Source: Rosistilla carotiformis
Lineage (GTDB): Bacteria; Planctomycetota; Planctomycetia; Pirellulales; Pirellulaceae
Direction: 5' to 3'
Length of the DNA stretch: 64,000 nt
Assembly: GCF_007753095.1 (NCBI RefSeq)
Contig: NZ_CP036348.1
Span: 6,673,411 to 6,737,410, forward strand
Numbering within the stretch: position 1 is the stretch's first letter; every line of letters begins with the position of its first letter. Made by a program: the position numbers and the translations under genes. Positions 1 to 64,000 of the stretch are shown piece by piece. Below the pieces are notes generated by a model. It was not told where the DNA came from. It made no database searches and saw nothing but the letters and a program-made list of their open reading frames with translations.

Positions 1-18
1 AATGATTGCGGCTTGCCC

Positions 19-107
19 GATCCTGCGGCTCGCGCCGCAGGCTATATGCGATCGCCGCTCCCGCGGCTTGTGCGTTGCCCGAGGAGCGAAGCTCCGATCC
101 TTTGCAT
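19..107. repeat. 89-bp dispersed repeat, copy 1
   Basis: This stretch is almost identical, without indels, to 1513-1601. It contains short nested palindromes (for example CTGCGGCTCGCGCCGCAG and GGAGCGAAGCTCC). It lies downstream of the toxin gene and carries no credible reading frame. It looks like a mobile or REP-like intergenic element of the kind common in planctomycetes; the family name is unknown to me. Confidence 0.75.
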
Positions 108-114
108 GCGATGG

Positions 115-411
115 TCATCCGAGTTGTAATCGATTCGCAATCCACCCAGGGTCGCGGCGCTCGTCAAGGATTGCGATGACGAAAATGGAGCCCGAATCGA
201 CTGCATAGTAGATTGCGAACGGAAAACGACTCGCCGACATGCAGTGGTAACCATGGCGCATCGCATGGACACCCCCGAGAAACGACAGGGAGCGAAGATC
301 CGTGGTGAGTGATTCAAGGAAATGGTCACCAGCGTGCCGGTCGCCGCCATCGTAGAACGCGACGCCATTCAGCAAGTCGCGTTCAGCTTCGCCCGAAAGC
401 TGGACATTCAC
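115..411 (-). CDS. ParE/RelE-family toxin-like protein
   Basis: A 98-aa protein with the layout of RelE/ParE toxins: an N-terminal helix with EAERDL, a central basic stretch, then FPFAIYYAVD and a strand giving VIAILDERRDPGW. Family members usually have 90-100 residues and act as mRNA interferases or gyrase poisons neutralised by the partner antitoxin. The GTG start at 411 overlaps the TGA of the upstream gene (GTGA), which implies translational coupling as in addiction modules. The fold assignment is from sequence pattern; whether it cuts RNA or hits gyrase cannot be told. Confidence 0.7.
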   Translation of the reverse strand: MNVQLSGEAERDLLNGVAFYDGGDRHAGDHFLESLTTDLRSLSFLGGVHAMRHGYHCMSASRFPFAIYYAVDSGSIFVIAILDERRDPGWIANRLQLG

Positions 412-617
412 TTGCGGCCTTGTTTGATTCGCGAAACCACGTCGTCGAGCGATGAAAAGGTTGTTTCGCCATTCTCGACTCGGCGTTTCCGCTCAGCAAG
501 GATTTCGCCGTGCCAGTCGGGGGGCGAATAGTCTGCCGAGGAACGAAGCGAAGCCCAGAGTTGCTCCATAGCATCCAGCTTCTGCGCGGTGGTCATCGTT
601 TCCAATGGAAGTTGCAT
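408..617 (-). CDS. Addiction-module component, antitoxin
   Basis: A 69-aa protein starting at the ATG at 617. It reads as a small acidic/helical addiction-module antitoxin: LDAMEQLWASL near the N-terminus, PPDWHGEIL in the middle and a C-terminal helix with SLDDVVSRIKQ. This pattern matches the short putative addiction module component family that pairs with ParE-like toxins in planctomycetes and cyanobacteria. It is first in a two-gene operon with the toxin. It probably also represses its own promoter, as most such antitoxins do, but no clear operator was picked out upstream. Confidence 0.7.
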   Translation of the reverse strand: MQLPLETMTTAQKLDAMEQLWASLRSSADYSPPDWHGEILAERKRRVENGETTFSSLDDVVSRIKQGRK

Positions 618-739
618 TTGTGTCTCCGTATCAAGCGAGCGTTAAGCATAGCACGAATAACGTTACGGTTCAGCGGGCCGGGAGAGTTGATCGTCCATCA
701 TCAAAACGCTTGCAAGCCCAGCTCCGTTGAAACCGATGG

Positions 740-1306
740 TTATCCACCATTGCTGGCAGATGCGGCTGGGGTAACGTATTTTTCTACTAGTTCTGGGTGC
801 GTTTGGGAAATATCAAAGACATATTTGTATAATTTGGATACCAATTCTCGCACCAGTCGGTCAAATTCCCCCAGTTCGTTTTCGTCGAGGTGTAATGTGT
901 CGTCAATTTGCAAATGGGGCATCGCCAATTCGAGGTTGTCCTCCATTGGCCTGATCAAATCCACACGATAATGCATCATTTCTTCATCGGAATGTGCAAC
1001 TGTGGTGTTTCGCAGATCCATGATGCGTTTCTTTATTCGCTCATCAGCCGGTGAAAATCTGATTCCGGCCAGTCGAAAACTTGGGGTTGTACCGCCCCCT
1101 GAGACGGAGAATAGCCTTCCAAATGCAACTATTGCGGCGGACTCCAGCAGTTTGAATTTGCGAAGTGCAAGTCTGGGATAGGGTTTTGAGAAGTCGCATT
1201 CCTCAAGCAGGAATTGGATCGCGGAATTAGCATGGTTCAAATCACGTATCGCGAAAACGAGTCGTTGCAATTGGGCTTCGTTTGGAAGGAGGCGGGAGCT
1301 GCTCAT
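740..1306 (-). CDS. Hypothetical protein, possibly HEPN-like
   Basis: A 188-aa soluble, mostly helical protein with an ATG start at 1306. Around residues 85-110 it reads LRNTTVAHSDEE, which resembles the R-x(4-6)-H region in HEPN and AbiV-like domains, where this arginine and histidine form an RNase site. There is no transmembrane segment or signal peptide. It stands alone next to the toxin-antitoxin pair and a repeat. The HEPN suggestion is an inference from one motif; no firm function is claimed. Confidence 0.5.
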   Translation of the reverse strand: MSSSRLLPNEAQLQRLVFAIRDLNHANSAIQFLLEECDFSKPYPRLALRKFKLLESAAIVAFGRLFSVSGGGTTPSFRLAGIRFSPADERIKKRIMDLRNTTVAHSDEEMMHYRVDLIRPMEDNLELAMPHLQIDDTLHLDENELGEFDRLVRELVSKLYKYVFDISQTHPELVEKYVTPAASASNGG

Positions 1307-1760
1307 TGGCGATTTAGTTGGCGTGGATAACTTATGATTCTCAGTAGTTGGCCCGGCTGAGAATAGGTTTCATGCTCTGATTCTCGCTGACTCACCCCCC
1401 ATTCGCAACGCCCGACTGCACTGATGGCGTCACGCCCCACCAATACATGCTTTTCCAGAGCGTCTGGTCACTTCTCACGCTACTTGCCCACTCATCGGCC
1501 CTGTCGGGAAGTGATCCTGCGGCTCGCGCCGCAGGCTTTATGCGATCGCCGCTCCCGCGGCTTGTGCGTTGCCCGAGGAGCGAAGCTCCGATCCTTTGCA
1601 TAGCCCAGGTCAAGCGAAGCGAGCTCCGCGAGCGAAGTGCAGGCCAGGGGGCAATGTGTTCACGACACGCTACAGAAGGACCAACGGTCCGGCAATTTGT
1701 TGGTCGATCGCTGGTCTTAACGCACGACGTGAGCCGCCGAAACGATGGACGCCTGTCGAC
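1307..1760. other. Intergenic region with repeat, no gene seen
   Basis: About 450 bases without a credible gene. It contains the second 89-bp repeat copy and, right after it, the run TTTGCATAGCCCAGG, which also occurs in the inverted-repeat element near 55846. Open frames here are repeat translations with no family resemblance. Confidence 0.6.
1513..1601. repeat. 89-bp dispersed repeat, copy 2
   Basis: Near-identical to 19-107 in the same orientation. The two copies flank the toxin-antitoxin pair and the HEPN-like gene, so a roughly 1.4-kb block sits between direct repeats. That could allow recombinational loss of the block; this is inference. Confidence 0.75.
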
Positions 1761-3812
1761 TCAATCTCGCGGCAGCTTTTGGTGCAGCGAATCGAGGAAC
1801 GGCTGCCGCAGCTTCCAGATTCGGATGCTGGTGTTGTCCGATCGCCGCAGCGCGACTTTGGCTGCCGGCAGGACGTGCTCGCGCGGACCGATCTGGATTC
1901 GTAGCGGTTCGATTTGATCGTCGATCCCGCGCGGTACGCCTAACGAATCGCATTGCACGGCGATGAAGTCGGCCAGCTGTTGTTGAGCGGCTTGCAATTC
2001 CATCGCCTTCAGCGCCCCGTGGCTGTTCCACGCGGTCACCAATCCGGCGAATCCTGTGGCAAGCAACAGCTCTGCGATCGACGCGTGCATCAGGACCAGC
2101 GTCCCGCCGCCATCGACCGGGACCATCACCACCGCCGCAAACGCAGCGAACAGCGCGGCGACCGGCGTCAGGCCGTGCTGAAGTTTCTTGACCATCGACA
2201 TCTCTTGCCACATCGCTTCGGCGGTCCGTCGCAATTGTTGCGGGTCCAATGCGGTTTGATCTTCCGCATCGAACCGCTCCACCGCGTGGTTGCAGATCTC
2301 GAGCAGTTGCGAATCGGGGATCTCGGTCCGCATCTGGCCGGTGAGGTCGTGTCGGCGATAGCTCTCGCACAGCCGTTCCCCCGAGAGGACCGATCCCTTG
2401 GCTCCTTTGCGGAAATCGTCGCGAATCTGTTCCGCCTTCTTCTGAGCCGCTCCGGTCAGATTGAAACTCTGCATCAATTCGCTGGCCGAACGGGTCAGCT
2501 TGGATACAAAGCCGTTCATCTTCATGCCCAGCCGCGCGTACCACGGTGCGGCTTGCGAGAACGCATCGGTCAATTGGTGGATGATCCGCGCCGATTGATG
2601 CAGCCGCAGTTCGATGATCGCTCCGCTGGAAAAGTCGCGCCGCGCGAAAAACTCAAGCGACGCATCGCAGATCGCTTGCCGAGCCCGCCGCGCGTATGTC
2701 GCTTGCGTGGCCGTTTGGTCGCGAAGGAAATCGACGCCATCGGACCAAACGCGTTCCGCCAATGAAGTCGCTTGCGATCGTCGGAACCCATCGAACAACG
2801 CCGATCGGTTCAGCCGTGTCGGCAGCGACGAGAGCAGCTGCGACGCATCGATCTGTTTCACCAAATCGGGCTCGATCGCGGAGGCTTCGAAGAAGACCGG
2901 CATCGGATCGTCTTCGGTTCCTCGATCCGCAACCTCAGGCACAAAGGTTTCGCTGGCGGGGATCTCAAAATCGTATGCGAGATAGCTGGCGGTGATTCCG
3001 TGCCCACTGACCAGAGGCTGCAGATCTTCAAAGACCTCGTGCGGCCGATACTTGGGGCGGATCATGTTGATCGCCAGATAACGGCTGACTCCCGACATGC
3101 TGGTCGCCGCGACATCCAGCAGTTCGCCGACAGTGTTGGCTCGCAGCGAAGCGAAGTCGGTGACCATCACAAAGGCGGAACAGAGCGTTGCGGCGCGGCA
3201 CAGCAGCGTCTTGCGAACCTCCAACGCGCCGCGGCCAAACGCTTCGCTGGTCACGATGTCGGGGCAATCCAATAATCCGACGCAGGCCTTATCCAATCCT
3301 GGATCGGTCGCGACCAACGGGATCGCCAATGCATCGGCTTGTCCCTCGGCGTTGTTGTATTGTTCGTGCGCGGCCGCCGGATCGTCGGACAACATCTGCG
3401 GCGGCTGGCCGAGCGCTTCGCCCAGTCGCGACATCAACAGGCCCCAGACCTCCGCATCGGCTCGCCAGCTTTGCGGCAGCCAGAGGACAAACCGGTGCGT
3501 ACCGGCATCGTTCGATTCACCGCGCAGCGACCGTTGCCGACCGGCGTCGCTCAAGAAGGTGCTGACCAAGCTGGTTTTGCCGCTGTTGAGCATCCCGGCG
3601 ATTGCGATGATCGGGAAATCCGCAAGCTGCGCGGCGACCTCCAAGCGGCGACCGGCCGCGCGGATTTCGGTCAATCGATTAGCGTCCCATTGTTGCAGGG
3701 CATCGAAAAAGCTGACCCGCCCTCGATCGGGAAAGTACGACTCGATCGCAGCATGCTGCTGATCGTCCTCCAGCAGATCGCGAATCGGCGGCCATTCGAT
3801 GCGAGACGTCAT
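1761..3812 (-). CDS. Dynamin/YcjX-like P-loop GTPase, membrane-associated
   Basis: A 683-aa protein with a clear P-loop, GMLNSGKTS, at about residues 73-81. A G3-like LLDCPDIVT follows, with Asp where the usual DxxG glycine should be. No clean NKxD motif was found; LAINMIRP sits near the expected place. The long middle part is helical. Near residues 575-630 there are two hydrophobic segments, which suggests membrane insertion as in bacterial dynamin-like proteins. Such proteins typically remodel or protect membranes. It starts at the ATG at 3812, 60 bp after the kinase stop, in the same direction, so it may be co-transcribed with the sensor-kinase. The specific role is unknown. Confidence 0.65.
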   Translation of the reverse strand: MTSRIEWPPIRDLLEDDQQHAAIESYFPDRGRVSFFDALQQWDANRLTEIRAAGRRLEVAAQLADFPIIAIAGMLNSGKTSLVSTFLSDAGRQRSLRGESNDAGTHRFVLWLPQSWRADAEVWGLLMSRLGEALGQPPQMLSDDPAAAHEQYNNAEGQADALAIPLVATDPGLDKACVGLLDCPDIVTSEAFGRGALEVRKTLLCRAATLCSAFVMVTDFASLRANTVGELLDVAATSMSGVSRYLAINMIRPKYRPHEVFEDLQPLVSGHGITASYLAYDFEIPASETFVPEVADRGTEDDPMPVFFEASAIEPDLVKQIDASQLLSSLPTRLNRSALFDGFRRSQATSLAERVWSDGVDFLRDQTATQATYARRARQAICDASLEFFARRDFSSGAIIELRLHQSARIIHQLTDAFSQAAPWYARLGMKMNGFVSKLTRSASELMQSFNLTGAAQKKAEQIRDDFRKGAKGSVLSGERLCESYRRHDLTGQMRTEIPDSQLLEICNHAVERFDAEDQTALDPQQLRRTAEAMWQEMSMVKKLQHGLTPVAALFAAFAAVVMVPVDGGGTLVLMHASIAELLLATGFAGLVTAWNSHGALKAMELQAAQQQLADFIAVQCDSLGVPRGIDDQIEPLRIQIGPREHVLPAAKVALRRSDNTSIRIWKLRQPFLDSLHQKLPRD

Positions 3813-3872
3813 AAGAAATCGAACTGTGGTTTTAGGCGGGGTCGAGTGAGTGCGAGGCGTTCAGACTCCAGC

Positions 3873-6068
3873 TCACCGCGTTACGGATTGCTCTTGCGAA
3901 GGGCTGCTGAGCCGCGCGCCGTGCAGAGTATCGATTTCGCCGTGAGAGGGAATGATCGTATCCTTCCCGCTGAGGATTGTCGATCGGCGGTGGCTGCCGG
4001 TAAACACCTCGGTCCACCATTGCTGGGCGGCGTGTTGGTCCCAAACTCCATGATCGGGACAGGCCTGCAATAGGTCGACCAGCTCACGGACCGAATCAGG
4101 GCGTGAATCGGGGTTCTTGGAAAGACATTGCATGATCACCTTTTCGAACTTGCCATCGATCGCCTTCCCCGCCCGCTCGCTCGGTCGCAGCGGTTCTTCC
4201 TGCACTTGATTTAAGATCGCGTCAAGCGTTCCCGCGGCATCAAACAACGGTTTGCCCGTGGCAAGGAAGTAGCCGACCGCCCCGATCGAATAAATATCGC
4301 TGCGAGGATCGACACTCTTGGCATTGCGAATCGCTTCGGGCGACATGTACATCGGCGTTCCCGTCAACGACCCTTCATGCGTCACGTTGGCGCTATTAGG
4401 ACTCGACTCCTTGACCAACCCAAAATCCAACAACTTGGCAAAGTCATAGATCCCACCACACTCGGTCAACATAATGTTTCCCGGCTTGATGTCGCGGTGG
4501 ATCAAACCTTTGCCGTGGGCTTCGATCAACGATCCGCAGATCTGTAACAGAATCGCGATCACCCGCGACGCAGGCAATTCTCCGTAGTGCCGCACCATAT
4601 CGTTCAGGTCGACCCCATCGAGATACTCCATCACATAGTAGAAGTCGCCGTTCTGGGTTTGCCCGTAATCGAAGACCGCGATCGTGTGTGGGTTCTGTAA
4701 CTGGCTGGTCAATTCCACTTCGCGTTTAAAACGATGCAGCCGCTGCGGATCGCTCCCCTTGGTGTCCAACACTTTGATCGCCACGGGCCGCATCAACATC
4801 GCATGCTGGGCCTTGTAAACCGACCCCATCCCGCCAGCGCCAAGCACTTCCTCTAGCCGATACTGTCCCAGCTTACGTGCCAGCCGATGTTCCTTGCTGG
4901 CTTGACTCTCCACCCGTCGCGCGCGGATCGCATTGACGGCAACGGTCGCCGCGGTCAGCAGCAGCAAGGCCAGCAAACCAAGATTCGACCACCGCAGGAC
5001 GTTCAATGGCCGATACGCTTCTTCCACTGCGATTTCGGTCGCGATCCCCATCTCATACTCCGGCAACCAACTCCAGGCACCGATCACTGGCACGCCACGG
5101 CAATCATTGTAGCCGGCGGTATCGACACCAGTTCCGCCACGCGTCGCATCCAAGGCCATCCGAGTAAACGGTTGTTGATCCAGTGGCTTAAGTGCTCGTT
5201 TCCCCGAACGCATATCGACCTCGGGGTCTCGAAGCTGGATGCTCAGGATCGCCGAAGTCGAGGGATCGGGATGCAGCAGGCCCAGGGTTCGCAGTTCGTC
5301 TTCGAAGCGACAGCGTGAGATCATGATGCCCTCTCGACTAAATGCAAACGTCTCGCCACTGTCGCCAACTTGCGAGGTGTCGAAAACCGAAGCAAAGTCT
5401 TTGGAGGGGGAAAGTAGAATCGCCAACACGACGCCACATCGTCCACTATCGTCGATGATCGGCGCGATTGCGGCCATCACCGCATCGCCGACTTTAAATT
5501 CCTGTTGGTCGGTCACGATCGGAACCGGGGCTCGGAAGGGGACGCTGACCGTCGCCTGGCCGCCCACGGCGCGATTCATCGCAACCGATGGCAATGGAAA
5601 CCCGCTGCGGCCAACCAGTGAATCGTCCCACGCTGCCAGCACCACCCCAGCCGATGACTGCAACGTCCAACCGACGCACCGCTGAGGATCGATGTTGCGG
5701 ACCAGCAGTTCACGCAACGCTTGGTATTCGGCATCGTTCTCGAGCATCCGCGGCGACAACGCCCGCGCCGAAGCACGCCGTTCAAACGCAAGCGACGGGT
5801 CCCGCACGACGTCCGCGATCCCCTGGCAATACGATTCTTGAACCCCAAACCACAATCGCATCGCCGAGGCGCTCGAATTCCGGATCGCCAACAATTGATT
5901 GCCGACAACCTTCATCATCGCGTCGTCGACCCGACCTTGGATCGCCACCCCCGCGATCAACGCCAAAATCAACAGCGCTATCGGAATCGCCGTATTCACA
6001 TGTCGTCGGCCGTTCGACGGGCTGTCGGTCGATGGCGAACTGTCGGTTGTAGGCTTCAAATACGGCAT
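3873..6068 (-). CDS. Transmembrane Ser/Thr kinase with extracytoplasmic sensor
   Basis: The N-terminus is short and cytoplasmic and is followed by a transmembrane helix. Then comes a Cache-like extracytoplasmic domain of about 300 residues, a second helix and a Hanks-type kinase domain in the C-terminal half. Kinase motifs are complete: the glycine loop LGAGGMGSVYKA, VAIKVLD lysine, HRDIKPGNIM catalytic loop, DFGLV and the activation-segment SLTGTPMYMSPE. The C-terminal tail after the kinase is short. I chose the ATG at 6068; a GTG at 6104 in the same frame would add 12 residues and sit 21 bp from the preceding stop. It lies directly behind the DUF1571 gene. Predicted role: sensing a small extracytoplasmic ligand and phosphorylating cytoplasmic proteins. 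Confidence 0.9.
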   Translation of the reverse strand: MPYLKPTTDSSPSTDSPSNGRRHVNTAIPIALLILALIAGVAIQGRVDDAMMKVVGNQLLAIRNSSASAMRLWFGVQESYCQGIADVVRDPSLAFERRASARALSPRMLENDAEYQALRELLVRNIDPQRCVGWTLQSSAGVVLAAWDDSLVGRSGFPLPSVAMNRAVGGQATVSVPFRAPVPIVTDQQEFKVGDAVMAAIAPIIDDSGRCGVVLAILLSPSKDFASVFDTSQVGDSGETFAFSREGIMISRCRFEDELRTLGLLHPDPSTSAILSIQLRDPEVDMRSGKRALKPLDQQPFTRMALDATRGGTGVDTAGYNDCRGVPVIGAWSWLPEYEMGIATEIAVEEAYRPLNVLRWSNLGLLALLLLTAATVAVNAIRARRVESQASKEHRLARKLGQYRLEEVLGAGGMGSVYKAQHAMLMRPVAIKVLDTKGSDPQRLHRFKREVELTSQLQNPHTIAVFDYGQTQNGDFYYVMEYLDGVDLNDMVRHYGELPASRVIAILLQICGSLIEAHGKGLIHRDIKPGNIMLTECGGIYDFAKLLDFGLVKESSPNSANVTHEGSLTGTPMYMSPEAIRNAKSVDPRSDIYSIGAVGYFLATGKPLFDAAGTLDAILNQVQEEPLRPSERAGKAIDGKFEKVIMQCLSKNPDSRPDSVRELVDLLQACPDHGVWDQHAAQQWWTEVFTGSHRRSTILSGKDTIIPSHGEIDTLHGARLSSPSQEQSVTR

Positions 6069-6125
6069 GTTCAATGGAGGAACGATGGTTACTTCACGCC
6101 TCACGTGGGTATCCCACGGGGACGA

Positions 6126-7040
6126 CTACAGATTGACCCGAAACGCGGGAAAATCATAAGTTTCATTGCTGGGGTCGAAGTCGGCGTCGGTCAGGCCGAC
6201 GTTGGTTTCGATGTCATAATATGTGTATTCTTCGAGAACTTCGGACGCCGCGTCGCCGTCGCCCGTCGTGGTTTCGCCAGGCCAACCGTACGCCGCATAG
6301 CGGAGCGGAATCTGACGCTGGCTGTCAATGAAAATTTCGGCGTACTCAAAATTCAATTCGTCATGCGGTTGGATCAATTCGATACGGATCTGCTGGCACT
6401 CCCGATCGCCAATCATCTGCCCCTCGGCCAGCGTCACGCGGACCTGCGATTCCTGGAGATCCTCTTCACCACGGGCAATCAATTGCTCCACGAGGTTGAA
6501 CAGACCGATCTCGGTGATCGGGTACAGGTTGCCATCCATCGCTCGCTCGCCACGTGGGTCCAGCGACGCTTGAGCGACGTTCAGCAAACCAGGCTCATGC
6601 GCGATCAAACGACCGTCGTTCTGATCCTCCGCCCAGATCACCTCCCGCCCTGCAACGCCCCGCGGCCGCAGGAACTTTAAGTAGACCCGCATCGGCTGCA
6701 CCACCTCCTCTTTATCTAAGCGTCGGCACTGGACTTTAATCTCCATCTCGCTCTCTTCGGCCAGTTGCCCCTGAATCCGCTCTCGCTTGACCACGCGGCC
6801 GCGGTAATCGATCAGCTCGGCACGCATCGACGTCAGCCCCTGTCGAGCGATCGTGAGCGCTTCGGCGAGCGTCGACTCTTGAGCCCCCTCGGGAAGCGAG
6901 CCCATCGGCTCAGCCACCTGAACTACGCCCACCGAATCGTCGGGCTCGACGGATTCGCGTTTAAAACGCACCGAGAATATCAAAGCGATCACCAACCCTT
7001 GGCCGATGACGATCAACAGCAGAATCTGGTTTCGATTCAT
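6126..7040 (-). CDS. DUF1571-family membrane-anchored protein
   Basis: A 304-aa protein with one N-terminal hydrophobic anchor (residues 6-22) and an extracytoplasmic body. The body contains YRGRVVKRERIQG, PMRVYLKFLRP and GREVIW, the pattern of the planctomycete DUF1571 family, which resembles outer-membrane lipoprotein carrier-type folds. Function is not established. The ATG at 7040 faces the thymidine kinase gene, giving a divergent promoter region at 7041-7173. The kinase gene follows in the same direction, so an operon is plausible. Confidence 0.75.
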   Translation of the reverse strand: MNRNQILLLIVIGQGLVIALIFSVRFKRESVEPDDSVGVVQVAEPMGSLPEGAQESTLAEALTIARQGLTSMRAELIDYRGRVVKRERIQGQLAEESEMEIKVQCRRLDKEEVVQPMRVYLKFLRPRGVAGREVIWAEDQNDGRLIAHEPGLLNVAQASLDPRGERAMDGNLYPITEIGLFNLVEQLIARGEEDLQESQVRVTLAEGQMIGDRECQQIRIELIQPHDELNFEYAEIFIDSQRQIPLRYAAYGWPGETTTGDGDAASEVLEEYTYYDIETNVGLTDADFDPSNETYDFPAFRVNL

Positions 7041-7173
7041 AGTTCCGTGTAAGCTTGTTCCGACAAATTAAATTCGCACCGCCCCCGGCCATTGGCCGAC
7101 ATCGACGCCTATCGTACGCCCTCCACTACGCAAGCGAAAGATGCACCACTAACCCACCTTTACATCGACAACC

Positions 7174-7803
7174 GTGGCAAAACTTTATTTCTACTACTCC
7201 GCCATGAACGCTGGCAAGTCAACCATATTGTTGCAATCCAGCTACAACTATCGCGAACGGGGGATGAACACGCTGATCTTAACCCCGGAACTCGATTCGC
7301 GATTCGGAGTGGGAAAGGTTAGTTCGCGAATCGGAATCGAAGCCGATGCGATCGTTTTCAATCAAGTTGACAACCTCCATCGCCAGATCGAAACCGAACT
7401 CCAGCGTGCACCATTACACTGTGTCTTTGTCGATGAGGCTCAGTTTTTAACAGCCAAACAAGTGCGACAGTTGAGCGACGTCGCCGACCATCTGGGCGTG
7501 CCGGTGATGTGCTACGGCCTACGGACCGATTTCCAAGGCAAGCTGTTCGACGGCAGTATGCAATTGTTAGCATGGGCCGATGTACTGACCGAAGTCAAAA
7601 CGATCTGCCACTGCGGTCGCAAAGCGACGATGGTCTTGCGAATCGACCAACACGGGGCTCCGATCCAACAAGGAGACCAGGTTCAGATCGGTGGCAACGA
7701 ACGCTACCTGTCGGTCTGCCGACAGCACTTCAAACAAGGAATGACGTCACGCCAAAGTGCCGAACTGCCGTTCGACGATCCCCAATCGCTCAAGAACCGC
7801 TAA
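7174..7803 (+). CDS. tdk: Thymidine kinase (type II)
   Basis: A 209-aa enzyme that phosphorylates thymidine to dTMP using ATP, in pyrimidine salvage. The start is a GTG ([12 protein letters not shown]). The P-loop AMNAGKST is at residues 10-17, the Walker-B type FVDEAQF follows, and a C-terminal zinc site is formed by the CHCG pair and the later Cys/His pair in SVCRQHF. Length and motif order fit bacterial type II thymidine kinases. Its stop overlaps the stop of the convergent zinc-ribbon gene by 4 bp. Confidence 0.95.
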
Positions 7804-8114
7804 ACGACGTGATCGTCCGGTTCGCCGTTTAATTCGGGATCGACCCGGTCCTGCCAGTCCAATTGCACAAGATCTTCTCGCGTTGCCCAGCGGCTCTGCG
7901 GTCCCCACAGCGGATCGCTGCACTTGGGGCATCGCGCGTCCGACGCGTCGGGATATTGATGCGGCGTCGCGACATCCGGTTCCAACCAGATCGCCTCGCA
8001 TTCGTCGCAGACCACGAGCCCGTGTGGATCGTTGGTCCCTAAGCCGCAGATTCGAATGCCCAACAGGCCCGCACCACATCGCGGGCAATAATCGATCGAA
8101 TAATGGGGCGTCAT
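7800..8114 (-). CDS. Small zinc-ribbon protein
   Basis: A 104-aa protein. I chose the ATG at 8114 because the residues upstream of it in the frame are unlike a protein and the zinc region starts right after (CPRCGAGLL). It has three CxxC knuckles: CPRC, CDEC and CPKC, which could bind one or two zinc ions. The tail is acidic ([10 protein letters not shown]). It is convergent with tdk, with 4 bp of overlap at the stops. The function is unknown; such proteins are often nucleic-acid or protein adaptors. Confidence 0.6.
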
Positions 8115-8276
8115 CAATGCAGTCTCCAGGAAACGTCGCCGCAACACGTGCGGATTGGGCGTTGAAATTTTGTGTGGTGAGAGAAATCGACAGGCTTTCG
8201 CCGCAGGGGTCGATCCGGCAATCGACGTCGGGAACAACAGGATCGGTGTCGACGAGCTCCGGCTGTTTCGGCGTCG

Positions 8277-9140
8277 CTACAACGGATAAGCGGTAATCAC
8301 GCGATCGCCATCCAATACGATCCGCACGCGGCGAGCCATCGGTTTCCGCATCCGATTGCCATCGCGGCCGCCGATGTATCCGATCCGCTTGCCCATGTCG
8401 ACGGTATAAATCGTTCGCCCGTCGTCCTGGGTCTTGGTTGTCCCATGACCTCCCTTGGTCCCTTTTTCATAAGCCTGATCCAGCACTAACAACGTCTTTT
8501 CCATGCCGCCATCAAAGACACCGTGCTTCCCCGGCCGGCTCGGTTGGTCGGCGGTATGGCGTTCCAGGTGCTTTAAACGATGCCCTTCTTGGCTCCCCGG
8601 CGTGTATCGCAAACCGGCGGGGGACATGTAGGTATCCCGGCCGATCGATTTTAAGATCCCGTACTTTAAAGAGGGATCCGATTTTGCGATCGACGTTTTT
8701 TCAGGCGCCGATTTTGTCGGCGACAGTTTGGCGTCATCGCTCTGGCGGCTGCGATTGAACTGCGACAGCGGGCCGCCACCGGTTTTGGGAGCCGCCGACT
8801 TCTGCGGGTCCAACTTGGGCGAATTCTCGCCAGCCGTCGACGATTTATCGGCAGCCGTTTTGGTCGGCGAATCCGCCCGCCCCGAGGTGACTTGAATCTT
8901 GGGAGCTGTCGATTGGGAAGCGGCGTCGGTTGGCTCGATCGGTTTGTCGGGCCCAGCGACCATCGGAGCATCGGCCCCGACGTTGACCGGAAGCTTCGGC
9001 AGCGCGATTCCCAGTTGCTTGCTGAGGATCGGCTGCAGCAGCGCATACAGAACGATCAGGATGCCGATCGCTCCACCGCCAGCGGTCAGCTTTGCGGGCG
9101 ACTTGCGGCCGGAAGAGGATTTTGAAGTCGTGTCGTTCAT
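8277..9140 (-). CDS. Membrane-anchored protein with C-terminal nuclease-like (BECR-type) region
   Basis: A 287-aa protein starting at the ATG at 9140. A single hydrophobic anchor lies at residues 20-40, then about 120 residues rich in Ser, Pro, Lys and Asp without obvious structure. The C-terminal 110 residues are ordered: HRLKHLERH, a helix KTLLVLDQAYEKG, GRTIYTVDMGKRIGYIGG and finally VRIVLDGDRVITAYPL. The His-rich helix followed by strands ending in ITAYP resembles barnase/EndoU/RelE-type toxin domains. That is a fold-level guess from pattern only. No immunity gene is evident alongside. Confidence 0.5.
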   Translation of the reverse strand: MNDTTSKSSSGRKSPAKLTAGGGAIGILIVLYALLQPILSKQLGIALPKLPVNVGADAPMVAGPDKPIEPTDAASQSTAPKIQVTSGRADSPTKTAADKSSTAGENSPKLDPQKSAAPKTGGGPLSQFNRSRQSDDAKLSPTKSAPEKTSIAKSDPSLKYGILKSIGRDTYMSPAGLRYTPGSQEGHRLKHLERHTADQPSRPGKHGVFDGGMEKTLLVLDQAYEKGTKGGHGTTKTQDDGRTIYTVDMGKRIGYIGGRDGNRMRKPMARRVRIVLDGDRVITAYPL

Positions 9141-9293
9141 CGAGCTCTATAGGGATAAATACGAAAAGCATTGCAAGGAATCGGTCGCTTCATACTATGC
9201 CACCCACCACGCTCGGGAAAGTCTCGCAAATCTGAAACCACACGATCATACGCTACACGCGGATTTCAATCGATCCGATCCTTGCATTCGGAC
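9141..9293. promoter_or_regulatory. Upstream region of the anchored protein gene
   Basis: This short segment must hold the promoter of the minus-strand gene starting at 9140. No confident promoter boxes were recognised. It ends where the 193-bp array begins. Confidence 0.3.
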
Positions 9294-10321
9294 CTCCCCG
9301 AAAAACTCGCTAAACGCTCGTTTTCCGACCCTCCCGGCTTCGCCCGGAGGGTGAAGTTTGGTGCCAAACACAACAGCCTTCACCCTCCCCCAAACGAAGT
9401 TTGAAGGGGAGGGTCGAACAAGCGAAGCGAAGTTCGGGGAGGGGCGTCCGCAGGTAAATTTGTCGTCCTCGCCCCAGCGTTCAAGCCCTCCCCGAAAAAC
9501 TAGCTAAACGCTCGTTTTCCGACCCTCCCGGCTTCGCCCGGCGGGTGAAGTTTGGGGCCAAACACAACACCCTTCACCCTCCCCCAAACGAAGTTTGAAG
9601 GGGAGGGTCGAACGAGCGAAGCAAAGTTCGGGGAGGGGCGCCCGCTGCAAATTCGCCATGCTCGATCCAGCATTCAAGCCCTCCCCGAAAAACTAGCTAA
9701 ACGCTCGTTTTCCGACCCTCCCGGCTTCGCCCGGAGGGTGAAGTTTGGGGCCAAACACAAGACCCTCCACCCTCCCCCAAACGAAGTTTGAAGGGGAGGG
9801 TCGAACGAGCGAAGCAAAGTTCGGGGAGGGGCGCCCGCAACAAATTCACCATGCTCGATCCAGTATTCAAACCCTCCCCGGAAAACTAGCTAAACGCTCG
9901 TTTCCCGACCCTCCCGGCTTCGCCCGGAGGGTGAAGTTTGGGGCCACGTTCAACACCCTTCACCCTCCCTCAAACGAAGTATGAAGGGGAGGGTCGAACA
10001 AGCGAAGCGAAGTTCGGGGAGGGGCGCCCGCTGCAAATTCGCCGCGTTCGATCCAGCGTTCAAACCCTCCCCGAAAAACTAGCGAAACGCTCGTTTTCCG
10101 ACCCTCCCCGGCTTCGCCCGGCGGGTGAAGTTTGGGGCCACGTTCAACACCCTTCACCCTCCCTCAAACGAAGTTTGAAGGGGAGGGTCGAACAAGCGAA
10201 GTTCGGGGAGGGGCGTCCGCAGGTAAATTTGTCGCCCTCGCCCCAGCGGCGAAGCCCTCCCCGGAAAACTAGCTAAACGCTCGTTTTCCGACCCTCCCTG
10301 CTTCGCCGGGAGGGTGAAGTT
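9294..10321. repeat. 193-bp tandem repeat array, five full copies and one partial
   Basis: Units start with CTCCCCGAAAAACT-type sequence at about 9294, 9488, 9681, 9874, 10067 and 10257; the spacings are 194, 193, 193, 193 and 190 bp. Each unit is an imperfect palindrome: CTCCCCGAA at its start pairs with TTCGGGGAG near its end, CGACCCTCCC with GGGAGGGTCG, and CTTCACCCTCC with its complement. About 50 bp of less symmetric sequence separates units. Open frames repeat with the units but shift frame because 193 is not a multiple of 3, so the array is non-coding. Confidence 0.9.
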
Positions 10322-10329
10322 TGACTTCA

Positions 10330-11325
10330 CTACGATTTACCTGAGTGCTTCTTCAAAGCGGCGCTCGCCCGCTTCAGCACCGCGCGATCGGCATGGCTCA
10401 GCGAATCGGCACCGTGTTGGGTCATCCGGTCGAGGATCTCATCGAGCTTGGCGATGTCGGAGGCTTCGCGAACCTCGCGGTGGTGCGCTTGACGAATCCG
10501 CCGAGCCCCTAACCATCCGATCGGCTGGTGCTTCGCGTCGATCACTCGAATCCGCGGATCGACTTTCTGTCCCGACATCCACAGCACCAGTCCCACCGCT
10601 GCCAGCACGGGCCATCGAGGCACCCCTTGGCGATCTTCAAACATCGCCACGGCAAGCGAAAGACCAACCATCGCAAACGCGATCCAGCCGATCGCGACCG
10701 CCGTGGCGTGAGCTCTCGACGAAGGGGTGTAGTGCGGCCGGAACGTCGCCACCAATCCGTCTAATAAGGTTCGACCATCGCATCGCCACAGCGGCAACAT
10801 CTGGACAACCGAGAGCGTCATCGCGATCCAGGCAACAACTTTTCCGATCGACACGAGGTTCAGCCGGCCGACCAATTCGGGAGGTCGCAGCGGATCGAGC
10901 ATCTGCAATAACGACGCCTCACCACGAAACATCAAGATCCCCGCGACAAGCAGTGCGAACAGACAACTGCTTGTCGGACCAGCCGCCGCGACGATCGCCT
11001 GCCTTGGTCCGCCAAAGATTCGATACTGACCGGCACCGCCATGCCCCGCGATCATCATCAACCGCGACTTGCCCCCCAACAGCCACGCTGTCACCGCGTG
11101 AGCACTCTCCTGCAATCCGCCGACAAATCCGATCGCCAACCAGACGACAAGAGCCAACCAGGGCAAGTCCTGGTTCCCCGGCCAGACCTTCAGCCACCAT
11201 GCGGCGACAAACAATACAGCTCCCAGCCCCAGATAGCTCCACCCGATCGCGTAGGTCGTCCCACGCCAACGCCCCAACCGCAAACCGCTGGGCGTGAAAT
11301 CGAAAATTTGACTGGGGCTTCGCAT
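10330..11325 (-). CDS. Site-2-protease-like (M50) membrane protein, active site altered
   Basis: A 331-aa polytopic membrane protein; I chose the ATG at 11325 over an upstream TTG. It follows the layout of M50 metalloproteases: a helix carrying QESAH (residues 72-76) where the zinc-binding HExxH belongs, AAAGPTSS like the usual AGPxxN region, and LPLWRCDGRTLL like the NxxPxxxxDGG motif. The first metal-binding His is Gln here, so peptidase activity is doubtful. The C-terminal 60 residues, with KLDEILDRMTQHG and DRAVLKRAS, resemble the small helical tail (DUF6576-like) often found on rhomboid proteins. It may be an inactive intramembrane-protease homologue that binds clients. Confidence 0.65.
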   Translation of the reverse strand: MRSPSQIFDFTPSGLRLGRWRGTTYAIGWSYLGLGAVLFVAAWWLKVWPGNQDLPWLALVVWLAIGFVGGLQESAHAVTAWLLGGKSRLMMIAGHGGAGQYRIFGGPRQAIVAAAGPTSSCLFALLVAGILMFRGEASLLQMLDPLRPPELVGRLNLVSIGKVVAWIAMTLSVVQMLPLWRCDGRTLLDGLVATFRPHYTPSSRAHATAVAIGWIAFAMVGLSLAVAMFEDRQGVPRWPVLAAVGLVLWMSGQKVDPRIRVIDAKHQPIGWLGARRIRQAHHREVREASDIAKLDEILDRMTQHGADSLSHADRAVLKRASAALKKHSGKS

Positions 11326-11412
11326 CGTAGAATCGACAGCGGTCAAGAAAAGGTTTTACGTTTTGGTCGAGCATTCAAAAGGAGGCACCCAAGTCCTTCG
11401 GGGCTCCCGTCA

Positions 11413-13608
11413 TTATGGACCGACGGCAAGGACTTCGACGCGCTGCGGATCGAGGTCAGTGTCGAGTGGTTTGAGCCCCCCTTGGTCGACCATCGCTCGA
11501 ATCAGCTCCCGCGTGATCGTCGGATCGAAGCCGTAATTCCCATCGCTGCGATACCTTTCGATCTCGCCCCAATGAACTAATACGTATCGAATCCCCCGTT
11601 GTTCAAACTCCCCTCGCCACTGGTCGGCTGGCAGGCGGGCGATCTCGGAAAGATCCGAAACGTTGAAACAAGTGCTGTAGCGCAGCGGGACTTCGTAATT
11701 AAAGATCGCAGCGTCGCCGACCAGCAACAACACTCCATCGGTCGACTGCAGATTCCGGTTGGCCCACAGAACGTGTTCGGGAATGCGAATCGAATCGGTC
11801 GGCTCGCTCCCCTCGCGGCGAATCGCACTCGTGTCGACCAACAGCCGCGGATCTCCCAACGTTGGCGAAACGGCCAGCAAGACCAGATTGCAGAGAATGC
11901 CAACGGTCAGGCAAATGCTGGCCAACGGACGCCCCAGCTGTTGGAACATCGTCTGGATTCCAAAACCGGCCAACAGCATCGCAAGCGGGATCGTCGGCAA
12001 TAAGAACCTTTCCAGATGGTGAGTCAGTAACCACCAGACAGCAAACACAAAGAGAGCGATCGCCGCGGTAATCCGCACCGCGGGGGATCGCTTGAACCGC
12101 AGCAGACCGATCAGGGCCAGCGGGATCAGGATCGCCCCTTGCGATTTCCAGCCCCAAGCGATGTTGAACAGCGAGTCGACCAGCGCCGACAACGAGCGTG
12201 TGGGGACCGCGTGGGCCGCTTGCCATTGAGCGATCTTGGCTTCGGAGAACTGGTAGCCGCCCAGCAAACCAGCCGCCAACGGATAGACGGGGTTATGCGC
12301 CAGCACCGCATTTTTCGCCAACCACGGACCCGCAGTCAGAGCGCATCCTAAGAAAAACATCCCCAGGAGGCGGAGGTCGATCGGAGTTTTCGATCGCTGA
12401 CGAGTGATCTGCCACGCGGCTAACAAACCAACGGGCAGGCAGACGAATAGCAGCGCCGGGTATTTGCAGGCCAGCGCGCTGCCAGCCAGAAAGCCGCCCC
12501 AAAACATCGCCGCCGGCTGCGTAGCCAACTGGTGGCGCAACGCGGCCAGAGCCAACAACGCGGCTGCGAAGTAGCAGGCGACCGCCGGTTCGATCAGTCC
12601 CAAGACGGTGACTTCAGCAAACGCCAAACCGCTGCAGGCGACCGCCACCAACCAGCATGCCGCTTGGCCGCCGACCCAGCGTCGCGACAAGCAAGCGGTC
12701 GCGCCGATCGCCAGAATCCAGTACAGAAACATCGTCGATTTGCCCGCCAAGCCGCCCCACCACCAAGCGTCTTCGATTCCCAGAGCCCCGGCCCAAGACA
12801 TCGCCGCCAGCGACTGCATCTCCGCTGCCATCGGCATGTTGGCATAGATGTTTTGCTCGGAAAATCCGATCCGCCCCTCCTGAAACCACTGCTTCGGCGC
12901 CCCCTGATGGTATTCCAAGACGTCGAATTCATTGCTCGGCAGAAGACAGCGGATCGCGACCAATGCGATCCCGATCAGCGTTAACCCCACCGCCAAGGGA
13001 TGCTCTCGCGCGGGGCGAGCCAGCTGTCTGCAGGTGTCGCAAATTTGCTCGCGACCGATCGACCGGTGGACCCCCAATGCGAGTGCGATCGCGATTTGGA
13101 TGGCTCCCAAGATCGGCATCGCCGCGCGATAGCTGACCCAGCCGGCCAGCCCCAACATCAGTGTTGCAGTCGCTTGCAGCGACAGGCCGATCGCCAGACC
13201 AAGGATCGCGACTTCGATCCCTCGCATCCGGCGAGCAATCCCGCTGACCCGCAGCAATTGCCCTCCCAGCAGCCAACTGGGCAAGGTCACGGCAGTCACA
13301 ATCATCAAAACCCGCAGTCGATCGACCCAACCGCGCCAGCTGACCACGCCATCGGTCCAGGCGGCGAAGATCTCATCGGGCAGGAAAAACAGGCTGAAAA
13401 GCAAATGCCAGCGGGGGTGAGAGCGATCGGTTTGACCACCGTCATACAGTATATGTGTGACCCACACGCAAAGCCAAAGTCCCAAAAGGGCGGGAATCGC
13501 AATCTGGTAGACCAGGCGGAGCCATGAAAACTCGGCGGCCCCGACCGCTGGGGGCGTCAGTGGATGTGGGTCGCCCTGGGTTTTCGGTTTACGGCGACGG
13601 GAAGTCAT
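11413..13608 (-). CDS. GT39/ArnT-like integral membrane glycosyltransferase
   Basis: A 731-aa protein with about a dozen hydrophobic helices and a C-terminal soluble part of roughly 170 residues. The first large extracytoplasmic loop contains NEFDVLEYHQGAPKQW, with an acidic residue placed as in lipid-linked sugar transferases of the GT39/GT83 group. These enzymes move sugars from polyprenyl carriers onto lipids or proteins on the outer face of the membrane. The start at the ATG at 13608 is preferred over a TTG 36 bp upstream. The acceptor cannot be inferred. It is divergent from the DapA-family gene. Confidence 0.7.
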   Translation of the reverse strand: MTSRRRKPKTQGDPHPLTPPAVGAAEFSWLRLVYQIAIPALLGLWLCVWVTHILYDGGQTDRSHPRWHLLFSLFFLPDEIFAAWTDGVVSWRGWVDRLRVLMIVTAVTLPSWLLGGQLLRVSGIARRMRGIEVAILGLAIGLSLQATATLMLGLAGWVSYRAAMPILGAIQIAIALALGVHRSIGREQICDTCRQLARPAREHPLAVGLTLIGIALVAIRCLLPSNEFDVLEYHQGAPKQWFQEGRIGFSEQNIYANMPMAAEMQSLAAMSWAGALGIEDAWWWGGLAGKSTMFLYWILAIGATACLSRRWVGGQAACWLVAVACSGLAFAEVTVLGLIEPAVACYFAAALLALAALRHQLATQPAAMFWGGFLAGSALACKYPALLFVCLPVGLLAAWQITRQRSKTPIDLRLLGMFFLGCALTAGPWLAKNAVLAHNPVYPLAAGLLGGYQFSEAKIAQWQAAHAVPTRSLSALVDSLFNIAWGWKSQGAILIPLALIGLLRFKRSPAVRITAAIALFVFAVWWLLTHHLERFLLPTIPLAMLLAGFGIQTMFQQLGRPLASICLTVGILCNLVLLAVSPTLGDPRLLVDTSAIRREGSEPTDSIRIPEHVLWANRNLQSTDGVLLLVGDAAIFNYEVPLRYSTCFNVSDLSEIARLPADQWRGEFEQRGIRYVLVHWGEIERYRSDGNYGFDPTITRELIRAMVDQGGLKPLDTDLDPQRVEVLAVGP

Positions 13609-13678
13609 TTTTGTTGCGTTTCTCGGAAACTTCGGCAGTACCAACTCAATAGGTTCAAACTACTATTGTAGGTAACCT

Positions 13679-13702
13679 GTCGCGATCTGGATCGATCGCG
13701 AC
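13679..13702. promoter_or_regulatory. Inverted repeat in divergent promoter region
   Basis: A perfect 9-bp inverted repeat, GTCGCGATC and GATCGCGAC, separated by 6 bp, sits midway between two divergent genes (starts at 13608 minus and 13785 plus). Position and symmetry would suit an operator for a dimeric regulator, but no regulator gene is adjacent. Confidence 0.3.
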
Positions 13703-13784
13703 GATACTCGACCTATCGGGCTGGCTCAGGCTACATTGTTCCTTGCCCGCTGACCATACTCTCCCTCCTTCCCTTAGCGAATCG

Positions 13785-14774
13785 ATGGCCCAATCCAATC
13801 GCATCACCGGCATCCTGACCCCAAACATCGTCCCGCTGGACCCTCGCGGCAACGTCGATGAACAAACGTTGCGAGGCTACGTCGATTGGTTGATCGCCCA
13901 CGGCGTTGATGGGTTGTATCCCAACGGCAGCACGGGTGAATTCGTTCGCTTTACCTCAGCCGAGCGCCGCGAGATTGCTCGGATCGTGATCGATCAAGCC
14001 GCCGGTCGCGTTCCCGTTTTGGTCGGTGCGGCCGAAGCGAACGTCCGCGAAACGATCAAGGCCTGCGACGCGTATGGCGAAATGGGTGCCCAAGCGGTTG
14101 CGATCGTCGCTCCTTATTATTTCAAGTTGAGCGACGAAGGCGTTTACAGTTATTTCCGTGAAATCGCCGACGCCGTTTCGGTCAACGTCACGCTCTACAA
14201 CATTCCGCTGTTTGCGTCGGAGATCGATCTGGCCACGGTCCGCCGTCTGGCCGAAGAGTGCCCTCGCGTGGTCGGCATCAAAGACAGCTCGGGCGACCTG
14301 CCCCACATGATGCGGATGATCGCCGCGATTCGCCCGCAGCGACCGGAGTTCAGTTTCTTGACGGGCTGGGATGCTTCGTTGTCAGCGATGCTGTTGATGG
14401 GAGCCGATGGTGGCACCAACGCGACCAGCGGTGTTGTCCCCGAACTGACCGCCGCGGTCTACAAGGCTTGCAAAGCGGGCGACTTGAGCGAAGCGGTTCG
14501 CTTGCAAAACGAATTGACGCCGCTGTTCGATACGATGATCGGAACGGGCGAATTCCCCGAAGGCTTCCGCGCCGGCCTGCGAACTCGCGGCTGGGACATG
14601 GGGCGCAGTCGTCAACCGATGACCGCCGCACAATACGACAAGAGCGCGCAGACCGAAGCCAAAATCAAAGGAATGCTGACGTCGTACACCAACGGCGCCG
14701 TAACCTCCGCCTCCGCGACTCCTGAAAGCATCGACGCCATCGTCCGCCGCGTCCTCAGCGAACTGAAAGCGTAG
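13785..14774 (+). CDS. DapA-family aldolase/lyase (dihydrodipicolinate synthase-like)
   Basis: A 329-aa TIM-barrel protein. I use the ATG at 13785; an earlier start in the same frame would add a poor leader. Family landmarks are present: GSTGEF near residues 45-50, the catalytic tyrosine in LYNIP and the Schiff-base lysine in VGIKDSSGD. DapA-family enzymes condense pyruvate with aldehydes or do the reverse, for example in lysine synthesis, sialic acid cleavage or sugar-acid breakdown. The isolated context and extended C-terminus (about 35 residues beyond the usual) argue for a sugar-acid or hydroxy-acid aldolase rather than lysine synthesis. Confidence 0.85.
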   Translation: MAQSNRITGILTPNIVPLDPRGNVDEQTLRGYVDWLIAHGVDGLYPNGSTGEFVRFTSAERREIARIVIDQAAGRVPVLVGAAEANVRETIKACDAYGEMGAQAVAIVAPYYFKLSDEGVYSYFREIADAVSVNVTLYNIPLFASEIDLATVRRLAEECPRVVGIKDSSGDLPHMMRMIAAIRPQRPEFSFLTGWDASLSAMLLMGADGGTNATSGVVPELTAAVYKACKAGDLSEAVRLQNELTPLFDTMIGTGEFPEGFRAGLRTRGWDMGRSRQPMTAAQYDKSAQTEAKIKGMLTSYTNGAVTSASATPESIDAIVRRVLSELKA

Positions 14775-14955
14775 CCGAATCAGTCCGCCCTTCTCGTTTA
14801 ACCGCGTGGGCATCGCCCCGCGCGTCCGGCATTTCCAGCACCCCAATTCCCAAAGCCGCTACCGCGGCTTCAAGACAGTTGAAACGCTGAGCGTGCATTC
14901 CTCACAGGCCGGTGGCCGCCACAGGGAGCCTTTCCAAATCCATTGTTTTGGATAT

Positions 14956-15354
14956 TCAGGCGACGCCGAGGATCCAGACGGCCAACACGGCGATGGTTCC
15001 CGCTAGGGCGGTGAGGACTCCGGCGACGCGGCGTTTTTTGAGATAGAAGAGCAGCCCAAACCCGGACAGCGACATGATCGCCATCAGGATTGCCGAGCCG
15101 TCGATCAACAGGCTCCAAGCCGGGCCACTGTCGCGTCCCTTGTGGAGATCGTTCATGATCGCCACGGCGTTGCTGGAGGTGACGGTCAGCGAGTAGTTGC
15201 CGGTTTCGCGGTCGACAAAAACATCCGCCGCATAACCGGGAGACTTAAAGACCAACATGCATTCGTAGTCGTCGGTCTCAAATTCTTTGACCCGTCCTTT
15301 CAGACGATGTTCGGCCCGCAGCGTCTCGGCAATTCGGGCGGAAAGGACAGACAT
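14956..15354 (-). pseudogene. Truncated PepSY-associated membrane protein copy
   Basis: A 132-aa frame. From nt 14961 to 15330 it is nearly identical, with no indel, to 19641-20010 inside the intact PepSY gene. The fragment keeps the end of the extracytoplasmic part (AETLRAEHRLKGRVKE) and the C-terminal two transmembrane helices. It lacks the first transmembrane helix and the start of the domain. Its first nine residues, before the matching part, are unrelated. It could still be translated from the ATG at 15354 but is most likely a remnant of a partial duplication. Confidence 0.8.
14961..15330. repeat. Long direct repeat, left copy (370 bp)
   Basis: This matches 19641-20010 at a constant offset of 4680 bp with only scattered substitutions. 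The pair brackets the RAYT transposase and the FG-GAP/calpain gene. Confidence 0.85.
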
Positions 15355-15581
15355 ATTTACTTCACGGCGAATCGTTCTAAACTGTTAGTTTCACTGACAC
15401 TCCACGAAGGGCGGCACTGGATATTTATCGAGGAATCTGGGAGCGAGGGAATGTTTCTTGTACCCAGATTTTGTTCATCGCGACAGCCACAGCCAGTAGA
15501 GCGTGTTCTGCCGGATCGGCTGAAGCGGGAACTCGATTGCCATGAGCGGGCTTGAGCAGAATCCCCCAAGCGTGTTAGAGA

Positions 15582-16646
15582 TCAGTCGGGCGGTTGGGGT
15601 GCGACGTTGCTGAAGCGGTGCCCGGGGGCGATGGTGATCGCGGCGACGGCCTGGTCGCTGGAGGCGAAGAAGCTGCCGCGGAGACTTTTGGCATGCAGCA
15701 TCTTGTCGGTCCGGCGCTGCCACTGCCGGTGCGTTGTCGACAAGCGGACAAAAATTTCTTCGACACCCGCTGCCATGTTCGCCTTCCCATCGCGATACAT
15801 CCGTCCGGTGTAATCGAGTAGCAGCAGATAGCTCCCCAGCGGGAACGATTCCAACATCCCCTCGCGAAAGCCGCCAGCTTCCGCGGCGATGCACCGCCGG
15901 TCCTCGAGCGGGACGAGCCAAAGATTTTGTTCCATCTCGCCGGCGACGACGCTCGCTGCAACACTCCCCTGCCGAGCGGCTCGCAACCGCTCGATTTCTT
16001 TTTCACCCTTTTGACAAACGTGGGCGACACGTTGGTGGATCGAGGTGTGCAGCCCCTGCTCGGGAGCCGAGGCCTTGCCCGCTGCCAGCGGGTTCAGGTC
16101 GATGTAGCTGCTGGTCGCCAACAGCGCTTGGTCGTCGAGCATCGCGATGCTCTTGTACCGCGCCTCCCAAAACGTTCCGTGGCAGCCGTCGGCCTTGTTG
16201 GCCAGCCTGCCCAACGGTTCCTTGAAGGCCTTCATGAACCAGCCGAGTTTTTTCAATCGCTCCCGCAGAACCGCCACCCGTCGTCGATCGATCGCCTGGC
16301 TTTCGACAAACTGACGGACAACTTTTTCATCGTTCGACTTGAGCGTTTTGGGTGGGTAGATCGCGATCCAATGCCGCACGACCTCCTGCTGACTCCAGCG
16401 GTCGGACACCTCTGGATCGAGCCTGCAGAGGAGGTGCAGGTGGTTATCCATGACCGAAAACCCACCGACGGAGATCCCGAAGTGCGCGTCGAGCAACTCG
16501 AGCCGATCTTCGATCCACTGCCGCCAATCGGGGCGTTTGGGATAGTCTTCGTCGTGGAACAGAAACGCTTGCCGCACGCAGCGGGAGATGCAGTGATACC
16601 ACCGCGTGACCGCCGGATCGACGAGAAACTTGCGCGCCATCGTCAT
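15582..16646 (-). CDS. REP-associated tyrosine transposase-like protein (RAYT, Y1/HUH)
   Basis: A 354-aa protein of the Y1 transposase superfamily. The N-terminus has RWYHCISRCVRQAF, a typical RAYT start. The HUH metal site is in VMDNHLHLL, and the later helix with WFMKAFKEPLGRLAN is typical of the family. The region HGTFWEARYKSIAML and SYIDLNPL also match. RAYTs are single-strand nucleases thought to move or maintain REP palindromes. I start at the ATG at 16646 because GGAGGG lies 8 nt upstream; a second ATG at 16640 has poorer spacing. The protein is longer than classic IS200 transposases because of a C-terminal extension. Confidence 0.85.
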   Translation of the reverse strand: MTMARKFLVDPAVTRWYHCISRCVRQAFLFHDEDYPKRPDWRQWIEDRLELLDAHFGISVGGFSVMDNHLHLLCRLDPEVSDRWSQQEVVRHWIAIYPPKTLKSNDEKVVRQFVESQAIDRRRVAVLRERLKKLGWFMKAFKEPLGRLANKADGCHGTFWEARYKSIAMLDDQALLATSSYIDLNPLAAGKASAPEQGLHTSIHQRVAHVCQKGEKEIERLRAARQGSVAASVVAGEMEQNLWLVPLEDRRCIAAEAGGFREGMLESFPLGSYLLLLDYTGRMYRDGKANMAAGVEEIFVRLSTTHRQWQRRTDKMLHAKSLRGSFFASSDQAVAAITIAPGHRFSNVAPQPPD

Positions 16647-16712
16647 CGAAAAATCCCTCCACGAAAACGCCCCTGTAAATGGAATCGCAATGACAACGCG
16701 GACCATGGGCAA

Positions 16713-16900
16713 ACGAAGAGGCCTATCCTCAACGCTCTCAACGCTCCCCCCTTAACGTCCAACAACGACAATCCAACCGGCGATAACCCGCAACGTCTTG
16801 GCCTGCTGCTCTCCCTATCCGGAAAAATATTGTCCGCTTTCTCGAAGGACTCCCCATTTGGACACAGACACCTGCATCACTTCACCACACGGAATTCCCC
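16713..16900. promoter_or_regulatory. Divergent promoter region of RAYT and calpain-like genes
   Basis: About 190-250 bp between the divergent RAYT start and the FG-GAP gene start at 16901. No ribosome site stronger than weak purine runs and no obvious promoter boxes were recognised. Confidence 0.3.
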
Positions 16901-19390
16901 ATGTCCAAGCAAAATGCAAACGGAAAAAAGCGAAACCGCAAATTGTGTATCGAAGCACTCGATGCTCGCAAACTGTTGGCGGCAAACGTCTTTGGCGATT
17001 TCAATGGGGACGGGTTTGACGACGTCGCGGTTGCCGATGCACACCACGACATCGGAACGCGCAAAGATGCGGGGATCGTTCGCGTGACCTACGGATCTCG
17101 CAATGGCTTGTCCGGTGGCGAAGCACAGGCATTGACGCAAACAGCGGCTCGCAATGCCGAATCCTATGACCGTTTTGGCGAGGCCTTGGCGGTGGGCGAC
17201 TTCAATAAAGATGGGTATGACGATTTGGCCGTTGGGGCCCCAGACGAGGATGTCGGGAGCCTAAAAGACGCCGGAATGGTGACCATCTTCTATGGCTCAA
17301 ACAATGGCCTGAAGACGACGGGCGTTCGACACATCCACCAAAACACTAGCGGTATCCAAGGCACCGCAGAGAAGGGCGACAATTTTGGTGCCGCGTTAGC
17401 CGCCGGAGATTTCGACAACGATGGTTTCGATGACCTAGCGATCGGAGCCCCGGAGGACAGCGTTTCTGGCGAGGAGCGGGCAGGGCTTGTCAACGTCGTC
17501 TTCGGTTCTTCCAAAGGACTGCAGAGTCGAGATGCTTTGATCTCGCAGAACACCAGTGGTGTTCGCGGTGTATCGGAGAAGAATGACTACTTTGGCAGCT
17601 CCCTGGCCGCGGGGGACTTCAACGGCGACGGTCGCGATGATTTGGCGATCGGCGTTCCCAAAGAGGACTTCAGCGGCCTCACCGACGCTGGCGTCGTCCA
17701 AGTGCTCTACGGGACAAGTCGCGGCCTGACCACCTCGGGTGACGAGTACTATCATCAGAACACGTCCGGAATCCTCGGCACGGCGGAAAGTGGAGATCGA
17801 TTCGGCACCGACCTGGCCGCCGGTGACTTCAATGGCGACGGAAGAGACGACCTTGCCATTGGAGTACCGTACGAAGATATCCGATCGATTCGCGAAGGAG
17901 GCCAGGTCAGCGTCATCTATGGCGAGAAGTCTGGGCTGGGAACAAAGGATGCGGTCTTCTACCAAGGGAACAACGGAATCGCTGGCACTGCCGAAGCCTA
18001 TGACCGGTTCGGATTTCGAATCGCCACCGGTGACGTTAACGGCGACGGCCACGACGAGCTGCTGATCGGCACACCCTACGAAGACCACAGCGGCCGAACC
18101 GACGCCGGGGCACTCTCAGTGATCTACGGTTCGAAATCAGGACTCGGGACCAAAGACGTGATCCTTTCGCAAGCAATCGATTCGATTGCCGGCGCTGCCG
18201 AACACAAAGATTACTTTGCCCACGACGTGGTCTTTGGGGACTTCAACGGCGACGGAAAAGATGACATTGCCGCGGTGGTCAGTGGCGAGAACTTCGGCGC
18301 GTTGAGTACGCCCACGGCAATCAATGTCATCTACGGCACAACATCGAGTCTGTCGTCGGCGAAGAATCGATTGTTGGTTCACGGATACAAGACGTCGTCT
18401 GGAATGTCGTTGACCGCGGGCGATGATTCCGAAACCGAACCGGTCTACCGACCTACGGAAGTGACGGGTTCCTTTCTAAGCGAAACAGTGGATGTCGATA
18501 TTCCGCAGGAAGTGTCGGGTTCCTTTCTGATCGACTTTGATCCCAAGGCGATCGCCAAGACGGGTGACGGTGATGCCGAGGCATTCTCCTACAACGATAT
18601 CCAGCAACAAAGCTCTGCGTCGTGCATCTTCGCATCCTCGCTAGCTGCCGTGGCCCGAACCGATTTCGATTTTGCCAGCCATATCAAGTATGCGGGAACC
18701 GATGGTGAATCCTACGAGTACAAGGTCAAGCTGTACCATCACGAGACACTCAAAGCCCAATGGGTCACCGTGCGATATGACGGCACCCGCGAATCCGTCG
18801 ACATGGGGTACTCCGACAAAGGTGAATTCTGGACAGCCCTGTACCTGCGAGCCTATGCGAACATGTACAAATTCAAACTTTCTGAATTGGCTGCACCGCA
18901 GGATAAGGACGCACCGGATTCAAACGCTCTCTACCGAAACACGCGCACCGCCATGCAAACCATCACGGGCGCAAAGGCGGACTGGGACGATATCAGCAGC
19001 AACGCGACCAGTCAGCAACAAAAGATCCAGAAGGCGATCGCGAGTGGCAATGCGGTGATGGCCGTGACAAGGAAGAATCCATCCGCAACGAACCCATCCA
19101 AGAAAGACATCCCCAAGAAAGGTAGCGTCGGCAACACGGGATTGATCTACGGCCATGGCTATACCGTATTGCGAGTCGACAATGTTGGCTCCAGCAGCGC
19201 TTCGGTCACCCTCCGCAACCCCTGGGGCAAAGACAACAACCTGAGTGTCAGTCAGTATAGCGACGGCTTCAGTTCGAGCAGCCGATTCGAAGGCGATCGC
19301 GTCAATAGCGTCCGCGAAGACGGACTGATCCGGATCTCATGGACCGATTTCCAACGATACTTCAATGGTTACAACATCGGCAAAGTCTGA
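16901..19390 (+). CDS. Exported FG-GAP repeat protein fused to a calpain-like cysteine protease
   Basis: An 829-aa protein. Residues 1-30 hold a basic stretch and CIEALDARKLLAA, the planctomycete extracellular-protein leader motif. Seven FG-GAP/VCBS-type repeats follow (residues about 30-480) with Ca-binding cores such as GDFNGDGRDDLAIG, spaced about 60-65 residues. This should form a beta-propeller like integrin alpha chains. The C-terminal 250 residues look like a calpain-type protease: Cys575 in QSSASCIFASSLAAVA, His752 in LIYGHGYTVL and Asn773 in TLRNPWG, in the correct order. The enzyme would be extracellular and calcium-dependent or calcium-stabilised. A terminator hairpin follows the stop, so it seems monocistronic. 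Confidence 0.85.
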   Translation: MSKQNANGKKRNRKLCIEALDARKLLAANVFGDFNGDGFDDVAVADAHHDIGTRKDAGIVRVTYGSRNGLSGGEAQALTQTAARNAESYDRFGEALAVGDFNKDGYDDLAVGAPDEDVGSLKDAGMVTIFYGSNNGLKTTGVRHIHQNTSGIQGTAEKGDNFGAALAAGDFDNDGFDDLAIGAPEDSVSGEERAGLVNVVFGSSKGLQSRDALISQNTSGVRGVSEKNDYFGSSLAAGDFNGDGRDDLAIGVPKEDFSGLTDAGVVQVLYGTSRGLTTSGDEYYHQNTSGILGTAESGDRFGTDLAAGDFNGDGRDDLAIGVPYEDIRSIREGGQVSVIYGEKSGLGTKDAVFYQGNNGIAGTAEAYDRFGFRIATGDVNGDGHDELLIGTPYEDHSGRTDAGALSVIYGSKSGLGTKDVILSQAIDSIAGAAEHKDYFAHDVVFGDFNGDGKDDIAAVVSGENFGALSTPTAINVIYGTTSSLSSAKNRLLVHGYKTSSGMSLTAGDDSETEPVYRPTEVTGSFLSETVDVDIPQEVSGSFLIDFDPKAIAKTGDGDAEAFSYNDIQQQSSASCIFASSLAAVARTDFDFASHIKYAGTDGESYEYKVKLYHHETLKAQWVTVRYDGTRESVDMGYSDKGEFWTALYLRAYANMYKFKLSELAAPQDKDAPDSNALYRNTRTAMQTITGAKADWDDISSNATSQQQKIQKAIASGNAVMAVTRKNPSATNPSKKDIPKKGSVGNTGLIYGHGYTVLRVDNVGSSSASVTLRNPWGKDNNLSVSQYSDGFSSSSRFEGDRVNSVREDGLIRISWTDFQRYFNGYNIGKV

Positions 19391-19473
19391 TCGGTTCGAT
19401 CACGCCAGGGCGCAATATCGGTCGCCGTTGAAATCGTAACAAACGAGGAAACGTCGATACCGCAACGATCAAT

Positions 19474-19519
19474 CGAATCCGTTTTGGAGGTCTACTCCAA
19501 ACGCGGATTCGATTCTTTT
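19474..19519 (+). terminator. Rho-independent terminator of the FG-GAP/calpain gene
   Basis: Arms CGAATCCGTTTTGGAG (19474-19489) and CTCCAAACGCGGATTCG (19495-19511) pair almost fully around a 5-nt loop and are followed by ATTCTTTT. It lies 84 bp after the stop at 19390. Confidence 0.7.
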
Positions 19520-19635
19520 GCGTCGCACTTGGAAATGGTGAGATCCTGCGCCCCTCTGCCCACCAACACCGTGAACTCGGACCGATGGTCGACGCATTCG
19601 CAACCAAGGGCAAACACGACACAGCTGGCGATCTA

Positions 19636-20244
19636 TCAAGCGACGCCGAGGATCCAGACGGCCAACACGGCGATGGTTCCCGCTAGGGCGGTGAGGACTC
19701 CGGCGACGCGGCGTTTTTTGAGATAGAAGAGCAACCCAAATCCGGACAGCGACATGATCGCCATCAGGATTGCCGAGCCGTCGATCAACAGGCTCCATGC
19801 GGGGCCACTGTCGCGGCCCTTGTGGAGATCGTTCATGATCGCCACGGCGTTGCTGGAGGTGACGGTCAGCGAGTAGTTGCCGGTTTCGCGGTCGATAAAA
19901 ACATCCGCCGCATAGCCGGGAGATTTGAAGACGAGCATGCATTCGTAGTCGTCGGTCTCAAACTCTTTAACCCGTCCTTTCAGACGATGTTCCGCCCGCA
20001 GCGTCTCGGCGATCTCCAGCTCATCGACCTCGCCGGCCAACAACTGCGTCGGCAACTGCCCCGATTGATCGACCACATTTTGAACGCTGCCGCCGAACCA
20101 AGTCGGATGATTTAGCGTGATCCCGGTCAGCGCAAAAAACATCAGCGACGCAAAACTCAACATCGAAAGATAGATGTGCAGCCAGCGGAAGGCGGCGGCC
20201 GATTTGCGATACAGCCAACGGCTTGGCTTTGGATCAGGAGGCAT
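19636..20244 (-). CDS. PepSY-associated transmembrane protein
   Basis: A 202-aa protein with one N-terminal transmembrane helix after RKSAAAFRWLHIYLS, an extracytoplasmic PepSY-type region (residues about 60-125) and two C-terminal helices. I use the ATG at 20244; a GTG at 20292 in frame would add 16 residues. The N-terminal pattern RWLHxYLS and the GITLNHP segment are typical of PepSY transmembrane proteins, which occur with ApbE, flavin-modified proteins and iron uptake. The gene follows apbE at 81 bp, so the two are likely co-transcribed. It is the intact parent or sister of the fragment at 14956-15354. Confidence 0.8.
   Translation of the reverse strand: MPPDPKPSRWLYRKSAAAFRWLHIYLSMLSFASLMFFALTGITLNHPTWFGGSVQNVVDQSGQLPTQLLAGEVDELEIAETLRAEHRLKGRVKEFETDDYECMLVFKSPGYAADVFIDRETGNYSLTVTSSNAVAIMNDLHKGRDSGPAWSLLIDGSAILMAIMSLSGFGLLFYLKKRRVAGVLTALAGTIAVLAVWILGVA
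19641..20010. repeat. Long direct repeat, right copy (370 bp)
   Basis: The right copy of the repeat shared with 14961-15330. It lies wholly inside the intact PepSY gene, which identifies that gene as the full-length version. Confidence 0.85.
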
Positions 20245-20325
20245 ATGCGGAGCGGCGGGGTTCGGACCTGCGTCGCTCGTTGGGATGCCCACAAGCGACG
20301 CGTGTTGAAGTTCTTGAGTCGCAAG

Positions 20326-21816
20326 TTATTGAACTGCGGGAACGATCTGATAAGCCGCCTGAGAAATCTCGATGTTTCCCTTCAGCTGCGTCTTCTCGAC
20401 GGCGTCGGTTCCCCAGTCGATGCGTTGGCGGATGATCTTGTAAGTCCCGTTCTCTCGGGCCGCTTCCAGGCACAAAGTGTAGCGTCCTGTTGGCAGAGGC
20501 TCTCCCGAGTTGTCGGTCCCATCGAAATGAGCTTCGTATTCTCCCGGCCCACGCGTCGCGCCGGAGATCGCTTCGATCAGGTCGGTCTTTTCGACGATCT
20601 TTCGCATCCGGTCGTTGCGATACCAACGCGTCAGGTCGCGATGCCAACGCGGCCCTGGTTGTTCGGTCTGCATCCACAGGACCGCGGTTTTGACGGGAAA
20701 GCCATCTTCGTCCTCGAGCCATACGGCAAGGTAGGGACGTCGATAGCTGCTGCCCGAAGGACGTTCGAGCTTAAACCAAACATGGACCCCAGCCTGCTTG
20801 GCATCGGCGGCAGCGATCAATCGCGAAGCGGGTGAAGGATCGGCCGCTGGCCAGTTTGCCGAACGGTGGACCTTCCCTTCCCCATCGACGATCAAACATT
20901 CACAGCCCGATTTCCCGTCGATCCACTGGATCGCTTCATGCGTGGGGAGGACCGAGATCGTGGTGGCCAAAGCATCCGCAGTGATCGCGTCGGCAGCGAG
21001 CACGCTGGCGCTGATCGCATGTCCGACGGGCAGCGCGGATCGAGGATCAAACAGATGTGGGACCTCGCGTTCGCCGATTTGCAGCGATCGCCGATAGGTG
21101 CCGCTGGTCGCCACCGCGACCTCGCCGTCGGCGGTGAACTCGACAAGTGGTTTTGCGTTTTCGCTAGGCCGCCGCGGATCGGTGATCACGATTTTTGTCG
21201 CTCCGTCGCCGATCGTGCGCAGGTCGCCGCCGACGTTGATCGAAAATCGATCCCCCGGCGACAGGTGCTTTGAAACGACTTCGCAAACGCGATCGAGGAT
21301 ATAGCCTTTTGCAAGCGAATCCAGATTGATCCGGTGGTCGGTCAGGCGGCGGACACGCTCGTTGCTGAACGAAACAGCTGGCTCGGCAAGCGACTGAACC
21401 ATCTGGTTCCTTGACGCATCCGACGGACTACGCCCAGCCTTCGCTTCGCTTTTCCAAAGTTCAGCGATCGCGGCGGCGCGGATATCAAACGCACCGTGGC
21501 TCTCCCGCCGAATGTGTTCGGCCCGTTGCAGCACCGCGATCAACTCGACCGATAGAGCCGCATCGACGCCAACGGGCTGCTTCAGCCAACGGCTCAGTTC
21601 GCTATCGTCGCGATAGCTGCTGAAGATCGCGTCCAAGCGGCCGATCTCGGTCAGTGATTCGGATTCGATCGTACGCGCCAACTGTGGCGACGCGACGTGG
21701 ACGTCGAGGGTGAGCGAAGTCCCCAAAACGTTTTCGTGCTGGAAGCGATGTTCGTCCGCCGAGAGGGAAGCGGAAAGGAAGATCGCCGCGATGAGGGTCA
21801 GTGGGATGCGAAACAT
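20326..21816 (-). CDS. apbE: FAD:protein FMN transferase (ApbE) fused to DUF2271
   Basis: A 496-aa exported protein; the ATG at 21816 starts a good signal peptide (MFRIPLTLIAAIFLSASLSA). Residues about 25-320 are ApbE: GTSLTLDVHV, FDIRAAAIAELW, INLDSLAKGYILDRV and NVGGDLRTIG. ApbE attaches FMN to Ser/Thr of extracytoplasmic redox proteins. Residues about 330-480 are a DUF2271 domain (VWFKLERPSG, RPYLAVWLEDEDG, GRYTLCLEAARENG). In it lies EAISGATRG, with Thr421 placed like the flavinylated Thr in FMN-binding SGAT motifs. The protein may therefore carry its own substrate. It is followed by the PepSY gene and preceded by the Kelch/EF-hand gene. Confidence 0.88.
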   Translation of the reverse strand: MFRIPLTLIAAIFLSASLSADEHRFQHENVLGTSLTLDVHVASPQLARTIESESLTEIGRLDAIFSSYRDDSELSRWLKQPVGVDAALSVELIAVLQRAEHIRRESHGAFDIRAAAIAELWKSEAKAGRSPSDASRNQMVQSLAEPAVSFSNERVRRLTDHRINLDSLAKGYILDRVCEVVSKHLSPGDRFSINVGGDLRTIGDGATKIVITDPRRPSENAKPLVEFTADGEVAVATSGTYRRSLQIGEREVPHLFDPRSALPVGHAISASVLAADAITADALATTISVLPTHEAIQWIDGKSGCECLIVDGEGKVHRSANWPAADPSPASRLIAAADAKQAGVHVWFKLERPSGSSYRRPYLAVWLEDEDGFPVKTAVLWMQTEQPGPRWHRDLTRWYRNDRMRKIVEKTDLIEAISGATRGPGEYEAHFDGTDNSGEPLPTGRYTLCLEAARENGTYKIIRQRIDWGTDAVEKTQLKGNIEISQAAYQIVPAVQ

Positions 21817-21968
21817 GAGTCGGTGCAATTGCTTGGGAGGAAAGTGGGGCAAAGACTTTCGCCGACCGACCGAGAGGCTGTCGGCGTGGAAACGATCACG
21901 TTGCCGCACCGATCGCCAGCGTGTCGGCTGGCGATGGCGTGGTGCGAGGCAACGATCGGTAACTGCTT

Positions 21969-24900
21969 CTAGGACGCGGAACGTCGCACCTTATCGGCGT
22001 CGCGTTGGGCTTGGTCCGCTTTTCGCTGAGCCGCGTCGGCGTCGCGTTGCAACGCATCGGCTTTGGCCTGTGCCGCTTCCGCAGAACCGGTGGCTGCTTT
22101 CGACTTCTTTCCCTTCGCCCGTTTAGGCTCCTTGTCGTTCTTCTTCTCCGCCTTCGAGTCCGACTCCGCCGCAGCCTCTTTCTCCGCCGCTGCGTCGGCT
22201 TCCATCTTCGCTTTCGCCTCGGTGAAGCTGATCAATTGATCGCCGTCGGAATCGGCTGCGGCAGCAAAGTCTGCCATCCGTTTGCCAAGCTCTTCACGGC
22301 TCAGCTTGCCATCTTTGTCGACATCTTTTCGCATCAGCATCTTGGCATTTTTCGCTGCTTCGTTGCCGCCGCGACGACCGCCAAAACTCATCGCCGCAAT
22401 TTTTTCAGGGACCGCGGCGGGGTTGGGGTCGTAGAGATGGAACTGAGCCAATTCGTCGTTGTTGCGGTCGATCCCGAAGAACAACAACCGGCCGCTCATG
22501 TTGAACAGGTTCATCGATGCATCGACACCCTCCAACGATTCGGCCAGCGTGCTCCAGGCGTCGGTTTCGCTGTCGTAAACCTCCAGCTTCGAGCATGGGG
22601 CGAAATGACCTTCGTCGTTGCTAAAGCCACCAAACAGATAGATCTTCTTTCCGTCGACGCAGACGGTCGGGAAGACGCGCGAGGCCGAAGGGGATGGGGC
22701 GGTTCGCCACGTTCGCTGTTCCATATCGAAGACGTCGACGGTCGATTCGATCCCCGTTCCATCTCCCAGTCCACCGATCAGGAAATATTCGTTGCCGATC
22801 TTGGCACCGCCAAACGAACGACGAGGGTGTGGCAATTGGACCTCCGGCAATGCCCCGATCTCCGACTGGTCGCCCCACCAATGCAACACGCTTCGGGCAA
22901 GCCCTTGGTCGCCACCGGCATCGCTGCCGCCAAACAACCAGAGGGCGTCGTCGTGAGCGACCGCTTCGGCCATCGCTCGCGGCACGGGCAGTTTGGTTTC
23001 GGCAACCGACCACTTTTTCGCCTCGGGATCAAACTGCAGAACCGAGTCGATCGAATGGAATTCCTTTTCGCCAAAGTTCATCCCGCCAGCGACGACGATC
23101 GTCTTGTGTTCGCTGGTCTGGCGGTTGACCACGCCGGCGCCGCTTTGCACGGGAAAGGGCATCTCGGGCAATGGCGTCACCGATTGGTTGGCGATGTCAA
23201 ACGCAAACGCTTCGGCGACAAATGCCTCTCGACTGAAATCGTGCGGCTTGCGACTGGCGTTGCCTCCCATCGCGTAAAGAGTCGTTCCGTCGAGCACCAA
23301 TGCTTGGCTGTGTTTTGCCTTGCCAGTATAAGGAACCGTCCAGGAGACCAATTTCTCGCCTGGTTGCTTGTTGGGATCGACTCGCAGCGATTCGACGACG
23401 GACAGTCGCCCGGCGCCGGACGCTCCCGTTCCACCCAAGGCGATCAAGCGATCTTCGCCCACAGGCAACAAACGCAGGAACATCCGAGGGTACAGCAGCC
23501 GATCGGCGTTCTCCCACGCTTGTCCGTCGCTCTTCAAGCGGTAGACCACGCCCGAAGCGCCGGTGGAGTAGAGGTGCCCGCCGACGGCGAAGGTGCTCGT
23601 GGCAAATCCTGTCATCGGGCTGTCGCCAACCATTTCAGGGCCCTCGGACCAAGTGCATGTCGACGGATCGTAGACCGACGTTTTGCGAAGGAACCCGCCG
23701 GGACTGATGCCTCCCAAGACGTACAGCTTGCCGTCGTGCTCGGCGACCGATGCGGCACGCAGCTTGTAACCGGGGCCATCGATCGTTTTCCAACCCGCGT
23801 CGGGTTGATCGAGATCAAAGACGCTGACCGTTTCATTCCAAGGGGCATCGCGCGAACCGTCTTTCCCCTGCAGATTCCATCCGCCAACGGCATAGACCTT
23901 GCGATCGACGACCGCCGCATCCAGCGAGGAGCGCGGTTCGGGCAGCTTTGCCAGATCGGTCCACTTATCCGCTTCGATGTCATAGCGAGCGAAGTGGTCG
24001 GTCGAATTGAAGATCGCTTCGGATTCCGTTTCTCCTGTCAAAAAGGAGAGCCCACCGACACGGTAGATGTATTTGCCGTCGGTCACCAAAGCGGTGCTTT
24101 GAGCCGATTGGTGCATCGCAAGTTCTTCCCACTGCGCCGCGGGATCATCGAATTTGATACGACGGAAATGTTCGACCAACAGGTCTTTTCCGAAGCCGTG
24201 CGCGTCGCCGCTGTGGCCGCTGAAGACGTACAGATACTCTCCCACCACGGCGGCACCAAAACTGGTGAGCGATTCGGGGAGCGGGCGATGCAGTTTTGAG
24301 CTCGACAGGAGCTTCGCTTTTTGCGGTGGAGCGTTTTGCGAAAGCTTGTGCTTGGTGAATTGCAGCTGGCGAGTTTGACGACCGCCGTCGGCCGATGTTT
24401 CGATCGTCAGGCAGCCCTCGGGCAACAGGAAGTCGCCGACCGAGGTCCAAGTGAATCGGTTGACGACGTTTTTCGTGATGTCTCCCGTCTTGGGATCGCG
24501 GTAGGTCACCGATGACGTCTCGGGCAAGACCTTGCCATTTCCGGCGTCGAAGAACTCGACGTTGGTGATCTCAAACCAATGCGAATCGTTTTTGCGGTGC
24601 ACCTCGCGGATCAAGCCGTCCTGGATCCGGAACGTGCCGCTGCCATCGAGCCGGGCGACGAAGAGTCCAAAATCTGCCGAAGCTCCGCTTTCTGCAAGTT
24701 TCACTTCGGTCGCCGCGCTACCGGGGCGGCGATGCCCGATCACCGAACGCAGCTTTGAATTCACCCAGGGTTGGATCGCGTCGTCGGAGATCGACAGTTC
24801 GTAATCGAAGTCGTCGGTGACGAGGATCGATCCGGAGTGCGCGACGCCATCGGTTTGCACGCGGACGTCGGCGGTGAAGCCGGGAAAGTCGATCCAGGCC

Positions 24901-25076
24901 AGCCGCGCGTCGTGAGCGGCTTGCATGGCATCGCGAGCGGTTTTGTCGGTTGCGGTCGCAGCCGGTTTGGCGGTCGCCGTTTGGCTCTCTTCGGCGCGTC
25001 CGAAAGACGCTGCAACAAGGGTTGTCGCAGCGATCAGGTGCAGAAAGTAGATTCGGTTCATCATGTTGGACTTCAT
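21969..25076 (-). CDS. Exported DUF3386-Kelch-EF-hand protein
   Basis: A 1035-aa protein with a signal peptide (MNRIYFLHLIAATTLVAASFG). I use the ATG at 25076; another ATG at 25064 is possible. Residues about 40-280 resemble DUF3386 (WIDFPGFTADVRV, SVIGHRRPG). The middle 600 residues are Kelch repeats with recurring GG pairs (VYAVGGWN, LYVLGGIS, LYAMGGNA, IYLFGGFS), forming one or two beta-propellers. Near the C-terminus are two EF-hands, DVDKDGKLSREE and DSDGDQLISFTE. The last 70 residues are a charged, Ala/Lys/Asp-rich coil. It is first in the minus-strand run with apbE and the PepSY gene, so it may belong to a surface flavin/iron redox system. Confidence 0.8.
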   Translation of the reverse strand: MKSNMMNRIYFLHLIAATTLVAASFGRAEESQTATAKPAATATDKTARDAMQAAHDARLAWIDFPGFTADVRVQTDGVAHSGSILVTDDFDYELSISDDAIQPWVNSKLRSVIGHRRPGSAATEVKLAESGASADFGLFVARLDGSGTFRIQDGLIREVHRKNDSHWFEITNVEFFDAGNGKVLPETSSVTYRDPKTGDITKNVVNRFTWTSVGDFLLPEGCLTIETSADGGRQTRQLQFTKHKLSQNAPPQKAKLLSSSKLHRPLPESLTSFGAAVVGEYLYVFSGHSGDAHGFGKDLLVEHFRRIKFDDPAAQWEELAMHQSAQSTALVTDGKYIYRVGGLSFLTGETESEAIFNSTDHFARYDIEADKWTDLAKLPEPRSSLDAAVVDRKVYAVGGWNLQGKDGSRDAPWNETVSVFDLDQPDAGWKTIDGPGYKLRAASVAEHDGKLYVLGGISPGGFLRKTSVYDPSTCTWSEGPEMVGDSPMTGFATSTFAVGGHLYSTGASGVVYRLKSDGQAWENADRLLYPRMFLRLLPVGEDRLIALGGTGASGAGRLSVVESLRVDPNKQPGEKLVSWTVPYTGKAKHSQALVLDGTTLYAMGGNASRKPHDFSREAFVAEAFAFDIANQSVTPLPEMPFPVQSGAGVVNRQTSEHKTIVVAGGMNFGEKEFHSIDSVLQFDPEAKKWSVAETKLPVPRAMAEAVAHDDALWLFGGSDAGGDQGLARSVLHWWGDQSEIGALPEVQLPHPRRSFGGAKIGNEYFLIGGLGDGTGIESTVDVFDMEQRTWRTAPSPSASRVFPTVCVDGKKIYLFGGFSNDEGHFAPCSKLEVYDSETDAWSTLAESLEGVDASMNLFNMSGRLLFFGIDRNNDELAQFHLYDPNPAAVPEKIAAMSFGGRRGGNEAAKNAKMLMRKDVDKDGKLSREELGKRMADFAAAADSDGDQLISFTEAKAKMEADAAAEKEAAAESDSKAEKKNDKEPKRAKGKKSKAATGSAEAAQAKADALQRDADAAQRKADQAQRDADKVRRSAS

Positions 25077-25278
25077 AATGGTTTGGTTAGGACAAATTCC
25101 CAGACGAAACGGCATCGGGGAATGCTCTATTCCTCACGCGTTGGCAACTCACTTTGGAATCCCGGAGTCTCCAGCGTGTATTCGGGAACGACCACTTCGA
25201 TATCACGAAGTGGTCGTGTAGGTTTCGACAGCGTTTCTGAGGTTCCACGATGCGATGAAATCGATCGAGAAACAGTCG

Positions 25279-25719
25279 CTAACGCTTGCTGGAGATTTCA
25301 AAGACGAAGCGATTCGGTTGATCCGCTTTCACTTCGGCTGTTAGTTCGCCGCGGTGTTGATACCGATGTGGTATTTTGGGACCGGTCAGGGGCATTTTCC
25401 CTTGTTGTCGCAAAGCTTCGTAATCTTCCAGCTCGGGTTGCACTGGCAACAGAACCACATCGTAAAGTCCCGGTGTTGGGCCCTGTTCGGACGAAACCTG
25501 GAACTCGCCATCGGTAACCTCTGTTGCAACCCCCTGACCACCGGAACCCTGAGAACGAAAGACGATACTCGTGGAGGAAAGTGGTTCTCCATCCCAGGTG
25601 ATCGATCCAGAAATCTCTTGTCTGGACGGTTCCGACGGTCCGCATCCGGCGATTGCGATCGTTAGAACGCAACTCAACAAACAGAAGGTTCCGCAGCTTC
25701 GATTAGTGCAGCACGTCAT
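25279..25719 (-). CDS. Small lipoprotein, transthyretin/carboxypeptidase-regulatory-like
   Basis: A 146-aa protein. The ATG at 25719 overlaps the last 17 bp of the DUF1559 gene, and a lipobox follows a signal helix ([13 protein letters not shown]). The mature part has [19 protein letters not shown] and [10 protein letters not shown], a beta-sandwich pattern seen in the lipoproteins that usually follow DUF1559 genes in planctomycetes. Function is unknown. It is translationally linked to the upstream gene. Confidence 0.75.
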
Positions 25720-26599
25720 CGACAACCTCCCCGCCTGCTTTCGTTGAAAGCGATTCGTAAGGAACGGCGTCGATCGTCTCGGCGATGAAATGGACGCTTC
25801 CATCCATTACCAAGAACTGTGCGCCACCAGGATGTTGGCTGCTGTAGCCTGCTTTGGTCGAATTGGAGAAGTCGTTGATCCGATACGCGGTGGTGCCCAT
25901 TGCGACGCCTGGGTATCCCACAATCCAACGAAACGCTCCCCAGCGTGGCGTGCCAACGAGTGCGGTGTTCGTGCCCGCGGTACTGGCGCTCCACGTATAG
26001 TCTTCATAATTGAAGGTCGTTTCTCCAACGCCAATCGTGTTGCTGGTGCCGTCGGTAATATCGCCGTGCCGGTAGTGCCGGCTCGCATAGCCATAGCCAC
26101 CCCAGTTCAAGCCGAACATCCCGTCGGCCCCGGCAGACATGTACGACGCGGTCCCTTCGTTCAACAAGTAGCTGCACGGACCGCCAACCTCGGTCGTCCC
26201 AGGCATTGGCAGCTCACGACGCATGACCATCGACGGGCATAGGTAAGTGGAGATTTCTTGTTTGGAGATCTCCGCGACTTCCGCATCGGTGTAGTACAGC
26301 GAAAAGTCATATTGATCGTACAGGTTGCCCTCTTCGAGGTAGGGCAGGATCGAGGCAAATCCAGAAACAAAATTGCTTTGGATGGAGCCGGCAGGGAAAC
26401 AGCGGTACGTTGACTCATAGTTATGCAGGGCCAAGCCGATTTGTTTCATGTTGTTGGAACATTGCATCCGCCGGGCAGCTTCGCGAGCCGCCTGGACTGC
26501 GGGCAGCAGAAGCCCGACCAGGATGCCGATGATCGCGATCACAACGAGCAATTCAACAAGCGTAAAGCCAGCGCGGCTACGGAGGTCCTTCGAGGACAT
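25703..26599 (-). CDS. DUF1559 pilin-like protein
   Basis: A 298-aa protein with a type IV prepilin-like N-terminus: [19 protein letters not shown], where cleavage would follow the Gly. [15 protein letters not shown] and [15 protein letters not shown] come next, typical of DUF1559. The C-terminus has the H-X9-DG motif ([13 protein letters not shown]). These proteins are very abundant in planctomycetes, probably as pseudopilins or surface fibres, but are not functionally characterised. It starts at the ATG at 26599 and forms a two-gene unit with the overlapping lipoprotein gene. Confidence 0.92.
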
Positions 26600-26919
26600 G
26601 TTTAGTTCTCCACGTTCAGAGAGATTGACGGAACTCGCATCTGGAAAACATTTCCAGCGGAGTCGTCGAACGTGGCGGGCTGCCGAAAGAAAGGTGGCTG
26701 GCTTCGTTGACGAATTTTTCGGTGATGGCGATATTGAAACTCAGTCTCAACACTCGCCGGGTCTATGATGCGTTCGACGCCAAAGACTGTCAACCAGTAA
26801 CCAAAATTTTTCTGAAGCCCTGTTTTTTGCCAGCCAAACCAAGCATCTGCCCTGCAACCCTCACTGCCTGCCCCATCGATCACCCCAGGTGCGTTGGTCA
26901 CCGGTGACGGGTACAGCGT
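26600..26919. other. Intergenic region, no gene seen
   Basis: About 320 bp between the end of the outer-membrane efflux gene and the DUF1559 start. It must contain the DUF1559 promoter. No RNA gene, repeat or clear hairpin was identified. Confidence 0.5.
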
Positions 26920-28698
26920 TTACCGATGACTCACTGGCGGCGCCGAACGATCAACCTGTCGCCGCGACTTTGGCACGCCAAGCGACGTCGGCTGGCTCGC
27001 CTCAATCGGTTGGTAGGGGCTCTTGGAGAGAGGCGTTTGCGTACCGATCGTGCGTACGATCACCTGGGGCGAGCGGCTGGCGGTGAGCGGCGGTTTGGAT
27101 TCCTGCGAAGGGATGGATTGCATGGGCGGCGCAGGCTCCGCTTGGATGATTGGCGCGGGAGCGCAGTTGCTGATCGCTTGGTCCGCCGCGCTCCAACCGC
27201 CGCCGAGCGTTCGGTAGATCGCGATGATCCCAAGGGCCGCTTCGCCACGAGCCAGGGCCAACAGATCTTGTTGGCGAACGAGGTCTTTGCGCAATTCGTT
27301 GACGCGATCGAATTCAACCGTCCCCTCTTCATATTGCAGCGTGGCGATTTCGATCGATTCAGCGGTCGCCGCAACCGCTCGCTCGCGACTCGCGATCTGC
27401 TCCCGCGCTTTGACGAATCGAACCATCGCATCCTCCACCTCGCTTCCCGCTTTCAAAACCGCCTGGCGGTATTCGACGATCGTCCGCTCCAACCGCGTCT
27501 CCTGAATCTGGACGTTGTTCATCAGACGGCCATAGTTCAACAAGTTCCAGCGAACCCCGGGGATGATCGCTCCGGCATTGGCTGCCGATTCGAACAGGTC
27601 GGGAAAATTGAACGATTGCCAATTGATGGTCCCGCGCAGCGAAAACGTTGGAAACAGGTCGGCTGCGGCGACGCCGATCAGCGCACTTTGCGAGGCGATC
27701 GCCCGTTCGGCGCTGCGAATGTCGGGACGCCGACGCAGCAGATCGACCGGCATTCCGACCAAGATCGCATCGGGAGTCGTCGGGACGCCGGCCCACCCCA
27801 TCTGCGCGATCAGATCCCGCGGGGAGAGCCCCAGCAGAACACACAGTCGGTTGTTCGCAACACGTAGACTCCGTTCCAGTTCGGGGATCGCGGCCCGTGT
27901 CGCTTCCAGATTGGCCCGCGCCTGCGTCACATCCAGCTTGGAGACCGAACCGTTCTTGAATCGCGATTCGGCCAGCTCCAACGTTTTCTGCTGAGCTTTG
28001 ATATTGGCGTGTGCGAACACGAGGCGATCTTGGTTGGTGCGGATCTCGATGTAAGCCGCAATCGCGTCGGAGACCAACGACAGCTTCACGTCGCGGCGGT
28101 CTTCGATCGTCCCCTGCACCTTGGCTCCTTCGGATTCGATCTGACGCCGCAAACGCCCCCAAACATCCAGTTCCCAGTTGGCGTTAAAGCCAAATTGATA
28201 GAGGTCGAACGTATTGCCGAGATCGGCGATTCCGATCTGGTTCCCGTTGTCACTGTTTTGGATCCGCTGGAACTCCGCGAAAAACTCCTGCGATTGCGGC
28301 AGAAGATTTCCCACCGCAATGGCCCGCTGCAATCGGGCCTCTTGGATTCGCAGCATCGCGATCCGCAACGGCAGATAGTTGGTCTGGGCGGCCGAGACGA
28401 TCTTTTCGATCTCCGGATCTCCGAACAACCGCCACCAGTTCTCGTCGTCGACGCCATTTTGCGAACTGATCAGCTTGGGATTGTTGAAATCGATCCAATG
28501 CTCCGCAACCGCGGCGGTGGGAGCGACATGATCGGGGCCGACTTTGTGACCGTTGGTTTTCCATTGAGCCAGGTAGCCGCAGCCTCCCAGCGAGAGCAGC
28601 CAACTAACCACCCACAATGCCAGACCGACCGCGCGGATCCGCCCACCCAACGGGCAGGCAGCGGCAGCGATCGGGCGGTTGGGGTCGTTCGATAGCAT
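26920..28698 (-). CDS. Outer-membrane efflux lipoprotein (TolC/OprM/NodT family)
   Basis: A 592-aa protein starting at the ATG at 28698. A lipoprotein signal (WVVSWLLSLGGCGYL) is followed by VAEHWIDFNNP and WWRLFGDPEIEKIV, typical of NodT-type outer-membrane factors. The two repeated halves contain LRIAMLRIQEARLQRA, DLFPTFSLRG, VRWNLLNYGR and a tail with YRTLGGGW. It would form the trimeric exit channel for an RND or MFS pump. Its last 90 residues are a Pro/Ser/Gln-rich extension. It is divergent from the adaptor gene at 29105, so it likely completes the RND pump beside the polyketide cluster. Confidence 0.9.
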   Translation of the reverse strand: MLSNDPNRPIAAAACPLGGRIRAVGLALWVVSWLLSLGGCGYLAQWKTNGHKVGPDHVAPTAAVAEHWIDFNNPKLISSQNGVDDENWWRLFGDPEIEKIVSAAQTNYLPLRIAMLRIQEARLQRAIAVGNLLPQSQEFFAEFQRIQNSDNGNQIGIADLGNTFDLYQFGFNANWELDVWGRLRRQIESEGAKVQGTIEDRRDVKLSLVSDAIAAYIEIRTNQDRLVFAHANIKAQQKTLELAESRFKNGSVSKLDVTQARANLEATRAAIPELERSLRVANNRLCVLLGLSPRDLIAQMGWAGVPTTPDAILVGMPVDLLRRRPDIRSAERAIASQSALIGVAAADLFPTFSLRGTINWQSFNFPDLFESAANAGAIIPGVRWNLLNYGRLMNNVQIQETRLERTIVEYRQAVLKAGSEVEDAMVRFVKAREQIASRERAVAATAESIEIATLQYEEGTVEFDRVNELRKDLVRQQDLLALARGEAALGIIAIYRTLGGGWSAADQAISNCAPAPIIQAEPAPPMQSIPSQESKPPLTASRSPQVIVRTIGTQTPLSKSPYQPIEASQPTSLGVPKSRRQVDRSAPPVSHR

Positions 28699-29104
28699 GG
28701 GGCGGTCGATTTTGGAGATCGCTAGCAGGCTGCCGGCTGTGGCGTAGGTCCGATTATTCCGGCCCCAACGTTCATGTAGCTTATCTCGGCACACAGGCCT
28801 GGCTAAAATTGGCATAAGCCTCACCCACCTTAATGTCGACTCAGCCGCCCCTTCTCGCTGCGCTACCGCATTCCCCGCAGCCCTCGACACCTACCTAAAC
28901 TGAGTTTTTTTCCATATTTGCTTTCTTTCGGATGCGATTCTGGATGCCAAACCTCGACTGCCTAGCTAAACTTGGCTAGCAAAGTGCAGTGAAAACGTCA
29001 TTTCCCTGCCAACAATTGCGTTTTCGATCGGTGGGGTCCTTGCCATTCTGCGGCGTCGCATTCCCCTCCGAAATGTTATCTGGAATCCACCGTTATCAAG
29101 ATCC
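28699..29104. promoter_or_regulatory. Divergent promoter region of efflux genes
   Basis: About 400 bp between the divergent outer-membrane factor and RND adaptor genes. No coding frame looks real. It should hold the promoters for both sides of the pump and possibly the polyketide genes. No TetR-like gene or convincing operator was found. Confidence 0.4.
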
Positions 29105-30625
29105 ATGAACGAACAAGAGGCCCCCTATCGAGCGCCGCTTACGACCGCTGGACGGCGTCGCGGGGGAGGAATCCAAGTTGCCTTGGCGACGATGCTGTTG
29201 GTCGCCGTGGCGATCGGCGCCGGGCTCGCCGCATCGTCGATGCGGCGTTCCGATCATCCGGCAACCGACCGCAGCCTGGGCGAAAGCTCGCGACCGCACA
29301 CAGCGGGTGGAAACGCGTCGACGTTGCCGGTCGAAACGATGCAGGTTCAACGCGTGGAGAGCTACGCTCGCGAGCGAACGTTCACCGGAATCATCAAACC
29401 GGCGCGCCAGAGCGAGCTGAGTTTTGAACGCCAGGGAGAGGTCGTCGAAGTCTCCGCGGATCTGGGCGATCGGGTCGAAAAGGGGCAGCCTTTGGCGCGG
29501 ATCGGCGATCGTCGACTGAAAGTCAAACGGCTGGGGCTCGAAGCGCAGCACCGCGAAGCGCTGGCGGTCCTTGCCGAACTGGAAGCCGGGCCGCGCAAGG
29601 AATCGATCGCGGCTCAGCGTGCGACAGTTCAAGACCTTGCCGCCCAGGCCGACGCCGCCGACCAGATGGCCAAACGGCGGCAGCGGTTGTTGCTGGCGAG
29701 TGCTTCGTCACGCGAAGAAGCCGAGCAGGCGGCCTTTTCATTGACGGCGGTGGAAGCTCGATTGCAATCAGCTCAGAAGGTGCTCGATGAATTGACAGCC
29801 GGTACGCGTCAGGAACGGTTGGACGCCCAGAAGGCGATCGTGGCCCAGTTCGACGCGTCGATTCAAGATGTTGATATCGAGATCGAAAAGAGCCAGATAG
29901 TCGCCCCTTACGATGCGTTTGTCACCGAGCGGTCGGTCGACGAGGGATCGATCGCCCAACCGGGGTCGACGATCTTCCGGATCATCGAAGACACATCGCT
30001 GGAAGTTTGGGTCGGTGTTCCGGCAGCGATCGCCGCATCGATCCAAACGGGCGAAACATTGCCGGTGATCGTTCGCAAGCAATCGTTCGATGCGACGGTC
30101 CGATCGCGGATCGCGGACCTGGATCATCAAACGCTCACCCAAACCATCGTCTTGACACTCGACAACGTCTCGCCGCAGCAGATTGTCCCGGGCGAAGTCG
30201 CTCGGTTGGCGTTCACTCAAGAGATTCCAGTCGATGGTTTCTGGATCCCGTTGGCCGCGATCTCACGCGGCGGCCAGGGACTGTGGTCGGTTCTCGCGGT
30301 CGTCGGCGATGGCGATGAAACGACCACGACGGAGCGACGCGATGTCGAACTGATCGAAACGCAAGGCGAACGGGCGCTGGTCCGCGGGACGCTGGAAACC
30401 GGCGACTGGATCGTCTCCAGCGGAACGCATCGGCTGACGACCAAGCAAGCGATCCGCGTTCCCGAACCGACTGATGACGTCGACGAATCGGCCCCCCTCC
30501 CCGCGACCGAACCCGCGTCGCAGGATGGGATGTCGCCCGCCGAAAAACCTCCCGAACCATTGGACCTCGTCCCCACGCCACGCTCGGATCGTCCGATCGC
30601 TTCGCTCGCCCCGACCGCCAGCTAA
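29105..30625 (+). CDS. RND efflux periplasmic adaptor (HlyD/MFP family)
   Basis: A 506-aa protein with an N-terminal transmembrane anchor at residues 22-42. The barrel-sandwich halves are visible in VVEVSADLGDRVEKGQPLARI and its later partner VAPYDAFVTERSVDEGSIAQPG. A helical hairpin of about 100 residues lies between them. The beta-barrel and membrane-proximal regions follow, and the C-terminal 60 residues are Pro/Glu-rich. Adaptors link the inner-membrane pump to the outer-membrane factor. The pump gene begins 19 bp downstream, so they form an operon. Confidence 0.9.
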   Translation: MNEQEAPYRAPLTTAGRRRGGGIQVALATMLLVAVAIGAGLAASSMRRSDHPATDRSLGESSRPHTAGGNASTLPVETMQVQRVESYARERTFTGIIKPARQSELSFERQGEVVEVSADLGDRVEKGQPLARIGDRRLKVKRLGLEAQHREALAVLAELEAGPRKESIAAQRATVQDLAAQADAADQMAKRRQRLLLASASSREEAEQAAFSLTAVEARLQSAQKVLDELTAGTRQERLDAQKAIVAQFDASIQDVDIEIEKSQIVAPYDAFVTERSVDEGSIAQPGSTIFRIIEDTSLEVWVGVPAAIAASIQTGETLPVIVRKQSFDATVRSRIADLDHQTLTQTIVLTLDNVSPQQIVPGEVARLAFTQEIPVDGFWIPLAAISRGGQGLWSVLAVVGDGDETTTTERRDVELIETQGERALVRGTLETGDWIVSSGTHRLTTKQAIRVPEPTDDVDESAPLPATEPASQDGMSPAEKPPEPLDLVPTPRSDRPIASLAPTAS

Positions 30626-30644
30626 ACGCCAACCTCGATAATCC

Positions 30645-33600
30645 ATGCTCTCCAACCTCTTCTACCGGAATCGACGACTGCTGTGTCTGGCGGTGGGGCT
30701 GATCTTTGTCGCCGGGCTCTCGTCGTACAGCGTCCTGCCGCGGGCCGAGGATCCCGAACTGACGCCACGCTTTGCGATCGTGAACACCGTCGTGCCAGGC
30801 TTCAACGCGACCCGTGTCGAAGCGTTGGTGACCGAACGCGTCGAACAAGCGATCCGCGAGATCGATGAGGTCAAAGAGATCACGTCGTCCAGCCGCGCCG
30901 GGGTGTCGACGATCGGAATCGAACTCAACGCCAACGTCTACGCTGTCGATGAGGTTTGGTCGCGGGTCCGCGACAAGATCGACGCGGTGGCCCACGAATT
31001 GCCCGCCGGAACGCTCGACCCCGTCTTCGAAAAGGTCAAGATCAAGGCGAACGCGATGCTCGTTGGGATCACTTGGCAACGCGACGGAGATCCGAATTAT
31101 TCGCTGTTGCGCAGACTGGCCAAACAACTGAAGGAACAACTCGAACGCATCGCCGGAACCGAGTCGGTCGATCTGTATGGAGCTCCCGATGAAGAGTTCT
31201 TGGTGACGGTTAAACCGGAAGAGTTGGCGGCGTTGAAGTTGACGGCCAGCGATATCGCCGACCAATTGGCCCGCAGCGACGCCAAGGTTTCGGCTGGCCA
31301 GTTGCGCGGCGCCAGCAGCGATCTATTGATGGGGATCGACAACGAACTCGATTCCGAACGTCGAATCGCCGGGATGCCGATCCGGACCTCCGACGACGGA
31401 CCGGTCGTGCAATTGGGCGATGTCGCGGAGATCCAACGCGATGTCGTCCGTCCGCTGACAAACGTGGCCGTGATCGACCGCTTGGATGCGGTGGTGCTGG
31501 GGATTCGCGTTCGTTCCGAGTATCAGATCGGTCCCTGGAATCGCGATGTCACCGGGCGATTGGCTGAATTTGAATCCTCCCTTCCGCCAGGGATCGGCAT
31601 CGACAAACTGTTCGACCAGAACGACTACGTCGACAAACGCTTGGCAGGTCTTGGCCAGAATCTGTTGTTGGGTTGTCTGGCCGTCTTTCTGATCACCTTT
31701 TTGATGATGGGCTTGCGGAACGCGTTGGTCGTCTCCTTTTCGCTCCCGCTGTCGTCGATGATGGTCCTGGCTGGGATGCGTCTTTTGGAGATTCCGATCC
31801 ACCAGATTTCGGTCACCGGATTGATCATCTCGCTTGGCCTGTTGATCGACAATGCGATCGTTGTAGTCGACGAAACCAGTCATCGGATTCGCGAGGGTTC
31901 CGCTCCAGCCGATGCCGTCGCCGCCGCAGTCAAACATCTGTTGGTGCCGTTGTTTGGTTCGACGCTGACGACCGCGCTGTCGTTTGCCCCGATCGCCATC
32001 ATGCGCGGCCCCGATGGCGAGTTTGTGGGAGCGATTGGTGTCAGCGTGATCCTCGCGATCGCCAGTTCCTTCCTGTTGGCGGTGACGATCATTCCCGCGC
32101 TGGCAGCGATGGGAAGAGTTCGGCCAGACAGGTCGCATTGGTTCGCATGGTTCGATCGCGGGCTGGCGATCAAACCTTTGGCCGCTGCCTATCGCTCGCT
32201 GCTTCAGATGTCGCTTGCCGTGCCAGCGCTAGGGATCGCGTTGGGCTTGGTCGCTCCGATTCTGGGATTTTTGATGGTCGGAAGCTTGCCGATCCAATTT
32301 TTCCCGCCGGCCGATCGCGATCAGGTCTACATCGATCTGGAATTGAACGCCCATGCTTCGATCCACAACACACGCGACACAGCGCGTCGTTTGACCGAGA
32401 CGCTGACCGCGCATCCGGCGGTCGACGCAGTCCATTGGTTCTTGGGCGAATCGGCTCCCACGTTCTACTACAACGTCGTTCGCAGCCGACGGAACCTGCC
32501 TTCGTATGGACAAGCGATCGTCAAGCTTCGCACGGACGTTGCCACTCCCGAGATCATCCACGACTTGCAAGCGTTGGTCGACAATCGCTGCCCATTTGCT
32601 CGCGTCTTGGTCCGCCAGTTGGAACAGGGGGCCGGCTTCGATGCGCCGGTCGAGGTCCGCGTCCTTGGCCCCGATCTCGATCAACTGCGTCGCTTGGGAA
32701 CCGAGTTCCGCGACCTGCTGGTCTCGACGCCGGGCGTGATCCACAGCCGTGTGCAGTTGGACGAAGCGGTTCCCAAAGTCGCGTTTTCGATCGACGAAGC
32801 CGAAGCTCGAATCGCGGGGCTCAGCCACGAAGCGATTGCCAACCAATTGCAGACCACGCTCGAAGGGAGCACCGGAGGGGCGGTCGTCGAAACGACCGAG
32901 CAGTTGCCGGTCCGCGTCCGCGCGGGGAATCAACGCCGTTCCAGTATGTCCGAGATCGCGTCGATCAATCTGCTGGCTTCCCAACCGGGCCGCAGCGGAT
33001 CGTCGATTCCGATCTCCGCGATCGCCACGATCGGACTGGAAGCCGACAGCGCCGAGATCCCGCGACTCGATGGCCAACGCATGAACGAGATTCAAGGCTT
33101 CATCCCCGCGGGCATGTTGCCTTCGACAGTCATCGACGATTTCAAACGCAGGATCGCAAGAGCCAACATCCAATTGCCCACGGGGTACAGCATTTCGTTT
33201 GGAGGCGAAGAGCAGACCCGCAACACCGCCGTCGACAACCTGATGGCCAGCGTCGTGGTGATCGTCGTGCTGATGGTCGCGGCGATGGTGCTGACCTTCG
33301 GATCGTTTCGGTTGGCAGCGTTGATCTTCGTTGTCGCCGGTCTCTCGTTTGGCATCAGCCATCTTGCCGTCTGGATTTCCGGATATCCCTTTGGGTTCAT
33401 GGCGATCGTCGGATCGATGGGGTTGGTCGGCGTTGCGATCAACGATTCGATCGTCGTACTGGCAGCGATCCGTCAGGATCCCGCGGCACGAACTGGCGAC
33501 CACGACGCGTTGGTCGATGTCGTGATGCGATCGACGCGGCACGTCACGGCAACCACTCTGACCACCATCGCTGGTTTCACGCCTCTGTTTTTAGCTGGTG

Positions 33601-33749
33601 GCGGTTTCTGGCCGCCGTTGGCGATCACGATCGCTGGCGGTGTCGGCGGTGCGACCCTGATCGCATTGTTTTTTGTCCCCGCAGTTTATGTCTTGATCGC
33701 AGCGGCTCAAGAGCAGCCGGAGATCAGCCCGTCCATTCAAGCAACATGA
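30645..33749 (+). CDS. RND efflux pump permease (AcrB/MexB-like superfamily)
   Basis: A 1034-aa protein of standard RND length with 12 predicted helices and two large periplasmic loops. Landmarks include SVLPRAEDPELTPR near the start, the TM4 region LGLLIDNAIVVVDE and the TM10 region LVGVAINDSIVVLAA. The acidic pair of AcrB TM4 appears as Asp-Asn, and the usual TM10 lysine is not in place. This suggests a divergent proton relay within the superfamily. The gene lies between the adaptor gene (19 bp) and the polyketide synthase gene (76 bp), all in one direction, so export of the cluster product is the best guess. Confidence 0.9.
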   Translation: MLSNLFYRNRRLLCLAVGLIFVAGLSSYSVLPRAEDPELTPRFAIVNTVVPGFNATRVEALVTERVEQAIREIDEVKEITSSSRAGVSTIGIELNANVYAVDEVWSRVRDKIDAVAHELPAGTLDPVFEKVKIKANAMLVGITWQRDGDPNYSLLRRLAKQLKEQLERIAGTESVDLYGAPDEEFLVTVKPEELAALKLTASDIADQLARSDAKVSAGQLRGASSDLLMGIDNELDSERRIAGMPIRTSDDGPVVQLGDVAEIQRDVVRPLTNVAVIDRLDAVVLGIRVRSEYQIGPWNRDVTGRLAEFESSLPPGIGIDKLFDQNDYVDKRLAGLGQNLLLGCLAVFLITFLMMGLRNALVVSFSLPLSSMMVLAGMRLLEIPIHQISVTGLIISLGLLIDNAIVVVDETSHRIREGSAPADAVAAAVKHLLVPLFGSTLTTALSFAPIAIMRGPDGEFVGAIGVSVILAIASSFLLAVTIIPALAAMGRVRPDRSHWFAWFDRGLAIKPLAAAYRSLLQMSLAVPALGIALGLVAPILGFLMVGSLPIQFFPPADRDQVYIDLELNAHASIHNTRDTARRLTETLTAHPAVDAVHWFLGESAPTFYYNVVRSRRNLPSYGQAIVKLRTDVATPEIIHDLQALVDNRCPFARVLVRQLEQGAGFDAPVEVRVLGPDLDQLRRLGTEFRDLLVSTPGVIHSRVQLDEAVPKVAFSIDEAEARIAGLSHEAIANQLQTTLEGSTGGAVVETTEQLPVRVRAGNQRRSSMSEIASINLLASQPGRSGSSIPISAIATIGLEADSAEIPRLDGQRMNEIQGFIPAGMLPSTVIDDFKRRIARANIQLPTGYSISFGGEEQTRNTAVDNLMASVVVIVVLMVAAMVLTFGSFRLAALIFVVAGLSFGISHLAVWISGYPFGFMAIVGSMGLVGVAINDSIVVLAAIRQDPAARTGDHDALVDVVMRSTRHVTATTLTTIAGFTPLFLAGGGFWPPLAITIAGGVGGATLIALFFVPAVYVLIAAAQEQPEISPSIQAT

Positions 33750-33825
33750 GCTGCCGGCTGGTGTTGCAGTGTGCAGGTTCGCGTACCGGCAAACCAGCAG
33801 GTGATTCACTCGAGAGGAACTTCCA

Positions 33826-36800
33826 ATGACCGATCAACCGCTTGCAGTCGTAGGGATGGCCTGCCGATTTCCGAAGGGACTCGATAGTATCACGCAACTC
33901 TGGGAAGCCCTGAAAACGAGGTTCAACGCAATCGATACGATCCCGGCGGACCGTTGGGATGTCGATCGATATTATTCGTCCAATCCGGTCTCCAAAGGGA
34001 AGGCGTACATTCGGCGTGGCGGCTTTCTCCATCAAGATCCAACGACCTTTGACGCTTCGTTTTTTGGGATCTCGCCACGCGAAGCGGAGAACATGGACCC
34101 GCAGCAACGCCTGATGTTGGAGGTTGTTTGGGAAGCGTTTGAAAATGCGGGGATCCCGCTGCCCGATCAAGCGGGCAAATCGTTCGGTGTCTACGTCGGC
34201 GGTTTCATGTTGGACCACATGATCACGCAGATGTCGTCGCGGAATCGTTCGCAGATCAACCAGCACAGTGCTGCGGGGATGATGATGACGATGCTCTCCA
34301 ACCGCATCTCCCACACCTACGATCTCCGCGGCCCCAGCTTGTCCATCGACACCGCCTGCTCGTCGTCATTGGTCGCGTTCCACTATGCCTGCCAAGATCT
34401 CTGGCGTGGGACGGCGCAGATGGCGATCGTCGGGGGCGTGAATGTGATGATGCGTCCCGAATATCCGATGGGGATGTGCAAGGGACACTTCTTGTCGCGC
34501 GATGGCGAATCGAAATCGTTCGACGCTCGCGGTGATGGCTACGGACGCGGCGAAGGAGCGGGCGTTGTGCTGCTGAAGCCGTTGGAACACGCGCTCCGCG
34601 ATGGAGACGAAATCCTCTCAACAGTGATCGGATCGGGAACCAATCAAGACGGCTGCACGGCGGGGATCTCGATGCCCAGCGGCGATGCCCAACGCGCGTT
34701 GATCCAGTCGGTTTGCGAGCGTTACCAGATCCATCCGCTGCAGATTAAATATGTCGAATGCCACGGCACGGGAACCGCGATCGGCGATCCTACCGAATGC
34801 CAAGCGATCGGCGAAATCTATGGCCAAGGCCGCCATGGCGAAGACCGCGTCGTGATCGGTTCGATCAAAAGCAACACCGGACACATGGAAGCGTGCGCGG
34901 GGATCGCCGGCGTGATCAAAGGCGTGCTGACGACGATCTATCGCCAAGCCGCTCCGCTAGCCAATTTACAAACGCCCAACGAAGCGATCGAGTTCGAAAA
35001 ACTGGGGCTCCGTCTAGCGGACGATCTGATTCCATTGGGCCGCGGCGACGAACCAATCTGCGTCGCTGTCAATTCGTTTGGCTACGGCGGTTCCAACGCG
35101 CACGTGATCTTGCAATCGGCACCGGCTCACCACGCCCAGCCAAATTTTGCAAAACACCATTGCAATGGAAAGTCGCACGCAAACGGGCATCCGCAGGGCA
35201 ACGGATCGGCCCATTGCAACGGCAATGGGAATGGAAAGCCGCTCGATGGGGTCGCTTTGCTTTCGGGAAATGCGAGTCTCAATCCACATGAACTGCCGCT
35301 GATGTTGCCGGTCAGCGCGCGTAGCACAGAAGCCCTAAGAGCTAACGCAGGGAACCTCGAATCCTGTTTGGCAAATGAGGGAGAATTGCACGATGTGTTG
35401 TATACCGCCGCTCGGCGCCGGGCGCATCTTGCCCAGCGGGCCGTTGTGATCGGCAGCGATCGCAGCGAATTGCGGCAAGGACTTCGCTCGCTCGCCGAAG
35501 GGCAGGACTCACCGCATGTCGTCGTCGATTCGCAGCCCTTCCAAGGACGCCGCGAGTGTGTCTTTGTCTTTACAGGGATGGGGCCGCAGTGGTGGGGCAT
35601 GGGGCAGGAACTCTATCGCAAATCGGACATCTACCGGCAAGCGGTCGCGCAAGCCGACATGCTCTTCCAAGAGATCGCGGGCTTTTCGATCCTGACCGAA
35701 ATGCTCAAGGGCGAATCGAGTTCGCGGATCTCGCGAACCCAATACGCTCAACCCGCGAACCTGTTGATCCAAATCGGTCTGTTGGAAATGTTGGAAGACG
35801 CTGGCGTCACGCCCGCCGCCAGTGTTGGCCATTCGGTTGGTGAACTCGGTTCGGCCTATGCCGCGGGCGTGCTGAGTCTCGAAGATGTCTTGACTGTCAG
35901 TTACCATCGCAGCCAATTGCAAGCGACGACAGCCGGAACCGGTTCGATGCTGGCGGTCGGGATTGGCAAACAGGAAGCGTTGCAGCGAATCGCGGGAATG
36001 GGCGATCTCGTTTCACTGGCAGCTGTTAATGGAACCAACACCGTGACGTTGGCGGGGGACACCGACACGCTGACCGAACTGTCGCGCCAATTCACGGCGG
36101 CCGAGATCTTCAACAAAATATTGACCGTCGAAGTTCCCTATCATAGCCCGTTGATGAATCCATTGATGGCAGCCTTGGAACGCCGGTTGTCCGGTTTGCA
36201 GACAAGCGCTGCCAAGATCCCGCTCTATTCGACAGTCACCGGTCGCTTGGTGACCGAGGCTTCGTTCGACGCGTCGTATTGGCCGCTGAACATCCGCCAG
36301 CCCGTTGAATTTGCCGATGCGGTCGATTCGATTCTGGACGACGGATACAACACGTTTTTAGAAGTCGGTCCGCACCCCGTGCTGTCGTCGGCGCTCCGCG
36401 ATTGCATCCACGCCGCGGGGAAGGAATGCCGGTTGGTGCACACGCTGCATCGCAAGCAGCCCGAAATCCAAACCGTTCACCGCGCCATCGCCGGAGTTTT
36501 TACGGCCGGATGCGAATACGAATGGTCCCGCCTGTATCGCACCGGAAAACTGGTTTCGTTGCCCAATTACGCCTGGCAGCGCGAGCGATTGTGGTTGGAA
36601 AACGACCGCGCCGCGCAGGACCGCATCAACCCGATCACCCATCCCATTTTGGGAACCCAGGAAGCGCTCTCGGCTCCCGTTTGGCGGAACGACTTCGACC
36701 ACGAAGCCGTTGCCTACTTGAGAGATCACATCGTCGCCGGCATCCCCGTGCTGCCGGCGGCGGCCTACATCGAATCGCTGCTGGAACTGGCGGCGATCCA

Positions 36801-39800
36801 GTTCCCCGACGGGGCGAAGTTGGCAATTCGCAATTTGCGGATCGCGGCGCCGATGATCATCGCTCCCGACCGTGGACTCGATTTCACGACCACTTACGAC
36901 GCGTCCCGGCAATCCGCCCAGATCCGCAGCTTGGAAAATGGACGTCTCGGCACGGGGCAGGTCCATGTCACCGCGTCGATCGCTCCGCTTCCCGCTTCCG
37001 AAATGAAGGCGATCGATCTGCCGGACCTGCTTACAAAATTCGACAAGCCGGCGGATGTCGATTCCTTTTACAGGGAACTGCGGCAAGTCGGATTGATGTA
37101 CGGGCCCTATTTCCAAGCGGTCAAAGAACTTCGCATCGGTCGAACCGATCGTCAGGTGCTGGCGCGAATCGAAATCGACGACACGCTTCGCGAACATCCC
37201 GCCCCATACAAAATGCACCCGACGCTATTGGATGGTTGCTTCCAAACGTTGATGTCGCTGTTGGTCCATTCGGATACAACCTATCTACCGACACAGATCG
37301 GTGAACTCTGCCTGTATGTCGATTCGCTGCCCGACACGGTTTGGTGCCTCGGCAAAATGACAGCCCAAACCGATCGGCAGATCACTTGCGACCTGACCCT
37401 TTGCGACGACCAGGGTCAGGTTGTCGGTGTGGTCCGTTCGCTGGTGGCGACCGCCGCCAATCGGCCGCAACGGACCGACCAGTTCGGCGACGTCGTCAAG
37501 CGACAGATCCTCGATTACCAATGGCGAATCGCCGATACGCTCGACGAACCGCGCCGACTGGGGCATTGGTTGGTGGTGGGAGCTTCCAACGATGTGGCTC
37601 AACAGGTTTCGATGCAGATCGAAAACTATGGCGCGATGATTTCGGGAAGAGTCGAGTTTGGCGATGCCTTTGTCGACGACGGCGGCCTGTTTTGCATCCG
37701 TCCCGATTCGATCGACGACGCGCGACAGGTATTGAACCGCTGTGGCGAATTGGATGGCGTCGTCTTCTTCAACAGCCTCGACGTGATGGTTGCCGATCAG
37801 GATCCGACGGGCGAACAATCGATCGCAGCCCTCGTCACGATGACCCAAGCGATGTTGGAGATCGATCCCACGAAACGACCACGAGCCTATGTTGTCACTC
37901 AGTCGGCGTTTGCTGTCGATGAAGAGGATGGCCCAGTCGATCCGCGTCAGACGGCCGTCAACGGTTTTGTTCGCGTCGCCGCCAACGAACTCGAAGGCTT
38001 CCATTTCACGTCGATCGATCTACCGGCGTCGACTGATCACGCGACCTGCGACGCCGTCGCATTGGAACTGTTGTGCGACGCGGCGGAGGATGAAGTTGCG
38101 ATTCGGCACCTCGCCCGTTGGACCAGCGAGTTGCTGGAATCGCCTTGCCTGGACGACGATCGAATCGAATACCGAATCCCCGACGATCAACATCCAATTC
38201 AGATCCGACCGTTGCGGCCCGGTGCCGAACAGGTCGGAACGGTCCGAATTCTGGCCGCTCCCCAACCGGCGATCGGTCCCCACGACGTGCGGGTTCGCGT
38301 GGAAAAGTCGTTGCTGCCACTGAATTTGGTTTTGGATCAATCGGCGGATCATATCGAACAACCGCTGATCGAAATCGTCGGAACGATTCTCGAAGCTGGC
38401 GACGAAGTCGACGATTTGCGTGCCGGCATGCAGGTCTGCGGGTTTGCTCCCGCCGATCTCGCCAGCCAGCTATCCGGTCGCCGCGCTCGCTTTCATCTGG
38501 TCAAAATTCCATCGACGGACCATGCATCCCAGTTAGTTGCTAACGTTGGGATCCTCGCTCGAGCACGTTGTGCTCTGCATGGGATCGATCTCGAATCGGG
38601 CGACGCGGCGCTAGTCGATACGAGTCCGATGTCGCTGGCCGTTGCCGAATTGCTCGCCGCACGCGGCGTGCGCGTCTCGGTAGTGACACAGGATGTGGCG
38701 TCGGCCATGCAAAATCTGCCGTCGAATTACAACATCGTTCCCGCTTGTCCGGAGAGCCTTCATGACGCGGTGCAGCAGGAAACGGGAGGGCGTGGTTTTG
38801 CGGTGCTGGTCGCGGGAATGCAGGCTTGGCTGACATCGTTCGATCTGCGTGTGATCGTCGATGGTGGCGCGGTGATCGATACCGACGACATACCTCAAGC
38901 GTTCTCCTTGCCGCCGACGATCGCTGCGATTGCCAGGACCGATCTGGCTGTCTTGGCAACCAAACCGTTGCGGCTCCGCGCCGCGCTGGAGCATGTTGTC
39001 GGCGAGCTGCTGAAAAACGAATCGCCCGAGTGTTCGGCGCTAGAAGTTTCGGTGGCCGATGTTGCGTGGCAGGTTTTGCCGCTGCGTGAAACCAAAACAC
39101 AAGTCGTGATCTCCTACGACACCCGCGGCCAAGATCTGCCGATTGTGCAACGCGACGATCTGCGTTTGCGGACCGACGCAACCTATCTGATCACTGGCGG
39201 ATTTGGGGGCTTCGGCCGCAAGACCGCTCGTTGGTTGATCGAACAAGGCGCCCGGCATCTCGTGTTAACCGGACGCGCCGGCGCTGACGATGACGACAAA
39301 AAAGTGTTCGTCCAGGAACTCGAAAGCCTCGGCGCAACGGTTCATGCCGTGGCGTGCGATACGTCCGATTTCGGCCAGGTTCAGTCGCTGTTGGACGCGA
39401 TCCAAAACCAGATGCCTCCGTTGAAGGGAGTCTTCCATTCGGCGGCGGTGATCATGGATCAAGCGATTGCCGACATCGAGCTTTCCAACCTGCAAAACGT
39501 GCTGCGCAGCAAGGCCCTGGGCGCATGGAATCTGCACCTCGCTACCGAGGATCTCGACCTCGATCACTTTGTGCTCTATTCCTCGCTGGCCAATCAAGTC
39601 GGCAACAGCCGGCAAGCGTCCTACTGTGCGGCCAATGGTTTCCTGAACGGTTTGGCTCACCATCGCAGGGCGATCGGACTGCCGGCGACAAGCGTCTGCT
39701 GGGGAGCGATCTCGGATGTCGGCGTCGTCGCTCGAGATGAAAAACTGGAGCAGTTCCTGAGGTATGTCGGTCTGCGTGGGCTGCCATCGGCAGAAGCGTT

Positions 39801-40317
39801 GGGCTTGCTGCGGCAGGGGCTCGCCCGCGATGTGACGCAGTTCGGCATGGTCCTGATCACCTCCTGGGCCGATTGGGCGCGGTTCGAAACCTTGGGGGGC
39901 AAGTCGCCTCGCTTTGCCGCGTTGATCGAAGCCGATTCGGCACCGCAAGACAACGCCTTGCGCGATCAATTGATCGAAGAACTCTCGGGGCTCAACGACG
40001 CCGACCAGATCGATCTGGTTGCCGGACTGATTCGCGAGATCGTTGGCGTCGTCCTCAAGTCGGATCCCGAAGCGATCGCCGTGGATCGGCCGGTCAGCGA
40101 ATTGGGAGTCGATTCGTTGATGGCGACCGAGATCCAACAAATGTTCGATAGCCAGCTGGGACTAAAAGTTTCGGTCCTCGAATTAGTCGGTGAAGCCACG
40201 ATCCGATCGCTGGCGGTCGGATCACTCGCTTCCCTTGGAACGGCAACCTCGCTGCCCAGCAAGTCGGCCAGCCGACCGGCAGCGTCGTTGGATCCCACAG
40301 CGGCCGCCCCTGTGTAA
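33826..40317 (+). CDS. Type I polyketide synthase, KS-AT-DH-(degenerate ER)-KR-ACP
   Basis: 2163 aa. KS (residues 1-430) has Cys178 (DTACSSSLV), His313 ([10 protein letters not shown]) and His353 ([10 protein letters not shown]). A His/Asn/Gly-rich linker lies at about 435-480. AT (about 570-880) has Ser670 in GHSVGE. DH (about 930-1210) has His968 in [10 protein letters not shown] and Asp1136 in DGCFQ. Then come a KR structural half and an ER-like part (about 1460-1720) in which the nucleotide loop is lost: around 1598 it reads [10 protein letters not shown] has TGGFGGFG (1790-1797) and Tyr1933 (YCAAN). The ACP serine is Ser2097 (LGVDSLMA). No thioesterase or methyltransferase is present. 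The downstream oxoamine synthase and enoyl reductase fill these gaps. Probably iterative, since there is only one module. Confidence 0.95.
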
Positions 40318-40401
40318 ACCAGCGTTTAAAAATTGCAGTGCCCGTTTCCACCGCGACACCAGACAACCACATGACGATGCAGCAACGAGAGTCCAAACAA
40401 C

Positions 40402-41748
40402 ATGAGCGTTAAATCGAGCCTCGAGCGATTGAAGATGCAGATCCGGCGGGAGAGTTCCGATTCGGAAGAGGATAACGCCGCGAAGAAACCGCCCCAATCG
40501 CGCGGCGAAGTCAAAGCTTCGCCAGCCTTCTATCAATTCGACAAGTTTCCCGAATACAAAGAATTCACCACGATGGAGTGGTACCTGGATAAGGAGAAAT
40601 ATCCACGCACCCAGTTCCTCAAGCGGCTTTCGGTTTCCGATGCGACAGTGAATCTCGAAGGTCGCGAGATGATCAACTATTCGACCTACAACTATCTTGG
40701 GCTGGCCGGGGATGCCCGTGTCAAAGAGGCGGCCAAACGAGCGGTCGACACGTTTGGAACCAGCACCGGTTCGGGGCGTTCGATCACCGGCGAGATCGAA
40801 TTGCACCGGGCATTCGAAAATGAGATCTGCGAGGTTCTGGGAACCGAAGATGCCGTGCTGTCGGTCGGCGGATACAGCACCAACACGTTTGCCATCGGTT
40901 ATCTGTGTCGCAACAAAGACTTAATCCTCTACGACGAACTGATCCACAATTCGGCGCTGGCCGGATGCAAGATGACCGCGGCGCGACGAATCGGTTTCCC
41001 ACACAACGACTACGAAGCGTTGGAGGCTCTGCTAGCCGAGAACCGCGGTAAATTTGAACGCGTGTTGATCCTGGTCGAAGGGGTCTACAGCATGGATGGC
41101 GACATCCCCGACCTGCCTCGGTTGATCGATATCAAACGAAGGTACAAGGCGTTGTTGATGGTCGACGAAGCGCATTCCTTTGGAATCATCGGCCCCAACG
41201 GTTTGGGCGTCACCGATTACTTCGACTTCGATCCGCACGACGTCGACATCTATTTCGGTTCGCTGAGCAAATCGTTTGGAACGTGCGGAGGCTACATCGC
41301 AGGCCCCAAGCCGCTGATCGCGATGCTCAAATATTTTGCTCCCGGCGTGTTGTTATACGGCGCCGCGCCGACACCCGCCAACACCGCTGCGGGGCTGGAA
41401 GCGCTGCGGATCATGCGGGCCGAACCCCAGCGGGCGCGGCGGCTTGTCGACAACGCCCGCTACTTTGTCCAGCGTGCCAAAGCGGCGGGGCTAGACACCT
41501 ACAACAGCCACGATTCGGCAGTCGTTCCGCTGATGTGCCGCGATTCTGAACTGGCGTTATGGCTTTCAATGGCGTTGTTTGGACAAGGGATCTGCGCCTA
41601 CCCGATGCTGCATCCGATCGTCCCACGCGACAAATCGCGCCTGCGATTTTTCATCAACACCTTCCATACGCACCAGCAACTCGATTACACGATCCAGTGC
41701 ATCGTCGACAACCTGCGCGTCGCGCCGAAATCGAAGGGGGTGTTTTAG
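40402..41748 (+). CDS. Alpha-oxoamine synthase (PLP; AONS/SPT-like)
   Basis: A 448-aa fold-type I PLP enzyme of the group that condenses an amino acid with an acyl thioester with loss of CO2 (8-amino-7-oxononanoate synthase, 2-amino-3-ketobutyrate CoA ligase, serine palmitoyltransferase). Motifs: YNYLGLAGD, GSGRSITGEIELH, LVEGVYSMDGD, VDEAHSFG and the PLP lysine Lys290 in GSLSKSFGTCGG. About 60 N-terminal residues precede the core, more than in BioF. It follows the PKS by 84 bp and there is no biotin gene nearby, so its acyl donor is most likely the PKS-bound chain, as with FUM8 in fumonisin synthesis. Confidence 0.88.
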   Translation: MSVKSSLERLKMQIRRESSDSEEDNAAKKPPQSRGEVKASPAFYQFDKFPEYKEFTTMEWYLDKEKYPRTQFLKRLSVSDATVNLEGREMINYSTYNYLGLAGDARVKEAAKRAVDTFGTSTGSGRSITGEIELHRAFENEICEVLGTEDAVLSVGGYSTNTFAIGYLCRNKDLILYDELIHNSALAGCKMTAARRIGFPHNDYEALEALLAENRGKFERVLILVEGVYSMDGDIPDLPRLIDIKRRYKALLMVDEAHSFGIIGPNGLGVTDYFDFDPHDVDIYFGSLSKSFGTCGGYIAGPKPLIAMLKYFAPGVLLYGAAPTPANTAAGLEALRIMRAEPQRARRLVDNARYFVQRAKAAGLDTYNSHDSAVVPLMCRDSELALWLSMALFGQGICAYPMLHPIVPRDKSRLRFFINTFHTHQQLDYTIQCIVDNLRVAPKSKGVF

Positions 41749-42749
41749 TGTCTGGCATGAAACAGATTCGATTTGAAAAGTTTGGCCCGCCAAGCCAAGT
41801 CGCCAAATGCGTGACCGTCGCTGCAGTGGGCGAACCGTCGGCGTGGGAGGTGGTTGTCGACATCGAAGCGTTCCCGATCAACCCAGCCGATCTGGCGACA
41901 TTGGCGGGCCGCTACGGCTCGCTCCCCAAATTGCCCGCCGCGATCGGGATGGAAGCTGTCGGACGGGTGGCGCGGTGCGGCGAAGCGGTCAAAGATTTGC
42001 AAGTCGGCGACCGTGTGATGGTGACCGCCAACAACAACTGGGCTCAACAGCGAAAAGTTCCCGCCGCGGCCGTGCACAAATTGCCTGCCGAAGGGGACCT
42101 GCATCAGTTTGCGTTGATGAAAGTGAATCCGGCGACGGCGCTACTGTTGTTGGAACACGATGGTCAATTGAAGCCCAAGGACTGGTTGATTCAGAACGCG
42201 CCATTATCGAGCGTCGGTCGCTGCATCATTCAGATCGCGCGGGTTCAAGGTCTGCGGACGATCAATGTCGTGCGACGCCCCGAATCGATCGACCACGTCA
42301 AACGTTTCGGTGGCGATGTCGCGGTTGTCGACGGGCCCCAGTTGGAACAACGCGTCCGCGAAGCGATCAAGAACCAACCTTTGCGATTGGGGCTCGATGC
42401 CGTCGCCGGTGCGAGCACCAGTCGCTTGGCCGCGTGCCTTAGCGAAGGGGGAACGATCGTCAACTATGGGATGCTGTCGGGGGAGGAGTGTTGCATCGGT
42501 GGCGACCAGTTGATCTTTCGCGGCATCCGCTTGGAGGGCTTCTGGCTGTCCAAGCGTTTGAATCGCATGACCTTGCCACAACGAACGGCACTCTATGACG
42601 CGATCAGCGAGATGATCGCACGGAAAACGTTGCACTTCGAAGTCGATTCGTCCTTCGCGATGGATGAGATCGCCGCCGCGCTGGCTCGCGCCGAAGAACC
42701 GGGGCGCAGTGGCAAAGTGATAGTTTCTGTTGCCGGACAATCCGCCTGA
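41748..42749 (+). CDS. MECR/ETR1-like enoyl thioester reductase (MDR superfamily)
   Basis: A 333-aa protein. The GTG at 41748 overlaps the upstream TAG and has AAGGGGG 7 nt before it; an ATG at 41757 is the alternative. The sequence follows mitochondrial trans-2-enoyl reductases: NPADLATLAGRYGSLPKLPA, with the catalytic Tyr, then GMEAVGRVARCG, and the cofactor loop QNAPLSSVGRCIIQIA in place of the common GxGGVG. No zinc ligands are seen. It should reduce enoyl-ACP double bonds with NADPH. That is the activity whose domain has decayed inside the upstream PKS. Confidence 0.88.
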   Translation: MSGMKQIRFEKFGPPSQVAKCVTVAAVGEPSAWEVVVDIEAFPINPADLATLAGRYGSLPKLPAAIGMEAVGRVARCGEAVKDLQVGDRVMVTANNNWAQQRKVPAAAVHKLPAEGDLHQFALMKVNPATALLLLEHDGQLKPKDWLIQNAPLSSVGRCIIQIARVQGLRTINVVRRPESIDHVKRFGGDVAVVDGPQLEQRVREAIKNQPLRLGLDAVAGASTSRLAACLSEGGTIVNYGMLSGEECCIGGDQLIFRGIRLEGFWLSKRLNRMTLPQRTALYDAISEMIARKTLHFEVDSSFAMDEIAAALARAEEPGRSGKVIVSVAGQSA

Positions 42750-42762
42750 ATTCGATTTCCCT

Positions 42763-43953
42763 ATGCAAAGAACTCAGCGAATGCCGACATCGAACGAAGC
42801 TGTCAAATTGCAGCATGATGCCGGCGCTGCGCCCACGGCGGCGGAAGCTGTCCGGGCGATCGACGGCATCGCTCCCACAACGGGAACTGCGCGGCAGGTC
42901 GCCGACGGCGTGTGGTGGATCCGTCTGCCCGTTGCCGCCGGGCCGGGGCATGTCAATGTCTATGCGTTGCAAGATCGCGATGGCATCGTGTTGGTCGACA
43001 CCGGAACCAACGCGCCGCAAACGCTGCAAGCTTTGACGGAGGCTCTTTGCATCTTAGAACCAAATCACGGCACGATTCGCCGCGTTGTGGTGACACACCA
43101 CCATCCCGATCACATCGGGCTGGCGGGGTGGTTCGCCGAGCGCGGAGCCGAGATCGTGGCGACGCGAGGGACCCTCGCCGTGGCGCATCGCATGTTGCAC
43201 GACAAGACGCTGTCGCGGACGCCCGAAGAGATCGATTTTGCAGTCCTCGCTGGTATGAAGGATCTGGAATTGGCTGCCTTCATCCGCCGCCCCAAGCGAC
43301 GCTACGCCGATGGCGTTGCCATGCTGCCCAACGCGACCAGCGTCATTGCCGACGGGGAAACATTGCAGATTGGAAAGCGTTGCTGGACAGCCATCGTTGG
43401 CAACGGGCACGCGGTCGATCATCTGACGCTCTGCTCCAACGACGGGCTAGCGATCACCGGCGATCAAATCTTGCCCGGCATGTCGACGAACCTAAACGTT
43501 CCGGCAGACCAACCCGACTTGGATCCGATTTCCGCTTGGCGAGACACCTGTCGCCGTATCGGCGAACACATCGACGAGCGATCGGTCTGCCTGCCCGGAC
43601 ACCATACTCCGTTCACGGGAATCGCGATTCGATCTCGGCAGATGGCTGCCAGCCAAGAGGCAGTCGTGTCTCGGTTGCTGGAACATCTGCAGCGGCCTCG
43701 GACGGCGATCGATTGCCTGGCGGCGATCTATCGACGGACGTTAAGCCTTGCAGAACGAGCGTTTCTGTTTCCCGAAGCGGTCGGCTACATGAACCATTTG
43801 GCCAACCGTGGCGAGATCGTTGGCCTGCGGCGCGGCAAAACGATGGTCTGGCAAAAACAGCGTCGCCCACGCGGCGATACGATCCGGCGCGAGGCCTCAC
43901 CGGCAATCTCGCGTCCGTACAACTTCTCTTCCGAGGTCGATGAATCCCGATGA
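42763..43953 (+). CDS. Metallo-beta-lactamase-fold hydrolase
   Basis: A 396-aa protein. I chose the ATG at 42763; another ATG at 42781 is possible. Metal ligands are complete: THHHPDH, GNGHAVDH, ITGDQIL and CLPGHHTPF. The C-terminal 90 residues form a small helical/winged part as in LACTB2-type proteins. MBL-fold enzymes hydrolyse thioesters, lactones or phosphoesters. In this gene order a thioesterase that edits or releases ACP-bound chains is a reasonable guess. It starts just after the reductase stop and its own stop overlaps the next start by ATGA. Confidence 0.85.
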   Translation: MQRTQRMPTSNEAVKLQHDAGAAPTAAEAVRAIDGIAPTTGTARQVADGVWWIRLPVAAGPGHVNVYALQDRDGIVLVDTGTNAPQTLQALTEALCILEPNHGTIRRVVVTHHHPDHIGLAGWFAERGAEIVATRGTLAVAHRMLHDKTLSRTPEEIDFAVLAGMKDLELAAFIRRPKRRYADGVAMLPNATSVIADGETLQIGKRCWTAIVGNGHAVDHLTLCSNDGLAITGDQILPGMSTNLNVPADQPDLDPISAWRDTCRRIGEHIDERSVCLPGHHTPFTGIAIRSRQMAASQEAVVSRLLEHLQRPRTAIDCLAAIYRRTLSLAERAFLFPEAVGYMNHLANRGEIVGLRRGKTMVWQKQRRPRGDTIRREASPAISRPYNFSSEVDESR

Positions 43954-45593
43954 AAAACGAACAGACAGATCGATACGATGCCATCATCATCGGTTCGGGC
44001 TTGGGAGGACTGGCGACCGCCAGCCTGTTGTCGCAGATGGCTGGCAAACGCGTGCTGGTGTTGGAACGCCACTCGAAGCTGGGTGGCTTCACGCATTGCT
44101 TCCGCCGCAAGCATCACGAATGGGATACCGGAGTCCACTACGTCGGCGAGATGCAATATGGATCGCAAACCCGCCAGGTGATGGACTTTGTCACCGGCGG
44201 CGGGATTCAATGGAACTCGCTGGGCGATCCCTTCGAACACTTCGTCTTTCCTCAAGAGACGTTTGATCTACCGGACAACCAGCCCGACATCCTCGCGGCG
44301 CTCGTGAAACGTTTCCCCGACGAACAAGATGCGTTGGAACAATACTTCCGCGACATTCAAAAGATGCGCGACTGGATGGTCCGCTGGTATGTCGGCAAGA
44401 CGCTGCCCGATTGGATGGCGTCGCTGTTGACGATGTTTCGACGCCGGATGGCGACGATGAACACGGGAGAATATCTAGCCAAGCAATTTGGGGATCCGTT
44501 TCTCCGCGCGGTGATTGCCGCTCAGTGGCCCGATTTTGGGACGCCGCCGTCGGACAGCAGTTTCGCCTTTCATGGGATCGTCAGCGGCGACTTCCTCAAC
44601 GGCGGCTACTTCCCCGCCGGCGGTGGAACGGTGCTGGCGGAGCATACGAAAGAGGTGATCGAAGCCCATGGCGGAGCCTGTTTGGTCAATCGGTCGGTGA
44701 AAAACATCCTGATCGAAAATGGGAAAGCGACAGGTGTTGTGGCGATCCGTAAAGAGAAGGAAGTGACCTACCGAGCACCGATCGTGATCTCAAACGCTGG
44801 TGGCGTGATCACGTTTGGAAAACTGTGTCCCGAAGGGCATGGCCAACGCGAACGAAATCGCATCGCACGGATGACACCGGGGCCTTCGGTCAACGTCTTG
44901 TATTTGGGGCTGAAAGAGGATCCGCGGAAGCATGGCTTCGACGCGGGCAATTATTGGCTGTACGCGCGGACCGACCACAACTTGGAAGCCGATCCCAACA
45001 ACCCGGAGCAGGTCGATGGGTGTTACTTCGGCTTCGGTTCGCTGCGCAATCCGGGCCAGGAACCTCACACCGCGCAGATCATCAGCTTCAGCGAGGACCG
45101 ACACTGGGCGCGGTGGGACAACACCAAGTGGAAGCGTCGCGGCGAGGACTACGAACAAAAGAAAGCCGCGACGGCCGAGGCGTTACTGGATCATGTGGAG
45201 TTGTTTTTCCCCGGCTTTCGCGACCTGATCGACTACCAAGAACTCTCCACGCCGCTCACCGTCAAGACCTTCACCGACCATTGGCACGGCACGATCTACG
45301 GCAGCGTGTGCAACCAGCATCGACTCTATCGCGACCGCTGGCCAGTGAAGACATCGGTCAAGAATCTGTATCTGACCGGCAGCGATGTCGGAATCCCCGG
45401 AGTCAACGGCGCGCTGATGTCGGGCGTGATGACAGCCGGAACATTACTGGCCCCGCTGGGACTTGGCGTCGCGCGGATCATGATGCGAGCCGAACGGGAA
45501 CACAAGCGACGGGCAAAGCAGACGGCCGACACAGCCGCGTCGCCGTCAATTGTTGACACAGCTCTCGATCGCAAAGAAGAGGTCGGCGTCTAA
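43950..45593 (+). CDS. FAD-dependent oxidoreductase, retinol saturase/CrtI-like
   Basis: A 547-aa protein. The N-terminus has the FAD-binding IIIGSGLGGLATAS followed by LVLERHSKLGG and DTGVHYVGEM, as in all-trans-retinol saturases and carotenoid desaturases. The C-terminus has NLYLTGSDVGIPGVNGALMSG. These enzymes saturate, desaturate or isomerise conjugated polyenes. It is the last gene of the polyketide run, overlapping the upstream gene by 4 bp. It may act on the hydrocarbon tail of the product, but a carotenoid role cannot be excluded. Confidence 0.85.
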   Translation: MKNEQTDRYDAIIIGSGLGGLATASLLSQMAGKRVLVLERHSKLGGFTHCFRRKHHEWDTGVHYVGEMQYGSQTRQVMDFVTGGGIQWNSLGDPFEHFVFPQETFDLPDNQPDILAALVKRFPDEQDALEQYFRDIQKMRDWMVRWYVGKTLPDWMASLLTMFRRRMATMNTGEYLAKQFGDPFLRAVIAAQWPDFGTPPSDSSFAFHGIVSGDFLNGGYFPAGGGTVLAEHTKEVIEAHGGACLVNRSVKNILIENGKATGVVAIRKEKEVTYRAPIVISNAGGVITFGKLCPEGHGQRERNRIARMTPGPSVNVLYLGLKEDPRKHGFDAGNYWLYARTDHNLEADPNNPEQVDGCYFGFGSLRNPGQEPHTAQIISFSEDRHWARWDNTKWKRRGEDYEQKKAATAEALLDHVELFFPGFRDLIDYQELSTPLTVKTFTDHWHGTIYGSVCNQHRLYRDRWPVKTSVKNLYLTGSDVGIPGVNGALMSGVMTAGTLLAPLGLGVARIMMRAEREHKRRAKQTADTAASPSIVDTALDRKEEVGV

Positions 45594-45606
45594 AGGATGT
45601 GTTGCT

Positions 45607-45630
45607 TGGGCATGCCCCGGGGACTGCCCA
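45607..45630 (+). terminator. Possible hairpin after the polyketide operon
   Basis: TGGGCA and TGCCCA enclose an inner CCCCGGGG 14-37 bp after the last stop. There is no T-run, so any termination would need other factors. Weak call. Confidence 0.25.
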
Positions 45631-45821
45631 CACCTCGGTTCAATGCAGCTTTTCCGATGCGAACATCGACGCGTTTGCGGTCCTGAAGAGGACTCCAACG
45701 GCAAGCTTTATCGAACCGAGGTGAGTTCAGCGACCGTCACTTCAACACCCGGCCACGCCGAGGTGAATGGTTGCGAGGATCGGTCGAATCCGACATTTAT
45801 AAGCATGCCGACACAGACCGC

Positions 45822-47447
45822 TCACTTCGTTGGAACCAATGCTGCCGAAGCGGCTTGGTCTTTGGGTTGACTGGGAACCGATTCTTTCATCTCGGGTTGT
45901 TCCGCCGGAGCTTGGTCCAATCGGATCGTAAACGATTGATCTTGCTCGAGCATGTAGCGGTCGTGCAGCGGACTGTACGCGAGCACGTGCACCGTATTGC
46001 CATCGGGATCGAATTCCAACAGCCGCAGGTAGGCTTCGCCGCCAAGTTCTCGCATCTGGTAGTTCGCCAACATTTGGTGGACCAGCTGGCCGGTGTCGTT
46101 GGGGTCGGCGCGATAGCCCGTTCCGTCGTTGAGAACATGGCCGTTGAAGGTGAAGACAAAGTTGTGCTTGCGAACCAATTTGTCCCACAATTCCTGGCCG
46201 TCGTTGACGCCACCGGGAGTTCGATAGTGGTGCGGATTCCAGTGATTGGGATTTACCTTGTCGGTCGCATCGTAGCGACGAGAGTTCGAGAAGAGGTAGG
46301 CGTGGGTCACAAGGATCCCTTTGTGATCGGGATGCTTGGTCATCACATCGTTAGCCCATGCGATCGTCTCGTCGCGCGGCCCCCATTCCAACGCCAGGAC
46401 GATCCACTTTTGACCTCCCGCTTCGAACAGATGGTACGTGTTGTCAAGCTTTCCCGCTTCGAAGGCTCCGCCAAACCCTGGCATCGCAGCTGTTTTTTCG
46501 TAAGGAAAATACTCATTCAACAACGTGTCGCGCGTCGATGCGTCGCCCGAAGGGCCGTAATCGTGATTGCCACCAACGATCGCATAGGGGACGTGGCCGT
46601 CGAGCAACTGCATCGATTCGGCCGCTCTCTCCCATTCCTTTCTGGTGTTGTTGTTGGTGATGTCACCCAGGTGCAGAACGTATTGAATGTTGCGTTGTTT
46701 CGCATGAGCACGCAGCCAAGCGGTCTGAGCTGAAAACAAACCCGGGAAGCGAACCGAATAGACTTGGGTGTCGGGGAGTAGGGCCAAAGTCCAGGAACCC
46801 TCGATAAAGCTGCCTTGAACGCGAGGTGCCGGCGTGACCTGGATCGGAACGGCACGACGGGCTTCGACATCCTGGACGTGTTGCAGCAGGTTCTTGGCAA
46901 ACCGCTGCCCCAGCCGATCGAGATGTTCTTCGGCGGAAGGCTTGCCGTCGGCGTCGATCCGTTTGTCGACATGCATCGCCGCGAGCACAATCCGCCCCTG
47001 GCCGTAGGCTCCTTCCATCAAGATCGGGTGGCTGGCGTAAGCGTCGGAACTGATCACGACTTCAAATCCCCCGTGCCGATCAAACGTCTCCCACCCCAAG
47101 CGGTCGCCGGTCACTTGCGCGGTGCCGTCGGCTTTGATAAACCCTTGGGCGAGCGTGTGCCCTGTGGAGAGGACGTGCAGTTTGGCCGAATCGATATCGC
47201 ACCGTCGCGCTTCGAGCGTTGTAGGAAGAAACGGAGGGCGATCTTCGGTCTGATCGGCCTGCGTCATTTGGACCAGGACATTGCCGTCGTCGACGAATTT
47301 ATAGAGGTCTTTGGCGTACTTCTTCATGTAGGGTTGGTAGGCGGGGTCTTCGCTGGCAAAGCTACCGATAAAAACCAGCCCCGAGAGGCCCCATGGAGAA
47401 CTGTCCTTTGGCAAGGGATGGACCTCGAATCCGGCTTCGGTCAGCAA
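45822..47447 (-). CDS. Metallophosphoesterase, body of an interrupted gene
   Basis: A 541-aa frame beginning at a TTG; the true coding sequence extends upstream in frame to an amber codon at 47502-47504 (see the next entry). Residues 1-190 look like a ThuA/GATase-like domain (PWGLSGLVFIGSF, LEARRCDID). The rest is a calcineurin-like phosphoesterase with PDTQVYS, LHLGDITNNN, GGNHDYG, VTHAYL and FNGHVLN, a full two-metal site. It is probably an exported phosphodiesterase or phosphatase. With the leader cut off, the product would stay in the cytoplasm if made at all. It is the convergent neighbour of the polyketide run. Confidence 0.8.
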   Translation of the reverse strand: MLTEAGFEVHPLPKDSSPWGLSGLVFIGSFASEDPAYQPYMKKYAKDLYKFVDDGNVLVQMTQADQTEDRPPFLPTTLEARRCDIDSAKLHVLSTGHTLAQGFIKADGTAQVTGDRLGWETFDRHGGFEVVISSDAYASHPILMEGAYGQGRIVLAAMHVDKRIDADGKPSAEEHLDRLGQRFAKNLLQHVQDVEARRAVPIQVTPAPRVQGSFIEGSWTLALLPDTQVYSVRFPGLFSAQTAWLRAHAKQRNIQYVLHLGDITNNNTRKEWERAAESMQLLDGHVPYAIVGGNHDYGPSGDASTRDTLLNEYFPYEKTAAMPGFGGAFEAGKLDNTYHLFEAGGQKWIVLALEWGPRDETIAWANDVMTKHPDHKGILVTHAYLFSNSRRYDATDKVNPNHWNPHHYRTPGGVNDGQELWDKLVRKHNFVFTFNGHVLNDGTGYRADPNDTGQLVHQMLANYQMRELGGEAYLRLLEFDPDGNTVHVLAYSPLHDRYMLEQDQSFTIRLDQAPAEQPEMKESVPSQPKDQAASAALVPTK

Positions 47448-47501
47448 CTGGGACGCTCCGCGGCGGTTGGTCCATGGGTCGAGATAGTCCCAGACAAACG
47501 C

Positions 47502-47636
47502 CTACACTGCAGTTGGGGCTTTTTCCACGGCATCGACGGAAGACACGTTCCCAAAAAGGCTGGCACTCATTATCGCAGTAGCACTCGCTAGATTAATCAA
47601 GGTGGCTCGGATGGCCCGAATCTGGACGCCTGACAT
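47502..47636 (-). pseudogene. Signal-peptide fragment of the phosphoesterase, ending in in-frame TAG
   Basis: From the ATG at 47636, preceded by a GGAG, the frame encodes a plausible leader (LINLASATAIMSASLFGNVSS, then DAVEKAPTAV). It then meets TAG at 47504-47502. Directly after it the same frame continues as AFVWDYLDPWTNRRGASQL into the phosphoesterase body. The frame is unbroken apart from this one codon. It is thus a nonsense mutation, a sequencing error or, less likely, readthrough. Confidence 0.75.
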
Positions 47637-48032
47637 TCTGTATTCTCCACGGTTGTAGCGTGAACGATCGTTTGCAACGACACCAAATGGACATTATATT
47701 CGCGTGAGAAAATGCCGATGTCGATGCATTTTTAAGTGCGATGGGCGGCTTCCACAATCCAGAACCGGAAGCCCGTGCAAAGATTCACTTCAACTTAACT
47801 CACCTTGGATATTAAATCCGATCTAAGGGGTCTTCGGTCCCCCGATCGCTGCTTGCGGGGAGCGCGTGGGGGGCAAATGAAGTTCAAGTGAAGGAGTCGA
47901 CGACGCCCCCTCGGACGATTACGCTCGGCGGTTCGCCGCGGGAAATTAGTTAAAGCTAACGCCCGACAAGATGCCCCCTGCACCTTGAAACTCTTCCCGT
48001 GATCCCTCCACAACCGACGCTGTGAACTTTTG
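47637..48032. other. Intergenic region, no gene seen
   Basis: Nearly 400 bp between divergent genes. It contains an imperfect inverted repeat (TTCACTTCAACTT near 47788 against AAGTTCAAGTGAA near 47880) and several G- or C-runs. It must hold the promoters for the phosphoesterase gene and the RpiR regulator gene. No RNA gene was recognised. Confidence 0.4.
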
Positions 48033-48884
48033 ATGAGTACCCCTGCTGCCCAAAGCTCCTCCTACGCCGATGAATCCTGGCGGAAGAAGTTTCGTCGCCT
48101 GCATGGCGAACTGACCAACGCAGAACAGCGGGCTGGCGAATATTTCGAGAAGCATCCCGAGTCGGCATACCATTCGATCACCGAAGTCGTTGCGATCAGT
48201 GGGATCGGATACGGAACCGTGATTCGTTTTTGCCAGAAGCTGGGCTGCAAGGGCTTTCAAGACTTCAAGCTGATGCTGGCAACCGACGAAGCGGTCAACG
48301 TGCGCGCCGAACGCGATCCGAACGACCGCCAGGGGAGCGAGGTTGAGCGACGGCTGAAGAACGATCTCAGTGAAACCCTGAGACTGCTGGACGACCACGA
48401 CTTGCAATTAGCGGCCGAGCGCCTGCTGGCCTGCCGAGTTGTTCAAATCGTGGGTGTTGCCAGCTCTGCACCGCTGGTGACAGGATTGGCGTGGAAGCTC
48501 GTCCGGATTGGTATCGACGCCCGCCCATCGACCGAAGGGTATGTGATGGCGGTCAACGCGACGCTGCTCGACGAATCGGATGTCCTCTTCGCGATCAGTT
48601 CATCGGGCGCGACGAAGGACATCCTGCACGCGGCGAGCGTTGCCGAAACACAGCAGGCAACGGTGATCGCCCTCACAAATTTCCCCAACTCACCGCTCAG
48701 TCAAATAGCGGATATTTCGCTGATCACCACCGCAAATCGCGACCCGATCAAGGCCGAGATCCCATCGATCATCGCGGGCGAAGCCGTCGCCGAAATGCTC
48801 CTAGACCGCATGCTTTCCCTCGCCCCCAAACGACTCGATCACATCCTGCAATCCTCGAAGGTCGTCACGGATCGAAAACTCTGA
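48033..48884 (+). CDS. MurR/RpiR-family transcriptional regulator
   Basis: A 283-aa regulator with the ATG at 48033. The N-terminal HTH (residues about 15-90) includes HSITEVVAISGIGYGTVIRF and FCQKLGCKGFQDFK. The C-terminal SIS domain (about 120-260) has VQIVGVASSAPLVTGLAWK and FAISSSGATKD, which binds phosphosugars. Such proteins control sugar catabolism in response to sugar phosphates. It converges on a four-gene sugar locus and is the likely regulator of it. Its own operator was not located. Confidence 0.9.
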   Translation: MSTPAAQSSSYADESWRKKFRRLHGELTNAEQRAGEYFEKHPESAYHSITEVVAISGIGYGTVIRFCQKLGCKGFQDFKLMLATDEAVNVRAERDPNDRQGSEVERRLKNDLSETLRLLDDHDLQLAAERLLACRVVQIVGVASSAPLVTGLAWKLVRIGIDARPSTEGYVMAVNATLLDESDVLFAISSSGATKDILHAASVAETQQATVIALTNFPNSPLSQIADISLITTANRDPIKAEIPSIIAGEAVAEMLLDRMLSLAPKRLDHILQSSKVVTDRKL

Positions 48885-49097
48885 TCGACCGACCGCAGGG
48901 CTCGAAGCTTCGGCCGATCAAAAGGAGATTGTGAAATGGAACGAGCCGAGCAGGCCCGACCAGCGGTCCCTCTCGGCTCGATCTTGTTAGCACATTGTGA
49001 TCCGTCCTGCCCGCTTACTTTCGCTGGGCGCAAACGCAAGTGGAAATCGCGGTACCATCGGCCGAAGCCTCGAGTCCGGCCGGATAGCGATGGAGGA

Positions 49098-50228
49098 CTA
49101 CACGTCCATCCAGGCGCGGTCTTTGGCGCTCTTGAGGACTGCGTCGCAGACCTTTTGAGTTTCCAAGGCGTCGCGGAACGATGGATGAACGGGCTTCCCT
49201 TCGTCGAGACTCTTCAAGAAGTCGGCGACTTGGTGGATGAAGCTGTGTTCGTATCCAACGTTCAAACCTGGCACCCACCAGTTGCCCATGTAGGGTTGGT
49301 CGCCATCGGATACGTGAACGTCGCGCCAGCCGCGGACGATGCCGTCGTCGGCGTAGTTGAAGTACTGCAGGCGATGCAGGTCGTGCAGGTCCCAGGCCAG
49401 GCTGCCGTGTTCGCCGTTGATCTCCAGCGTGTAAAGCGCCTTGTGACCGCGAGCGTATCGGGTCGATTCGAACAGGCCGAGGGAGCCGTTGTCGAAGTGG
49501 CAATGGAACATGCACGCGTCGTCGATCGTGACAGGTTCCTTCTTGCCGGTTTCAGCATGCAGGCGTTCCTTGACAAAGGTTTCGGTCATCGCCGAAACGT
49601 CTTTGATGCCGCCGTTAAGCCAGAGAGCTGTATCGATGCAGTGAGCCAGCAGATCGCCGGTCACGCCGCTGCCAGCTGCTTCGGCATCCAGGCGCCAGGT
49701 CGCTGCACCGCCTTGAGGGACGTCGGCGTTGATCGTCCAATCTTGCAAGAAGTTCGCACGGTAATGGAAGATCTTGCCCAAGCGACCTTCGTCGATGATC
49801 TGCTTGGCCAGCGAGACCGCGGGGATGCGGCGGTAGTTGTACCAAACCATGTTCGGCACGCCCGCCTTCTCGACCGCTTCGCACATCGCTTCGCCTTCGG
49901 CGACGTCGATCGCCAGCGGCTTCTCGCACAGAACCGCCTTGCCCGCTTCGGCGGCGGCGATCGAGATCTCTTTGTGCAAGTTGTTCGGCACGCAGATGTC
50001 GACGGCGTCGATGTCGTCGCGCTTCAGCAATTCACGCCAATCGGTTTCGATCGATTCGTAGCCCCAGTTGTCGGCAAACTCTTGAGCCTTTTCCGCGTTG
50101 CGGGCACACAGCGCCTTGAGGACCGGTTTGTGGCCGAGCTTGAAGAAGTGGTTCGCTTGGGCGTAGCCGTTGGTGTGCGCTTTGCCCATGAAACCGTAAC
50201 CGATCATTCCGATGTTGACGTTTTTCAT
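49098..50228 (-). CDS. Gfo/Idh/MocA-family oxidoreductase
   Basis: A 376-aa NAD(P)-dependent sugar or inositol dehydrogenase. The Rossmann motif [13 protein letters not shown] is at residues 5-17. The conserved CEKPLAIDV, with the catalytic-region lysine, is near residue 95, and [14 protein letters not shown] follows. The long C-terminal beta-sheet domain ends with [14 protein letters not shown], typical of the family. It is the last gene of a three-gene minus-strand run with an isomerase and a cupin protein, 122 bp after the isomerase. It likely oxidises a sugar or polyol ring carbon. The substrate is not known. Confidence 0.92.
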
Positions 50229-50350
50229 GTTGATGGTGTCTCGTTTCTGAAGTGTTGTGAGGATCTATTCAATGCCGATCGGCTGCCAAGCGTCGTCTGC
50301 CGCGATGGTCGCCTTTCGCGGAGCAAAAGGCGGCAGGCAGCCCGCGGGTG

Positions 50351-51370
50351 TTAAACCAAGCTGGCGTTGGCGTCGCGAACCTTGATCATCGTGTCGAGGA
50401 TCGTGTTCCAGGTCTTGGGATCTTCCAACGTCGCGTTGGGAAACATGCAGCCGTCCCAACAGATATGTTGGATGCCGCGCGACGAAGCGTCTTTGAGCCA
50501 GTAGCTGGCGCAACGGACGATATCCAATTTGCCGTTGGGGTCATCCGCTGGGCAGTGCTTGCCCGTCTTGTCGTGCGACCCGGCACCGTGGACTTCGCCA
50601 TCGTTTTGGGCGACGTGGAAATCGATCGTCCAAGGACGCAGCTTGTCGGTCATCTTTTCATACGCGGCGTAAAACTCTTCGTCGCTGTAGCCCGGTTGCA
50701 GCAGCGCGTGTTCGGCGGCGTTGTAGCCCATCAGGTACAGATAGGTGTGCGCCAGGTCGGCTTGGAAACCGAGACTCTCGGGCATCCCAACCGCTTCGAG
50801 AAGGTCTAACATGTCCTTCCAGCTGTGCATGCCGGCCCAGCAGATCTCGCCTTCGGCAGCCAAACGCTGGCCGTGATCGGCGGCGATCTTGGCAGCTTCT
50901 TTGAAGGTCGCTGCGATTTGGGCGGTGTTGGACGACGGGTTCTCTTTCCACTTTTCGACGCCAAACTCGGCGCTGTCGATGCGGATCACGCCGTATTTGC
51001 GAACGCCATGGTTATCGAAGATGCCAGCGACGCGGCAGGCCATCTTGACTGCCGAGAGGAACTTTTCGCGTTGTTCGGCGGTTCCCATCGCGGAATCGCC
51101 AATCGTGCCGGGCCATACGGGAGCGACCAGCGACCCGACGGCAAAGCCTTTGCTTTGGATCAGGTCAGCGATCTGACGCAGTTCGTCGTCGCTCGCTTCA
51201 GGGTTGGTGTGAGGCAGGAACAGGAAATAATCGATGCCGTCGAACTTCTGACCGTTGACTTCGGCAGCGGCTGTCAGGTCGAGCATCTTTTCCAGACTGA
51301 TCGGCGGCTCTTGTCCCTCGTCGGTCCCTTTGCCAACCAGTCCGGGCCACATCGCGTTGTGTAGTTTCAT
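50351..51370 (-). CDS. Xylose-isomerase-like TIM-barrel sugar isomerase/epimerase
   Basis: A 339-aa protein starting at the ATG at 51370 ([15 protein letters not shown]). It follows the AP-endonuclease-2/xylose-isomerase-like barrel, with acidic and His metal ligands spread over the strands ([45 protein letters not shown]). These enzymes interconvert keto and aldo sugars or epimerise ketoses. It sits between the cupin gene and the Gfo/Idh/MocA gene in one direction, a common set-up for cyclitol or rare-sugar breakdown. Confidence 0.88.
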
Positions 51371-51532
51371 CGTTGTTCCTGTTCCGTGCCTTGTACGTGC
51401 TTTGGTGTGTGAGCAACAACCCACAGTGGTTCTGTTGGGCTATTGTAGCGAGATGCTAAGAGGCCGTTCGACGATTGCCGAGGCCAGCCGAAATCCTTTG
51501 ACTCCGGCTGGCGGCAAACCGGATGCGGCGTG

Positions 51533-52789
51533 CTATTTCGATCCGCCGTGCAGCGGCAGATTCGGATGCACATCGGGACCGAAGTAACGCAGGCCAACCA
51601 GTGGCTCGCTGCCGGTATTCTCGATCACAACGCCGGCGTTGGCAGCTTCGTACGAGATGAAGATCTCGTCTTCGGTGTTTTCGCCGAAGCGAATCGAAGC
51701 GGGCGTTTGCAGGTTCAAGCTGCCCATCTTGCCCTTGCCCTGCATCGTGATCCAGCTGCTGGCACCCGGTTCTTGAAGCGTGCACTTCTTGCCCGGTTGA
51801 ATCGTCAGCTCTTTGGCGCTGAACAATTGCTTGCCATCGACGCGGCCGTAGACGATCCACAGGTCTTCATACCCGTCGCCGCTGCGGTCGGTGTCGACGA
51901 TCGGTTCCAGGTAGTTCGATTCCTTGAAGTGGGTGTCGACGTTCTTTTCCCAGTCGAGCTGGCCAATGATGAAGTCGAGGTCTTGGTGCTTGTCTTCGGG
52001 CATGTCCTTGACCAACAGCGACCATGGCACGTAGCGGCCTTCGACGATCGATTGGAACATGCCAAAGACGTCGCTGCCCCACTGAGGTTCGTAAGTGCAT
52101 AGCGAACCGGGAGCGTGCAGAACGCCCGGCGGGATCAACCAACCGGTGCCGCGCTTCAGGCGGTGGGCACGCGAGAGGTCGAGGATTCCGTTGTCCCCTT
52201 CGTTCCAGTTTTCCAAGCACTTGCGAACTTGATCCTTGGTGGTGCCTGGTTCGAGCCCCATGAAGGTGTAGGCAAAGTTGTTGTCGACGTTGTTCAATTG
52301 TGGCGGGAAGTAATAGCTCTCGGGCTTCCCTTCTTGGCCGACCAACGCCGCATCTTCTTGGCTCTGGTGCATGTGGTGCGGGATCGGGCCCATGTTGTCG
52401 AAGAACTTGCTGTAGACTGGCCAGCGATCGTACTTCGAGAACATGTCTTTACCGATCAAGCGGTCGCCCGCTTCGGCAACGGCATCTTTGAGCAAGAACT
52501 TTTGCCCTTCGTGCAGGCAGAAGCTGAGGCCTTCGTGCCAGACGCGTCCCTCGTTGGCCGCTTCGGTCGTGCTGCCGAACCAACGTTCATCGATGCCACC
52601 GCGATCGGCACCGAAGCGGTAATAATCGCTCGGGTGCAGCTTAATCCGGCGCCCCGGTTGAAGGAAGGATCGAGGCACCCAAGTGGGTGTTAAACGCAGC
52701 AGTCCACCGCCTGCGTTCATTGCCGAATCCAGGACGGATGCGACGTTGTCCGATTTGACCAATCCTTCGTCGAGGCTTATTTGAGGCAT
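51533..52789 (-). CDS. Cupin protein, mannose-6-phosphate-isomerase-like
   Basis: A 418-aa protein; the ATG at 52789 is preferred over the longer frame. The first cupin-like part has PHHMHQSQED and then EGKPESYYFP, which match the metal-binding and substrate regions of type I phosphomannose isomerases. A second part has IPPGVLHAPGS and the C-terminal QGKGKMGSLNLQ. It probably isomerises a sugar or sugar phosphate, but the active-site spacing differs from classical ManA, so the substrate is open. It is first of the three-gene minus-strand unit and divergent from the DUF4432 gene. Confidence 0.75.
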   Translation of the reverse strand: MPQISLDEGLVKSDNVASVLDSAMNAGGGLLRLTPTWVPRSFLQPGRRIKLHPSDYYRFGADRGGIDERWFGSTTEAANEGRVWHEGLSFCLHEGQKFLLKDAVAEAGDRLIGKDMFSKYDRWPVYSKFFDNMGPIPHHMHQSQEDAALVGQEGKPESYYFPPQLNNVDNNFAYTFMGLEPGTTKDQVRKCLENWNEGDNGILDLSRAHRLKRGTGWLIPPGVLHAPGSLCTYEPQWGSDVFGMFQSIVEGRYVPWSLLVKDMPEDKHQDLDFIIGQLDWEKNVDTHFKESNYLEPIVDTDRSGDGYEDLWIVYGRVDGKQLFSAKELTIQPGKKCTLQEPGASSWITMQGKGKMGSLNLQTPASIRFGENTEDEIFISYEAANAGVVIENTGSEPLVGLRYFGPDVHPNLPLHGGSK

Positions 52790-52981
52790 TTTTCGTGGTG
52801 TCCTAATGAGATAACCTGTTGATATTCCGCCGGTGACCCATCCGAAAAGGCGGTCAGACCGGCGCACGATGTTTTATTCGGCATCGACGCCTGAAACAAG
52901 TCAGTGTCGGCGATTCGATCATTCGCGGTGCAACAAAAGATCGACAAAAACTCACCCCCCATACCTGCTCGAGGCCCCCAT
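52790..52981. promoter_or_regulatory. Divergent promoter region of the sugar locus
   Basis: About 190 bp between the cupin gene start and the DUF4432 gene start. It must hold both promoters and is the likely target of the RpiR regulator. No convincing palindrome was picked out by eye. Confidence 0.4.
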
Positions 52982-54148
52982 ATGGCAACCAACTTCAAGA
53001 ATCCCGCAGCCCCCCGCACGCTCCCCGCGATCGATTGGCATCCGCCGCGCGAAGGCTGCTTGGCCGCGATGGAGTCGCCCGAGGGGCAAATCACCCTGAA
53101 GTACGGCACGATCGCCAGCGGTCGTGGGGCGGGGATCGAGGTGGTGCAGATCGATACCGGACCGATGCAGGTGACCCTGTTGCCGACCCGCGGGATGGCG
53201 ATTTGGCAAGTGATTTGCGATGGAATCCCCTTCAAATGGAACTCGCCCGTCGATGGCCCCATCCACCCATCGCTGGTTCCGGTCCACGATCCCGGCGGCA
53301 TCGGCTGGCTGGAAGGATTTGACGAACTGCTGGTCCGGTGCGGCTTGGTCAGCAATGGAGCCCCCGAATTCGACGAATCGGGGCAATTGCGGTATCCGCT
53401 GCACGGGCGGATCGCAAACACCCCGGCAGAGAGGGTGTGGTCAGAGGAGGTCGAGGGGCGATGCGTCGTCGCGGGAGAAACGCACGAAAAGCGGCTGTTT
53501 TTCAATAATTTAACACTGACAACGCGGGTCTCCGTCGCCCCGGGAGGTCGCGAGATCGAGATCGAAGACACGGTGAGCAATCACGGCTCGCAGCCAGCCG
53601 AAACGCAGATGCTGTATCACATCAATGTAGGCGCTCCGGTGCTGGGAGCGGATGCAAAGCTGTTGGTCCCATTCGAAGAAGTGGCGCCGCGGAACGATCA
53701 CGCCGCAACGGACATCGCGACTTGGGATCGGTATCGCGGTCCGGAATCGGGATTCCAGGAACAGGTGCATTTATTCCGAATGAAGTCCGATGCCGCCGGA
53801 TCAACGGCGATGATGCTGCAATCCCCCGGCGGCGATCAGGGTTTTGGACTTTCCTACGACACGAACACGCTCCCCTATTTTATCGTTTGGAAAAATACCG
53901 CGGCGCACCAGGACGGCTATGTCACGGGGCTCGAACCGTCAACGAATTTCCCGAACCCACGCAGCTTTGAAGGAAAACAAGGGCGCGTCGCGACCGTTCC
54001 CCCCGGCGGAAGCGTCACTCACCGTGTGAACCTGCATCCGCTGGTCGGCCAACAAAACGTCGACTCTTTCGCGGCCAAGGTCCAGGCATTGCAAGGAAGC
54101 GGGTCGCCGACGGTGCATGAAAAACCGAAGGCCGATTGGGCGTCTTAA
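52982..54148 (+). CDS. DUF4432 aldose-1-epimerase-like protein
   Basis: A 388-aa protein with the ATG at 52982. It follows the galactose-mutarotase-like beta-sandwich family DUF4432: TLLPTRGMAIW, DGIPFKWNSPVDGPIHP, GWLEGFDELLVRCG, LHGRIANTPA and later LYHINVGAPVLG, GLEPSTNFPNPR. Members are thought to be sugar epimerases in catabolic loci. No signal peptide is present, so it acts in the cytoplasm. It is divergent from the cupin-led operon and likely shares its regulation. Confidence 0.88.
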   Translation: MATNFKNPAAPRTLPAIDWHPPREGCLAAMESPEGQITLKYGTIASGRGAGIEVVQIDTGPMQVTLLPTRGMAIWQVICDGIPFKWNSPVDGPIHPSLVPVHDPGGIGWLEGFDELLVRCGLVSNGAPEFDESGQLRYPLHGRIANTPAERVWSEEVEGRCVVAGETHEKRLFFNNLTLTTRVSVAPGGREIEIEDTVSNHGSQPAETQMLYHINVGAPVLGADAKLLVPFEEVAPRNDHAATDIATWDRYRGPESGFQEQVHLFRMKSDAAGSTAMMLQSPGGDQGFGLSYDTNTLPYFIVWKNTAAHQDGYVTGLEPSTNFPNPRSFEGKQGRVATVPPGGSVTHRVNLHPLVGQQNVDSFAAKVQALQGSGSPTVHEKPKADWAS

Positions 54149-54167
54149 GCAGGTCCCCCCCGCGTAC

Positions 54168-55607
54168 CTAAGCGGCCAGCTTTTGCGTTCGCCCATTCGC
54201 CTGCTTCAGAAACTCGACAGCCTTGATCAGTTGCGGATCTTGGTCGAGTGCCCGCGGGTCGGCCGACACTTTTTCGATGGCTTCTTCCGAATCCGCGTCG
54301 CTCGGCGGCGTTTCTGCCGCCGCGGCCGGCTTCGACGCCTCCGTGCTATCGGTTTCTGTCGTCGCCGGACTCGTGACGTCCACAGGCAAAGCATCTTTCG
54401 TCACCACGACAGCCGTTTCGGGCATGATCGGGTAGGCGGCGCTTTGCAGGCGCTTCATCGCGGCCATCCGTTGGTCGTCGGACAGCTTGACCTCAAAGCC
54501 TTCGTTAGGGCGAACTCCCCAAGCCTCTTCGTCGGTCGAACCCTCCAGGCGATGGATGTTCTCGCCGTTGGGGCGGTAGTAGCGGGCGGTGGTCAGCTTC
54601 AGCGCGCTGCGTCCCGATTCCAGCGGCAGCACGTTTTGAACCGTTCCCTTGCCGAAGGACCGTTCGCCGATGACCGTTGCTCGGCGATGATCCTTCAAGC
54701 TCGCAGCGACGATCTCGCTGGCGCTGGCCGAATCACCATCGATCATAATCACAAGCGGTTTGTCGTCGTCGACCAGTACTCCCGAGGTCGCCGAAAACTC
54801 CGCCTCCAGCTTGCCGCCGCGACCGCGTGTCGTCACGATCACTTCGTCTTCGAGAAACATGTCGGCGATATCGACGGCGGCCGACAACAGCCCGCCTTGA
54901 TTCTGACGCAGGTCGATGATCAACGAATCAAAATCGTTGTCCAGTTGTTCCAATGCCGCGGTGATCTCGTCGACGGTCTGTTCGGCAAACGTCGTCACGC
55001 GGATGTAGGCGATCCGCGGCTCTTCACGCAGTCGGAAGACCCAGTTGTTGTCCGAATCGCGGTAATCTCCCAGCACCGATTCCAGCGGAATCCAAGCGCG
55101 CTGCACTTCGACCTGCAGCGTTTGATCGCCTCGCTGGACCAGGATCGAAACGACAGTCCCCTCGGGGCCGCGCAACAAATCGCTGACCTTTCCGATTTCG
55201 AGCCCTTCAGTTGTCGTCCCATCGACTTCCATGATCCGGTCTCCCGGTCGCAGCCCCGCCTTAAACGCGGGCGTTGCAAACAGAGGCGTCACGACGCGCA
55301 CGCGGTCCTCTTTATCGGGCTGTTCGACGATGATCCCGATCCCGGCAAACCGCTGCTGCAGCGCGTCTTGGAAATGGCCGTACGAACTGGGATCGATGAA
55401 CTGGGAATAGGGATCCAATTGGCTCACCACCCCCTGCATCGCTCCATCGACCAAAGCGCGGTGGTCGACCGGATCGACGTAATAGCGATCGATCATCGAG
55501 ATCGCGTCTCCGACCGGTCCGGCGTGTTTCATTCGATCCGCCTTCAAATAACAGGCGACCGACACGATCATCACCGCCACAATGACGTAGGTGTTGCGAA
55601 CAGGCAT
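54168..55607 (-). CDS. C-terminal processing peptidase (S41, CtpA/Prc-like)
   Basis: A 479-aa periplasmic protease. I use the ATG at 55607, which starts a hydrophobic leader (NTYVIVAVMIVSVACYL); the frame extends further but enters the repeat region. A PDZ domain lies around residues 90-190 (GIGIIVEQP, AGLRPGDRIMEVDG). The S41 core has LRQNQGGLLSAAVDIAD, the serine in GDSASASEIV at about residue 294 and the lysine in GERSFGKGTVQ near 318, a Ser-Lys dyad. The C-terminal 60 residues are Thr/Ala/Pro/Asp-rich. It is convergent with the DUF4432 gene, the two stops being 20 bp apart. Confidence 0.92.
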   Translation of the reverse strand: MPVRNTYVIVAVMIVSVACYLKADRMKHAGPVGDAISMIDRYYVDPVDHRALVDGAMQGVVSQLDPYSQFIDPSSYGHFQDALQQRFAGIGIIVEQPDKEDRVRVVTPLFATPAFKAGLRPGDRIMEVDGTTTEGLEIGKVSDLLRGPEGTVVSILVQRGDQTLQVEVQRAWIPLESVLGDYRDSDNNWVFRLREEPRIAYIRVTTFAEQTVDEITAALEQLDNDFDSLIIDLRQNQGGLLSAAVDIADMFLEDEVIVTTRGRGGKLEAEFSATSGVLVDDDKPLVIMIDGDSASASEIVAASLKDHRRATVIGERSFGKGTVQNVLPLESGRSALKLTTARYYRPNGENIHRLEGSTDEEAWGVRPNEGFEVKLSDDQRMAAMKRLQSAAYPIMPETAVVVTKDALPVDVTSPATTETDSTEASKPAAAAETPPSDADSEEAIEKVSADPRALDQDPQLIKAVEFLKQANGRTQKLAA

Positions 55608-56163
55608 TATCAATCCGACCAACGATCTACAAGAAGAAAATAAAGGCGATGGGCGCGACAGCCGACCGGCAAGGGCCGCGCCAGGGGGCCGGCAATCCGT
55701 CGCGGGCCCCCACTCTGTTGAGCCTATCCGATCGCCGCAGCTTTTGCCAGCTTCGAAGCTATTCAAGCAGGGCGAAAGCTCCCAGCGGTAGCGGAAAAGC
55801 CGCGGAGGCGGCGGCAGCATAGAGTCAGGGCCGCAGGTCCAGCAATTTGCATAGCCCAGGCCATCGGCCTGGGTTCTAGCGGCGATGATTGACATGGTTG
55901 GGCTGTAGGCCCGGTCGATTGTCACCACCTCCCCCGGGGCGTTGCCCCTTCGCCTGTTGTGAAATGAAACCGGGCGACGTCGGCTGATACCCAGCCCTGC
56001 AGGCTGGGCTATGCAAATTGCTGGACCTTCGGCCCGCGACAGGCGTGCCAGGAATGTGCCTGTCCCCTTTCGCCCCTCACGCGTGTTGCCGCTACCGCGG
56101 CTTCGATTCGACTTGCACACGATCGTGCTGTGCGACGGGTTCACCTTGGACGCGAAGCCCAAA
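55608..56163. other. Intergenic region holding an inverted-repeat element
   Basis: About 550 bp without a credible gene. It includes the element at 55828-56035 and several further short palindromes (for example CCGCTACCGCGG near 56092). No tRNA or other RNA gene was found. Confidence 0.55.
55828..56035. repeat. MITE-like inverted-repeat element
   Basis: The ends form 32-bp inverted arms (55828-55859 and 56004-56035) that match at 31 of 32 positions, around a 144-bp centre. Inner palindromes are CCCAGGCCATCGGCCTGGG (55855-55873) and CCAGCCCTGCAGGCTGG. The run TTTGCATAGCCCAGG is also found at 1595. It encodes nothing and looks like a non-autonomous mobile element or a REP-type unit. Confidence 0.75.
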
Positions 56164-56940
56164 CTACCGGGGGCGTTTCCAACCGATTTCGGGCCCGCCG
56201 GGGCGGGTGATGAAAAGAGTCAGCAGCAGGCCCGAGACCAGCCCCACCCCGACAAACATCACAAACGGCACCGGCGAATCGGACAGCCGCCAGCCCTCCG
56301 TGAAGACCGTGCTAAACATCGCCGCCAGCGTGGCGATCGGGAAGAACATCGCCAGCAGGACGTTCAACCGGTGAGATGCTCGAGCCATCCGGTCGCTCGC
56401 TTCGGCCTGCTGTTCGGCGCGGCGAACCACCGCGACGTCCATCGCATTTTTGGCGTCGCCGTACAGCAGTTCCGCCGTCCGCGAAATCTCGTAAGCCCGG
56501 TCGCGGCATTCGATCAGGTCGCGGTCCTGCGGAACCTCTTTGCGAGCCTCCTCCAGGACCTGCAACATATTTCGCGACGCTCGCAGCAAGGGCGATAGCC
56601 GTTCGAGCAACTGCAGGTACTGGTCGGCATGCAACGCCTCGGTCTCCAACTGCTCCGACGCATCCAACGCCGCGGCGTATTGATCCAAGTGTTTGTGCAA
56701 TGCCGCCGGGCCGGCTCCCGAATCGGAGCTGTGCCATGTTCCCGAGGTTTCCCGCCAGAAGAAACGCCCCGTTCGCGTCGTATCATCCGCTCCGGGAACG
56801 ACGTGCAACACCAGCAATAAATGACCGTCGGCCAGCATCGCCCGCTGGCGTCCCGCGGTCGATCCCAAGCGATGCCGAAACTCTTCGGGCAACTGCCACA
56901 TCGGCGGCAGCAGTTGACGTTTAGGCTTTGTCGGACTCAT
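56164..56940 (-). CDS. CorA-like two-helix membrane protein without GMN
   Basis: A 258-aa protein with a soluble N-terminal part (LLLVLHVVPG, RTGRFFWRETSGTW), long helices with coiled-coil character (residues about 85-190) and two C-terminal transmembrane helices. The segment RLNVLLAMFFPIATLAAMF and the C-terminal pair match the CorA/ZntB layout. Where CorA channels have Gly-Met-Asn after the first helix, this protein reads STVFTEGW. The pore signature is therefore missing and ion transport is uncertain. It follows the ABC ATPase gene by 80 bp in the same direction. Confidence 0.6.
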   Translation of the reverse strand: MSPTKPKRQLLPPMWQLPEEFRHRLGSTAGRQRAMLADGHLLLVLHVVPGADDTTRTGRFFWRETSGTWHSSDSGAGPAALHKHLDQYAAALDASEQLETEALHADQYLQLLERLSPLLRASRNMLQVLEEARKEVPQDRDLIECRDRAYEISRTAELLYGDAKNAMDVAVVRRAEQQAEASDRMARASHRLNVLLAMFFPIATLAAMFSTVFTEGWRLSDSPVPFVMFVGVGLVSGLLLTLFITRPGGPEIGWKRPR

Positions 56941-57020
56941 CGGTTCCCCCCTCGTTCAAATCGATTCAACCGGCGGCGTTGTCGCACCGCTTCAATCGAC
57001 GCCCCACGTAATAAAAAGGC

Positions 57021-57743
57021 CTACACATTTCCTGCTTCCCCCGCCACGCTTCCTTGTCGCTCGCCGACAACCTGCCCGGCTTGTAGCTGGATCTGGCGAT
57101 CGGTCATCCGGTCGATCTGCTCGCTGCTGTGACTGGTCCAAACGATCGACCGCTGTGGATCTGCCGCTTGCCAATCGCTGATCATCGCTTCGACGCGACG
57201 AGTCAACTCGGCATCCATCGACGCCGTCGCTTCATCGAACAGCACGACGATCGGATCCAACTGCAACGCACGCAGCAGCGCAAACAACTGCCGCTCGCCG
57301 CCGCTGGCTTGCATCATCGGCCCTCGCGGCAAATCGACATTCAACCCACACGCGTCGATCCAAGCCGCGATCCGATCGGCGTCGTAGCGGCGATCTCGAT
57401 GGATCTTCCATTCAAACGGCGACCGCAGAAATTCTTCGACAGTCCCATCGGTGACCGGGACCAATTGAGGCAGATACATCGCGCGGCTGCGGAATCCGGG
57501 CACCTCGCTTCCAACAACCGGTTGCCCCTGCCATAGGATGCGGCCTTCTTGAACAGGATCCAATAAAACCATCGACCGCATCAAAACGGTCTTCCCTGCG
57601 CCGCTGGAACCGACCAAACCGATCCGTTCTCCGGCAGCGATCGACATCGAAACCCGATCGATCAACACGCGACCGGTGGCGGAATCGCGGCGAGTGATCT
57701 GTTCGGCGGTCAGTAGCGGTGCAGCCAAGGCGATAAAACTCAA
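57021..57743 (-). CDS. ABC transporter ATP-binding protein (FetA/YbbL-like)
   Basis: A 240-aa ATPase with a probable TTG start at 57743. Walker A is GSSGAGKT, the Q-loop is LPQLVPVTDG, the signature is ASGGERQLFALLRALQ and Walker B is VVLFDEATASMD, followed by a switch His in WTSHSSEQ. The short length and YLPQL pattern fit FetA-type iron-efflux ATPases. The FetB permease that normally follows is absent in this window; the next gene is the CorA-like protein. Confidence 0.85.
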   Translation of the reverse strand: MSFIALAAPLLTAEQITRRDSATGRVLIDRVSMSIAAGERIGLVGSSGAGKTVLMRSMVLLDPVQEGRILWQGQPVVGSEVPGFRSRAMYLPQLVPVTDGTVEEFLRSPFEWKIHRDRRYDADRIAAWIDACGLNVDLPRGPMMQASGGERQLFALLRALQLDPIVVLFDEATASMDAELTRRVEAMISDWQAADPQRSIVWTSHSSEQIDRMTDRQIQLQAGQVVGERQGSVAGEAGNV

Positions 57744-57825
57744 GTAGTGTCGTTCTGGAAGTTCGCCGATTATAAGCAGCCAGCAAGCAGCCTTCTAGGT
57801 TTAACCGCAATCCCGTTCAACGAAG

Positions 57826-57896
57826 CGTAGTGGACGAGGCTACGAGTCCTTTTGCATCAGACCAAATCGCGGGGACTCGTAACCTCGTCCACTACG
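57826..57896. repeat. Strong intergenic hairpin (24-bp arms)
   Basis: Arms at 57826-57849 and 57873-57896 pair with one mismatch (TAGTGGACGAGG against CCTCGTCCACTA) around a 23-nt loop. It lies between the FabG-like gene end and the ABC ATPase start. No T-run follows on either strand. It resembles interspersed palindromes of planctomycetes and might also slow transcription. Confidence 0.65.
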
Positions 57897-57987
57897 TCCC
57901 GCCGCTAATTCTTTCGACGGTCCGAAGAGCCTGCGGTTTGCCCGGAAAATATATTGCGACATGCTTAGCCGACACTACTCGAAGCGA

Positions 57988-58740
57988 TCAAACCAGCCAA
58001 CCGCCGTTGACGTGCAGCGTCTGTCCGGTCATGTAATCGGCCAACGGACTGCACAGAAACAGGATCGCGTTGGCGATTTCCGACGGTTCACCAAATCGCC
58101 CCAAAGGAATTTGTTTCAGCATCTCGGCGCGGGCCGCTTCGGGAATCGAAGCTCCCATCTCGGTCAGCACCACGCCGGGAGCGACCGCGTTGACGGTGAT
58201 CCGTCGGCTGGCCAGTTCCTTGCTGATCGCTTTGGTCAGTCCAACCACGCCCGCTTTGGCAGCTGAATAATTCGCCTGGCCGAAGAAGCCAGTAAAGCCG
58301 GAGATCGATGTCATGTTAACGATTCGCCCGCCATCGGCGATCCGCTCCGACGCCTCTTTGCAAACGCGATAGACGCCCGATAGGTTCGTATCGATTACCG
58401 AACCCCATTCGTCATCGGACATCTTCTTCAGCGTGCGGTCTCGCAAGATCGCCGCGTTGTTGACGACGATGTCCAACGATCCAAAGTGCCCGACCACGGC
58501 ATCGAACATCGCTGCGATCGAATCGCGATCGCGGACGTCTCCTTCGACCGCCTTCGCCCGCGACCCCAAGCCGCTGGCCGCCTGCTCGGCTCGCTGCTGG
58601 TTCACCCCCGCAGCGTCCTGGAAATAGGTCAACACGACGTTGGCTCCAGCGGCGTGCAGCGTCGTCGCCGTCTGCAGTCCCAGCCCTTGTCCGCCACCGG
58701 TAACCACGGTTGTCTTCTGTGTCAGGTCGATGCTGATCAT
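57988..58740 (-). CDS. SDR reductase, FabG/PhaB-like
   Basis: A 250-aa short-chain dehydrogenase starting at the ATG at 58740. Motifs: TGGGQGLG cofactor loop, NNAAILRDRTLKKM, Ser in SISGFTG, YSAAKAG with catalytic Tyr/Lys and GQTLHVNGGW at the end. The FabG/PhaB resemblance suggests reduction of 3-oxoacyl thioesters, possibly acetoacetyl-CoA to 3-hydroxybutyryl-CoA. It lies 54 bp after the GntP gene and closes the ketone-body run. Confidence 0.88.
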   Translation of the reverse strand: MISIDLTQKTTVVTGGGQGLGLQTATTLHAAGANVVLTYFQDAAGVNQQRAEQAASGLGSRAKAVEGDVRDRDSIAAMFDAVVGHFGSLDIVVNNAAILRDRTLKKMSDDEWGSVIDTNLSGVYRVCKEASERIADGGRIVNMTSISGFTGFFGQANYSAAKAGVVGLTKAISKELASRRITVNAVAPGVVLTEMGASIPEAARAEMLKQIPLGRFGEPSEIANAILFLCSPLADYMTGQTLHVNGGWLV

Positions 58741-58794
58741 TGTCTTATATTCGTTTGTAGAGGAAAGGATTTCATCGCGACGAAGCGTCTGCTG

Positions 58795-60192
58795 TCAAAC
58801 CAATCCGGTCCATTGATAGATCACAATCACGACAAAGACCGCCAGTGTCTTGATCAATGTGATTCCAAAGATGTTGCCATACGCTTGACGATGTGTCAGC
58901 CCGGAGACAGCCAACAGCGTGATCACTGCGCCGTTGTGAGGCAGCGTGTCCATGCCGCCGCTGGCCATCGAAGCGACTCGATGGAAGACCTCCAACGGAA
59001 TCCCGGCGGCTTCCGCATTGGCGATAAACGTTTCGGACATCGCCGCCAACGCGATGCTCAAACCGCCCGACGCCGATCCTGTGATCCCAGCCAATGTCGT
59101 CACGGTCACCGCTTCGTTGACCAACGGATTGGGGATCCATCGCAGCGCATCGGAGACAATCAAGAAGCCGGGCAGAGCAGCGATCACTGCGCCAAATCCG
59201 TATTCCGATGCCGTGTTGGTCGCAGCCAACAACGCTCCTGCGATCGCCGGCTTTGTTCCCTCGGAAAGTTTTTTGAACAGATGCCGCCAAGCCAGCAACA
59301 TCACCGTCAAGATCCCCAGGATCAGCGCTGCTTCGATCGACCAGATCGCCGAGATTTTGGCGACGTCCTGAACAACCGGTTCAGATGTCCCAACAACCGC
59401 TGGAATAAATGCGTGCGATTCACCGTACAGTCGCGGAATCGCACCGGTCAGGATTTTGTTAGCGACCGCAACGACCAGCAGCGGCAGCATGGCGAGCCAG
59501 GGCGAAGGAAGCCGATCGTGCTCAAACGCCGCAGGTTCGTTCAACAAGACGTCGCCATATCCCTCTTCGTTTGCGGCGGCGACGCGGACGCGCCATTCCA
59601 AGAACAGCAGACCTGCCAACAGCGTGAACAGCCCGCCCAGGATCCCCAACCACGGCGCGGCGTAGATGTCGGTCTTGAAGAATGCCGCGGGGATCACGTT
59701 CTGGATTTGAGGCGTTCCGGGAAACGAATCCATCGTGAAACTGAACGCTCCCAACGCGATCGTCGCGGGGATCAATCGCTTCGGAATTCCGCTCTGACGA
59801 AACAATTCGGCGGCAAACGGATAGACGGCAAAGACCGCCACAAACAGCGACACGCCGCCATAAGTCAGCAGCGCACTGACGATCACGATCGACAGCACCG
59901 AGCGTTGCCGTCCCAGTAATTCGATGATCGCCGACGCGATCGATTTCGCAAATCCCGACAGCTCCATCGTTTTGCCGAAGACCGCACCGAGCAGAAAGAT
60001 CGGGAAGTAGAGTTTGAAGAAGCCGGCCATCTTGTCCATGAACAGCCCCGTAAACATCGGGGCGACTTCCGCCGGATCGGTCAACAACACGGCTCCCATC
60101 GCTGCCAGCGGAGCGAACAGGATCACGCTGTAGCCGCGGTAGGCGGCGAGCATCAAAAAGCCGAGTGCCGCAAGGATGATCAGGAGGTTCAT
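58795..60192 (-). CDS. GntP-family permease
   Basis: A 465-aa inner-membrane carrier with 12-14 helices. The ATG at 60192 overlaps the TGA of the dehydrogenase gene (ATGA). The sequence has LAAYRGYSVILFAPLAA, LGAVFGKTMELSG, LTYGGVSLFVAVFAVYP and FTMDSFPGTPQIQN, typical of the GntP/hydroxybutyrate permease family. Members import gluconate, glycerate or 3-hydroxybutyrate. The linked dehydrogenase and acetoacetyl-CoA synthetase favour 3-hydroxybutyrate. Confidence 0.9.
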   Translation of the reverse strand: MNLLIILAALGFLMLAAYRGYSVILFAPLAAMGAVLLTDPAEVAPMFTGLFMDKMAGFFKLYFPIFLLGAVFGKTMELSGFAKSIASAIIELLGRQRSVLSIVIVSALLTYGGVSLFVAVFAVYPFAAELFRQSGIPKRLIPATIALGAFSFTMDSFPGTPQIQNVIPAAFFKTDIYAAPWLGILGGLFTLLAGLLFLEWRVRVAAANEEGYGDVLLNEPAAFEHDRLPSPWLAMLPLLVVAVANKILTGAIPRLYGESHAFIPAVVGTSEPVVQDVAKISAIWSIEAALILGILTVMLLAWRHLFKKLSEGTKPAIAGALLAATNTASEYGFGAVIAALPGFLIVSDALRWIPNPLVNEAVTVTTLAGITGSASGGLSIALAAMSETFIANAEAAGIPLEVFHRVASMASGGMDTLPHNGAVITLLAVSGLTHRQAYGNIFGITLIKTLAVFVVIVIYQWTGLV

Positions 60193-60947
60193 TGCGCGGT
60201 CCAGCCACCATCGATTGTGAGCGTTTGGCCTGTGACGTTCCGAGCCAACGGGCTGGCCAGATATTCGATCGCCGCGGCGACCTCGTCGCATTCGATAAAC
60301 GCCTTCTTCGGCATCGGTGCCAACATCACCTGATCGATCACTTCGGCTTCGGTTATCCCGCGTGCGATCGCTTGGTCGCCGATCTGCGCGTCGACCAGCG
60401 GCGTCCGAATGTAGGCGGGGCAGATGACGTTGCTGGTGATCTCCGAACCAGCTGTCTCGAGCGCCAACACCTTCGAAAAGCCAAGGATCGCGTGTTTGGC
60501 AGCCGTATACGCCGTCTTGTACGGCGACGCCACCAGCGAATGAATCGAACCGATATGAATCAGTCGGCCATATCCGGCGGCTCGCATTCCCGGCAACACG
60601 GCTCGCGACATCAAGAACGTTCCCTTGACCATCACGTCGAACAATTGCTCCCACTTCGCCAGCGGGAAATCTTCCAACGGGGCGACATGCTGCAAGCCGG
60701 CGTTGTTGATCAAAACGTCGATCGGGCCGACGCGAGCAAGCAATTCCTGCACATTCTGTTCACTCGACACATCCAATTGATGAGCCTGCGCCGCACCTCC
60801 CGCAGCCACGATCTCCGCAGCCGTCTGTTCGGCTCGCGACAAATCGAGATCGGTTGCCAAAATCGTGTGCCCTTGCCCGGCCAAACAGATTCCAAGCCCA
60901 CGCCCCAATCCGCTGCCAGCACCGCTGATCATAACTGTACGCTTCAC
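60189..60947 (-). CDS. bdhA: 3-hydroxybutyrate dehydrogenase (SDR)
   Basis: A 252-aa SDR enzyme that oxidises (R)-3-hydroxybutyrate to acetoacetate with NAD. The GTG at 60947 overlaps the upstream TGA (GTGA), which decides the start over a TTG two codons earlier. Motifs: SGAGSGLGRG, NNAGLQHVAPLEDFP (the QHVxPxE segment is characteristic of hydroxybutyrate dehydrogenases), GSIHSLVASP, YTAAKHA and GQTLTIDGGWTAQ. It sits between the synthetase and permease genes, both overlapping. Confidence 0.92.
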   Translation of the reverse strand: MKRTVMISGAGSGLGRGLGICLAGQGHTILATDLDLSRAEQTAAEIVAAGGAAQAHQLDVSSEQNVQELLARVGPIDVLINNAGLQHVAPLEDFPLAKWEQLFDVMVKGTFLMSRAVLPGMRAAGYGRLIHIGSIHSLVASPYKTAYTAAKHAILGFSKVLALETAGSEITSNVICPAYIRTPLVDAQIGDQAIARGITEAEVIDQVMLAPMPKKAFIECDEVAAAIEYLASPLARNVTGQTLTIDGGWTAQ

Positions 60948-62794
60948 GAGCAACCTTTTGCATGTTGGAGGTATTGATCGCGGAGCACGCGTCGCATGAC
61001 TTTGTTCGACGCGGTTCGTGGCATCACATCGACAGGAAGGATGTCGTGGATTTTGAACAACGGATTCAATTCTTTTCGAATCGCCGATTGCATCGCCGCC
61101 ATCAGCTCCTTCTTGTCGACCGTCACGTCTTTCGCAAGCACCACGTAGATCACCAGTTGGCTGGGACCGCCGTCGGGCGCGACGCCGATCGCCGCCGTTT
61201 CGGAGAGCCCCGCGACGCCTTGCAACACGCGTTCGATCTCCGCCGAACCGACTTTGATCCCACCCAGGTTCATCGTATCGTCGGCTCGCCCCATCGCTCG
61301 CCAGCCCCCAGCGGGAATCCGCTGGATCTGGTCGCCATGCCGTCGCAAAACGTCCCCTTCATGACGGCACGGGGTCGCTGCGTAATACGATTTGTGGTGG
61401 TCCCTGTTCAATAATTGCGTCGACATCCCGATCGTCGGAGGGACAAGGAACGCCTCGCCGCTGTCGGCTGGTTGACCCTCGGCGTCCAAGATCACCATTT
61501 CGGTACCAAGCGTCGGCGTGTTGAACTCACCGACTTTGCAAGGCAGCGCGAGCGTCGATGCGATGTAGCCGCCGCCGAGCTCCGTGCCACCACAATATTC
61601 GATGACCGGTCGACCGCCAGCCTGCTCCATCAACCACCGCATATCGTCCGCGGCGGAGCATTCGCCGGTCGTACTGAACAGCTCGATCGAACTCCAATCG
61701 AGCCCTTGAGCCGCGTCCGCTGCTCGCCACGTTTTCACCAGGCTGGGGATCACTCCCAACATCGTCGTCCGCGCGTCCTGAACAAACCGGCAGAACTCCG
61801 CCCCAGTGGGCGATCCGTAATAGAGCCCCATCGAAGCCCGGTTCATCAGAGCAGAGAAGATCAGCCAGGGGCCCATCATCCAACCGATATTGGTTGGCCA
61901 GACAGCGACGTCGCCCGGCTGGATGTTCTGGTGGAAGTGGGAATCGGCCGCACATTTGATCGGTGTCGTATGCGTCCACGGAATCACTTTAGGATCGCCC
62001 GTCGTCCCCGAAGAGAACAGGATGTTCATCGGATCCGAGGGCTCGCAAACGGCAACCGTCGCGTCCTCGTCATCGCCAAGAAAATCGCTCCAGTGACAAT
62101 CGCCATCGCGCAGGTCGGCTGTCGAGCCTTCGGAGACGACGATCGCCGCCGGCGCCCCGGCTTGCTTGACGCCAGCGAACAACGGATGCGATTTCCCACC
62201 GCGGGGGAAGACATCTTGAGTGAAGATTCCGACGGCGCCAGACAGTTTCAGCCGCGTCGCGATTTCTTTGGGTTGGAAGCTGTCGGCGATACTGACAGCG
62301 ACACAGCCAGCCCACGCGATGCCGAGATAGATCGCAACGCATTCGACAGTCATCGGCATCAAGATCGCAATCGCATCGCCCGGCTTGTATCCGCGTTGTC
62401 GCAGCCCATCGGCGACTCGCGACGCAAGCGCCCGCAATTCACGAACGGTCAACGTTTCCAATTCGCCCGCTTCGTGCTGATAGATGATCGCCGTCGAATC
62501 GGCAGCCGCGTTAAAGCAGCTCTCGACAATGTTCAACTTCCCACCGGGGAACCACTTCGGCGAGGCGACTCCTTCGGAAACATCGACGATCCGATCGAAC
62601 GGCGTTTGGAAAGGAATCGCCAATCGTTCGACGACCGACTCCCAAAACAGTTCGCGACGCTGGATCGACCAATCGTGCAAGGCTTCGTAATTGTCGACGC
62701 CGGCGCGCTGCATCAGCCAAGCCACGTTGGTGGCGTCGATCGTTTCCTGGGTTGGTTCCCAGATCCCACATTGCTTCACTTCGACAGCTTTCAC
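60944..62794 (-). CDS. Acetoacetyl-CoA synthetase-like acyl-CoA ligase
   Basis: A 616-aa AMP-forming ligase (ANL family). The start is a GTG overlapping the thiolase TGA. Core motifs: FSSGTTGDPKVIPWTH, the STTGECSAADD and YCGGTELGGGY region, and near the end MGRADDTMNLGGIKVGSAEIE with the catalytic lysine in ASNKVMRRVL. The N-terminal cap (FWESVVERL, SPKWFPGGKLN) is of the acetyl/acetoacetyl-CoA synthetase type. Context with 3-hydroxybutyrate dehydrogenase and thiolase points to acetoacetate as substrate. Confidence 0.88.
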   Translation of the reverse strand: MKAVEVKQCGIWEPTQETIDATNVAWLMQRAGVDNYEALHDWSIQRRELFWESVVERLAIPFQTPFDRIVDVSEGVASPKWFPGGKLNIVESCFNAAADSTAIIYQHEAGELETLTVRELRALASRVADGLRQRGYKPGDAIAILMPMTVECVAIYLGIAWAGCVAVSIADSFQPKEIATRLKLSGAVGIFTQDVFPRGGKSHPLFAGVKQAGAPAAIVVSEGSTADLRDGDCHWSDFLGDDEDATVAVCEPSDPMNILFSSGTTGDPKVIPWTHTTPIKCAADSHFHQNIQPGDVAVWPTNIGWMMGPWLIFSALMNRASMGLYYGSPTGAEFCRFVQDARTTMLGVIPSLVKTWRAADAAQGLDWSSIELFSTTGECSAADDMRWLMEQAGGRPVIEYCGGTELGGGYIASTLALPCKVGEFNTPTLGTEMVILDAEGQPADSGEAFLVPPTIGMSTQLLNRDHHKSYYAATPCRHEGDVLRRHGDQIQRIPAGGWRAMGRADDTMNLGGIKVGSAEIERVLQGVAGLSETAAIGVAPDGGPSQLVIYVVLAKDVTVDKKELMAAMQSAIRKELNPLFKIHDILPVDVMPRTASNKVMRRVLRDQYLQHAKGCS

Positions 62795-63930
62795 TCTGGT
62801 TTATCCAAAACAACGGCACATCCCATCCCACCACCGACACACAGCGTCGCCAGCCCGCGTCGGGGCCGGCGGTGTGCCAGATGGACGATCAACCGCGCTC
62901 CGCTGGCACCAATCGGATGCCCCAATGCGATCGCGCCGCCGTCACAGTTGACCTGGGCTTCATCTAGTTTCAATTCACGCATACAAGCCAGCGACTGCGC
63001 CGCAAAAGCTTCATTTAATTCGATCGCATCAAACGACTGCGGATCGACGCCCAGTTTTCGCACCGCGTGAACCGGGCCGAGCCCCATCAATTCAGGCTCG
63101 CAGCCCGCGACGGCGCTGGCTGTCAGAACCATCATCGGTTCCAAGCCGCACTGGCGTCCCCAGTCTTCGTCGCACAACAGCAACATCGCCGCGCCGTCGT
63201 TGATTCCCGAAGCGTTTCCCGCCGTCACGGTGCCATCGCTTTGGAACGCGGGCGACATTTTGGCCAGCTGTTCCACAGTCGTTCCCGGCCGCGGATGCTC
63301 GTCTTCGACACAGCCGTCAACAGCGACGATCTCGTTGGCAAATCGTCCCGCCTGCTGCGCCGCGGCGTACAGCGTTTGGCTGCGAACCGCAAACGCGTCT
63401 TGCGCCGCGCGGGAGATCTCGTACTTGGCCGCCAACCGCTCGGCGGTTTGGCCCATGTGATCGCCGCTGAACGCGTCGGTCAGCCCGTCGCGCAACACCG
63501 AATCGACAAGCACCGCGTCGCCCAACTTGTATCCCCTGCGGGCCCGCTGCATCAAGTGGGGTGCATTGGACATCGATTCGGTCCCGCCGCACAAAACCAT
63601 TTTGGCCGATCCGTTCTGGATCGCTTGAGCCGCCAGGATCACCGCCTGCATCCCCGAACCGCACATCATATTGACGGTGAAGGCGGGCGTGCTGACTGGC
63701 AGGTCCAACCGCACGCCAACTTGCCGCGCGACGTTCATCCCCAGTCCTGCACTCAGCACGTTGCCAACGATCACCGAATCGATCCAACCGGGATCGACCG
63801 ATGCGACGACCTCGCGTCCGGCCGCGACAGCCAGATCGACCGCCGATTGTTTTGCCAACGCGCCGAGCAAGCGTCCCTGAGGAGTTCGCTTCGCTGCGAC
63901 GATCCATACCGTTTTTTCAGACTTCGCCAT
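62791..63930 (-). CDS. atoB: Acetyl-CoA acetyltransferase (thiolase)
   Basis: A 379-aa thiolase. The nucleophile is Cys90 in NMMCGSGMQA, with NEAFAAQS, His338 in GHPIGASGAR and Cys364 in LCVGGGMG completing the active site. It splits acetoacetyl-CoA to two acetyl-CoA or runs in reverse. It is slightly shorter than the usual 390-395 residues. It starts at the ATG at 63930 and overlaps the synthetase gene by GTGA, the first of three successive coupled junctions in this operon. Confidence 0.93.
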   Translation of the reverse strand: MAKSEKTVWIVAAKRTPQGRLLGALAKQSAVDLAVAAGREVVASVDPGWIDSVIVGNVLSAGLGMNVARQVGVRLDLPVSTPAFTVNMMCGSGMQAVILAAQAIQNGSAKMVLCGGTESMSNAPHLMQRARRGYKLGDAVLVDSVLRDGLTDAFSGDHMGQTAERLAAKYEISRAAQDAFAVRSQTLYAAAQQAGRFANEIVAVDGCVEDEHPRPGTTVEQLAKMSPAFQSDGTVTAGNASGINDGAAMLLLCDEDWGRQCGLEPMMVLTASAVAGCEPELMGLGPVHAVRKLGVDPQSFDAIELNEAFAAQSLACMRELKLDEAQVNCDGGAIALGHPIGASGARLIVHLAHRRPRRGLATLCVGGGMGCAVVLDKPE

Positions 63931-63934
63931 CCGA

Positions 63935-64000
63935 CTACTTCTTCCCTATTGTTTCACGTACGAATTCGGAGGCTCGCTTGCCAGCATCTCCACCGGCTCC
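63935..64000 (-). CDS. C-terminal end of a further minus-strand gene (partial)
   Basis: The last 21 codons before a TAG at 63937-63935, reading GAGGDAGKRASEFVRETIG then KK. The frame is open to the window edge. The stop lies 4 bp before the thiolase start, so this gene probably heads the same operon. Too little is visible to name a family. Confidence 0.45.
   Translation of the reverse strand, partial: GAGGDAGKRASEFVRETIGKK

Follow-up and report, generated by a model that had tools for sequence, protein, structure and literature searches.

PKS-linked alpha-oxoamine synthases

Release of a polyketide synthase (PKS) chain by an alpha-oxoamine synthase (AOS) is known from the fungal fumonisin system FUM1/FUM8, in which the AOS frees the chain with an amino acid, alanine. 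The locus described here would share this mode of release but has other accessory genes. Bacterial loci of the RkpA/RkpG/RkpH type in Sinorhizobium and capsule loci of the WcbR/WcbT type are represented in our comparison by locus L102. Like the present locus, these have a mono-modular PKS/FAS followed directly by an AOS, but Pfam and HMM both show an intact cis-acting enoyl reductase (ER) domain in them, an SDR gene follows the AOS in L102 and L105, and capsule genes lie around them. PKS-plus-AOS lipid synthesis was published in 2025 for SgaA/SgaB (with SgaC) of Pseudomonas fluorescens MYb115, described by the authors as the first demonstration of sphingolipid synthesis by a PKS cluster (PMC12134224). 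As far as the accessible part of that report goes, one iterative type I PKS is paired with one AOS that uses an amino acid to off-load the chain, as proposed here, but SgaB has a strong preference for serine, with alanine and glycine far less favoured, and the SDR SgaC is proposed for ketone reduction; the same part mentions no free ER, MBL, RetSat or RND unit (PMC12134224).

The window analysed here, a stretch of 64,000 nucleotides from Rosistilla carotiformis, carries a PKS-AOS locus that is probably a biosynthetic and export unit for an exported long-chain alpha-amino ketone, made by way of a PKS, a trans-acting ER and AOS-mediated release. PKS-plus-AOS lipid synthesis is already known from SgaAB; new here are the absence of an SDR from the cluster and a Gly at the site of ThAOS Val79. 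This gene set was not found in the literature searched, which included retinol saturase with polyketide synthase in a biosynthetic gene cluster.

Gene organisation and conservation

The locus consists of the following features.

26920..28890, - strand: outer-membrane efflux protein of the TolC/OEP type (Pfam OEP, 157.8 bits); divergent, start codon uncertain
29105..30625, + strand: HlyD-type periplasmic adaptor (Pfam HlyD_3/HlyD_D23)
30645..33749, + strand: RND-family pump (Pfam ACR_tran, 508.7 bits)
33826..40317, + strand: mono-modular type I PKS, 2163 aa (Pfam KS-AT-DH-KR-ACP; catalytic motifs)
38266..39135, + strand: decayed cis-ER domain of the PKS, aa 1481-1770 (predicted structure, profile HMM)
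40402..41748, + strand: AOS, 448 aa (Pfam Aminotran_1_2)
41757..42749, + strand: MECR-like free ER, 330 aa (Pfam ADH_N/ADH_zinc_N)
42763..43953, + strand: MBL-fold hydrolase, 396 aa (Pfam Lactamase_B, 70.3 bits)
43950..45593, + strand: RetSat/CrtISO-like FAD protein, 547 aa (Pfam Amino_oxidase/NAD_binding_8)

A preliminary description of this DNA had reported a PKS without a thioesterase and, in series on one strand with short gaps, AOS, ER, MBL and RetSat-like genes. All five ORFs were found on the + strand between 33826 and 45593, and a Pfam scan of the PKS gives no thioesterase domain. The ER and MBL ORFs as first listed begin too early, since relatives and the local sequence point to later starts, at 41757 and 42763 respectively. 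With these corrections the gaps are 84 bases (PKS-AOS), 8 bases (AOS-ER) and 13 bases (ER-MBL), and the MBL and RetSat-like genes overlap by 4; further upstream, 19 bases separate the HlyD and RND genes and 76 the RND and PKS genes. A promoter and terminator scan bearing on co-transcription gave two promoter-like sites against 4.1 expected, and 21 terminator-like sites against 17.8 expected. The preliminary description mentions neither the pump genes upstream nor the decayed ER within the PKS. The RND pump genes (26920-33749) are probably part of the same unit, making it larger than five genes.

The same description had made its pathway depend on co-conservation, and this is what was found. 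The PKS-AOS-ER-MBL core is present in all 12 genomes found to encode an AOS close to this one (65-100% identity), nine from Planctomycetota and three cyanobacterial, the latter all MAG contigs; loci L108, L109, L110 and L113 come from the same genomes as L118, L093, L117 and L095, and each genome is counted once. The AOS gene lies directly 3' of the PKS gene in every cluster. Within the family the cluster is sparse, occurring in 9 of 241 genomes with that of R. carotiformis counted in. The gene order is more than chance, as it recurs with AOSs 65-70% identical in other planctomycete genera and in the three cyanobacterial MAGs. In clusters from other genera the KS domain shows 69-75% identity (60% for the short fragment L120). 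A RetSat-like gene is present in 10 of the 12 clusters, the contigs of the other two ending before its position, and the three cyanobacterial clusters hold two, three and three copies.

The PKS and the enoyl reductases

The PKS would work iteratively. Pfam and PDB sequence searches with its residues 1481-1770 gave no match; the predicted structure of this segment (mean pLDDT 80) matches ER/quinone-reductase folds, and a non-ER identity was rejected by the fold search. The cis-ER has kept its fold and lost its NADPH motif, which is found in none of the 12 cluster PKSs. The motif alone proves little, because the comparators L039 and L041 also lack it by the pattern used yet score as ERs. An ER profile HMM gives 9.9-25.9 bits for the 12 cluster PKSs versus 354-550 for 10 comparators, eight of which trained the model, the two outside training scoring 354 and 371.5. 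Similarly, Pfam ADH domains are found in none of four cluster PKSs scanned versus all three comparators. The PKS is under purifying selection, with omega of 0-0.21 per domain; of two comparisons within the genus, one has the KR changing at the same pace as the dead ER (0.206 vs 0.195). The locus resembles SgaAB-like pathways in having the PKS beside the AOS (12/12) and an AOS in a clade with PKS-adjacent and PKS-fused AOSs. It lacks the recognisable cis-ER seen in the ten comparators (SgaA not among them).

The free ER is encoded in all 12 clusters. In the PDB its top matches are the mitochondrial enoyl thioester reductases 7ayc, 7ayb, 2vcy and 1zsy, and it falls under the cut-off of every NCBIfam model. 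The [SG]xVG cofactor loop is kept in 10 of 10 examined. Loss of the cis-ER motif suggests that the free ER probably reduces PKS intermediates in trans.

The MBL gene likewise occurs in all 12 clusters. Of 11 examined, 10 carry the HxHxDH motif, which was not found in L117. The name RetSat is taken from the preliminary description and came from none of the searches run; the protein scores under the cut-offs of CrtISO (129.4 of 586.9 bits) and CrtI-family (116.3 of 238.1 bits) models. RetSat/CrtISO-like enzymes act on conjugated polyenes. Non-cluster relatives in genomes G121 and G685 have no PKS beside them within 20 kb; a third, in G553, lies outside that neighbourhood check.

The oxoamine synthase

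The AOS keeps its catalytic residues, namely PLP Lys290, His182, Asp255, His258 and Arg415. A tree of 70 rows from selected loci, with neither a BioF reference nor SgaB among them and with L001, L003, L004, L006 and L007 left out for lack of an AOS match, places it in a 56-row clade of PKS- or AMP-ligase-linked AOSs (support 100/99). The references for SPT (3a2b), Thermus KBL and E. coli Kbl fall outside this clade, so the grouping with Kbl that the preliminary description had named as evidence against its reading is not the case. The stem of the cluster AOSs is long (1.34). L047, an AOS fusion of 1,109 aa, is not part of the carrier clade. Rows labelled 'FAAL fusion' in the tree were named from ORF length, with a Pfam check for L044 only.

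Against NCBIfam, bioF is the top-scoring model though far under its cut-off (310.5 of 426.45 bits), and it is likewise the top model, below cut-off, for five other carrier-linked AOSs scanned. Kbl models (284.6 of 460 and 239 of 493 bits) and SPT equivalogs (277.7 of 640, 249.1 of 500 and 191.6 of 670 bits) are also missed. A housekeeping Kbl/BioF-like AOS was rejected, Kbl by cut-off and tree and BioF by cut-off alone, as was a canonical SPT by the missed SPT cut-offs.

Related AOSs show the same logic in single polypeptides. They are fused to a PKS in planctomycete loci L041, L046 and L048 and in Planktothrix L099, and adjacent to one in L039. These fusions differ in that their ER domain scores 354-505 bits, and the 20-25 kb around them contain no homologue of the free ER, the MBL hydrolase or the RetSat-like protein. 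AMP-ligase-ACP-AOS fusions of the same order, found in R. carotiformis itself and in L044, would also pass a carrier-bound acyl chain to a related AOS, but one activated by the AMP-ligase and not made by a PKS.

Gly125 and Gly320 are specific to the cluster AOSs, Ser occupying these positions in 41/43 and 40/43 carrier-clade AOSs respectively. The pocket residue Gly125, present in all 12 clusters, aligns with Val79 of ThAOS. According to the part of the ThAOS study available, V79G and V79A widened the range, with activity on 16 of 33 amino acids tested, and L-Ser remained the most efficient substrate of V79G (PMC11906848). Gly125 alone therefore does not exclude serine. With the pocket opened by Gly125, and possibly by Gly320, the enzyme may well use a different amino acid from serine or accept a wider range.

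Export genes

By Pfam, the RND pump forms a tripartite efflux set with the HlyD adaptor and the outer-membrane channel, and export genes lie near 11 of the 12 clusters. G676 gives no evidence either way on a pump, as its contig ends after the MBL gene; two of its upstream ORFs encode PSD1/PSCyt and DUF1501 proteins. In the window's genus the pump genes are a separable block upstream of the PKS, and OEP is 92-93% identical over the part compared in two same-genus genomes. Elsewhere the arrangement varies. L094, L095, L117, L118 and L119 have an OEP-like gene (35-39%) adjoining the cluster and an HlyD homologue inside it (Pfam check on L095 and L119), HlyD and MBL sharing one ORF in L095, L118 and L119. 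RND pump homologues (41-46%) occur in L094, L095, L118, L119 and cyanobacterial L107/L145, and in the first four the pump genes are inside the cluster in changed order. HlyD, FtsX/MacB and ABC genes lie near two cyanobacterial clusters, and in G814 an ABC exporter is about 2.8 kb off behind opposite-strand ORFs. The pump genes support the earlier suggestion of a secreted product; RND pumps are common, and this one could serve general efflux instead of product export.

Proposed pathway and alternative readings

Gene content, order and conservation, the active-site motifs, the AOS clade and the lost cis-ER cofactor motif are read from sequence; the reactions of the following scheme are inferred from them. 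The PKS would extend an acyl chain iteratively on its own ACP and, with the cis-ER dead, the neighbouring MECR-like reductase would reduce some or all double bonds in trans. The chain would not be hydrolysed from the ACP but released by the PLP-dependent AOS, which would join it to an amino acid, perhaps one other than serine, in a decarboxylative condensation that yields a long-chain alpha-amino ketone. The RetSat-like flavoprotein would probably isomerise or saturate leftover conjugated double bonds, the MBL hydrolase may act at the inner membrane in a late or editing hydrolysis, and the product would leave through the RND pump. A membrane lipid, the other suggestion of the preliminary description, is conceivable. 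The amino ketone of that description gains in silico support from the carrier-linked clade (100/99) and from PKS-AOS fusions in three planctomycete loci. Its sphingoid-like character in the strict sense fares less well, given the absence of an SDR ketone reductase from the cluster, the missed SPT cut-offs and the Gly pocket in 12/12.

In a polyene variant most cycles would stop after DH, the RetSat-like enzymes isomerising or partly saturating a polyene that is exported as an amino-ketone pigment, antioxidant or allelochemical. This form of the preferred explanation, which we hold possible if somewhat doubtful, draws on the dead cis-ER and on RetSat/CrtISO-like enzymes in 10/10 readable clusters, in two to three copies in cyanobacteria. 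The free ER is nevertheless kept, with its cofactor loop in 10/10 examined, and the RetSat-like protein is far under the CrtISO cut-off (129 of 587 bits). For the trans-ER to work alongside a RetSat with a polyene substrate, reduction would have to be partial. A pathway of the SgaAB/RkpA-RkpG type would join L-serine to a fully reduced chain, yielding 3-ketosphinganine as a lipid or lipid anchor with RetSat, MBL and pump as accessories. The kept AOS catalytic residues and a PKS beside the AOS, or one gene off, in five proteobacterial plasmid loci agree with this, as does the shared PKS-plus-AOS logic in the part of the SgaAB report available (PMC12134224). It is nonetheless rather unlikely: Gly125 and Gly320 stand where most carrier-clade AOSs carry Ser, and RetSat and export genes are conserved. 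Pfam finds no KDSR-like SDR ketone reductase among window genes 26920 to 47447, nor is there an SDR or LTA-synthase gene in the window genes scanned or in the 19 ORFs scanned on the flanks of other clusters.

Some fungal polyketides owe their release to MBL-type thioesterases, and the MBL hydrolase could in principle release a free acid from the PKS, leaving the AOS a BioF/Kbl-like bystander on unrelated CoA esters, for which the top rank of bioF (310.5 bits) also speaks. The 426-bit bioF cut-off is missed, however, as it also is by PKS-linked AOSs from other loci that have bioF as top model. The tree placement, the fused and adjacent PKS-AOS pairs elsewhere and the AOS directly 3' of the PKS throughout the 12 clusters make this reading highly improbable. 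Returning to the AOS-released amino ketone, the locus may represent an undescribed class of exported polyketide alpha-amino ketones in Planctomycetota and Cyanobacteriota, with a dedicated trans-ER in place of the one lost from the PKS, a natural counterpart of the Gly engineered into ThAOS that leads to a non-serine amino acid, and one to three RetSat-like enzymes; this wider proposal is a real though tentative possibility.

Significance

The cluster would extend SgaAB chemistry to planctomycetes and possibly cyanobacteria, adding an enoyl reductase split off from the PKS, tailoring by RetSat-like enzymes, a pump of its own and perhaps another head group. It would offer a natural test case for a single AOS pocket residue setting amino-acid choice, and a compact target for the discovery of a new exported lipid or pigment.

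Gene content and distribution

The window is part of a complete 7.44 Mb chromosome. The polyketide synthase (PKS), alpha-oxoamine synthase (AOS), MECR-like free enoyl reductase (ER), MBL-fold hydrolase (MBL), and RetSat/CrtISO-like FAD protein (RetSat) of the preliminary description are all present as described, based on open reading frames (ORFs) and Pfam, with best start positions of 41757 for ER and 42763 for MBL. By Pfam, the PKS consists of KS, AT, DH, KR, and ACP domains, with no thioesterase; the domain motifs of the window PKS are all intact. Upstream of the PKS lie genes for an HlyD adaptor, an RND pump, and a divergent outer-membrane efflux protein (OEP). The unit is wider than five genes, as this OEP, HlyD, and RND probably belong with the PKS-AOS set. 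Its downstream border may be the following gene:

calcineurin-like phosphoesterase gene on the - strand (45822-47447), in convergent orientation to RetSat

The gene set is carried by 12 genomes: three from the own genus, the further planctomycete genomes G520, G612, G676, G737, G771, and G804, and three cyanobacterial MAGs (G813-G815) with the names Phormidesmis priestleyi, Thermosynechococcus sp., and Chamaesiphon sp. PKS, AOS, ER, and MBL occur in all 12 and RetSat in 10, the remaining two contigs stopping earlier. Within the own family the set is found in 9/241 genomes (E <= 1e-150). Among 386 cyanobacterial genomes, 19 encode an AOS (E <= 1e-90), of which only that of G813 is of the cluster kind; G814 and G815 came from a separate search outside this count. 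The cyanobacterial loci have a GC content of 45-47% vs. 50-60% for planctomycete loci. As cyanobacterial AOSs nest within planctomycete ones (93/99), the tree suggests transfer, although the cyanobacterial copies come from MAGs.

Export genes are close to 11 of the 12 clusters, since G520, G612, G737, G771, G804, G813-G815, and the own genus each have them; the twelfth (G676) is cut off by a contig end. In G520 and G612 the OEP is ahead of the PKS, with HlyD and RND between MBL and RetSat. The latter placement recurs in G737 and G771, where the OEP is last. MBL and HlyD homologues share a single ORF of 862-882 aa in G612, G737, and G771, with both parts seen by Pfam in the two scanned of these three. 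In G804, OEP and HlyD alone are seen up to the contig end that follows. The G813 contig has RND and HlyD homologues past its RetSat genes. An HlyD adaptor, FtsX/MacB permease, and ABC ATPase are immediately upstream of the PKS in G815 and ~2.8 kb past the RetSat genes in G814, where opposite-strand ORFs intervene.

The oxoamine synthase

The best solved relatives of the AOS are serine palmitoyltransferases (SPTs; 3a2b, 8guh), ThAOS (8s1y, 7poa), and SPT subunit 2. In a 70-row tree it falls within a 56-row clade (100/99) of PKS-adjacent or PKS-fused AOSs, AMP-ligase-type fusions, and capsule-locus AOSs. SPT 3a2b, Thermus KBL/AOS, E. coli Kbl, and the fusion-length protein L047 lie outside, on branches that are long and partly unreliable; the references covered the SPT and Kbl types, not BioF. 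The NCBIfam model bioF is top but under cut-off for the window AOS and five other carrier-linked AOSs.

Catalytic residues are retained in the seven cluster rows listed. All 12 cluster copies share the same residue at eight positions where at least 85% of 43 others have a different one; Gly125 and Gly320 are among them (Ser in 41/43 and 40/43 others, respectively). In the alignment, Gly125 corresponds to ThAOS Val79, whose predicted distance from the substrate C-alpha is 3.5 angstrom (PMC11906848). According to the same paper, ThAOS V79G and V79A were active on 16 of the 33 amino acids tried, with L-Ser remaining the most efficient among the four original substrates (PMC11906848). The position of Gly125 and the range of these variants indicate that the amino-acid pocket is probably more open, judging from the alignment.

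Further AOS architectures have been observed. The own genome encodes an AMP-ligase-ACP-AOS fusion protein by Pfam (L044:7431-10790; contig C1, ~5352430-5355789). Order-wide, an AOS is found in 349/396 genomes (E <= 1e-60), among the matches listed mostly in frames of ~1,080-1,260 aa, and this fusion may therefore be near-universal in the order. A similar AMP-binding enzyme is named for Synechococcus in a passage of PMC3870968. In G107, a PKS-AOS fusion (L041:3213-18659) is followed by three small genes, then HlyD-like (27%) and RND-like (22%) genes, making it another PKS-AOS with a candidate pump. Another G107 protein of 2,044 aa (L042:9150-15284) matches KS, AT, and AOS, with no match for DH, ER, or KR, and by its domain matches is a further PKS-AOS architecture. 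A 1,607-aa protein encoded on a Streptomyces anthocyanicus plasmid (L104:6290-11113) has KS-like, AT-like, and AOS parts and adjoins an MMPL transporter.

Enoyl reduction and accessory enzymes

For the PKS segment between DH and KR, neither Pfam nor a sequence search of the PDB gave a match. A structure predicted for it (mean pLDDT 80) resembles quinone reductases, MECR, and four PKS ERs (CurK, CurF, JamJ, and MAS) in fold, with query TM of 0.57-0.70 and 13-19% identity among the 50 matches listed. None of the 12 cluster PKSs carries the NADPH motif; eight of the 10 comparator PKSs do. An ER HMM trained on these eight scored cluster PKSs at 9.9-25.9 bits and the two comparators outside the training set at 354 and 371.5. 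Of the PKS domains, this segment shows the lowest conservation in all clusters outside the genus (28-41% vs. 39-75%). Within the genus it is constrained, with omega of 0.175 and 0.195 (KR, 0.123 and 0.206). The free ER is similar to mitochondrial enoyl thioester reductases and scores 64.6 bits with the HMM, being of a different subfamily. It would serve the PKS in trans, for which LovC is a precedent.

RetSat belongs to the CrtI/CrtISO superfamily and is under NCBIfam cut-off for 25/25 models listed. Cluster copies form their own clade vs. two non-cluster relatives, dividing into planctomycete and cyanobacterial groups; the three cyanobacterial clusters have 2, 3, and 3 copies. The best PDB matches of MBL are three MBL proteins without a named function (6ao1, 5u8o, 5i0p). 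Roles for both proteins are guesses.

Relation to known PKS-AOS systems

SgaA (PKS) and SgaB (AOS) produce C24-C28 sphinganines in P. fluorescens, and 6,101 homologous clusters were counted, mostly in Burkholderia (passages of PMC12134224). Five proteobacterial plasmid loci have a PKS-AOS pair within or close to capsule-type genes. LTA-synthase-family genes accompany PKS and AOS genes at loci L100, L101, and L103; such neighbours may link the phosphoglycerol sphinganines described for SgaAB to capsule lipid anchors. The wcbR/rkpA and swf PKSs are the subject of PMC3908369 and PMC4245539, and an ACP-dependent AOS with cysteate as substrate is described in part of PMC9304779. Planctomycetes are among the phyla listed as having PKS/NRPS lines that contain PLP domains (PMC3870968, in part), and a passage on planctomycete type III PKSs makes no mention of oxoamine synthases (PMC10896814). 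One Rosistilla strain is credited with four PKS/NRPS-type clusters of <10% similarity to known ones (PMC8303584, in part). The five-gene set of PKS, AOS, ER, MBL, and RetSat was not found in the literature searched. With a product that is predicted only, the gene set is conserved, rare, and known in kind, with several new features.
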